A stretch of DNA of 36,466 nucleotides from Candidatus Pacearchaeota archaeon (GCA_017609885.1 JAFCDB010000004.1:1-36466); one strand, 5' to 3'. Positions 1-36,466 are shown, numbered from the stretch's first letter. The notes: generated from the sequence alone by a model not told the origin. A program made the numbers and translations.

Positions 1-24
1 CATATATTTTTTTAGGTTAGACAT

Positions 25-48
25 AACTCTCCGAGCAATCGGGGAGTT
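25..48 (+). terminator. Stem-loop, possible terminator of an upstream gene
   Basis: A 9-bp stem (AACTCTCCG paired with CGGGGAGTT, one G-U wobble) encloses a 6-nt loop, and a T-rich run follows at 54-58. It is GC-richer than its surroundings. No gene is visible in 1-171, so it could end a transcript that lies left of the window. Archaea mostly terminate on oligo-T alone, so a role for the stem is inference. Confidence 0.35.
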
Positions 49-142
49 TAATATTTTTCTCGAAATTTTAAAGTGATAAATTAATTAGAATTCCTGTGCG
101 GAGATACTGATAAAATAATATATACTATTTGTTAGCATAACA

Positions 143-151
143 CTTATAAAA
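143..151 (+). promoter_or_regulatory. TATA-like box for the HIT-like gene
   Basis: CTTATAAAA is centred about 25 nt before the ATG at 172. This fits an archaeal promoter giving a leaderless or nearly leaderless mRNA. There is no Shine-Dalgarno. Confidence 0.6.
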
Positions 152-171
152 CTCAATTAAGCAATAAATAT

Positions 172-1197
172 ATGGAAAAAATATCTCATAGAAACAGAGA
201 AACTCCTTTATTTTTAGATGATTATAGTAGTTACCTTAGTTCTTGGACAGAAGCACTTCGAGGATACAGCATCCCCTCCTCTTTTGTAAATGAAGTAAAA
301 AATCAATTAACAGAAATGACTATTGGAAATATGGAAGGAACAATGATTTTACAAAGTGCCCCAAATGCTGAAATGAGACATGCCTTGATGAAAAAACAAA
401 ATAAATACATCCCCTTAAAACATCATGATCAATATGGTTTGAGAATTGATACAAATTGTTTTCTATGCGAAAATGTTTTACAAGGAATAGACGCATCTAC
501 AAATCAGGAAGAGGTTCCTAATAATGTCATGGAAGACCTAGGATACGCTTTTGTGTTGCCAAATCGGTATCCTCATCAAATTGGCCATGCATTATTAGTC
601 CAAAAAAACCATGATAACCTGAGATTAAGATGCAAAAGAGTTGAAAAAGATGATGAACTATTTTACTTTCCAGAAAAAGGAAAAACCCGAGGAGGAATAG
701 TAACAAGTGAGTGCTTGGAAAAACTTATTGATTATTCAGATAAAAACAATTTAATCAATACAAGAAATCATACCTTAGATGCTATGAGTATTCCAGAACA
801 TGAACACTTCCATATATATCCAAGAGTCCTCAAAAGTTACTCTCTTATTAAAGAAGTTTCGAAAGAAAGAATCCAGATAGGAAAAAACACATTTAGATTA
901 GTTAACACTTTTTTTGATACCTTATGTGTTGATAGAAATTACGACGAGTCTAATTTTATTGATACTTGCCAATCTGTTTTAGAATCTCTTGAAAGAGACA
1001 ACCAGGTGTTCACAACATTCTATTCAGAGGGTATTTTTCTTATCACGCCAAGAAGAAATATTGAAAGTTCTCCAATTATTACATCATCTGCTGCGTCTGT
1101 ACATCATTGTGCAAAGGGTAATTTAGAAAAAATTAAAAAATTTGTAGTGCCAAAAGGGGAATTTAACTGGGAGAAATATTTGAAAACTATAATGTAG
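172..1197 (+). CDS. HIT/GalT-like nucleotide phosphorylase or nucleotidyltransferase
   Basis: This 341-residue protein looks like a member of the HIT/GalT superfamily, close in layout to DUF4922 and Ap4A/GDP-galactose phosphorylase-type proteins. Seen: a Cys pair at C96/C99 (CFLC), an N-R-Y-P element at 131-134 followed by G-H-A-L-L-V, and the histidine-triad core H210-x-H212-x-H214. In this superfamily the middle histidine is the nucleophile that forms a nucleotidylated intermediate. The substrate cannot be told from sequence; nucleotide sugars or dinucleoside polyphosphates are plausible given the glycosylation genes around it. It has its own TATA-like box and starts the block that continues into a run of radical SAM genes 160 bp downstream. 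I am fairly sure of the superfamily and not of the reaction. Confidence 0.7.
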   Translation: MEKISHRNRETPLFLDDYSSYLSSWTEALRGYSIPSSFVNEVKNQLTEMTIGNMEGTMILQSAPNAEMRHALMKKQNKYIPLKHHDQYGLRIDTNCFLCENVLQGIDASTNQEEVPNNVMEDLGYAFVLPNRYPHQIGHALLVQKNHDNLRLRCKRVEKDDELFYFPEKGKTRGGIVTSECLEKLIDYSDKNNLINTRNHTLDAMSIPEHEHFHIYPRVLKSYSLIKEVSKERIQIGKNTFRLVNTFFDTLCVDRNYDESNFIDTCQSVLESLERDNQVFTTFYSEGIFLITPRRNIESSPIITSSAASVHHCAKGNLEKIKKFVVPKGEFNWEKYLKTIM

Positions 1198-1200
1198 GAG

Positions 1201-1228
1201 TAATGCTTTCTTTTTTTAGGAAGTATTA
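1201..1228 (+). terminator. Imperfect hairpin with T7 loop after the HIT-like gene
   Basis: Arms TAATGCTTTC and GGAAGTATTA pair over 10 positions with two G-U wobbles around a T7A loop. It begins 4 nt after the stop codon at 1197. The T-run alone could terminate archaeal RNA polymerase. The rest of the 160-bp gap to the next gene holds only that gene's promoter. Confidence 0.35.
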
Positions 1229-1328
1229 ACAAAAAAGATATTTTTATTTTAAGCAAGAGGCATTGTTGCCCTGCTTTATTTGTTGCTTCAAACAGCCCTG
1301 CGTTTATCAGTCTAAAAAAAGATAAATC

Positions 1329-1337
1329 TTTTTAAAT
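1329..1337 (+). promoter_or_regulatory. TATA-like box for the first radical SAM gene
   Basis: TTTTTAAAT is centred about 25 nt before the ATG at 1358, the same spacing as at most other transcription units here. Confidence 0.55.
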
Positions 1338-1357
1338 GAGAAAAAGCTTGAGAAATT

Positions 1358-2413
1358 ATGACAGATCTTTCAATAGACAACCACAAATTAATGTATCATC
1401 CAGAAAGAGTTGCGCAATGGAAAAAAACAGGAGATTGTTTTCCAATTTATGTTGAAATAGGGCCTACAAATCGATGCAACCATAAATGTATTTTTTGTGC
1501 ATTGGATTTTTTAGAACATGAAACCCAAGATATAAAAAAAGAAACCTTGCTGTCAAATTTAGAAGATATGGCAAAACACGGAGTTAAATCAGTAATGTTT
1601 GCAGGAGAAGGGGAGCCACTTGTTCATAAAGATACGCCATTATTTATTGAAAATGCAAAAGAACAGGGAATGGATGTTTCAACAACGACAAATGGGGTTT
1701 TATTTAATCAAAGAAAAACAGAACAATGTTCGCCAAATTTAACCTGGGCAAGGTTTAGTGTTAATTCAGGAACTGCAGAAAATTACGCAGAAGTTCATGG
1801 AACTAATAAAAAAGATTTTGATAAAGTAATTGGAAATATAAAATATGCTGTAGAATTTAAAAAGGAAAATAAATTACAAACAACTCTTGGAGTCCAAACT
1901 CTTCTTCTTTCAGCAAATGCACATACAATTGAGGATTTAGCAAGAATCTGCAGGGATATTGGAGCAGATAATTTGCAAATTAAACCCTATTCTCACCATC
2001 CTCAAAGTAAAAATGACTGGATAGTTGATGAAATAGATGCAGAAAGATTAGAGGAAAAATTAATGGCTCTTGAAACTCAAGATTTTGAAATTCATTTTAG
2101 AAAAAAAACTAAAGAAAGAATTCAACAAGGAGCAACATATTCTGAATGTTATGGACTTCCATTTTTTGCATTAATTTCTGCAAACGGGGATGTTATTCCC
2201 TGCAATCTTTTTTATGATAATTCCGAGTTTACATATGGAAATTTAAATAATCAAACTTTTAGTGAAATATGGCAAGGGGAAAAAAGAAAACAAGTTTTAG
2301 AAAAGTTGAGAAAAAATGGTGTTGATAATTGCAGAAAAGGATGCAGATTAGACCCAATTAATCGCTATCTCGAAAGATTAATAAAGCCAGGCCTTCATGA
2401 TAATTTTATATAA
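1358..2413 (+). CDS. Radical SAM protein with SPASM-like C-terminus
   Basis: A 351-residue radical SAM enzyme. The [4Fe-4S] cluster motif is C40-x3-C44-x2-C47, followed by a G-E-G-E-P element at 83-87 that corresponds to the usual SAM-binding GGEP. The C-terminal part carries C264, C282 (in a NGDVIPC context) and C325/C329, an arrangement like SPASM/twitch domains that bind auxiliary Fe-S clusters. Family members modify peptides, sugars or cofactors; nothing in the sequence says which. It is the first gene of a tight unit: its TAA is followed by a single A and then the ATG of the Nudix gene, which suggests translational coupling. Confidence 0.85.
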   Translation: MTDLSIDNHKLMYHPERVAQWKKTGDCFPIYVEIGPTNRCNHKCIFCALDFLEHETQDIKKETLLSNLEDMAKHGVKSVMFAGEGEPLVHKDTPLFIENAKEQGMDVSTTTNGVLFNQRKTEQCSPNLTWARFSVNSGTAENYAEVHGTNKKDFDKVIGNIKYAVEFKKENKLQTTLGVQTLLLSANAHTIEDLARICRDIGADNLQIKPYSHHPQSKNDWIVDEIDAERLEEKLMALETQDFEIHFRKKTKERIQQGATYSECYGLPFFALISANGDVIPCNLFYDNSEFTYGNLNNQTFSEIWQGEKRKQVLEKLRKNGVDNCRKGCRLDPINRYLERLIKPGLHDNFI

Positions 2414-2414
2414 A

Positions 2415-2813
2415 ATGAAAAAAATAGTAAAAATAATTTTAATTAATAAAAAAGAAATTCTTTTATACAAAAGAGACAATAAACCATCAATTTCTTATCC
2501 AGGATATTGGGATTTAATCGGAGGCGCAGTAGAAAAAAACGAATCAGAAAAACAAGCATTAAAAAGAGAAATAAAAGAAGAAATAAATTGCGAAATTAAA
2601 AACATTAAATTTGTAAAAAAAATACAATTATTTTCTTATGGAGAAGATTACAGTTTATTTTTTTTCAGGGGGGATATTGATACTCCAATAGAAAAAATTA
2701 CACTGACAGAGGGACAGTATTTAAAGTATTTTACTTTTGAAGAACTTCCTAAAATCAAAATTCCAGAACATCAGAGAGAGATTATTTTAAATAATAAGAA
2801 TAAAATTTTATAA
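2415..2813 (+). CDS. Nudix hydrolase
   Basis: A 132-residue Nudix-fold hydrolase. The Nudix box runs G-x5-E-x7-R-E-x-x-E-E; the glycine usually found after the EE is replaced by Asn. Such enzymes cleave nucleoside diphosphates linked to another moiety, for example NDP-sugars or oxidised nucleotides. I take the ATG at 2415 as start. A longer frame from 2397 would overlap the upstream gene by 17 nt, whereas 2415 gives the stop-A-ATG spacing also seen at the next junction. A G6 run lies at 2668-2673. Its place between two radical SAM genes suggests it acts on a nucleotide-linked substrate or product of the same pathway, which is inference. Confidence 0.85.
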   Translation: MKKIVKIILINKKEILLYKRDNKPSISYPGYWDLIGGAVEKNESEKQALKREIKEEINCEIKNIKFVKKIQLFSYGEDYSLFFFRGDIDTPIEKITLTEGQYLKYFTFEELPKIKIPEHQREIILNNKNKIL

Positions 2814-2814
2814 A

Positions 2815-4833
2815 ATGAAAGTGCCAATAAGTTTCTCAGATTTAACACATACAGGAAAAGGACTTGCAAGCAGCACATTTCCTTTAGGAGTTTCTTATGT
2901 TGCATCTTATGCTCTAAAAAAATTCCCCGAAGAAATTTCAGCAGAAATTTTCAAATATCCAGAAGATTTTGCAAATTATTTAGAAAAAACAAATCCTAAG
3001 ATTGCATGCTTTTCAAATTATGCATGGAATTCAAATCTTTCCTGCGAATTTGCAAAAAGAATAAAACAGAAATCTCCAGGCACAATAACTGTCTTTGGAG
3101 GCCCTGATTATCCCCTTGATCATGATAAACAAGAAGAATTTTTGCTTTCACACCCAGAAATTGATTTCTATATTGTAAGAGAAGGAGAACAAGCATTTTC
3201 TGAATTATTAAAAACAGCATTACAATATAATTTTGATGTCAATAATATTAAATCTCAAAAATCAATTCTTTTAAGTTGCCATTATATTCAAGATGGAAAA
3301 ATTGTCAGAGGAACTCCTACGCAAAGATTATCAAACTTAGATGAAATTCCCTCGCCTTATCTTTTAGGATTAATGGATAAATTTTTTGATGAAAAGTTAA
3401 TGCCTTTAATTCAAGGTACTCGCGGATGTCCATTTAGCTGCACATATTGTACTGAAGGAAATGATTATTTTAATCAAATTGCCAGATTTTCTAAGAAACG
3501 TGCAATAGATGAATTTGATTATATTGCTCAAAGAGCAAAAGTTCCAAATTTAGGAATAGTTGATTCAAATTTTGGAATGTATCTGCATGATTTAGAACTT
3601 TGCAATTCTCTCTCAGAAAAAAGAAAAAAATACAATTGGCCCAAATTTATAGATGTATCAACTGGAAAAAATCAAAAGAAAAGAACAATGGAATGTGTGG
3701 AATTGCTTGGGGGGGCAATGCATTTAGGTGCATCTGTTCAATCAACAGACCATGAAGTTTTAAAAAATATCAAGAGACAAAATATTTCAACAAATGAAAT
3801 GGTTGAATTAACTAAATTTGCTGAAACTCTTGGAGCAAATAGCCAGGGAGAAGTTATCTTAGCTCTTCCAGGTGATACAAAACAGGCCCACTTTAAATCA
3901 GTATTTGATTTGTTAGATGCAGGTGTAAATCTTTCTAGAACCTACCAACTTATTCTTCTGCCAGCTTCAGAAGTTTCGAGTATAGAATCTAGAAAAAAAT
4001 ACCCAATGCAAACTCGCTTTAGAGTAATACCTTATTGTTTTGGAGATTACAATCTTTATGGAGAACAATTTTCTGCTGCAGAAACAGAGGAGATATGTAT
4101 TTCTAGTAATATAATGTCCTTTGAAGATTATTTAGATTGCCGTTCACTTAGTTTAACAGCCGAAATATTTTATAATAGCCAAATTTTAGGGGAATTAATA
4201 AAATTTCTTGAACAAAACAATATAACTCCTTCAAAATTGGTGGGAAATATTCATGAATCAGTTACTAAAAATCCTCAAGGAATGCAAGAAATTTATCAAG
4301 GATTTTTAGAAGAAAATAAGAGAGATTTATGGGAAAGCAGAAACGATTTAAAAAAATTTCTTCAGCAGCCAGGAATTATTAAACGTTATGAGTTAGGAGA
4401 GTTGGGAAAAAATGAATTATTTGAATACAAAGGGAAAGCATTTTTTGAAAAAATGCGAGAATTACATAAAGTTGCTTTTGAAGAAGCAAGAAAATTATTA
4501 AAACAAAATAATTCCTTAGATGAGCAATCTGAAAATTATCTGCAGGAACTCCATGATTTTAGTTTATTGCGTAAACAATCTCTTTTATCAGATAAAACAG
4601 AAACAAAGAAATTTCATTTTGATTTTGTAACTCTTTTAAAAGATAAATTTGATTCTAACCCCTTCAATCATTCAGTATCTGAAGGCATTGACATAAAAAT
4701 ATCTCATTCAGATGAACAAAGAACTTTAATTGAAGATTATTTAACTCAATATAGCCCTTCAGGAAGTGGACTTGGAAGAATTTTGCAAAAAGCCCATGTT
4801 CCCATGTTATATCGAAAAGCTTTAACAGTATAA
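2815..4833 (+). CDS. B12-binding-type radical SAM protein with long C-terminal extension
   Basis: A 672-residue protein. The N-terminal 170 residues look like the cobalamin-binding Rossmann domain of class B radical SAM enzymes: an F-P-L-G-V-S-Y stretch at 22-28, F-G-G-P at 94-97 and V-R-E-G-E at 121-125. The D-x-H-x-x-G motif of base-off B12 mutases is absent, as is usual in this class. The radical SAM cluster motif is C205-x3-C209-x2-C212. The protein continues for about 250 residues past the expected end of the radical SAM core as a charged helical region I do not recognise. Known relatives do C- or P-methylations and ring rearrangements. It starts 1 nt after the Nudix stop. A G7 run at 3709-3715 sits inside the gene. 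Confidence 0.8.
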   Translation: MKVPISFSDLTHTGKGLASSTFPLGVSYVASYALKKFPEEISAEIFKYPEDFANYLEKTNPKIACFSNYAWNSNLSCEFAKRIKQKSPGTITVFGGPDYPLDHDKQEEFLLSHPEIDFYIVREGEQAFSELLKTALQYNFDVNNIKSQKSILLSCHYIQDGKIVRGTPTQRLSNLDEIPSPYLLGLMDKFFDEKLMPLIQGTRGCPFSCTYCTEGNDYFNQIARFSKKRAIDEFDYIAQRAKVPNLGIVDSNFGMYLHDLELCNSLSEKRKKYNWPKFIDVSTGKNQKKRTMECVELLGGAMHLGASVQSTDHEVLKNIKRQNISTNEMVELTKFAETLGANSQGEVILALPGDTKQAHFKSVFDLLDAGVNLSRTYQLILLPASEVSSIESRKKYPMQTRFRVIPYCFGDYNLYGEQFSAAETEEICISSNIMSFEDYLDCRSLSLTAEIFYNSQILGELIKFLEQNNITPSKLVGNIHESVTKNPQGMQEIYQGFLEENKRDLWESRNDLKKFLQQPGIIKRYELGELGKNELFEYKGKAFFEKMRELHKVAFEEARKLLKQNNSLDEQSENYLQELHDFSLLRKQSLLSDKTETKKFHFDFVTLLKDKFDSNPFNHSVSEGIDIKISHSDEQRTLIEDYLTQYSPSGSGLGRILQKAHVPMLYRKALTV

Positions 4834-4856
4834 AACATATTTTCATTAACAACAAT

Positions 4857-4866
4857 AATTTTAAAC
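4857..4866 (+). promoter_or_regulatory. Possible TATA-like box before the second SPASM-type radical SAM gene
   Basis: AATTTTAAAC is centred about 30 nt before the ATG at 4892, in the 58-bp gap after the B12-type gene. The spacing is slightly long compared with the other boxes. Confidence 0.35.
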
Positions 4867-4891
4867 CTTCTCTCTTTAACAATTTTATAAA

Positions 4892-5818
4892 ATGACTAAA
4901 AAAGAAATAAAACTTCCCGATTCCTATAAATACATTGCAGCATTCCTAACAATGAGGTGCAATCTTAATTGTACTTATTGTTTAAATGACTTTGATAAAG
5001 GCCTTGATAGAAAATCCTTTAAAGAAATCTCTGGAGAAAAATGGGTAGATGCATTAAATAAAATAAACTCTCGTCCAGAAGTTCCAGTAACTTTTTGTGG
5101 AGGAGAACCCTTTCTACACAAAAATTTCATAGAAATCATTAATAATCTCAAACCAGAACTTAATATAGATATCCTCACAAATTTAACATGGGGGGGAAAA
5201 GGATTAGAAAGGTTTATTGAAGAAGTAAATCCAGAAAGATTAAGAAGAGATGCAAACTATTCATCAATTCGGGCTTCTTACCATCCAGAGCAAATGGGAA
5301 ACGGAGAAAAGGTTGTAAAAAATGCAAAAAAATTAAAAAAAGCAGGATTTGACGTCGGCATTTATGCAGTCCAATATCCAAGTCAAAAACAATTGCAAGC
5401 AATAACTCAAATGCAATTCAGATGTTTAGATTCTGGAATTGATTTTAGAGTAAAAGATTTTACAGGAAAATTTGAAGGAATAGATGATTTAGGAAATCCA
5501 TTTTTAATAACTTATGGAGATTATTCTAAATATTCTGGTTGCTCTTTTCAAAAAACAACAAAAGAATGTGAATGCAAAACTTCTGAATTGTTAATAGGCC
5601 CAAATGGAAGGGTGTATAAATGTCATAGAGATTTATATTCAGAAGAATTTCCAACAGGGAATATAACTGATAAAGATTTTAAAATTCAAGATAGGTTCAG
5701 GCATTGCGAAAAATTCGGACAGTGCCATCCTTGCGACACCAAAGTAAAAACAAATTACCAGCAAAACTTGGGCCACACATCTGTTGAGATAAAAAATATA
5801 GAATCAAAAACATTTTAA
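4892..5818 (+). CDS. Radical SAM protein with Cys-rich SPASM-like C-terminus
   Basis: A 308-residue radical SAM enzyme with the cluster motif C23-x3-C27-x2-C30 and G-G-E-P at 70-73. The C-terminus has seven cysteines (C217, C226, C228, C244, C272, C278, C281) around a P-N-G-R-V-Y-K-C segment, typical of SPASM-type domains with auxiliary clusters. The family includes peptide-modifying and other maturase enzymes; the substrate here is unknown. I see no small precursor peptide gene next to it. A G7 run at 5190-5196 codes for a Trp-Gly-Gly stretch and is unusual in such an AT-rich gene. A radical SAM gene of the same type follows 22 bp downstream. Confidence 0.85.
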   Translation: MTKKEIKLPDSYKYIAAFLTMRCNLNCTYCLNDFDKGLDRKSFKEISGEKWVDALNKINSRPEVPVTFCGGEPFLHKNFIEIINNLKPELNIDILTNLTWGGKGLERFIEEVNPERLRRDANYSSIRASYHPEQMGNGEKVVKNAKKLKKAGFDVGIYAVQYPSQKQLQAITQMQFRCLDSGIDFRVKDFTGKFEGIDDLGNPFLITYGDYSKYSGCSFQKTTKECECKTSELLIGPNGRVYKCHRDLYSEEFPTGNITDKDFKIQDRFRHCEKFGQCHPCDTKVKTNYQQNLGHTSVEIKNIESKTF

Positions 5819-5820
5819 AC
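5813..5820 (+). promoter_or_regulatory. TATA-like box spanning the preceding stop codon
   Basis: TTTTAAAC is centred about 24 nt before the ATG at 5841 and contains the TAA stop of the preceding gene. It could give the next radical SAM gene its own leaderless transcript. Confidence 0.45.
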
Positions 5821-5840
5821 ACCTTTATTCTACAAATTTA

Positions 5841-6800
5841 ATGAAGCTTCAAAAATTTTTCAACCGAAACTTAAGAACCCTGATTTTTTTTGTGACAACT
5901 CGCTGTCCTTTAAAATGCAAACATTGTTTTTATGCAAATGAACTTAATCAGCAAAATATTAAAGAACTTACAGTAGAAGAAATAGAAAAAATCGCAGACA
6001 ATCTTCCACATTTAGAATATTTGCAACTTTCAGGAGGCGAGCCATTTATGCGGGAAGATTTAGTTGAATTAGTAGAAATATTTTTCAAAAGAGGGCTAAA
6101 AAAAGTTATAATTCCTACAAATGGATTTTTCACAAAACAAATTGTTTCTAAAGTCCAGAAAATGAAAAACAAAGGATTTAATTTCTCAATAATGATATCT
6201 GTTGATGGATTCAAAGATTTGCACAATGAAATTCGCGGAAGAGATTGTTTTGACAACGCAATGCAAACTTTTGATGAACTGAAAAAGATAGGAGTTGAAG
6301 CAGGATTTAATGTAGCCCTCAGTAAAATTAATTACTCTACATATATTAACCTATTAAAATTCCTAAAAACAAAAACAAACAATCTTGACCCAATTTTAGT
6401 TAGAGCAAAACCCGGAGTAATGATAACTGCTGAAGAATTTAAAAAAATTGCTTCTGAAATTGAAAAAATAACTTCTGAAAAATTAAATCCTTTTTACAAA
6501 AAAAGAAAACAAATACTAGATGAAATTTATTGCAGTATTTTAGAAGGAAAACCAGTCCCATATAAATGTCTTGCAGGAGAAATTATTGCAGTTTTAGAGC
6601 CAGATGGGCAGGTTAGAAGCTGTGAAATTAGAAAGAAGTTAGGAAATGTTAGAGAAAATAATTATAACATAAATGAAATTCTAAAATTAGATAAAATTCC
6701 AAAAAGATGCAGGAACTGCATCCACCCTTGCTTTATCGGCCCAAGTATGTCATATTCTCCAAAATGGATGGCAAAAAATATTCTATATCAGTTTGTATAA
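5841..6800 (+). CDS. Radical SAM/SPASM protein
   Basis: A 319-residue radical SAM enzyme. The N-terminal core has C22-x3-C26-x2-C29 and S-G-G-E-P at 64-68. The C-terminal part has C243, C261 (in a DGQVRSC context) and C290, C293, C297, which is a SPASM-like auxiliary cluster set. It resembles the broad MoaA/PqqE-like group whose members act on peptides and small molecules. Its last 37 nt overlap the start of a GT2 gene in another frame, so the two are probably made together. That pairing suggests the modified substrate is a sugar, a glycolipid or a glycosylated product, which is inference. Confidence 0.85.
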   Translation: MKLQKFFNRNLRTLIFFVTTRCPLKCKHCFYANELNQQNIKELTVEEIEKIADNLPHLEYLQLSGGEPFMREDLVELVEIFFKRGLKKVIIPTNGFFTKQIVSKVQKMKNKGFNFSIMISVDGFKDLHNEIRGRDCFDNAMQTFDELKKIGVEAGFNVALSKINYSTYINLLKFLKTKTNNLDPILVRAKPGVMITAEEFKKIASEIEKITSEKLNPFYKKRKQILDEIYCSILEGKPVPYKCLAGEIIAVLEPDGQVRSCEIRKKLGNVRENNYNINEILKLDKIPKRCRNCIHPCFIGPSMSYSPKWMAKNILYQFV

Positions 6801-7546
6801 TTGCAAGACCTAATTTAGATCTTAGCAAATGTCTCGAATCCATAGAAAATCAAACTTATAAAAATTTTGAAATAGTTATTCATAAAGAATTTGGCTCCTT
6901 TCCAAAACTAAGAAATAAGGTAATTGAAAAAGCAAAAAATGAAATAATTGTTTTTACAGATGCAGATTGCTATGCAGAAAAACACTGGCTTGAACAAGTA
7001 AACAAAATCTTCCAAGACAAAAAAGTAATTGGATTTCACGGAAAAGTTTGTTATGAATTAAATGGAAAATTTCCAACAGCTTCAACAAGAATTGTCACCA
7101 ACGACGGCCAAGACACAATGACTGCAAATGCAGGCTTCAGAGCAAAAATATTAAAAAAAGTAAAATTTGACGAAGAAATAAACTACCTTGAAGACAAAAT
7201 CCTTTTCAAAAGAATGAGCAAACACGGAAAAATAATTTATTCAAAAAATGCAATCATCTTCCACGAATATCAAGAATGGAATTTCAAAAAAACAATTCTC
7301 TATGCAAAAAAAGTCGAGGATTTTTTAAAAGCTAATAAAAAATACAATTTTCCGATACAAAAAATCGGCCCAGTTGTCTTCCCTAAACATTTTCCAATTA
7401 TCTTTTTCCCACCATTGCTTTTTCTTTTCCATTCAATCCGTAGTTCTAAAGATTTGAAAATTGTAATTGCAATGTATTTTGAAAAACTTTACACTAGATT
7501 TTTAATCTGGAGATATGCTTTGAAAAATGGGGAGTTTTTGATTTAA
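6764..7546 (+). CDS. GT2-family glycosyltransferase
   Basis: A 260-residue GT-A fold glycosyltransferase. The N-terminus begins a typical beta strand (SISVCIIAR), and the metal/nucleotide-sugar binding D-A-D is at 66-68 (FTDADC). A conserved Glu-Asp pair (LEDK) near residue 140 may supply the catalytic base. A hydrophobic, aromatic stretch near 205-225 may lie on the membrane. I chose the ATG at 6764 because family homology begins right there; an earlier ATG at 6707 would add only antisense-like residues inside the upstream gene. The TAA shares a TTAA with the stop of the opposing GT9 gene. Donor and acceptor are unknown. Confidence 0.8.
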   Translation: MDGKKYSISVCIIARPNLDLSKCLESIENQTYKNFEIVIHKEFGSFPKLRNKVIEKAKNEIIVFTDADCYAEKHWLEQVNKIFQDKKVIGFHGKVCYELNGKFPTASTRIVTNDGQDTMTANAGFRAKILKKVKFDEEINYLEDKILFKRMSKHGKIIYSKNAIIFHEYQEWNFKKTILYAKKVEDFLKANKKYNFPIQKIGPVVFPKHFPIIFFPPLLFLFHSIRSSKDLKIVIAMYFEKLYTRFLIWRYALKNGEFLI

Positions 7547-8520
7547 ATAATTTTCCTGACGATATTTTTAACATCCTCCACCCCAATAGTCCCCATATTA
7601 ATATTCTTTGTGTATAAAACATGTGAATTATTTCCAAGTGGAACAAATTTATTTAACCAACGAAGAAATAAATTATGCAATTCTATTAATTTTGCTCCAG
7701 ATACCCAAGCAATATGCATTGGTCCCCCATCTTGAGCAATTACAAGATCAGCGTCTTTAAACAATAAAGACATTTTTCTTAAATCAAAATTTAAAATAAC
7801 CCGAGAATTTTTATTTAAATTTGAAAGTTCATTTAGTCGGTTTTCTTCTTTTTTAGTCCCCATCAAAAGCAAGGTCTTTTCAGGTTTAAATTTTCCAAAC
7901 CATTTAATAATTTCTTTCCAATTATCAATTGGCCATTGTTTATTTTCTAATCTTGCATATGGGCACAAACAAATATAGTTTTGTAAATTTTCTTTTTTTA
8001 AAAAATTTTTAATTTCTTCTGTATCTTGTTCACTTGTAAGAATTTCAGGAGAACTATCTTTTACATTTATTCCAAAACCCTCTTTAATTATACAAATGTT
8101 ATCTTCAGTAATATGAGACTTGTATTTTATATTTACAGGATTTGTCAAAAGTAGCTTTATTTTTGGATTAACATCTGTTTTGCTAATACGCTTTTTAATT
8201 CCGCTCAACCATAAAAGAAAAAAACTATTCATAATGCTTCCTCGTAAATCTATTCCAACATCAAATTTTGATCTTTTTATTTTCCAGGACATTTTAAAGT
8301 ATTCCCAAAAACTACGTAAATTATGCTTCGCTAATCCTAACTCCCAAATTTCATCAATATAATTATTCTTCTCGACAACAGAACGATTTAGTTTACTTAC
8401 AATAATTATTATCTTGGCATTTGGAAATTTTTTCTTTAACTCTCTAAAAACCGCACTAGATAAAACTAAATCTCCAATATGGTCATTCCGGATAATCAAA
8501 ATTTTTTTTATATCTTCCAT
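7543..8520 (-). CDS. GT9-family (heptosyltransferase-like) glycosyltransferase
   Basis: A 325-residue GT-B fold protein of the ADP-heptose:LPS heptosyltransferase family. Seen: the N-terminal I-I-R-N-D-x-I-G-D-L signature (9-18), with the Asp expected to be catalytic, and a C-terminal D-G-G-P-M-H-I-A-W segment that binds the donor in this family. In bacteria these enzymes add heptose to the LPS core; an archaeon has no LPS, so the acceptor here must be another glycolipid or glycan. It follows a GT2 gene with a TAATG overlap (stop and start share the A), so the two are translated together. The convergent GT2 at 6764 overlaps it by 4 nt. Confidence 0.85.
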   Translation of the reverse strand: MEDIKKILIIRNDHIGDLVLSSAVFRELKKKFPNAKIIIIVSKLNRSVVEKNNYIDEIWELGLAKHNLRSFWEYFKMSWKIKRSKFDVGIDLRGSIMNSFFLLWLSGIKKRISKTDVNPKIKLLLTNPVNIKYKSHITEDNICIIKEGFGINVKDSSPEILTSEQDTEEIKNFLKKENLQNYICLCPYARLENKQWPIDNWKEIIKWFGKFKPEKTLLLMGTKKEENRLNELSNLNKNSRVILNFDLRKMSLLFKDADLVIAQDGGPMHIAWVSGAKLIELHNLFLRWLNKFVPLGNNSHVLYTKNINMGTIGVEDVKNIVRKII

Positions 8521-9416
8521 TATATAATTTCTCCTTTTATTATCGCTGCAAGTGAATATACTAAAAAATAAAACAAAGAAATAAATCTTCCGATAAAATC
8601 AGCAACTATCCAAAAAAATGAATTCATAACTTCTTTAGATTTAATACTAAAAAAAATCCAGATAACTAATAAATAAATCGGAAGAATATAAATCCAAAAA
8701 AACATTAAAGGCAAGATTAAGCATGGAAGAAAATGTCTAATTGCCCAATATTTTTTCAATCTGAAAATTTTCATCACCATTCCTCTCCCTTGCCATTTTC
8801 TCTGTCTCCAATTATCTTTAAATGTTTTAGGATCAATATGATAAACCCAAGCATCTGTTTCAATTATTCTATGTCCCAATTTTCTAGCATCCTCAAATAA
8901 AACATCATCTTCTACATAAAATAAATCTTCATTATATTTTATTTTATCAAAAAGAGTTTTTTTAACAATTGGTGTTGCACACTTATTATACTGTCTATAT
9001 GAATGCCACCCCCTCTGAAATATTGATTTTGGTTTTTTTGATAGAATTCTTATTGCACCAATCTCAAATTTATTTGACTGAAAAAGATCCAACAATTTTA
9101 TTAAAAAATCTTTTTCAAGTATTTGGTCAGCATCTAAAAATATTAAATAATCTCCTTTTGCTCTTTCTGCACCACGGTTTCTCGCATAAGCTGCACTAGT
9201 TCCTCTCGTATTACTAATGAGTTTTACTTTTTTATTTTGATTCACAATATCCTGGATAACATTTTGAGTATTATCAATTGAACCATCATTCACTACTATA
9301 ATTTCCCAGTTTTTCTCACTTTGAGATAAAATAGATTTTATGCAATTTTCAATTACATCTTCTTCATTATGTGCAGGAATAATAAAACTAAAAATTAACT
9401 TTTTTGTCTTTTCCAT
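8520..9416 (-). CDS. Membrane-anchored GT2-family glycosyltransferase
   Basis: A 298-residue GT2 protein. The N-terminal GT-A domain has F-I-I-P-A-H-N-E-E at 11-19, N-D-G-S at 43-46 and the D-A-D metal site at 95-97. A Q-R-K-W element near 205 resembles the QxxRW acceptor motif of processive and membrane GT2 enzymes. Two or three hydrophobic segments fill residues 225-295, so the C-terminus is probably anchored in the membrane. It is the first gene of a two-gene unit with the GT9 gene. The substrate is not evident. Confidence 0.8.
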   Translation of the reverse strand: MEKTKKLIFSFIIPAHNEEDVIENCIKSILSQSEKNWEIIVVNDGSIDNTQNVIQDIVNQNKKVKLISNTRGTSAAYARNRGAERAKGDYLIFLDADQILEKDFLIKLLDLFQSNKFEIGAIRILSKKPKSIFQRGWHSYRQYNKCATPIVKKTLFDKIKYNEDLFYVEDDVLFEDARKLGHRIIETDAWVYHIDPKTFKDNWRQRKWQGRGMVMKIFRLKKYWAIRHFLPCLILPLMFFWIYILPIYLLVIWIFFSIKSKEVMNSFFWIVADFIGRFISLFYFLVYSLAAIIKGEII

Positions 9417-9441
9417 TATTTAATTTTTATGTTTAAATCTA

Positions 9442-9449
9442 TTATAAAT
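9442..9449 (-). promoter_or_regulatory. TATA-like box for the GT2/GT9 pair
   Basis: ATTTATAA on the minus strand is centred about 29 nt before the ATG at 9416. The 135-bp divergent gap 9417-9551 holds this box and the box of the gene to the right, with nothing else I can identify. Confidence 0.4.
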
Positions 9450-9520
9450 ATTTATATATCTGGACGAAAGCATTTATTTATAATTTAATTGAAAACACCA
9501 GATTTCTCCATTATCTAAAA

Positions 9521-9530
9521 ACTTATAAAG
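9521..9530 (+). promoter_or_regulatory. TATA-like box for the first B12-type radical SAM paralogue
   Basis: ACTTATAAAG is centred 26 nt before the ATG at 9552, with no Shine-Dalgarno between them. Confidence 0.6.
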
Positions 9531-9551
9531 TAGTTCCCTACTTTTAAGATA

Positions 9552-11090
9552 ATGAAAATAACTCTAATTTCCACATCAACTTACCCCTCAGATCAAGGTA
9601 TAAGGACAATTTCCTCTGTTTTAAAAGAAGCAGGCCACGACGTAAAAATCGTTTTCATGACTCTTGGAGAGGATTATTCAAGGAATTATAAAATCGGAGA
9701 ATTATTACAATTAGAAAAACTTTGCAGAGATAGTGAACTAATTGGCATCAATGCATTTGCTTCCACTACAGGTAGAGCAGAAAGAGTCATCTGTTTTTTG
9801 AAGCGAAAGGTAGAATCTCCTATAGTCTATGGGGGAATTCATGCAACACTCTTCCCAGAAAAATGTATAGCTCTTGCAGATATGGTTTGTGTTGGAGAGG
9901 GAGAAGAAGCAATTGTTGAATTAGCAGATGCAATTGAAAAAAACAAACCAATTGATAAAATTAAGAACTTCTGGATAAGAAAAGGAGATAAAATAATCAA
10001 AAATCCTGTAAGAGATTTAATTGATGATCTTGATAAAATTTCTCTACCCGATTATGAGTTAGAAAATCACTATATTTTAGAAGACCAGAAAATAAGAAAA
10101 TTTAATGAAAAAGATTTGGGGGGACAGATATTCTTTTTAACAGGAAGGGGTTGTCCTTATGGATGTGACTACTGTAGTAATAGTTGTTTTAATAAAATAT
10201 ACGAGGGAAAAAGAAAAAAAATTCTAAGATGGCATTCTCCAGAATATATTGTCAATGGAATCTTATATTTTAAAAAGAAATTCCCCTCTTTAGGTTACTT
10301 TGACGTTAGAGATGATACATTCTCATTGAGAACTCTTGAAGACATAAAGAAATTTTGCAAGTTATACAAAGAAAAAGTAAATATGAGATTCAAGTGCCTT
10401 GCAGATCCAAAAACAGTGACAGATGAAAAAATAAAATTGCTTGTGGATGCAGGTTGTACAAATATGATTGTTGGAATACAAGGGAGTGAGCGAACAAATA
10501 AAGAAATTTATCATAGGAACCAAACAGACGCTGATGTAATAAGAACAGCAAAAATTCTTAGCAAATACAAAAAGAAATTGGCAGTGATTTATGATGTTAT
10601 TGGTAGCAACCCCTATGAAAAACCAGAAGATATTGTAAATCTAATAAGGTTACTCCAAAAAATGCCTAAACCATATTTTCTTTCAGTAAATAATCTTGTT
10701 TTCTTTCCAGGAACAAAACTTTACGATAGAGCAAAAGCAGATGGCACAATTAAAACAGAAAAAGACGCAGCTTATTTTTTAGATTATTGGGATAGAGCAA
10801 GTCATATAAAATTAAAGAAAAAAAATATCTATCTTAATTTAATTTTAAATTTAATGAGGGGAGGAGCAACAAAAAGGAGAATTGGATCTTTTCCTAATTT
10901 CTATCTAAATTATTTATTAAAACATAAAAGAGTAGAAAAAAATCTTAAGAACCATTTCCTATCCTACATTATACTTAATTTTTTGTACTTAAGTGATAAC
11001 CTACGTGCAAGGATATTAAAACCATTTTTCAGAAGTTTACCTTTAGATTTTAGACTTTGGTATGATAAACTAAGGCATAATTTTTCTTAG
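9552..11090 (+). CDS. B12-binding-type radical SAM protein, paralogue A
   Basis: A 512-residue class B radical SAM protein. The N-terminal domain shows G-I-R-T-I-S-S at 16-22, a G-G-I-H-A-T-L-F-P-E stretch at 94-103 and V-G-E-G-E at 114-118, as in cobalamin-binding domains. The cluster motif is C201-x3-C205-x2-C208. A basic C-terminal region follows. The protein is closely related along its whole length to the one at 13463-14998, so this is a duplicated gene. One 53-nt stretch is identical at the DNA level in both. A G6 run at 10118-10123 is not present in the paralogue. It may methylate or rearrange a lipid- or glycan-type substrate, which is inference from the neighbouring glycosyltransferases. 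Confidence 0.85.
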   Translation: MKITLISTSTYPSDQGIRTISSVLKEAGHDVKIVFMTLGEDYSRNYKIGELLQLEKLCRDSELIGINAFASTTGRAERVICFLKRKVESPIVYGGIHATLFPEKCIALADMVCVGEGEEAIVELADAIEKNKPIDKIKNFWIRKGDKIIKNPVRDLIDDLDKISLPDYELENHYILEDQKIRKFNEKDLGGQIFFLTGRGCPYGCDYCSNSCFNKIYEGKRKKILRWHSPEYIVNGILYFKKKFPSLGYFDVRDDTFSLRTLEDIKKFCKLYKEKVNMRFKCLADPKTVTDEKIKLLVDAGCTNMIVGIQGSERTNKEIYHRNQTDADVIRTAKILSKYKKKLAVIYDVIGSNPYEKPEDIVNLIRLLQKMPKPYFLSVNNLVFFPGTKLYDRAKADGTIKTEKDAAYFLDYWDRASHIKLKKKNIYLNLILNLMRGGATKRRIGSFPNFYLNYLLKHKRVEKNLKNHFLSYIILNFLYLSDNLRARILKPFFRSLPLDFRLWYDKLRHNFS

Positions 11091-11130
11091 AAGTATTTAA
11101 TAGATTCTTTGATTTAATAGGATTACAAAA

Positions 11131-12219
11131 CTAAAAATTAAATTTTTCATTGTATTTCTCAAGATATTTAGCTCGAGCAAACATTGGATTTTTTATCTTC
11201 TCCCCTCTAACAGGAACAATTTCTTTTGTTCCAAAAATTTTCGGATATGGCTTGTCAATTCCATCGCAAACATGGAAATATTTGCATTTTTTACATTGTT
11301 TAGGTTTTGTATAAAGTTTCTTCACAACTAAGGCAGTTATCATCATATCAAATGAAGAAAATGATTTTAGAGGCAATCTTGCAAGATAAGGAAGATTCTT
11401 AAAAAACTTCTGAAGAAAATATTTATTTGATTTTCTCTCTGTTCTGTATTGCACTGAAGGAATCCACCATTCATCTGCATCATAGTAATTGTGGAAACAA
11501 TTGCAAACATGTTTTTCATAACCTTGCATAAAACAATAAGGAATATATCTAACTGTGATTTTATCAATATGGGGACTCAAAATATCTATGGCCTTTTTTA
11601 TATGAGGCATAAGTTCTGTATATTTTGGAGATAATTCTTCTGCCTTATCCAAAGCAACATCCCATGGATTAAATTTAATAAAATTAACCGCTGCAGGCTC
11701 AAATTGAAGAATATGTTCAGCAAACTTCTCTAAATCTTGATAATTTTCTTTTGCAACTGTAATATTTATTCTCCTTTTAACTCCCAATTTTTTCACATTT
11801 CTAATTGCTTGGTTGTTTTTCTCAAAACTTCCCTTAACGCAAGTTAAATAATCATGCATTTCAGCATCAGGTCCCTCCAAAGAAAATAAAACATCATTAA
11901 GCCCAGCATCAATCAGCTTTTTTGTATAATTCATATTAGACATTCGCAGCCCGTTTGTTATAACACAAATATCTCGAAATCCTAGCGCCTTTGTAAAAGC
12001 CACAAGCTCAACAAAATCCGGCCTGATTGTGGACTCGCCCCCAGAAAAATCAACATCCATTGCACCTAATCTCCGAGCAGTCCTCAACTGCTCTTTCAAA
12101 TAATCAAGCGAAGCATCCTTTTCCTTAATACACGCACTATCTCCATAATAACAAAACCGACATTTCAAATTACATGAATTATTTGTATGAATTTTTACTC
12201 TTTTTGTCTCTTGAACCAT
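11131..12219 (-). CDS. Radical SAM/SPASM protein
   Basis: A 362-residue radical SAM enzyme with the cluster motif C16-x3-C20-x2-C23, a conserved S-G-G-E about 40 residues later, and a C-terminal Cys-rich part (a CNC pair and a C-x2-C-x5-C near residue 310) that looks SPASM-like. I start it at the ATG at 12219. A frame from a GTG at 12276 exists, but a good TATA box lies at 12241-12250, 26 nt before the ATG, which would place transcription start at the ATG itself. It sits between the two B12-type paralogues and opposite a GT4 gene. The substrate is unknown. Confidence 0.85.
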   Translation of the reverse strand: MVQETKRVKIHTNNSCNLKCRFCYYGDSACIKEKDASLDYLKEQLRTARRLGAMDVDFSGGESTIRPDFVELVAFTKALGFRDICVITNGLRMSNMNYTKKLIDAGLNDVLFSLEGPDAEMHDYLTCVKGSFEKNNQAIRNVKKLGVKRRINITVAKENYQDLEKFAEHILQFEPAAVNFIKFNPWDVALDKAEELSPKYTELMPHIKKAIDILSPHIDKITVRYIPYCFMQGYEKHVCNCFHNYYDADEWWIPSVQYRTERKSNKYFLQKFFKNLPYLARLPLKSFSSFDMMITALVVKKLYTKPKQCKKCKYFHVCDGIDKPYPKIFGTKEIVPVRGEKIKNPMFARAKYLEKYNEKFNF

Positions 12220-12240
12220 TTTTAAAAATAGAACAGGCAT

Positions 12241-12250
12241 CTTATAAATC
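12241..12250 (-). promoter_or_regulatory. TATA-like box that fixes the radical SAM start
   Basis: GATTTATAAG on the minus strand is centred 26 nt before the ATG at 12219. It lies inside the longer open frame that begins at 12276, which argues against that longer start. Confidence 0.6.
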
Positions 12251-12315
12251 TTGCTATGGTGAAGTATGTGTTTCACTTTCCAAAAAATTAAAAAACCCTC
12301 TCTCTATCCCAATAC

Positions 12316-13425
12316 ATGAAAAAACTAAAAATACTTGAGCTGACAAATTTCTCAGCAGGAACTTGCGGAGTTTGGCAAAGAGTAAAACAAGAGTCCGAAC
12401 TTTTATCAAAAAAACACGAAGTTAAAATATTTTCTTCAAATGCAACAAAAGGCTCAAAAAAAATCGCCAAAGAAAAAGAAAAATTAGGAAAAATCGAAAT
12501 TCAAAGATTTCCATTTAAAAAACTCGGAGGAGAAGGATATTTGTATTGGAATAGTTTTGAAAAATCTGCCTTAGAATTCAACCCAGATATTATAATTGCT
12601 CATAGCTACAGATTGCCCCACACACATAAAGCAATAAAAATCGCGGAAAAAACAAACTCAAAAGTTTTCTTAGTAACTCACGCCCCGTTTATCAAAGACA
12701 ATTCAACAAGAAATATTATCTCAAAAATATTTGTAATTCTCTATGATAAGTTCATCGCCCCAAGAACAATAAATAAATTCGACAAAATAATTGCAATTAC
12801 TCACTGGGAAATTCCATATCTTCAAAACATTGGAGCTAAAAAAGAAAAAATTTTCTATATCCCCAATGGAATTCCAAAACAATTTTTCACACAATCTTTT
12901 TCAAAAGAACAAAACAAACTACTTTTCTTAGGAAGAATAGCGCCTATAAAAAACATCGAAATTTTAATCAATTCAATGTCAAAAATAAAAAACACAAAAT
13001 TGGAAATTGTTGGCCCTGCTGAACAAAATTATCTTGAAAAACTAAAATCATTAATAAAAGAAAAAAATCTAGAAAAACAAATTTCATTCTCTCAAGGAAT
13101 TTTCGACATAAAAGAAAAAATAAAGAAAATTGATTCTACAAAAATATTTGTTTTGCCTTCAAAAAGAGAGGGAATGCCCCAATCACTAATCGAAGCAATG
13201 GCAAGAGAAAAAATTGTAATTGGAAGCAACAACTCTGGAAATGCAGATTTAATCAAACACAAAGAAAACGGACTTTTGTTTGAAAACAACAATGTCCAAG
13301 ATTTAACAGATAAAATAGGATTTGCTTTAAAACAGGAAGATAGAAAACTCCAAAAAAGCGCGAGAATTTTTGTCGAGCAGTTTGAATGGGGAAAAATCAT
13401 AGATAAAATAGAAGAAATTCTATAA
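12316..13425 (+). CDS. GT4-family glycosyltransferase
   Basis: A 369-residue GT-B glycosyltransferase of family 4. Seen: a hydrophobic start strand (KILELTNF), the second-domain opening F-L-G-R-I-A-P-I-K-N near 210, and the donor-binding E-x7-E element (REGMPQSLIEAM) at about 283-294. Family members use nucleotide sugars, retain anomeric configuration and build cell-surface glycans or glycolipids. An A-rich stretch (about 12283-12295) could be a weak TATA element 26 nt before the ATG. The gene is 37 bp from the second B12-type radical SAM gene and probably co-regulated with it. Confidence 0.9.
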   Translation: MKKLKILELTNFSAGTCGVWQRVKQESELLSKKHEVKIFSSNATKGSKKIAKEKEKLGKIEIQRFPFKKLGGEGYLYWNSFEKSALEFNPDIIIAHSYRLPHTHKAIKIAEKTNSKVFLVTHAPFIKDNSTRNIISKIFVILYDKFIAPRTINKFDKIIAITHWEIPYLQNIGAKKEKIFYIPNGIPKQFFTQSFSKEQNKLLFLGRIAPIKNIEILINSMSKIKNTKLEIVGPAEQNYLEKLKSLIKEKNLEKQISFSQGIFDIKEKIKKIDSTKIFVLPSKREGMPQSLIEAMAREKIVIGSNNSGNADLIKHKENGLLFENNNVQDLTDKIGFALKQEDRKLQKSARIFVEQFEWGKIIDKIEEIL

Positions 13426-13431
13426 TATAAA

Positions 13432-13440
13432 AACTTAAAA
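13432..13440 (+). promoter_or_regulatory. TATA-like box for radical SAM paralogue B
   Basis: CTTAAAAAT is centred 27 nt before the ATG at 13463 in the 37-bp gap after the GT4 gene. Confidence 0.4.
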
Positions 13441-13462
13441 ATATCTCTTTTTCTCTCCTATT

Positions 13463-14998
13463 ATGAAAATAACCCTGATTTCAACATCCACTTTTCCTTC
13501 AGATCAAGGAATAAGAACAGTTTCTTCAGTTCTAAAAGAGCAAGGCCACGACGTGAAAATTGCTTTCATGACACTCAGCGAAGACTATTCTGAAAATTAT
13601 TCAAAATTAGAATTAAAACAGTTGGCAAAAATCTGCAAAAATTCCAAATTAATAGGAGTCAGTTCATTTGCGTCGACTGCTCAAAGAGCTAAAAGAATAA
13701 TTTCCTTTCTCGAAAAAAAATTCCCCAAAATTCCTATTGTCTACGGAGGAGTTCATGCAACAATCTCTCCAGAAAAAGCAATAAAAGATTGCAAAATAAT
13801 AGCAGTTGGAGAAGCAGAAATCACAATAAAAGAATTAGCAGATGCAATTGAGAAAAACAAACCCATTAAAAAAATCAATAATCTTTGGATAAGAGAAAAC
13901 AACAAAATAATAAAAAATCCTCTTAACCATCTTATTGATGATTTAGACCAACTCCCTTTCATTGACTATGATATTAAAAATCATTACATTTTAGAAAATA
14001 AAAAAATAAGAAGATTTCAGGAAAAGGATTTAGCAGGACAGGTTTTCTTTTTGACAGGAAGGGGCTGCCCTTATGGCTGCGACTACTGCTCAAATTCCCA
14101 CTTCAATAAAATGTATGAAGGCAAAAGAAAAAAAATTCTCCGCTGGCACTCGCCAAAATACATAATTGACTGCATCCTTTTCTTAAAAAATAAATTCCCC
14201 TCCCTCACATATTTTGATATCCGCGACGACACATTTTCATTCCGTCCCCTCTCACGAATAAAAGAATTCTGCGAACTTTACAAAGAAAAAGTAAACATGA
14301 GATTTAAGTGCCTTGCAGATCCAAAAACAGTGACAGATGAAAAAATAAAATTGCTTGTTGACGCAGGATGCACAGATATTATTGTAGGAATCCAGGGAAG
14401 CGAAAGAACTAACAGAGAAATTTATCATCGAAACCAGACAGATACCGATGTAATAAGGGCAGCAAAAATACTAAACAAATATAAAAAAATTGCAGTAATG
14501 TACGATGTTATAACCTCCAACCCTTATGAAAAACCCTCAGATATTATTAATCTTATCCAACTTTTGCAAAAACTACCAAAACCCTATTATCTCTCTGTGA
14601 ATAATCTTGTATTTTTTCCAGGAACAAAACTATATGAAAGAGCAAAAAAAGATAGAATAATAAAAAAAGAAAAAGACGCAGCATATCAATTAAATTACTG
14701 GGACAGAAGCAAGCACATCAAACTAAAAAAGAAAAACATTTATTTGAATTTAGTTTTGAATTTAATGCGGGGTAGTGTGACAGAAACTCGATTTGGATTT
14801 ATGCCAAATTCTCTGCTCAATTATTTTTCGAAGGAAAAAAGAGTTAGGAAAAATTTAAAAAATCCTGCTATGTCTTATGTTGCATTATTTTTCCTTTCAA
14901 TTTATGATTTTAACAGAGAAAAAGTTCTCAAGCCAATTTATCGTTCGCTTTCTGTTTCATTTAAAACTTGGTATGATAAGGTTAGGTATCGGGTTTAA
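13463..14998 (+). CDS. B12-binding-type radical SAM protein, paralogue B
   Basis: A 511-residue class B radical SAM protein, paralogous to 9552-11090 from the first residue to the last. It has the same G-I-R-T-V-S-S and G-G-V-H-A-T elements of the cobalamin-type domain and the cluster motif C202-x3-C206-x2-C209. The V-G-E-G-E seen in paralogue A reads V-G-E-A-E here. Synonymous sites have drifted over most of the gene except for a 53-nt identical block at 14306-14358. Its stop shares a TTAA with the stop of queC. Probably the same chemistry as paralogue A on a related substrate. Confidence 0.85.
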   Translation: MKITLISTSTFPSDQGIRTVSSVLKEQGHDVKIAFMTLSEDYSENYSKLELKQLAKICKNSKLIGVSSFASTAQRAKRIISFLEKKFPKIPIVYGGVHATISPEKAIKDCKIIAVGEAEITIKELADAIEKNKPIKKINNLWIRENNKIIKNPLNHLIDDLDQLPFIDYDIKNHYILENKKIRRFQEKDLAGQVFFLTGRGCPYGCDYCSNSHFNKMYEGKRKKILRWHSPKYIIDCILFLKNKFPSLTYFDIRDDTFSFRPLSRIKEFCELYKEKVNMRFKCLADPKTVTDEKIKLLVDAGCTDIIVGIQGSERTNREIYHRNQTDTDVIRAAKILNKYKKIAVMYDVITSNPYEKPSDIINLIQLLQKLPKPYYLSVNNLVFFPGTKLYERAKKDRIIKKEKDAAYQLNYWDRSKHIKLKKKNIYLNLVLNLMRGSVTETRFGFMPNSLLNYFSKEKRVRKNLKNPAMSYVALFFLSIYDFNREKVLKPIYRSLSVSFKTWYDKVRYRV

Positions 14999-15690
14999 TC
15001 TTCATACTCTGTCTTATCCTCAACCCCGCTCCAATAAAATCCTTCCTGTCTCAACTTACAACTTAAACAAGTCCCGCAATGCTTCTCCCCTGCCCCAACA
15101 TAACATGTATATGTTTCCTTAAAATCAATCCCCATCTCAGCCCCTAACTTTATTATATCTTCTTTATCTTTCCTAATAAATGGAGCAATTATCTCAAATT
15201 TCCCAGCAGTCGCAGTCTCCTGCAATTTATTCATTACATCAACAAATTCTGGAGTTGTATCAGGATAAGCTTCATCCCCCTCATTTTTGAAACCAACAAA
15301 TATTTCATTAACCTCTCCTTCAGAAACAAAACGCGCCTCAGCAACAGCTAAAGCATAAACTAAAAAAACAATATTCCTACAAGGCACATACCAATTTTCA
15401 GATTCTTCTTTTGTATCTTTCAAATCTTCTTTTTTCATTTCATTTGCTTTGTCGTTGCTGTTTATCATGGAAGTGGAAATCTTTCCTAACTCCAAAAGTT
15501 CAATTTCTTTAAATTTCGCATTAAGATTTTCAGCACACTTTTTTGAAGCCCTTTTTTCCTGCTCCAAAGTTCTCTGCCCATAATTAAAAAATAAAATCAG
15601 AATTTTTTTGTAATTTTTCTTTTTCTTTACATAATGAGCAGTTACCACACTATCAATTCCCCCTGAGCAGAGTATTATTGCATTTGCCAT
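14995..15690 (-). CDS. queC: 7-cyano-7-deazaguanine (preQ0) synthase QueC
   Basis: A 231-residue QueC. It converts 7-carboxy-7-deazaguanine to preQ0 with ATP and ammonia, a precursor of archaeosine in archaeal tRNA. Seen: the PP-loop S-G-G-I-D-S at 9-14, the N-Y-G-Q-R element, and the four zinc-binding cysteines C196, C205, C208 and C211 (C-x8-C-G-x-C-x2-C). Length fits the family. The start is the ATG at 15690: a TTG at 15705 lies too close to the TATA box at 15711-15718. The gene is transcribed divergently from the small eIF5A-like gene and from the same TATA element. No other deazaguanine genes are in the window. Confidence 0.93.
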   Translation of the reverse strand: MANAIILCSGGIDSVVTAHYVKKKKNYKKILILFFNYGQRTLEQEKRASKKCAENLNAKFKEIELLELGKISTSMINSNDKANEMKKEDLKDTKEESENWYVPCRNIVFLVYALAVAEARFVSEGEVNEIFVGFKNEGDEAYPDTTPEFVDVMNKLQETATAGKFEIIAPFIRKDKEDIIKLGAEMGIDFKETYTCYVGAGEKHCGTCLSCKLRQEGFYWSGVEDKTEYED

Positions 15691-15710
15691 GAAATTCCAT
15701 AACAATTAAT

Positions 15711-15718
15711 TTTATAAA
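15711..15718. promoter_or_regulatory. Palindromic TATA box shared by two divergent genes
   Basis: TTTATAAA is its own reverse complement. Its centre (15714.5) is 24.5 nt from the queC start at 15690 and 25.5 nt from the start of the divergent gene at 15740. One box at the right distance for both genes suggests bidirectional use. Confidence 0.6.
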
Positions 15719-15739
15719 TTTAATTATCTCCCAATTTCC

Positions 15740-15937
15740 ATGAAAAAGAAAGCGTCTGAACTAAAAAAAGGGGACAAAATAAAAATAATAGGCAGAATCT
15801 GGATAGTAGAATCTACAGAAACTTCTGACATTGGAAAGCAGGGTTCGAAAAAAACCCGTCTCGAACTTTCCTCTGGAGAAGAAAAAATTGCAATAATCCG
15901 TCCAGCTGAATACCCTTTTGAAGTTCAAAATGATTAA
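15740..15937 (+). CDS. Stand-alone eIF5A/EF-P N-domain-like small protein
   Basis: A basic 65-residue protein that aligns by eye without gaps to the N-terminal KOW-like domain of archaeal aIF5A: L-K-x-G near 8-11, I-x-G at 16-18, and the loop G32-K33-Q34-G35 followed by K38 and R40. K33 falls where aIF5A carries the hypusine-modified lysine (G-K-H-G in aIF5A, G-K-Q-G here). The C-terminal OB domain is missing. It could bind the ribosome, RNA or a partner, or only share the fold; function is unknown. Its end overlaps the start of the next GT2 gene by 8 nt, so the two are likely cotranslated. Confidence 0.6.
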   Translation: MKKKASELKKGDKIKIIGRIWIVESTETSDIGKQGSKKTRLELSSGEEKIAIIRPAEYPFEVQND

Positions 15938-16835
15938 TATTATAATAACTTCTTACAAAGAACCAAAAGCTACAAAAAAAGCAATTGAATCTTTTCTAAA
16001 TCAAAAAACTAAAGAAAAATTCGAAATCCTTGTTGTAGATCCCTTTCCTGAAGTTGAAGAATTTTTAAAGAAAAAAATAAAATCAAAAAAAGTCAAATTT
16101 TTTCTCGACCCTGGAGAAGGAAAATCAACCGCCCTAAATTTAATACTTGAAATGTTTTACTCAAGCAACAAACATGACCTTTTTATCTTCACTGATGGAG
16201 ACGTCTTTTGCTCCCTAAACACATTAAATGAAATAGCTGAAGCATTCAAAGATTCAAAAGTAGGTTGTGTAACAGCACGTCCAGTCTCATTAGACGACAG
16301 AAAAACAAAATACGGTTATTGGTCCCACCTTCTCTTTTCAGGAATTCACAATGTCAGAAAAAAACTGTCAAATCAAAAAAAATTCTTCGAATGTTCAGGA
16401 TACCTGTTCGCAATTCGTAATGGAGTTATAAAAAAATTTCCTCTTGAAACTTCAGAAGACAGTATTATTCCTTATCTTTTTTACAACAAAGGATACAAAA
16501 TCTATTATACACACAAAGCAGAAGTCTATGTAAAAAATCCTGGAAATTGGAAAGACTGGAAAAATCAAAAAATCAGAAACATAAAAGGACACGAAAACCT
16601 TGAAAAAATAACAAAACACATGCCAAGAACAAAATCCCTTTTCAATGAAATTTTTCAAGGCCTGCTTTTTACTTTAACATTTCCAAGAAATCCTAAAGAA
16701 TTTTTCTGGACAATCCAACTTTATTTTGCTAGACTTTACATATACAAACAAGCTTTCAAAGAATTAAAACAAAAAAAATCCTACAAAGACGGCTGGAGAG
16801 AAGTTGAAACTCCTTCAACCAGAATTCTTGATTAA
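15930..16835 (+). CDS. GT2-family glycosyltransferase
   Basis: A 301-residue GT-A glycosyltransferase. The N-terminal strand M-I-N-I-I-I-T-S-Y is followed by the D-G-D metal-binding site at 89-91 (FTDGDVF) and an S-E-D-S element near residue 175 that could hold the catalytic acid/base. An aromatic, hydrophobic stretch near 240-265 may touch the membrane. I chose the ATG at 15930, which overlaps the upstream small gene by 8 nt (ATG..TAA), over a TTG at 15918. Its 3' end overlaps the convergent gene by 21 nt. Sugar and acceptor unknown. Confidence 0.8.
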   Translation: MINIIITSYKEPKATKKAIESFLNQKTKEKFEILVVDPFPEVEEFLKKKIKSKKVKFFLDPGEGKSTALNLILEMFYSSNKHDLFIFTDGDVFCSLNTLNEIAEAFKDSKVGCVTARPVSLDDRKTKYGYWSHLLFSGIHNVRKKLSNQKKFFECSGYLFAIRNGVIKKFPLETSEDSIIPYLFYNKGYKIYYTHKAEVYVKNPGNWKDWKNQKIRNIKGHENLEKITKHMPRTKSLFNEIFQGLLFTLTFPRNPKEFFWTIQLYFARLYIYKQAFKELKQKKSYKDGWREVETPSTRILD

Positions 16836-17228
16836 CTCCAACTCCCCTTCCAACTCTTTCAAACTCTTAACAATCTTCATACTTCCAATTAAAATCGCAC
16901 TCAAAGACTCCAAAGCATCCTCAACAGACTCGTCGCTCTTCAACCCAATTGCTTTTATCCCCTTGACATAAGCATATCCCAATTCCCATGCAGTTCCTGC
17001 CCCTACATGCAGTCCATCCAGCACAGCTACAATCAAATCAATATCTTTAAACCCCTCGATAATATCTTTTTTAAAAATTTCGTCAACATCTTCTATACTT
17101 TCAGCTAATCCCACATCCCGATGAGGCAAAAATGTCTTAAATCCTAATCTCTCACAAATCCCTGCGACTTTTTCCAACTGCATTCTTTCTGTTTCAGTAC
17201 AAAGCTTCCCTGCAATATATACCTTCAT
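16815..17228 (-). CDS. Nucleoside 2-deoxyribosyltransferase-like protein
   Basis: A 137-residue protein of the nucleoside 2-deoxyribosyltransferase / DUF4406-type superfamily. The N-terminus reads V-Y-I-A-G-K-L, and the core D71...G-A-G-T-A-W-E82-L-G-Y-A matches the segment whose glutamate is the nucleophile in deoxyribosyltransferases and in the related nucleotide N-glycosidases (RCL/DNPH1 type). Possible roles are nucleotide salvage or hydrolysis of modified nucleotides. The gene stands alone, with a box at 17251-17258 for its promoter. Family assignment is good; the reaction is open. Confidence 0.75.
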   Translation of the reverse strand: MKVYIAGKLCTETERMQLEKVAGICERLGFKTFLPHRDVGLAESIEDVDEIFKKDIIEGFKDIDLIVAVLDGLHVGAGTAWELGYAYVKGIKAIGLKSDESVEDALESLSAILIGSMKIVKSLKELEGELELIKNSG

Positions 17229-17231
17229 AAA

Positions 17232-17240
17232 ACTTAAATA
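17232..17240 (+). promoter_or_regulatory. TATA-like box for the second GT9 gene
   Basis: ACTTAAATA is centred about 29 nt before the ATG at 17265. It lies inside the 36-bp divergent gap, interleaved with the box of the opposing gene. Confidence 0.45.
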
Positions 17241-17250
17241 ACCATTCTAT

Positions 17251-17258
17251 TTTTAAAT
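17251..17258 (-). promoter_or_regulatory. TATA-like box for the deoxyribosyltransferase-like gene
   Basis: ATTTAAAA on the minus strand is centred 26 nt before the ATG at 17228. It sits between the TATA box and the start codon of the opposing gene. Confidence 0.5.
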
Positions 17259-17264
17259 CTTGTC

Positions 17265-18263
17265 ATGAAAATCTGCATAATCAAACTAGGCGCACTTGGC
17301 GATGTAGTTAGGACAACACCAATTTTAGAAGCAATAAAAGAAAAATTCCCAAATTCAGAAATAACTTGGATAACAAAACAAAACGCAATTGAAATTTTAC
17401 AGGGGAATAATTTAATTAATTCAATTCTAACTCTGCCCTGCGAATTAAGCGAAACTTTTGATATTCTTTATAGTTTGGATATTGAACAAGAAGCAATAAA
17501 ACTTGCTTCAAAAATAAACGCAGAAAAGAAATTTGGCTACTTTGACAACGAAGGATTTCCAGAATCTTTCAACTCAGGAGCAGAATACTATTTGAACACA
17601 GTTTTCGACGACCAACTAAAAAAATCCAATAGGAAAACTTATCAGGAAATGATTTTTCAGGTATGCGAACTTGAGTATAAAAAACAAAAAATCCAAATTT
17701 ATCTTTCAGAACAATCAATCAAATTTGCAGAAAATTTTCTCATAGAAAATAATCTCCAGGGAAAAAAATTATTAGGATTTAATATCGGCTCTTCAAAAAG
17801 ATGGCCTTCAAAATCATGGTCTTTAGAAAAAATAAAAGAATTTATTGAAAAAGCAAACTTACAAAATTATGAAATTATTCTTTTAGGAGGAAAAGAAGAA
17901 AAAGAAAAATTTTCAGAATTAAAAAATTTTGCAGTTCAAAAAAATCTCAAAGTTTACAAACCAAATACAGAAAATTCTTTAAAAAATTTTTTCGCAATAA
18001 TAAATAAATGTGATAAAATAATTTGTTCAGATACAATGGCGCTTCATACAGCATTGGGGTTTGAAAAACCAACAACTGCTTTATTTTTTTGTAACACTCC
18101 TTATGAAATTGAGGGCTATAACACCCTAACAAAACTAACCTCTCCAATGTTTCAAGATTTCTTTCCTGAAAAAATGGACAAATATAATAAAGAACTTGTC
18201 AATAGTATTTCAGCAGACCAGGTTTTGGCAACAATAAATAATAAAAACCCCTTTTTTGTATAA
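17265..18263 (+). CDS. GT9-family (heptosyltransferase-like) glycosyltransferase
   Basis: A 332-residue GT-B glycosyltransferase of family GT9. Seen: I-I-K-L-G-A-L-G-D-V near the N-terminus (D13 as likely catalytic residue), a mid-protein N-I-G-S-S-K-R-W-P element near 170-180, and C-S-D-T-M-A-L-H in the donor-binding half. It is a second, divergent member next to the one at 7543-8520. The following GT-C gene starts 5 nt after its stop, which suggests joint action on one glycan. As with the other copy, the LPS function of bacterial relatives cannot apply as such. Confidence 0.85.
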   Translation: MKICIIKLGALGDVVRTTPILEAIKEKFPNSEITWITKQNAIEILQGNNLINSILTLPCELSETFDILYSLDIEQEAIKLASKINAEKKFGYFDNEGFPESFNSGAEYYLNTVFDDQLKKSNRKTYQEMIFQVCELEYKKQKIQIYLSEQSIKFAENFLIENNLQGKKLLGFNIGSSKRWPSKSWSLEKIKEFIEKANLQNYEIILLGGKEEKEKFSELKNFAVQKNLKVYKPNTENSLKNFFAIINKCDKIICSDTMALHTALGFEKPTTALFFCNTPYEIEGYNTLTKLTSPMFQDFFPEKMDKYNKELVNSISADQVLATINNKNPFFV

Positions 18264-18268
18264 CTTTC

Positions 18269-19918
18269 ATGGAAGAAACTCAAACAAATCCCCATGAAGA
18301 ATCAATTACCCCAAAAAACTCCTCTGAAGAACAAACTAATAAAAAACTTAATGAAAAAAAAGAAAAAATAATTAACTGGCTAAAAAACCCTTTAAATTTT
18401 TCACTCACAGCAGTTCTCCTTTTTGCATTTGCAATTCGTTTGTATTATTTTATACAAATTGGAAACCAACCACTTTGGTGGGATGAACTATGTTATGGAG
18501 GGCTTGCAAAAAATTTTGCATACGGCTTTTGGAATGATAGTTCTCTTGTTATTGGAGAGTCGCTTATCCGTCCATTATTGTTCCCAATTTTCTGGGCTGG
18601 ATTAATACTCTTAAAAATCCCCGAATCTGGAATTAGATTTATTTTAGAATTTGTTCCCTCAGTTTTATCTGTATTTTTCGTTTATTTAGTTGGGAAAGAA
18701 GTTTTCAGTAAAAAAATTGGGATAATTGCGGCATTTATTTTTTCTGTTTTGTGGATACATATTTTTTACACAGTGAGATTGCTAACAAACATCCCTGCAA
18801 TGCTTTTTTTATTTTCCAGTATTTACATTTTTATTTTAGCAACAAAAAAAGATTTCAACAACAAATATTTTTCAATTTCTCTTATTTTACTCTCGATAAG
18901 CACTTTAATGAGATACCCAAATGGACTTGTATTTTTCGTTTACTTTTTTATTTTAATTCTTGGAAACCAATTATACTTAAACAAAATTAAATTTTGGGTT
19001 GCAGGAATAATTGGAATTTTTCCAATTTTACTTTTCTTTTTAATAAATTTTGTAAAACAGGGAAATATTTTTCCTGCTCTACTTGGAGGAAATTACCTTA
19101 ACGCAGGCGAACCAATTACCAATCCAATTGCATTTCACATCCTAAACTTCTTTCAAGTTTATCTGCAAAACATTTTTTTTATTTTCTTCCTTATAGGAGC
19201 ATTTATTATTTTAGCTGAAATTTTAATTGCATATAATTTTCTTCTAAAAAACAGAAAACTAAGAAATAAGTTGCTCATTGTTTTAATTTTAATCGCTATT
19301 TATTCATTTTTCATTTTTTATCTGCGAGATATTGAAGACAGATGGCTTTTCCCAACAACTCTTCCAATATGTTTGCTTGTAGGATTTGGAATTGATTATT
19401 TTTACAAATTCATTAAAAAATACAACAAACATTTTGCAATACTTTTAGTATTAATAATTCTTTTTTCAGGAGCTTATTTTCAAATTAAATCTGCAGATAA
19501 TTTAATCAATTCAAGAAAAACCACATATTTAGAAATGCGCCAGGGATTTGAGTGGATAAAAGACAATGTTCCGAAGGATGCAGTAATTGCAGGAGCAGGA
19601 ATTGAACCTTATTCAGTTTATTATGCAGAAAGACAGTATATCCCAATAAATGTCTCAGATACATTCAAAATTCTAGATGCAGATTATTTAATTATTCACA
19701 AATTTTCCGCAAATCAAGCGCATCTTGGAAGTTTCATAAATGAAAATCAAGAACAATGGCAAATGACCCACGCAATTTTCTTTGATGCTCAGCAAACACT
19801 ACCTGCTTTTGTTGTTTATCGTCGCATTCAATCTTTGTCTTCTCCTCCAGAAAGTCCATTAATTTCTTCTTCCATATCTGCTAATTCTTCTCTTTCTGAT
19901 TCCAATTCTCCAACATAA
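18269..19918 (+). CDS. Polytopic GT-C glycosyltransferase (PMT/ArnT-like)
   Basis: A 549-residue membrane protein. A 40-residue polar, charged N-terminus precedes the first hydrophobic segment (about 44-63), then comes an outside loop with P-L-W-W-D72-E73, the acidic motif that PMT_2/ArnT-type enzymes use for catalysis. About ten more hydrophobic segments extend to residue 415, and a soluble tail of about 130 residues follows. Such enzymes take the sugar from a polyprenyl-phosphate donor on the outer face of the membrane. The last 30 residues are a Ser/Pro-rich string that is antisense to the acidic end of the opposing gene, so the ancestral end was probably near residue 519. Confidence 0.8.
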   Translation: MEETQTNPHEESITPKNSSEEQTNKKLNEKKEKIINWLKNPLNFSLTAVLLFAFAIRLYYFIQIGNQPLWWDELCYGGLAKNFAYGFWNDSSLVIGESLIRPLLFPIFWAGLILLKIPESGIRFILEFVPSVLSVFFVYLVGKEVFSKKIGIIAAFIFSVLWIHIFYTVRLLTNIPAMLFLFSSIYIFILATKKDFNNKYFSISLILLSISTLMRYPNGLVFFVYFFILILGNQLYLNKIKFWVAGIIGIFPILLFFLINFVKQGNIFPALLGGNYLNAGEPITNPIAFHILNFFQVYLQNIFFIFFLIGAFIILAEILIAYNFLLKNRKLRNKLLIVLILIAIYSFFIFYLRDIEDRWLFPTTLPICLLVGFGIDYFYKFIKKYNKHFAILLVLIILFSGAYFQIKSADNLINSRKTTYLEMRQGFEWIKDNVPKDAVIAGAGIEPYSVYYAERQYIPINVSDTFKILDADYLIIHKFSANQAHLGSFINENQEQWQMTHAIFFDAQQTLPAFVVYRRIQSLSSPPESPLISSSISANSSLSDSNSPT

Positions 19919-20727
19919 TCTTTTCTTTTCATTAATCTTTTCTTTTGCGCTTGAACTAAATATTCTGGAATTTTTGAAGCATGTGTTAAAATTTCAATTT
20001 GTTCTTTTTTATCTGGAATTTTGTCTCCTAAGTCTTTCAAGGAAAATCTTTTTGCAAAGATTTTTTCTTTGTTATTATTCCATATTTGATAAATAAATGG
20101 GCTACAAAATCCCATCCCTCCTCCTGTTAATCCAGAGTAAACCGCCGACTGTTCAGAGCATCCGCTTGCCCACCCAATAAACATTCCTGCAATTCCTCCT
20201 CCTATTCCTATTATTCCCCCTAATACTCCATTAATAATTTCCTCACAACATTCTATAGGAATAGGCCTATACCTTTTTTGTATTTTTGTCTTAACATCAA
20301 AATCTTTATTACAATCAAATATTAATTTTTTACCGACTTCATTTTTATATGAGTCATACTCTATTTCTACTCCCACATTTCCATTTTTTACAGAAAACTT
20401 AATATTCTTAATTCTCCCTCCTTTTAATACTACTTCATCCAACCCCTCAAACTCTCCAGAATGAATAACTAAATCTTTAAGATTTTCATAAATCTCCCTT
20501 ATTTTATTATCCAAAACATCCCCATAATGCGTCTCAGATTCCCTCAACCTCTCCTTGCAAATTTCCCCTTGCATATCAACTGCTTCCATCTCGCCATATT
20601 CTTCCCTTAACTCCTTAACAACATCTTCCGCTGTTGTTATTCTCTCCAAATCCCTAACTAAATCTTTCGCTCCTTCTTCCTCGCCATTTGGATTCTCATA
20701 TCTCTTTCTACTTTTCTCGTACAGCAT
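19828..20727 (-). CDS. Unrecognised protein with glycine-rich hydrophobic segment
   Basis: I do not recognise this 299-residue protein. Residues 1-90 are charged and probably helical. Residues 100-150 look like a small beta-rich region. Residues 163-216 are hydrophobic and very glycine-rich (runs such as G-G-I-I-G-I-G-G-G-I-A-G), like a glycine-zipper membrane hairpin. The C-terminal 85 residues are charged and end in an acidic coiled-coil-like stretch. Two adjacent cysteines lie at 160-161. It has its own TATA-like box and lies downstream of the nucleotide-sugar genes on the same strand. It overlaps the GT-C gene tail to tail by 91 nt. Confidence 0.7.
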   Translation of the reverse strand: MLYEKSRKRYENPNGEEEGAKDLVRDLERITTAEDVVKELREEYGEMEAVDMQGEICKERLRESETHYGDVLDNKIREIYENLKDLVIHSGEFEGLDEVVLKGGRIKNIKFSVKNGNVGVEIEYDSYKNEVGKKLIFDCNKDFDVKTKIQKRYRPIPIECCEEIINGVLGGIIGIGGGIAGMFIGWASGCSEQSAVYSGLTGGGMGFCSPFIYQIWNNNKEKIFAKRFSLKDLGDKIPDKKEQIEILTHASKIPEYLVQAQKKRLMKRKDYVGELESEREELADMEEEINGLSGGEDKD

Positions 20728-20752
20728 TGTAAAATAACAGCCATTTCCAGGG

Positions 20753-20760
20753 TTTTAAAT
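20753..20760 (-). promoter_or_regulatory. TATA-like box for the glycine-rich protein gene
   Basis: ATTTAAAA on the minus strand is centred about 29 nt before the ATG at 20727, in a 66-bp gap. Confidence 0.45.
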
Positions 20761-20793
20761 CTTTGCCCTCGACAAATTCACTACCATCTTATA

Positions 20794-21879
20794 CTAAAAA
20801 ACAAAATCATTAACCGCCCCACAAACCCTTTCAATATCCCCCTCCTTTAACTCAGGATAAATTGGCAAACTTAAAATTTCCTTGGAAATTTTCTCAGCAA
20901 CTGGAAAATCACCTTCTTTATAGCCCAAAAATTTATATGCTTCCTGCAAATGCAAAGGAATCAAATAATGAATTGCGCATCCAATTCCCTGTTCTTTCAA
21001 ATGCTTCATTAATTCATCCCTGTTTTCGCTTCGAATAACATACAAATGATAGACGCTTTTTGTCAAAGGATTTTCAACAGGAACTTTAACTCCTTTCAAA
21101 TTCAAATTATATTTCTCCGCAATCTTCCCCCTCTTTTCATTATCTTCCTCCAATCTTCCTAATTTCTTTCGCAAAATTGCTGCCTGCAATTCATCTAATC
21201 TGCTGTTAATTCCATGAAAAAAAACTCTGTGTTTGTCAACCTGCCCATAATTTCTCAAAAATTTTAATTTTTCTTTTAATTTTTCATCTTCACAAACTAT
21301 CATTCCACCGTCGCCATAAGCTCCTAAATTTTTGCTCGGATAAAAACTAAAACATCCAATTTCTCCAATCGGAACTTTTTTGCCTTTAAATTCTGCTCCA
21401 TGGGTCTGCGCACAATCTTCAATAACTTTCAGATTATATTTCTCTGCAATTTCTAAAATCTTTTCCATATCACAAACTCTTCCATACAAATGAACAGGCA
21501 TTATTGCCTTTGTTTTTTCAGTTATAGTTTGCTCAATTTTTTCAACATCAATTAAATAATCTTCTTTAACATCTACAAATCTCGGAGTAGCACCTGAAGC
21601 GCAAATTGCAGCAACTGTCGGAATCGCAGTATTTGGGATTGTAATAACCTCGTCTCCTTTTCCAATATTTAATGCTTTCAAAGCTAAATTCAACGCATCA
21701 AATCCACTTCCAACCCCCACTCCAAATTTTTTCCCGCAATAATCTGAAAACTCTTTTTCAAATTCCTCAACTTGTTTTCCAAGAACAAACCACCCACTTT
21801 CAAAAACTTCTTTTGTAGCCTTATCAATCTCTTTTTTCAATCTCAAATAATTTAATTTCAAATTTCCAAACTCAACCAT
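20794..21879 (-). CDS. DegT/DnrJ/EryC1/StrS-family sugar aminotransferase
   Basis: A 361-residue PLP-dependent aminotransferase that normally converts a keto group of a nucleotide sugar to an amine with glutamate. Seen: G-S-G-F-D-A cofactor-phosphate region near 57-62, E-D155-C-A-Q-T-H where the Asp contacts the PLP nitrogen, and the Schiff-base K183 in S-F-Y-P-S-K-N-L-G. All catalytic elements are present, so it should be active. I chose the ATG at 21879, one nucleotide after the stop of the upstream SDR gene, instead of a start at 21918 inside that gene. It probably uses the keto-sugar made by the neighbouring SDR enzymes. Confidence 0.9.
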   Translation of the reverse strand: MVEFGNLKLNYLRLKKEIDKATKEVFESGWFVLGKQVEEFEKEFSDYCGKKFGVGVGSGFDALNLALKALNIGKGDEVITIPNTAIPTVAAICASGATPRFVDVKEDYLIDVEKIEQTITEKTKAIMPVHLYGRVCDMEKILEIAEKYNLKVIEDCAQTHGAEFKGKKVPIGEIGCFSFYPSKNLGAYGDGGMIVCEDEKLKEKLKFLRNYGQVDKHRVFFHGINSRLDELQAAILRKKLGRLEEDNEKRGKIAEKYNLNLKGVKVPVENPLTKSVYHLYVIRSENRDELMKHLKEQGIGCAIHYLIPLHLQEAYKFLGYKEGDFPVAEKISKEILSLPIYPELKEGDIERVCGAVNDFVF

Positions 21880-21880
21880 T

Positions 21881-22948
21881 TTACCAATAATGTTCTTTAT
21901 TATCTCTATAAAATTCAACTGTCCTTCTTATACCTTCTGCCAGTGGGATTTTCGGCTCCCACCCAACATCATTGTAAAGCTTGCTTGCATCTGCGTAAAA
22001 ATGTCCGGGCTCCAATGGTTTTCTGTCTTCAGGATAAGGGATGCTTGTGAAAGCCCCGTTGCCTGCAATTTCCACAACCAATTGTGCAACCTTTCCCACA
22101 CTCATAACATTGTTTCCAAGATGCTCATACAATCCGCTTTTTTTAATAAAACTTCCTAAATTATAAATCTCTCCATTTGTTTTATCAGACGCCATAATTC
22201 TCAACAAAGCATCAACAGCATCATCAACATAATTAAAATCCCTTAATTGTTCTCCCCCTCCCCACAACTCCAGAGTTTCTCCATCCATTGCCTGGCGAAT
22301 AAACCAATTTAAAACTCCCTGTCCGGGGTCGTTCATCACATGCCGAGGTCCATAAAGATTTGTCAATCTTACTGAAGAAATTTTTATGCCAAAATGACTT
22401 CCATACCAAAAATGAAAAAACTCTGTTGCGTGCTTGTTTATTCCCTGAGGGTCTGTTGCTTCCTGAATTAAATAACTTTCATCAACAGGCAGATGTTTCT
22501 GGTCAACCTTGCCATACTGGTCCCTTGTCCCAGCATAAAGAATTTTTAAATCTTCTTTTCCTTCTTGCATACATTTTTTACAAGATTCAAGAAAATGCAA
22601 ATGTGCCCGCAAATTCAACTCAAAATCAAACAGTGGATTTTCTGTGCTCCCAATATGACTCACATTCCCTGCTAAATTAAAAATGCAGTCAGATTCTTCA
22701 ATCAACGGCTTAATCTTTTCTTCATTTCTCAAATCCCAATCTTCCCCAATATAAACCACTAAATTTTCTTCTATATCTCGAATATTAACTAAATTCCCAC
22801 CCAAATTAGGAATCATAGCGTCGACAATTATAATTTTTGCTGGTTTCAGGGGAATTAATTTATGCGCAAGTGCACTTCCTAAAAAACCTGCACCTCCTGT
22901 AATTAAAATCTTTTTGCCTTCAAAAAAACTGCGATATTCTTCACCCAT
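21881..22948 (-). CDS. Extended SDR, nucleotide-sugar epimerase/dehydratase-like, Tyr replaced
   Basis: A 355-residue extended short-chain dehydrogenase. The NAD(P)-binding T-G-G-A-G-F-L-G-S is at 17-25 and the N-L-A-G element near 91. In the usual Y-x3-K catalytic motif the Lys is present (K172) but the Tyr position holds Gln168 (Q-G-I-N-K). The S/T element before it reads A-G-T-R-D-Q-Y-G. Both surrounding parts look well conserved, so this is not a decayed gene. It may have shifted chemistry, or another residue may act as base. It has a TATA-like box at 22967-22977 and is coupled to the aminotransferase by stop-A-ATG. Confidence 0.85.
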   Translation of the reverse strand: MGEEYRSFFEGKKILITGGAGFLGSALAHKLIPLKPAKIIIVDAMIPNLGGNLVNIRDIEENLVVYIGEDWDLRNEEKIKPLIEESDCIFNLAGNVSHIGSTENPLFDFELNLRAHLHFLESCKKCMQEGKEDLKILYAGTRDQYGKVDQKHLPVDESYLIQEATDPQGINKHATEFFHFWYGSHFGIKISSVRLTNLYGPRHVMNDPGQGVLNWFIRQAMDGETLELWGGGEQLRDFNYVDDAVDALLRIMASDKTNGEIYNLGSFIKKSGLYEHLGNNVMSVGKVAQLVVEIAGNGAFTSIPYPEDRKPLEPGHFYADASKLYNDVGWEPKIPLAEGIRRTVEFYRDNKEHYW

Positions 22949-22966
22949 AAAATAATATAGAATTTC

Positions 22967-22977
22967 TTTTTAAAAAT
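22967..22977 (-). promoter_or_regulatory. TATA-like box overlapping the end of the upstream SDR gene
   Basis: ATTTTTAAAAA on the minus strand is centred about 24 nt before the ATG at 22948 and covers the stop codon of the gene upstream. It could allow separate transcription of the SDR-aminotransferase pair. Confidence 0.45.
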
Positions 22978-23935
22978 ATTGTTGTGATTTGTCATTATTG
23001 TTGATTCCTCTAAACATCTCAACTTTCTCCTTCATCCCCCTCTCCAAACTATCTTTAAATTCAAAACCCAAATCCTTAATTTTCTTATTTGAAATTTCAT
23101 ACGACTTCTGATTTAAAATCGGAGAGCGCGTCATTTTAATCTTCGTATCTGGAACAACTTTTTTAATTGCTTCAACAATATCTCTAACAGTATAATTCTC
23201 AGTCAGCACATTGTAAATTTCTCCTGACTCGCCGTGTTTTTCTAAAAATTCATAAGCCCGAATAGAATCCATCACCCCAAGATAGGGTCTTTTTTGTTCA
23301 TATGCATTTTCCCAAACAGTCAGTGGCTTTTTCAAACACGCAAGATAAACAAACTTGTTTACAGCAGTATGAAACCTCATTCCAATGCTCTTTCCAAAAA
23401 TCGTTCCCTTTCTTAAAACACATGCATCTAATCCTTGCTCTTTTGCAGCTTTTATGACAAGTTTTTCTGCATCAAGTTTTGTTTTTGCATACGGACTCGA
23501 GGGTTTTAAATTTTCATAAGTTTCATCAATCAACCCAGTTGCCTCGCCATAAACACTTGTTGAAGATGCAAAAAGAAATTTTTTCACACCTGCTTTTATC
23601 GACGCATTTAAAATTTCCTGCGTGCCAAATAAATTCACCTTCCGAGTAACTTCAGGATTTTTAATTGTTGTCGGAGCATCAGTAACACCTGCCAAATGTA
23701 TCACAACATCAATATCTTTCACAGCCCTCTCCAAAACAATCGAATCATTAACATCTCCCTCGATAAATTCAAATTTCTTTTCAGTCGGCAAATCAAAAAG
23801 CGAACAGTATCTCTGCGTTGAAAGATTATCTAAAATTCTAATTAACTCGACATCTTCCCTTTTTGCATATTCTCGAATCAACTGCGAACCAATATGTCCA
23901 AGCCCGCCAGTCACCAAAATCTTTTTTTTATTCAT
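22970..23935 (-). CDS. Extended SDR, NDP-sugar epimerase/dehydratase family
   Basis: A 321-residue extended SDR with T-G-G-x-G-H-I-G-S near residue 10, an S-S-T-S-V-Y-G element and an intact Y-A-K-T-K catalytic motif (S-P-Y-A-K-T-K). It resembles UDP-glucose 4-epimerase-like and 4,6-dehydratase-like enzymes; the exact step cannot be read from sequence. I start it at the ATG at 23935, where the fold begins; a frame from 23953 adds six residues. The start overlaps the stop of the upstream SDR by 8 nt (ATG..TAA), so both are probably translated from one mRNA. Confidence 0.85.
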   Translation of the reverse strand: MNKKKILVTGGLGHIGSQLIREYAKREDVELIRILDNLSTQRYCSLFDLPTEKKFEFIEGDVNDSIVLERAVKDIDVVIHLAGVTDAPTTIKNPEVTRKVNLFGTQEILNASIKAGVKKFLFASSTSVYGEATGLIDETYENLKPSSPYAKTKLDAEKLVIKAAKEQGLDACVLRKGTIFGKSIGMRFHTAVNKFVYLACLKKPLTVWENAYEQKRPYLGVMDSIRAYEFLEKHGESGEIYNVLTENYTVRDIVEAIKKVVPDTKIKMTRSPILNQKSYEISNKKIKDLGFEFKDSLERGMKEKVEMFRGINNNDKSQQYF

Positions 23936-24914
23936 TTTTATAATAAAACTCAATTGTCTTTCTTATCCCCTCTTCAAAACTAATTTTTGGCTGCCATCCT
24001 GTAGCATCCTTTAATTTACTATAATCTGCAATAACATCTCCCTGAACTGTTTTTTCCACTGCTTCTGGAACTGGAATTTTATTTATCTCAATTTCAAATC
24101 CTAAAGTATTTTTTATCTCGTTTTTTAATTTATCTAAAAAATCTATAAATGTTTTTCCCTGCCCACTTCCTAAAATGTAAAACTCTCCATTTGTTTTTTC
24201 TGATTGAGCTGCACAAACAAATGCCTCTGCAACATTTTCAACATAATTATAATCACGAAGCGGTCCCCCATCACCATAAACATCTAACTTTTTTTCTTTT
24301 AATGCCCTTTTAATAAAATGATTTATCACGCTTCTTTCAGCATTAGTGTTATAAGTGCCTATTCCAAAAACATTTGTTAATCTCAATGTTGTTGTTTTTA
24401 ATCCATAAACTTTATTATAAATTTGAAGATATTTCTCTGAAGTTAATTTATGCAACCCATAAATTGAAGTTGGCTCTTCTCTTTGTGTTTCATCTACATA
24501 CTTTCCAGAAATTACTCCTGCCTCTCTAACTGTTCCTGAAAATATAATCTTTGCGTCAGGATTATGTTTCCTGCATGATTCAAGAACATTTAGTGTAGCT
24601 TTGCAATTAGCATTAAGGTCCAAAAACGGATTTTTCATAGATTTTAAATGAGAAACTTGCCCTGCAAAAAGAAAAATATAATCCATCCCAAAAATACTTT
24701 CCTCTATTTTTTCATAATCCATTATATCCCCCCTAATTATTTTTACTCTACTTTTTATATCTTCAATATTTTTTATTTTATCAAAATTTTTATTAAATAT
24801 TGTCACTTCTGCTCCCAACTCAAGACATTTTCTAGCAACATTGCTTCCAACAAGTCCAATCCCTCCAGTAATAAGAACTTTTTCTCCTTTCATACTTTTT
24901 AGATTATAGGTCAT
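23928..24914 (-). CDS. Extended SDR, NDP-sugar epimerase/dehydratase family
   Basis: A 328-residue extended SDR. The dinucleotide site T-G-G-I-G-L-V-G-S lies at about 16-24, A-G-Q-V-S-H follows, and the catalytic Y-G-L-H-K motif is intact. It is a paralogue of 21881-22948, sharing the A-G-x-V-S-H and R-D-Y/F-N-Y-V elements, but it keeps the Tyr that the other lost. It resembles CDP-paratose 2-epimerase/UDP-glucose 4-epimerase-like enzymes. The first 7 residues before a second Met (24893) may not be translated. It is the first gene of the leftward unit of SDRs and aminotransferase. Confidence 0.85.
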   Translation of the reverse strand: MTYNLKSMKGEKVLITGGIGLVGSNVARKCLELGAEVTIFNKNFDKIKNIEDIKSRVKIIRGDIMDYEKIEESIFGMDYIFLFAGQVSHLKSMKNPFLDLNANCKATLNVLESCRKHNPDAKIIFSGTVREAGVISGKYVDETQREEPTSIYGLHKLTSEKYLQIYNKVYGLKTTTLRLTNVFGIGTYNTNAERSVINHFIKRALKEKKLDVYGDGGPLRDYNYVENVAEAFVCAAQSEKTNGEFYILGSGQGKTFIDFLDKLKNEIKNTLGFEIEINKIPVPEAVEKTVQGDVIADYSKLKDATGWQPKISFEEGIRKTIEFYYKNE

Positions 24915-24930
24915 TAATACTATTTATTTC

Positions 24931-24945
24931 TTTTAATTAATAAAG
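24931..24945 (-). promoter_or_regulatory. Possible TATA-like region for the SDR unit
   Basis: An AT-only stretch with TTATTAATTAAAA on the minus strand lies about 24 nt before the ATG at 24914. The sequence here is too AT-rich to choose one box. The 98-bp divergent gap holds only the two promoters. Confidence 0.3.
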
Positions 24946-24982
24946 ATTGTTATATTCAAATTATATAGTCAAATATCTAAAT

Positions 24983-24995
24983 TTATTTAAATAAA
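24983..24995 (+). promoter_or_regulatory. TATA-like box for the methyltransferase-cupin fusion
   Basis: TTATTTAAATAAA is centred about 24 nt before the ATG at 25013. Confidence 0.5.
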
Positions 24996-25012
24996 ATTTC
25001 TCATTTAATTAT

Positions 25013-26779
25013 ATGGAAATAGAAAGGGGAAAATATCTCTGTAAGGTCTGCAACAGTCCAAGTTTAACAGAGTTTATTTCTTTTGGGAAAATGCCAGTTG
25101 CAAATGCTTTTTTGAAAAAAGAAGATTTAAATAAAGACGAATACACTTATGAAATGGCAGTTGGCTTTTGTGAAAAATGTCACATGGTTCAGTTAATAAA
25201 TATTGTCCCATACAATAAATACATTGTTCCTGATCAAACAGGAAAAACTCATTATGCATTTTTTTCTTCAACTTCAAAAGCAATGGAAAATCATTTTGCA
25301 GAGTTCGCAAAAGAAATAGAGCAAAGATTTTTAGATCCTAATTCAAAAGTCTTAGAAATTGGAAGCAACGACGGAATTATGCTCCAAGCATTTCAAAACC
25401 ACAAAGTTTTAGGAATCGAGCCTTCTTCAAATGTTGCAGACGTGTCTGTGAGCAAAGGAATTGAAACAATCAATGAATTTTTCACAGATGAACTTGCAAA
25501 AAATTTAGTTGCACAAAGAGGAACCTTCAGAACAATCCTCTCAACAAATGTAACTTTAAACATTATAGAAATTCACGATTTAATCAAAGGAATTTCAACT
25601 CTTCTCGACAACAGAGGCGTTTTCATAACAGAAGACCCTTACATTTTAGATATTTTAGAAAAAAATTCCTACGACCAAATTTATGATGAACATATCTGGT
25701 ATTTTTCTTTGACAAGTTTGTCAAATCTATATGAAATGCATGGCATGGAAATTTTTGACGCAGAACACCAAGATGTCCATGGCGGTTCAATGCGTGTATA
25801 CGCTTGCAAAAAAGGAACCTATGAAAAAACACCAAGATTAAAAGAATATTTAGAAAATGAATATAGAAATGATATTTATTCTTTAGAACCTTATTTAAAT
25901 TTTTCAGAAAAAGTAAAGCAAAACCGCGAACAGCTAATTGGACTTTTATCATCTCTAAAATCTCAAGGGAAAAAAATCGTGGGCTATGCAGCTGCTTCAA
26001 AAGGAACAATTGTCCAGAACTTCTGCAACATTGGTCCTGAAACAATTGAATATATTTCTGATTCAACTCCTTACAAGCAGGGACTTTACAGCCCAGGGAA
26101 AAAAATTCCAATTGTTTCTCCTGATGCTTTTCACAACGACAACGCAGACTATGCGCTACTTGGAGCATGGAATCATGCAAAAGAAATTACAGAAAAAGAA
26201 AAAAATTTTATTGAAAGAGGCGGGAGATTTATTATTCACTTGCCAAAACCTCAGATTGTTGAACCTGAAACTTCAGAAATTCCTGAACAAACTCAAGAAA
26301 TCCAGCAAGAAACCCCAAAACAATTTGTTTCAAAAACAGGAATTGAAATTAAAAAACTAAAAGTTTTTGATTTAGGAGATGAAGGAAATTTATTTGAAAC
26401 TCTCAGAGACGACGACGAAATTTATCAGGGAAAATTCGGGCAAAACTTAATTTCTTTTGTAAATCCTGGAATAAAAAAAGGACTTCACAAACACGACAAG
26501 CAGACAGAATATACAACTTGCATAAAAGGGAATTTATTGTATGTTGCAATTAAAGAAACTCCTAAAGGTCCAATTATTGAAAAAATTCCAATTGGAGAAA
26601 AAAATATGCTAATGATAAAAACTCCTCCTGGTGTTTGGCACGGCTACACTCCAATTGGAAATGAGCAAGCTGTTTTAGTTTACACAATGGATAGAGCTTA
26701 CAATTCAGAAGACCCAGATACAGATGAAAAAGATGTTTATAGTTTTGGGGATGTTTGGTCAGAAAATTTTAATGTTTAA
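25013..26779 (+). CDS. Sugar C-methyltransferase fused to RmlC-like cupin
   Basis: A 588-residue two-enzyme fusion. Residues 1-410 match TylCIII/NovU/TcaB9-type NDP-sugar 3-C-methyltransferases: a zinc site from C10/C13/C53/C56, the SAM-binding E-I-G-S-N-D-G at 115-121, the E226-H227 pair that in TcaB9 is near the active site, H-G-G-S-M-R-V-Y at 256-263, and a C-terminal domain of the family. The N-x3-H seen in many relatives reads N-V-T-L-N here. A Glu/Gln/Pro-rich linker spans about 412-439. Residues 440-588 look like an RmlC (3,5-epimerase) or WxcM-type cupin with G-L-H492-K-H494 and V-W-H-G-Y. Both act on 4-keto-sugar nucleotides, so the fusion fits one branched-deoxysugar pathway with the divergent SDR/aminotransferase genes. 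Confidence 0.88.
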   Translation: MEIERGKYLCKVCNSPSLTEFISFGKMPVANAFLKKEDLNKDEYTYEMAVGFCEKCHMVQLINIVPYNKYIVPDQTGKTHYAFFSSTSKAMENHFAEFAKEIEQRFLDPNSKVLEIGSNDGIMLQAFQNHKVLGIEPSSNVADVSVSKGIETINEFFTDELAKNLVAQRGTFRTILSTNVTLNIIEIHDLIKGISTLLDNRGVFITEDPYILDILEKNSYDQIYDEHIWYFSLTSLSNLYEMHGMEIFDAEHQDVHGGSMRVYACKKGTYEKTPRLKEYLENEYRNDIYSLEPYLNFSEKVKQNREQLIGLLSSLKSQGKKIVGYAAASKGTIVQNFCNIGPETIEYISDSTPYKQGLYSPGKKIPIVSPDAFHNDNADYALLGAWNHAKEITEKEKNFIERGGRFIIHLPKPQIVEPETSEIPEQTQEIQQETPKQFVSKTGIEIKKLKVFDLGDEGNLFETLRDDDEIYQGKFGQNLISFVNPGIKKGLHKHDKQTEYTTCIKGNLLYVAIKETPKGPIIEKIPIGEKNMLMIKTPPGVWHGYTPIGNEQAVLVYTMDRAYNSEDPDTDEKDVYSFGDVWSENFNV

Positions 26780-27797
26780 AATCTAATCCAATTTTCTTAA
26801 AAATTCTAATATAAAACCAAGCGTAAATATAACTGGTTGTCATAAGCCATAACATCAGCCCATGTATCAACCAATATGCTCTTCTTTTTTTTAGTGCCAT
26901 TAAAATTCCTTGGAACATCCCTGGAAAAAAAGCCAGATTAAACAATAACATATTAATAAATTTCATATTTTGCTTAAAACTATTTTTCTTTAAACTAATC
27001 CAATAGAATTTTCTATCTTCGTAATTATTTAATAAATAATACATAACAAAATAAATCCTTTTCCTTAAAAAATGTAAAACTTTCGTAGATGTCTGATGAT
27101 GCATCCGAATATTTCGCGGAACTACTACTTTTTGTCCCTTAAGTGCCATATTATAAAAGTTCTCTGTATCCTGGATATAGCCATCAGCTTCAAAAAAATC
27201 TTTTCGTTTAACAACAAAACCATTTGCCCCTGCATATAAAAAATTTCTTAAATTAACTTTGTAATTATAAAAATCTCCCTTAAAATTATAATTAAATTTT
27301 TCGGGATGAAATGTAATTTGGGCATTTAGAGAATAGGGGATAGCAAAAGGATCTTCTATCCCAATATCATTTAGATATTTATCAAGCATAGTCCCATTTT
27401 TTGGAATAAGCATTCTAGATTGAACTCCACTTATATCTGGATTTTCCATTAATATTTTAACAATATTCCTTATCCAATTTTTTTGAACAAATATATTGTC
27501 TTGATCTGCTATTACAATTACCTCTCCATTTGTTGCTCTTGTTACTTGATCATTTCCAAAGCCCCTTCCTTCTGTATATTTTTTAGGATTATGCATAAAT
27601 TTTATATTCTTAGGATATTTTTTTATATATTCTTTAATAATCTCCACAGTTTTATCAGTACTCCCTGCCTCATTAATTACAACTTCTATTTTATTCAGAG
27701 GATAATTTTGAGAAAAAATTCCCTCAAAATATTTGCGAATTATTCTTTCTCCATTGTAAGTGCAGGTCGCAATGCTTATTTTTGGTAGCTCTTTCAT
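26769..27797 (-). CDS. GT2-family glycosyltransferase with membrane C-terminus
   Basis: A 342-residue GT2 protein. The GT-A domain has S-I-A-T-C-T-Y-N-G at 8-16, E-A-G-S-T-D near 43-48 and a D-Q-D metal-binding site at 98-100. Residues beyond about 270 contain two or three hydrophobic segments. It ends convergently with the methyltransferase-cupin gene, overlapping by 11 nt. It is the last gene of the leftward lipid-linked glycan cluster but has its own TATA-like box. Sugar and acceptor unknown. Confidence 0.8.
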   Translation of the reverse strand: MKELPKISIATCTYNGERIIRKYFEGIFSQNYPLNKIEVVINEAGSTDKTVEIIKEYIKKYPKNIKFMHNPKKYTEGRGFGNDQVTRATNGEVIVIADQDNIFVQKNWIRNIVKILMENPDISGVQSRMLIPKNGTMLDKYLNDIGIEDPFAIPYSLNAQITFHPEKFNYNFKGDFYNYKVNLRNFLYAGANGFVVKRKDFFEADGYIQDTENFYNMALKGQKVVVPRNIRMHHQTSTKVLHFLRKRIYFVMYYLLNNYEDRKFYWISLKKNSFKQNMKFINMLLFNLAFFPGMFQGILMALKKRRAYWLIHGLMLWLMTTSYIYAWFYIRIFKKIGLDFKH

Positions 27798-27817
27798 TTA
27801 AGAATTTGAATTAATTG

Positions 27818-27826
27818 CTTTATAAG
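27818..27826 (-). promoter_or_regulatory. TATA-like box for the GT2 gene
   Basis: CTTATAAAG on the minus strand is centred 25 nt before the ATG at 27797. Confidence 0.55.
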
Positions 27827-27871
27827 TTTTTATTTACTCAAGATTTATTTTAAAATGAGAGTTGTAAAAGA

Positions 27872-28597
27872 TTAATATTTATCCTCCAAACCAATAATTC
27901 CTAATCTATGCTTCAAAATTAACAGCATCATTTTTAATCCAATTGGAATTGTCCTTTTCATATCTCCTGTTGCAGATGATTTTCCAACTCTCCGAAGATA
28001 ATTAACAGGAATCTCAATATAATTAATTTTATTTCTAATAACTTGCAGCATCATATCAGGATTAAACTCCATTCCGGTAATTGTAAATTTCTTTTTTATT
28101 TTTTCGTACGCTTTTCTATTAATTAATCTATATGTGCACCCCACATCTGATAAGTGGGTTGTATTAAATAAAACTTCAATTAATTTTGCAACTGCAAAAT
28201 TCCCCCATTTCAAAAACCACCCCATATTTGCTCCCTCTCCAATCATAATTGAAGTTGTTCTTGTTCCAAAAACAACATCAAAGTTATCAGAATAAGCTAA
28301 AAATTTAATAACATCATTTGGTTCAAAAGTTGCATCTGGCTCAATCATGATTATCAAATCACCTTTTGCTTCATGAAGCGCTTTTCTATAACCCCATCCA
28401 AAACCCTGTTTTTCCTCGAGAAAATATTTCGCTTTTGTTTTTAAAATCTCCTCTTTTGTTCCTTCAACAGCATTATTATCCACCGCAATTACTTCATCAA
28501 CATAACCTGTCTTAAACAAACCGTCAATACAATCTCTTATAGATTCTTTCTCGTTATAAGTTGAAAAAACAACAGATACTTTTTCCTTTTTCCACAT
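27872..28597 (-). CDS. DPM1-like GT2 glycosyltransferase
   Basis: A 241-residue soluble GT2 protein resembling dolichol-phosphate mannosyltransferase (DPM1) and related polyprenyl-phosphate sugar synthases. Seen: V-S-V-V-F-S-T-Y-N-E at the start, A-V-D-N-N near 39-42 and an E-P-D-A metal-site equivalent at 86-89. There is no transmembrane anchor. DPM1-type enzymes make the polyprenyl-phosphate-sugar donors used by GT-C enzymes, and a GT-C gene lies directly upstream (stop at 28618), so it may supply that donor. The sugar is unknown. Confidence 0.8.
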   Translation of the reverse strand: MWKKEKVSVVFSTYNEKESIRDCIDGLFKTGYVDEVIAVDNNAVEGTKEEILKTKAKYFLEEKQGFGWGYRKALHEAKGDLIIMIEPDATFEPNDVIKFLAYSDNFDVVFGTRTTSIMIGEGANMGWFLKWGNFAVAKLIEVLFNTTHLSDVGCTYRLINRKAYEKIKKKFTITGMEFNPDMMLQVIRNKINYIEIPVNYLRRVGKSSATGDMKRTIPIGLKMMLLILKHRLGIIGLEDKY

Positions 28598-28617
28598 TTT
28601 AATATGCCTATATTTTA

Positions 28618-28626
28618 CTATTTAAG
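28618..28626 (-). promoter_or_regulatory. TATA-like box overlapping the end of the GT-C gene
   Basis: CTTAAATAG on the minus strand is centred 25 nt before the ATG at 28597 and includes the stop codon of the GT-C gene. Confidence 0.5.
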
Positions 28627-30300
28627 TTTATATATAAAAAAATCTCCAATTATTTTCTCTGCTTCAAAACCCTCAACAAGATGATAAAGCACAACATATC
28701 TTGCTTCCTTTAGCAAAGTTTCATTTGCAGGCGGCTCATCATAAATTCCCGAGTAAAATCCATCTGGCCAAAAAAATTCATCATCCATCTCTCTGTTTTC
28801 AAAACTCTTCACAAAATATTCCTGTAAATGAGAAAATGAAAAATCAAGTTTTGGTTTATTATCATCATTAATATAAAATTTTCTATCTGCATAATATCCT
28901 ATTGCTTTTGAGACAATTAAAACCTCCCCTTCACTCGTATGCACTTTTAAATAATCTCCTGTCTCTTGGATATGCGAATCATGAACAACAAATTTAAAAT
29001 CAAAATAAAAACAATAGCTCAACATTAAAGCAATTAAAATCAAAACAACAAATTTTTTTCTACTCTCTTTCTTAACAAAAAACACAAATAATATTGGAAC
29101 CGAAGCAAGTAAATTAAAAATAAAATCAGGTAAGTTTGTTGCTTTAATTAAACCATTGCTTGCATAAATTGTTGCCTGCGGATTTAGAAAAATTAATATG
29201 ACAAAAGAAACAATAAAACTCAAGACAATTATCAACAATTCTTTCTTTCCAATTTCAATTTTTCTCAAGCTTTGATATAAAAAAATCCCAATTAAAATAC
29301 ATGCTCCAGGAAGCATTGTTGCAAAATATCGCGGATAACCAAAAGCAGGGCGCGGAACAAAAATAAAAAACAAAAAAATCACTAAGAAATAAATCAGTAA
29401 AACATCTGTTACTTTATTCCTATGCCTCAAAAAATAAAAAACCCCTAAAAACAATAATATCATCGCTGGAAAAGTAAACAACCTCACAAATTGTGCAACA
29501 TTTAAAGCAAAACTTCCAAGATAAATCTGCAAACTTGAAAACTGCTCACTTCCTAAACTTGCATTATGGATAATAAACGAAAACAAATTTCCAGGCTCAA
29601 CAACCATGCTGTAATAAATCCAAATAAATAAAAAAATAATTCCTGGAATAATCCCCATTAATAAATATTTTCTAAAATATCTCTTTATGTCTCTGTTAAA
29701 AAAACAATAAATCCCTATAAAAAAATAAGTTATTCCCATTATAGGGTATCGATTTGCCAATCCAAAAAAAACACAAATTCCTGCTAAAACTAAAAGCCAA
29801 TTCTTATGAAATTTAAAATACATTAAAATAAAACTAATAAAACTAAAAACAAAAAACATAGACAAAATATCAATATCAATTAAAATTGAAGAGGAAAAAA
29901 CATAATAATTAATTAAAAAAATTGCAGAACAAATCCCTCCCATCAATTTTTCGTTTTTCTTAAGTATTGTAATACAAAACAAAAAAATCATCCCGGCAGT
30001 TAGAAAAGAAAAAAGAACATTAATCATTCTAACTGCAATTTCTCCTGTAAAAAATTTAAAAACAAGAGATAATAAAAAAATATACATAGGTGGATGCCAC
30101 AATGCAAGTTCATCAGGCTGCTGCTCAGAATGGTAGAATCTCGGACTTCCTGTTTCCTTTATTCCCATAGCAGATTTAACAAAATCAGTTTCCTCTGCAC
30201 TAAAATCTTTATTTAAAGAGGCAAAACGAATTCCAATCCCAAATAAAATTAATAGAATCAAAAAAACAACAAACATCTTTCTATAAATTTCTCTTTCCAT
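28618..30300 (-). CDS. Polytopic GT-C glycosyltransferase (PMT_2-like)
   Basis: A 560-residue membrane protein with a hydrophobic segment at about 9-27, an outside loop holding the acidic E36-E37 and a H69-P-P motif typical of PMT_2/GT39-like enzymes, then about ten hydrophobic segments up to residue 435, and a soluble tail of about 120 residues. It should transfer a sugar from a polyprenyl-phosphate carrier on the outer face. The loop motif and the lack of a WWDYG in the tail argue against it being the oligosaccharyltransferase AglB/STT3. It lies between an ALG5-like and a DPM1-like gene, either of which could make its donor. Confidence 0.8.
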   Translation of the reverse strand: MEREIYRKMFVVFLILLILFGIGIRFASLNKDFSAEETDFVKSAMGIKETGSPRFYHSEQQPDELALWHPPMYIFLLSLVFKFFTGEIAVRMINVLFSFLTAGMIFLFCITILKKNEKLMGGICSAIFLINYYVFSSSILIDIDILSMFFVFSFISFILMYFKFHKNWLLVLAGICVFFGLANRYPIMGITYFFIGIYCFFNRDIKRYFRKYLLMGIIPGIIFLFIWIYYSMVVEPGNLFSFIIHNASLGSEQFSSLQIYLGSFALNVAQFVRLFTFPAMILLFLGVFYFLRHRNKVTDVLLIYFLVIFLFFIFVPRPAFGYPRYFATMLPGACILIGIFLYQSLRKIEIGKKELLIIVLSFIVSFVILIFLNPQATIYASNGLIKATNLPDFIFNLLASVPILFVFFVKKESRKKFVVLILIALMLSYCFYFDFKFVVHDSHIQETGDYLKVHTSEGEVLIVSKAIGYYADRKFYINDDNKPKLDFSFSHLQEYFVKSFENREMDDEFFWPDGFYSGIYDEPPANETLLKEARYVVLYHLVEGFEAEKIIGDFFIYKLK

Positions 30301-30321
30301 CTTAAAAAAATAAACAGAAGT

Positions 30322-30330
30322 TATTTAAAT
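30322..30330 (-). promoter_or_regulatory. TATA-like box for the GT-C gene
   Basis: ATTTAAATA on the minus strand is centred 26 nt before the ATG at 30300. Confidence 0.55.
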
Positions 30331-30339
30331 TATTCTATA

Positions 30340-31116
30340 CTACAAACTATGAATCTTTATTTTTTCAGGAAGTTTATCATATGCTCTAACAACAAAATTA
30401 AACGGCGAATATACCATCCTCAACCTCACAACTCCTGCAGCCATTTTTATCGGAGTTTTTATTGAAATATTCGACCCCTCTTTATCCTCCCACACAGTCG
30501 GATGTTCATTTACTTTAAAATTATTTTTTCTGCACAAATATAAGAGATCAACATCAAAAGCCCACTCAACACTTCTAATTTCAGGGAGTATTTTTTCAAT
30601 AACTTCTTTCCTAAAAATTTTCGCTCCACATTGAGTATCTCCATAAGGAAAATAAAATAAACTCCTTGTCAAAAAATTAAATCCTTTGCTTCTAATTAAT
30701 TTTCCCAATGTCCTATCTGCTTTTGCCCCTTTTTTCCACCGCCCCCCAATAATTCCTTCATATCCTTTAATATTTTCAATTAAATCATAATATGCTTCAG
30801 GATAGGTTGACATATCAGCGTCGACAAATCCAATTAAACTAAAATCTCTCTTCAACGCCTCTTTAAATCCCTCAATAATTGCAAATCCTTTTCCTCCCTG
30901 CTCAAATCGGACAAACTTTATCCTCTTGTGCTTTTTCTGATATCTCCTTACAACATCATCTGTTCTGTCCTGGGTATTATTTATCACAACCAAAATTTCA
31001 TAGTCCAATTTTTTCTCCTTAACAAGTTTGTCAAAATATTTCCCATAAGTTTTAAGTGTCTTTCCAATCCGCTTTTCCTCGTTCCATGCAGGTACTACAA
31101 TACTTATTTTCTCCAT
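30340..31116 (-). CDS. ALG5-like GT2 glycosyltransferase
   Basis: A 258-residue GT2 protein close to dolichyl-phosphate beta-glucosyltransferase (ALG5) and similar enzymes. Seen: I-V-V-P-A-W-N-E-E near 6-14, G-G-K-G at 74-77, the D-A-D at 99-101 and a conserved D-T-Q-C-G-A-K-I-F element near 165 that is typical of the ALG5/DPM1 group. There is no N-terminal membrane anchor. It makes, by family, a polyprenyl-phosphate-linked hexose. Its start overlaps the end of the flippase gene by 13 nt, so it belongs to the operon that begins at 33357. Confidence 0.85.
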   Translation of the reverse strand: MEKISIVVPAWNEEKRIGKTLKTYGKYFDKLVKEKKLDYEILVVINNTQDRTDDVVRRYQKKHKRIKFVRFEQGGKGFAIIEGFKEALKRDFSLIGFVDADMSTYPEAYYDLIENIKGYEGIIGGRWKKGAKADRTLGKLIRSKGFNFLTRSLFYFPYGDTQCGAKIFRKEVIEKILPEIRSVEWAFDVDLLYLCRKNNFKVNEHPTVWEDKEGSNISIKTPIKMAAGVVRLRMVYSPFNFVVRAYDKLPEKIKIHSL

Positions 31117-32348
31117 GATTTTATGAAAAACAACGTACTAATAAAGATTATTATATTAGCGAACATAAGTGAAAGACTATAAGTTGCAAGAGAATCTGCT
31201 GAAAAAATCAGAAACAAAAATTCAACTAAAATAATAAATACTATATAAACACCTGCTTTACTCCAAACAATTTTTCTATTTTGCGACAAAGAATAAATTA
31301 ACAAGAGATTCGATATGGACAAAAAAGTAAATCCTGTTCCTGTAAAAATAATAAAACTTGAAATCTCCAGATATTTTTTACTAAATAAAATTAAAACAAA
31401 AAGTTTAGGGAAAAAGGCAAAAATAAACAACGTGCAAACTGCAATAAACAAAAGCATAGCAAGTGATTTTACTAAAAGTTTTTTTGCTTCTTTTTCAGAA
31501 TTTTCTTTTTCAGAGGTAAGCGGAAACATTGCTTTGCTTATTGGAAAAGTCCCAAAGAAAATCATCTTTCCAATTATAGACGCAACTGCATATTTTCCTG
31601 CAACATCTTCTGTAAAAATAATCTTTGCTATAAGCATATCCATACTAAGGATAATCAAAATCGACGAAACCAAGACAAAAACACTAAACCCATAAGAATA
31701 CAACCCCTGAATTTCCAATCTTTCTTTATCATGTTTGTAAATATACCTAAAACCAAAAATAGAAAGGACAAATGCTGCAAAAAGCGAAATTACAATTGCA
31801 AAAATTGAACCAAAAACACTCATTCCTATAAACACAAGAGCTATTGCAAGAACAAGTTTTATCAATGCCTCTAAAATATAATTTGAACCTAAAGTATAAA
31901 ATTTTTTTGTTCCCTGAAGTATTCCCCTTCCAATTGGAACTAAAAAATATCCAAAAACTGTTGTTCCTGTTAAAATTATCAGAAAAATATTAATTCCCAA
32001 TAGGGAAGAAATAATCGGAGAAATAAAAACATATAGCCCAAATACAACAAGTGCAATTTTCATTCCCTTTCCAGAAAATTTCCTAAACAAAAATCTTATT
32101 TTTCCGGAATTTTCTCCATTCTGAATTCTCGACGCATATTTTGTAACAATTGTCTGCACAGATTCACTTGAAATACTAATCAAATAAATTATAGACATTA
32201 GCGTCGCAAGAATCCCATATTCTGCAATTGTCAAAAATCGAGCCATTGAAAAATGAAACAAATAATTCAAGAAATTATAAAAATTAATCATCAAAAAAAG
32301 TATCAAACTTCCTTTCACAATCTCACTTGATAGAATTTTTTTTATCAT
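31104..32348 (-). CDS. MOP-superfamily polysaccharide/lipid-linked glycan flippase (Wzx-like)
   Basis: A 414-residue protein with roughly twelve hydrophobic segments and few charged residues, beginning with F-L-N-Y-L-F-H-F-S-M-A-R-F-L near 26-39 as in Wzx/RfbX/MurJ-like exporters. It should flip a polyprenyl-linked glycan from the cytoplasmic to the outer side. It starts 4 nt after the phosphotransferase gene and runs into the ALG5-like gene, an order (initiate, flip, extend) that supports a lipid-linked glycan pathway. Confidence 0.85.
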   Translation of the reverse strand: MIKKILSSEIVKGSLILFLMINFYNFLNYLFHFSMARFLTIAEYGILATLMSIIYLISISSESVQTIVTKYASRIQNGENSGKIRFLFRKFSGKGMKIALVVFGLYVFISPIISSLLGINIFLIILTGTTVFGYFLVPIGRGILQGTKKFYTLGSNYILEALIKLVLAIALVFIGMSVFGSIFAIVISLFAAFVLSIFGFRYIYKHDKERLEIQGLYSYGFSVFVLVSSILIILSMDMLIAKIIFTEDVAGKYAVASIIGKMIFFGTFPISKAMFPLTSEKENSEKEAKKLLVKSLAMLLFIAVCTLFIFAFFPKLFVLILFSKKYLEISSFIIFTGTGFTFLSISNLLLIYSLSQNRKIVWSKAGVYIVFIILVEFLFLIFSADSLATYSLSLMFANIIIFISTLFFIKSWRK

Positions 32349-32352
32349 TTTA

Positions 32353-33357
32353 CTAAAAGAAAATTATCACTCCTAAAATTATCACAGCAATTTGAAAAAC
32401 ATGTATGGCTAAAACAACATCTGTTTCATGAACTTTCTCCTCTTTCTTAATTTTTTCCAAGACTTTTATTGCCAAATGCTCTAGACCATAAATTTTGTCA
32501 TATTTATTTTTAATTGAACCATCTTCCTGCGGTTCTCCAAAAGATTCCCTCTTCAACTTTCCTCTTAATTTCAAACCTGTTTCCAAAATATAAGGAATGA
32601 AAATAAAAACTGCGAATTGTTCGTAATTTCCAAGAATTGCCATTACAGCTATCAATGCCCCTATGCTGTAAGTTAAAATATCTCCTGGAAAAACCCTTGC
32701 AGGAAATTTGTTGTAAAATAAAAATCCTATTAACGAAGCAATCATACAAATTGCAATTAAACTCAGCCAAGTTTGGTCAACAACCCAGGAAGCATATGCC
32801 AGTGCAGATAAAATTAAAATCCCCTGCCCAGCTTCCAGCCCATTGTATCCTGCAAGAAAATTAAAAGTTGTTGATGCTCCCATGATTCCAATAGGGATTA
32901 ATACTAAGGGATAGAGAATTCCTAAATTTGTTAATCCTACAATCGGCAAGGAAACAATTGATTCTCCAGCATTAATTGCCATTAAAGGAATTGCAGCAAA
33001 AAACACTAAAATTAATCTTGATTTTGCTGAAAGTCCGCCATGATGCCATCCAAAAATATCATCAATAAAACCAACAAAAGAAACAATTAAAATTGTAGCT
33101 AAAAGGGCGTAAATTTCAATAATGTGCATGGTTGACTTAAAATAAAAAGTTTTTATTGCAATATAAGACAAAACACCTACTAAAAATCCCAACAAAACAA
33201 TCAACCCCCCACTTCCGGCGATTTTCTTACTCTGGTCAAGTTTATTCATATCTTCCCAAACTAAACCAATCTGCTCTGCTTTTTTTATCCACCTCCGCAT
33301 AAAAACCAAAGTCACTAAAAACGAAATCAAAACTGATAATACCAATAATTTTTCCAT
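32353..33357 (-). CDS. Polyprenyl-P HexNAc-1-P transferase (ALG7/AglH/WecA-like)
   Basis: A 334-residue membrane enzyme of the MraY/WecA/ALG7 superfamily that starts lipid-linked glycan synthesis by moving a HexNAc-1-phosphate from UDP-HexNAc to a polyprenyl phosphate. Seen: D41 in the first cytoplasmic loop (L-D-Q-S-K-K), G-F-I-D-D at 96-100, the signature F-N-F-L-A-G-Y-N-G-L-E-A-G at 165-177 and F-P-G-D at 223-226, together with about ten hydrophobic segments. The N-G-L-E form with the long charged loop near 262-300 is closer to ALG7 and archaeal AglH than to bacterial MraY. It is the first gene of its operon. Confidence 0.88.
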   Translation of the reverse strand: MEKLLVLSVLISFLVTLVFMRRWIKKAEQIGLVWEDMNKLDQSKKIAGSGGLIVLLGFLVGVLSYIAIKTFYFKSTMHIIEIYALLATILIVSFVGFIDDIFGWHHGGLSAKSRLILVFFAAIPLMAINAGESIVSLPIVGLTNLGILYPLVLIPIGIMGASTTFNFLAGYNGLEAGQGILILSALAYASWVVDQTWLSLIAICMIASLIGFLFYNKFPARVFPGDILTYSIGALIAVMAILGNYEQFAVFIFIPYILETGLKLRGKLKRESFGEPQEDGSIKNKYDKIYGLEHLAIKVLEKIKKEEKVHETDVVLAIHVFQIAVIILGVIIFF

Positions 33358-33377
33358 CCCTATGTTAGCAAATCGCC

Positions 33378-33387
33378 TTTTTTAAAG
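33378..33387 (-). promoter_or_regulatory. TATA-like box for the phosphotransferase-flippase-GT2 operon
   Basis: CTTTAAAAAA on the minus strand is centred 26 nt before the ATG at 33357. Confidence 0.5.
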
Positions 33388-33405
33388 ATTATTGAGGAGA
33401 AGTAG

Positions 33406-33447
33406 GGGGAAGAAAAAAAGGGAAAGAAAAAAAGGGAAAGAAAAAAA
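33406..33447 (-). terminator. Triple 14-bp tandem repeat with T7 runs, likely terminator
   Basis: Three 14-bp units (plus strand GGGAAAGAAAAAAA, the leftmost with one change) lie directly beyond the stop codon of the secreted-protein gene at 33449. In the direction of that gene they read as three T7 runs spaced by CTTTCCC. Archaeal RNA polymerase terminates on oligo-T, so this looks like a reinforced terminator that also shields the operon to the left. It is also a simple tandem repeat that may vary in copy number. Confidence 0.6.
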
Positions 33448-33448
33448 A

Positions 33449-34330
33449 TTAACAACAAATAACGCCTCTTACTATAGTTCTAGAATCATAAGAAAATCCT
33501 GCTGAGGCGTTGTTATTATGATTACAAGTTGTTACCCACTCATACCCAAGAAGCAAATCACCATGCTCTTCTTCTTCATAAAGCATATTTCCAGTATTTT
33601 TCATGTCAAATATATCGGTTCCAGAAGCACATAAATTATTTGCATAAAGATTTTTTGTTATTTCAAGATAATACATTGAAGGGATAGAACCATTCAATTC
33701 GTTAGTACATACTTCTTTAAGATTAGGTCTAGGAACAATTTGATAATCCAAATAATCTGCGTAAATACAATTTTCAAATGGATTATTGCCTCCGCCACTC
33801 CCGCCCTCAAGTCTAAACTCAACTTTCTTAATTCCTCCAGCATAATCTTGTGTCTCAATATCTAAGATTGTAACTAAAGAACCATCGTCCATTCTTTGAG
33901 ATATTCCCTCTTCAAGAGTATTTGTTATTTCTCCATCTATGTTTAATTTCACAGAACTACTTCCAATGAAATTTATAGAAACTTGATGAGAATTAACTGA
34001 AACAGTTTCTCCTTCATAAAGCTCACAAGTATTTCCCTCACAACTTGATCTCGATTCACAAACATCAACCTTTGGTCTGAATCCATAATCAGCGCCAACA
34101 TTTAAATGACACCAGCCAGTTGAACACTGCGACGAAGGACACCATCCATCTACACAAGTTGCACCAGAATCTCTGTCACAATCACCTTCCCCAGCATCAC
34201 AAACTCTATCATTACACCACGCCCAACCTCCAACAGACTTCCCAGTAATCCCTGGAATAGACAAAGCAGCAACCAGCGAAACAGTCAACATTAAAACAAA
34301 AATTCCTGCCAAAATAAAATTCTTTTTCAC
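33449..34330 (-). CDS. Cys-rich secreted protein with signal peptide
   Basis: A 293-residue secreted or surface protein without a recognised function. A signal peptide covers about residues 1-22 (basic MKKN, hydrophobic core, A-A). A P-G-I-T-G-K motif follows at 26-31. Residues 39-102 hold ten cysteines (39, 44, 51, 59, 64, 69, 74, 91, 97, 102), probably disulfide-bonded. Residues 106-176 look like a beta-rich domain that resembles part of the protein at 35540. Six more cysteines lie in the C-terminal third, ending in C-C. The start is a GTG at 34330, supported by a perfect Shine-Dalgarno 6 nt upstream. Confidence 0.75.
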   Translation of the reverse strand: MKKNFILAGIFVLMLTVSLVAALSIPGITGKSVGGWAWCNDRVCDAGEGDCDRDSGATCVDGWCPSSQCSTGWCHLNVGADYGFRPKVDVCESRSSCEGNTCELYEGETVSVNSHQVSINFIGSSSVKLNIDGEITNTLEEGISQRMDDGSLVTILDIETQDYAGGIKKVEFRLEGGSGGGNNPFENCIYADYLDYQIVPRPNLKEVCTNELNGSIPSMYYLEITKNLYANNLCASGTDIFDMKNTGNMLYEEEEHGDLLLGYEWVTTCNHNNNASAGFSYDSRTIVRGVICC

Positions 34331-34336
34331 TTTTTT

Positions 34337-34345
34337 TCACCTCCT
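34337..34345 (-). promoter_or_regulatory. Perfect Shine-Dalgarno before a GTG start
   Basis: AGGAGGTGA on the minus strand is complementary over 9 nt to the conserved 3' end of 16S rRNA and lies 6 nt before the GTG at 34330. Almost all other genes in the window have no such site. Confidence 0.75.
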
Positions 34346-34370
34346 TTCAATCAATTTAAATTTTTAAGGG

Positions 34371-34389
34371 AAATATATATATATATATC
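34371..34389 (-). promoter_or_regulatory. TA-repeat promoter region for the secreted-protein gene
   Basis: An alternating AT run is centred about 50 nt before the GTG at 34330. A transcript starting about 26 nt from it would carry a leader of roughly 24 nt that includes the Shine-Dalgarno. Because the run is symmetric it could also act rightward toward the structured region at 34405-34478. Confidence 0.4.
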
Positions 34390-34404
34390 TTTCGGTGTTG
34401 AAAA

Positions 34405-34478
34405 TATTGGCAGGATTTTTGAGGAAGGGAAATTCCGCCACCGCCCAAAAATCTTCTCGACGCTCGAAGATTTTTTTA
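34405..34478 (+). ncRNA. Candidate small RNA in the 364-bp divergent gap
   Basis: Between the secreted-protein gene and the next gene (34331-34694) there is no convincing ORF. The segment 34410-34478 is GC-richer than any neighbouring spacer (GGCAGG, GAGGAAGGG, CCGCCACCGCCC) and ends with a 10-bp hairpin (34447-34456 with 34466-34475) and a T7 run. A TA-repeat lies about 25 nt upstream. These are the marks of a short transcript with an end signal. Further right, 34493-34526 and 34582-34613 contain weaker inverted repeats. I could not match any known RNA family. Confidence 0.25.
34447..34475 (+). terminator. Hairpin with T-run in the divergent gap
   Basis: AAAAATCTTC and GAAGATTTTT form a perfect 10-bp stem with a 9-nt loop (TCGACGCTC); the T run extends to 34477. 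It is placed between two divergent genes, so it does not end either of them, which is why a small RNA is suspected. Confidence 0.45.
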
Positions 34479-34666
34479 GGAAATAAGTTAATTCAGAGAA
34501 TTCTATAATGATTTACAAATTCTGTTCTCAAAAAGTTAATCTAAGTAGTAGTAAATATTGTTCCAAACATTAGCTATATTTCCTGCGGAGAATCTCGCCG
34601 ATAGGTAGATTCGAGAGCATCCCCTTCCCTTTTCCTTTAGTAATAAAGCAGAACTATAAGAAAACT

Positions 34667-34674
34667 ATTTATAG
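34667..34674 (+). promoter_or_regulatory. TATA-like box for the R15P isomerase/eIF2B-like gene
   Basis: ATTTATAG is centred about 24 nt before the ATG at 34695; there is no Shine-Dalgarno. Confidence 0.5.
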
Positions 34675-34694
34675 GTTATTTAATTATTCTCTAC

Positions 34695-35510
34695 ATGAAA
34701 AAAAGAGATGAACTACAAAAAATCTATAAAGAAATCAAAAATATAAAAATCCAGGGAGCAACAAATATTGCAAAAGCAGCTGTCAGAGCATATTCTCTCT
34801 CGCCAAAAAAATCAACAATAAAAAAACTTATTTCTCTCCGCCCAACAGAACCCCTATTGCAGAATGTCCTAAAAAAAATACCAAAAACTGACAAGCAAGA
34901 AATTATCTCTCATTTTTACAAAGCTCAGGAAATAATAAATTTTAATGTCTTGAAACTAATCAAAAACAATGACCTTATTTTTACACACTGCCACTCAACA
35001 AATGTTGTAAAATCTTTAATTAATGCAAAAAATAAAAAAAAGAAATTTCAGATTTACAATACAGAAACCCGCCCTCTCTACCAAGGACGAAAAACAGCCC
35101 GCGAACTTTCAAAAAACAAAATAAAAGTTACAAATTTTCCAGACAGCGCAATAAAAATCGCATTAGAAAAAAAACAGGGGACAAAAAAGGTTTCTAAAGT
35201 TTTTTTAGGTGCAGACGCAATTTTAAAAAATGGAGATGTTGTAAATAAAATCGGCAGCGGATTAATTGCGCAAATTGCAAAGAAAAACAAAATTCCAGTT
35301 TACATAATCGCAGATTCCTGGAAATTCACAGATAAAAATTTAAAATTAGAACAACGCTCTTTTGAAGAAGTCTGGGATGATGCTCCAAAAAATATCAAAA
35401 TAAAAAATCCTGCTTTTGAAAAAATTCCCATGAAATTAATCAAAGCAATTATTTCTGAACTTGGGGTTTTATCTCCTAGAGAGTTTGTGAAAAAGGCGAG
35501 AAAACAATAA
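34695..35510 (+). CDS. Ribose-1,5-bisphosphate isomerase / eIF2B alpha-type protein
   Basis: A 271-residue member of the eIF2B alpha/MtnA/R15P isomerase family. Seen: Q-G-A-T-N-I at 20-25, T-H-C99-H-S where the Cys matches the catalytic Cys of archaeal R15P isomerase, E-T-R-P-L-Y-Q-G at 124-131, G-A-D174-A with the second catalytic residue, and N-K-I-G-S at 184-188. With both catalytic residues kept, an isomerase in the AMP-salvage (AMP phosphorylase, R15P isomerase, RuBisCO) pathway is more likely than a pure eIF2B-like regulator, but the family is hard to split by eye. It is somewhat shorter than typical R15P isomerases (about 320). Its partner enzymes are not in the window. Confidence 0.8.
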   Translation: MKKRDELQKIYKEIKNIKIQGATNIAKAAVRAYSLSPKKSTIKKLISLRPTEPLLQNVLKKIPKTDKQEIISHFYKAQEIINFNVLKLIKNNDLIFTHCHSTNVVKSLINAKNKKKKFQIYNTETRPLYQGRKTARELSKNKIKVTNFPDSAIKIALEKKQGTKKVSKVFLGADAILKNGDVVNKIGSGLIAQIAKKNKIPVYIIADSWKFTDKNLKLEQRSFEEVWDDAPKNIKIKNPAFEKIPMKLIKAIISELGVLSPREFVKKARKQ

Positions 35511-35520
35511 ATTTATATAT
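35511..35520 (+). promoter_or_regulatory. TATA-like box for the last gene
   Basis: ATTTATATAT is centred about 25 nt before the ATG at 35540, directly after the stop codon of the gene upstream. Confidence 0.55.
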
Positions 35521-35539
35521 TTAGTTTCTATGTAGTTTT

Positions 35540-36355
35540 ATGAAAAGAGGTTTGATTTTTGGAGTTTTAGTTCTTGTTAGTTTAGGAGTTTTTGTGAGTG
35601 CTGATATTGTTATATTGGAAGTTGATGAGACTTCTTCTGTTGGTGTGCAAGGAGGTTTGGATGTTGAAGAAACATACTTGATTGGGATTGAATATATAGG
35701 GCAAGATCATGGTGTAGAAAGCATAGTATTAGGGGTTTCAGGAGAGATTACAGGTAAAGTTTATGAGGAAGATATTCCTTATTCGCTATCTAAAGAGGCA
35801 GGAGGATTATATTTTTCAGCAAAAGATATAATAGATCAACCATGGGTTGGAGGTATTAATGAAGCAATTGTAATAGTCGCAGTAGAATTAAATTTTTCAA
35901 TGAATAAAAGCACAAAGTATATTATCAAATTTGGAGATAAGCTTTATACAATCGAACTTACAGAGATTTTTGACCAAAAAGCAAAACTTTCAATAAACGG
36001 CGAAGAAACCCATATGCTAAGCGAGGATACAAGTTGGTCTTATAATAATGGAGAAATATTTATACATTTAAAGAATGCTCTTCCAGATTATCCAGATCAA
36101 TATTATAATGAATACACATTTCTAATCGGAGCAGAGGTTCTCTTTAGTCAAACACCTGGAGAGGAAAAACTTACAGAAACAATCACAGTATCTGAACCAG
36201 GCCTATCTCTAGAAGAAGCAGAAGTAAATATTCTTTGCAATAAAACAGACAAAGGTTATAGGAGAAACGGCATTGATACATATTTCAAAATAAAGAACAA
36301 TCAAGACGAGCAATTTAATTCAACAATGTATCTTAAATCAGATGGGTTGGAGTGA
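35540..36355 (+). CDS. Secreted protein with signal peptide and beta-rich domain
   Basis: A 271-residue secreted or surface protein I cannot assign. A signal peptide covers about 1-21 (M-K-R, hydrophobic core, V-S-A). The rest is polar and probably beta-rich, with an I-T-G-K tetrapeptide at 70-73. Residues 126-197 (F-G-D-K-L-Y then L-S-I-N-G-E) resemble residues 106-176 of the protein at 33449-34330, which suggests a shared repeated domain. Codon use is less A-rich at the start (many GTT/TTG codons) than in the neighbours. It ends at a TGA without any C-terminal membrane anchor, so it may be released, or truncated relative to longer relatives. Confidence 0.7.
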   Translation: MKRGLIFGVLVLVSLGVFVSADIVILEVDETSSVGVQGGLDVEETYLIGIEYIGQDHGVESIVLGVSGEITGKVYEEDIPYSLSKEAGGLYFSAKDIIDQPWVGGINEAIVIVAVELNFSMNKSTKYIIKFGDKLYTIELTEIFDQKAKLSINGEETHMLSEDTSWSYNNGEIFIHLKNALPDYPDQYYNEYTFLIGAEVLFSQTPGEEKLTETITVSEPGLSLEEAEVNILCNKTDKGYRRNGIDTYFKIKNNQDEQFNSTMYLKSDGLE

Positions 36356-36363
36356 GCGTGTCT

Positions 36364-36391
36364 AATAATTAGCACGTCGATGCTAATTATT
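36364..36391 (+). terminator. Perfect 11-bp inverted repeat after the last gene
   Basis: AATAATTAGCA and TGCTAATTATT pair perfectly around a 6-nt loop, 8 nt after the TGA at 36355. A second 7-bp inverted repeat (TCGATGC at 36377-36383 with GCATCGA at 36400-36406) overlaps it and cannot form at the same time. It may protect or end the transcript. No ORF is visible from here to the window end. Confidence 0.45.
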
Positions 36392-36466
36392 TTATCATCG
36401 CATCGAATCAATAATTTAATTTGATAACAAACAATCCTTGCAAGTATTTTGATTTGCATAGATTTA

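Follow-up and report, generated by a model that had tools for sequence, protein, structure and literature searches.

The contig studied here carries seven radical SAM (rSAM) genes between positions 1358 and 14998, amid glycosyltransferase (GT) genes, which raises the question of what these enzymes act on and whether they form one pathway. It comes from a metagenome-derived, 89%-complete genome of 750 kb belonging to a symbiont-type DPANN archaeon (Pacearchaeota-type), and its entire length of 36,466 nucleotides (contig C12) is called the window below. A first-pass annotation had described four SPASM-type and three B12-type rSAM enzymes mixed with GT2, GT4 and GT9 enzymes, and had proposed a dedicated pathway that remodels a glycan, a lipid carrier or a glycosylated product.

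Seven radical SAM enzymes and their concentration

All seven proteins score between 32 and 89 bits with the Pfam model PF04055, above its cut-off of 29.5, and each retains an intact CX3CX2C motif (CNHKCIFC, CPFSCTYC, CNLNCTYC, CPLKCKHC, CPYGCDYC, CNLKCRFC and CPYGCDYC). The coordinates, the visible Cys motifs and the setting among GT2, GT4 and GT9 genes are thereby confirmed, as are the three B12-type assignments, because the B12-binding domain PF02310 is found in the KedN5-type enzyme, B12a and B12b (Table 1). The profile search placed none of the rSAM enzymes above the cut-off of a curated family.

The SPASM label fits the other four enzymes in part: relative to the Pfam SPASM cut-off of 21.5, SPASM1 reaches 42 bits and SPASM2 lies exactly at 21.5, and SPASM3 and SPASM4 fall below. 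Cys counts suggest that all four carry a twitch-like domain with a single auxiliary cluster rather than a full seven-Cys SPASM domain; SPASM1 has four auxiliary Cys residues. The closest PDB sequence matches of SPASM1 are BtrN, BlsE and, weakly, DesII, and DesII is also the best Foldseek match of its AF2 model (pLDDT 84), so that it is predicted to be a nucleotide-sugar modifying enzyme. The RiPP maturases SuiB and SkfB trail DesII closely, however, and folds alone do not settle the substrate of an rSAM enzyme.

SPASM2 orthologues (54–68% identity) occur in eight genomes, all eight of which also contain SPASM1. The surroundings of this pair recur as well, with HIT/GalT-like homologues (26–36%) adjoining SPASM1/SPASM2 in L079 and G069, and NUDIX homologues (38–51%) beside SPASM2 in G057, G064, G044, G012 and L079. 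A GT9 homologue adjoins SPASM1 in G057, G046 and G064 (one gene between) and is found nearby in G044, G051 and G012.

Among the B12-binding enzymes, the KedN5-type protein has both domains and an intact CX3CX2C motif, and its homology to TokK (E 2.8e-42) and CysS (1.1e-28), which are methylcobalamin C-methyltransferases, spans the rSAM and B12 domains. It scores 173.6 bits with the KedN5 profile NF033712, below the cut-off of 700, and has no orthologue among 139 relatives. B12b, by comparison, has homologues (43–74%) at roughly 56–57 archaeal loci in Pacearchaeota, Woesearchaeota and 'Nanoarchaeota' records, and its AF2 model (pLDDT 92) resembles TsrM, MgmA, CysS, OxsB, TokK and AprD4 across most of its length. 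A B12-like fold does not necessarily bind B12, AprD4 being an example, and a FecCD-type B12 importer was not found in the 89%-complete genome. The top NCBIfam profile of B12b (96.6 bits, far under the cut-off of 577.6) is HpnJ TIGR03471, an enzyme that converts lipid-borne glucosamine to a cyclitol ether (PMC12583986). The local duplication that pairs B12a with B12b is seen, among 56 loci, in this window only.

These 36.5 kb, out of a 750-kb genome, contain seven of its 16 rSAM matches (binomial P = 5e-6). The left end of the window most likely joins contig C24 to give one locus of about 60 kb, a placement inferred from synteny because homologues of the C24 right end and of the window left end are neighbours in relatives. 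Specifically, C24 right-end homologues are close neighbours of the SPASM1, NUDIX and SPASM2 homologues in G057, G064, G044 and G012, the genes compared being a SPASM1 paralogue (G057, G064 and G012) and a split transketolase (G057 and G044). The two contigs combined contain 13 of the 16 genomic rSAM genes (P = 2e-12), and on a single contig of G064, 14 of its 15 rSAM genes lie within 37 kb.

The same locus holds sugar cassettes, the split transketolase, a carbamoyltransferase and a sulfotransferase; the last two are encoded on C24 together with a second flippase and GT9/GT28-like enzymes, and SecD/SecF genes lie close to the left end of that contig. The split transketolase of the SPASM1 module (L059:2099-3330) matches the TPP and pyrimidine domains only, with no C-terminal domain match, and is the sole transketolase N-domain match in the source genome.

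Table 1. Features of the window, in order of position.
Feature	Position	Strand	Basis and remarks
HIT/GalT-like protein	172–1197	+	Motif only, no Pfam match
SPASM1: rSAM, one twitch/SPASM-type auxiliary domain	1358–2413	+	PF04055, PF13186
NUDIX hydrolase, SPASM1–SPASM2 module	2397–2813	+	PF00293
KedN5/TokK/CysS-type B12 rSAM, predicted C-methyltransferase	2815–4833	+	PF02310, PF04055
SPASM2: rSAM with auxiliary Cys domain	4892–5818	+	PF04055
SPASM3: rSAM, twitch-like auxiliary Cys	5841–6800	+	PF04055; singleton cluster
GT2a, glycosyltransferase family 2	6707–7546	+	PF00535
GT9a, glycosyltransferase family 9	7543–8520	-	PF01075
GT2b, glycosyltransferase family 2	8520–9416	-	PF00535
B12a: B12-binding rSAM, local paralogue of B12b	9552–11090	+	PF02310, PF04055; 72% identity to B12b
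SPASM4: rSAM with auxiliary Cys, singleton	11131–12276	-	PF04055; top PDB sequence match GDGT-MAS, next BlsE
GT4a, first gene of conserved backbone block	12316–13425	+	PF00534
B12b: B12-binding rSAM, widely conserved	13463–14998	+	PF02310, PF04055
QueC-like gene within conserved block	14995–15705	-	PF06508
GT2c, conserved backbone GT	15918–16835	+	PF00535
Nucleoside deoxyribosyltransferase-like (NDT), position conserved	16815–17228	-	PF05014
GT9b, conserved backbone GT	17265–18263	+	PF01075
GT-C (PMT_2), conserved backbone	18269–19918	+	PF13231; about 10 TM segments
Sugar cassette: DegT aminotransferase and three SDR epimerase/dehydratases	20794–24914	-	
Sugar C-methyltransferase, cupin-like C-terminus	25013–26779	+	PF08484; 62% in G036
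GT2d, GT2e, GT-C-like membrane protein (28618–30300), GT2f	26769–31116	-	
Wzx/MATE-type flippase	31104–32348	-	PF13440, PF01943; adjoins GPT and AglB in congeners
GPT: polyprenyl-phosphate sugar-1-phosphate transferase	32353–33357	-	PF00953

A glycan-assembly backbone linked to AglB in relatives

Glycan genes continue to the right of position 14998 with more GT2, GT9 and GT-C enzymes, a sugar cassette, a flippase and GPT, so that the window contains the polyprenyl-phosphate sugar transferase and GTs of an agl-type locus (PF00953, PF00535, PF00534 and PF01075). The block B12b–QueC–GT2c–NDT–GT9b is complete in 18 of the B12b loci. Of these loci, 33 extend 6 kb or more downstream of B12b, and 25 of them have a GT2c orthologue; among the 43 with enough upstream sequence, 21 have a GT4 gene no more than two genes before B12b. 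The DegT/SDR cassette is matched at 47–73% in G036. Inside the GT block, the QueC-like and NDT-like genes are on the opposite strand and keep their place across many genera; QueC otherwise occurs in a minority of relatives and is present also in genomes that lack B12b, so that the two genes are at most candidates for a role in glycan synthesis.

About 16 relatives, and every one of the six congeners, have the oligosaccharyltransferase AglB/STT3 linked to the locus. The AglB proteins of relatives are 900–990 aa long and carry a WWDYG motif, with PF02516 confirmed in the four tested. AglB (WWDYG) is found together with GPT in G020, G021, G029, G051, G057, G064, G069, L081, L086 and L093, and GPT directly adjoins AglB in about ten relatives besides the six congeners; the congeners (6/6) have the AglB–GPT pair plus the flippase as far as their contigs extend. 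Furthermore, AglB and B12b are no more than about 300 bp apart in L086, L104 and L105, and the two are also neighbours in L098. The source genome's own AglB is on a separate contig (C26), and the linkage of locus and AglB therefore holds there by comparison only. Because AglB/STT3, GPT and the flippase co-localize with the backbone in relatives, the region is most likely an archaeal N-glycan assembly locus, whose product would be N-linked.

Radical SAM genes as variable cassettes

The same backbone exists without rSAM genes in one congener. In G001, it runs GT4a–QueC–GT2c–NDT–GT9b–PMT...GT2f–Flip–GPT–AglB, with most genes at 49–67% identity, and B12b is absent between GT4a and QueC, leaving an empty site; not one rSAM gene occurs across that 30 kb. 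Two other congeners (G002 and G005) have a single rSAM gene each in the corresponding region, and congener totals are two to six rSAM genes versus 16 in the source genome. When the 197 rSAM proteins across loci are clustered at 42% identity, they fall into 75 clusters, 47 of which are singletons. In this sample, which was chosen by the presence of B12b, the B12b family alone is near universal.

rSAM genes are nevertheless concentrated at these loci. Near B12b there are 0.117 of them per kb versus 0.021 genome-wide, a 5.5-fold difference with B12b itself excluded. Likewise, a 30-kb radius around AglB takes in 26 of the 108 rSAM genes, where at most nine are expected (11 genomes, nine of them without B12b). 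Not every relative shows the enrichment near AglB: within 40 kb of it, G054 and G033 lack rSAM genes, and G056 yields zero rSAM matches anywhere.

Linkage in related genomes thus separates the seven genes. B12b accompanies the GT backbone in many genera and SPASM1 occurs with SPASM2 in 8/8 genomes, whereas SPASM3, SPASM4 and the KedN5-type gene are essentially unique. The condition named at first as refuting the proposal, single scattered genes with no conserved linkage or membership of unrelated housekeeping families, does not apply to B12b or to the SPASM1–SPASM2 pair. A single conserved seven-gene pathway was rejected, as only B12b, SPASM1 and SPASM2 recur in relatives. The dedicated pathway proposed at first therefore survives as a glycan pathway, by its linkage to AglB, GPT and a flippase, but not as a fixed set of enzymes. 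The rSAM genes are optional, swappable cassettes on a conserved backbone, and the seven-gene island is a variable complement grafted onto a known kind of pathway; in congeners, the same backbone carries no or one rSAM gene.

Other rSAM arrangements were seen outside the window. A B12 rSAM gene with a CX4CX2C motif (CWWGKCKFC; L048:8648-10108), absent from the window, lies near GPT/AglB in about nine relatives, with equivalents in G069, G020, G036, G013, G028, G029, G087 and L081. A different contig of G057 has about nine PF04055 matches in 8 kb (G057:C12:1100-9345). In a bacterium, the Phaeospirillum MAG JAUSFB010000044.1 (L129:8642-17351), seven rSAM genes stand in tandem, flanked by transketolase, PfkB+cytidylyltransferase, SDR and GT9 genes. 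Because this run lies beside GT9 and transketolase genes, the pattern of rSAM-rich sugar loci probably extends beyond archaea.

Proposed sugar tailoring, rival substrates and known systems

The reading that best explains the whole, to which we assign a probability of roughly 0.7, is an N-glycan assembly locus with optional rSAM tailoring of nucleotide- or lipid-linked sugars. GPT would put a sugar-1-phosphate onto polyprenyl phosphate, the GT2, GT4 and GT9 enzymes would lengthen the lipid-borne glycan, the Wzx-type flippase would transfer the glycan-lipid outward and AglB would attach the glycan to asparagines on surface proteins. Most likely, the twitch/SPASM enzymes would deaminate, dehydrogenate, epimerize or decarboxylate nucleotide sugars, and the B12 enzymes would C-methylate or rearrange sugars carried on nucleotides or lipids. 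The outcome would be a hypervariable surface glycan whose tailoring is oxygen-independent. Nucleotide- or lipid-linked sugars are the favoured substrates in view of relatives detected by sequence and model (DesII, BtrN and BlsE; TokK, CysS, OxsB, TsrM and AprD4), and tailoring of sugars before transfer to protein is the economical reading because GPT, GTs, flippase and AglB belong to the same system.

The rSAM enzymes might instead alter the ether lipids of the membrane or the polyprenyl carrier, in the manner of Tes, Gms and HpnJ, with the GTs making glycolipids. Archaeal rSAM lipid enzymes are known (PMC11186832, PMC8941075), GDGT-MAS/Tes is the top PDB sequence match of SPASM4 (65 bits) and SPASM3 (48 bits), and the profiles closest to B12a and B12b are those of the ladderane, HpnJ and BchE families. 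However, the matches are limited to the common rSAM core, and the locus offers nucleotide-sugar genes and AglB linkage, not lipid genes, which makes lipid remodelling unlikely. SPASM3 and SPASM4 were rejected as Tes/Gms-type lipid enzymes, given scores of 71.2 and 74.6 bits with the Tes profile NF045702 against a cut-off of 450.

It is less probable still that a pathway for a diffusible, nucleoside-antibiotic-like metabolite, made up of the HIT, NUDIX, HD, split transketolase and SPASM genes, has merely been inserted in a glycan locus. SPASM1 resembles BtrN, BlsE and DesII, each from an antibiotic pathway, the KedN5-type enzyme resembles TokK and CysS, and the SPASM1–SPASM2 module moves as a unit. 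Yet this module is invariably found among GTs, with the GT9 homologue beside or near SPASM1 in relatives, no PKS/NRPS was seen among the scanned genes, and a flippase and an oligosaccharyltransferase terminate the locus. A glycosylated, radical-modified peptide (RiPP) would accord with the maturation of peptides that is common for SPASM/twitch enzymes and with the nearness of SuiB and SkfB to SPASM1 in fold, but it is highly improbable. The named genes are packed with at most 135 bp between them (9417–9551), too little for a typical precursor gene, and no candidate small ORF was seen there; the Pfam scans found no leader-binding domain, peptidase or exporter. A RiPP pathway was rejected for want of space or an ORF for a precursor beside the maturases, in agreement with the initial remark that no precursor gene is evident.

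If N-glycan tailoring is correct, the surface glycans of DPANN archaea hold much radical carbohydrate chemistry that has yet to be explored, with anywhere from 0 to about 14 rSAM genes at the N-glycan locus in related genomes, and the locus suggests sugars with chemistry hitherto undescribed. The surface of DPANN archaea has to contact a host cell. A more tentative proposal, which we hold somewhat short of even odds, is that these archaea diversify N-glycans through a large, fast-exchanged rSAM repertoire, in which C-methylation, deamination, carbocycle formation and carbon rearrangement on nucleotide or lipid carriers would yield monosaccharides unknown elsewhere; the comparable run of rSAM genes in a bacterium would then point to a general mode of glycan diversification that is so far undescribed. 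The source genome and G001 provide a natural with/without comparison, and about 75 distinct enzyme clusters are open to testing.

To our knowledge, sugar-acting rSAM enzymes come chiefly from antibiotic and hopanoid pathways. The literature searched contained no link between rSAM enzymes and glycans for DPANN, Pacearchaeota or Woesearchaeota and, judged by titles and term counts, no described archaeal agl locus with rSAM genes, which agrees with the first-pass view that no described archaeal system of this composition is known.

Several known systems share parts of this design. DesII, BtrN and BlsE have the SPASM1 fold with an auxiliary domain and perform nucleotide- or amino-sugar chemistry, but SPASM1 is about 15% identical to them and meets no family model, and theirs are antibiotic pathways. 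The B12 methyltransferases TokK, CysS, KedN5 and TsrM are matched by the KedN5-type gene over both domains and by the two-domain fold of B12b, whereas B12b differs by a conserved C-terminal region of its own, the lack of an equivalog and another pathway context. HpnJ, likewise a B12-binding rSAM enzyme, acts on lipid-linked glucosamine but belongs to the hopanoid pathway, and B12b scores far below its family cut-off. Bacterial O-antigen and capsule loci of the Wzx type also combine a conserved backbone and a flippase with swappable sugar cassettes and DegT/SDR genes; the locus here is archaeal, oligosaccharyltransferase-linked and rSAM-rich. Archaeal agl loci likewise group a polyprenyl GPT, GTs, genes for nucleotide sugars and an STT3/AglB bearing the WWDYG motif at a single site, as relatives do here, but they differ from the present locus in its Wzx-type flippase and its up to about 14 rSAM genes. 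The frame is therefore known from agl and Wzx-type loci, and the rSAM load is what sets this locus apart.
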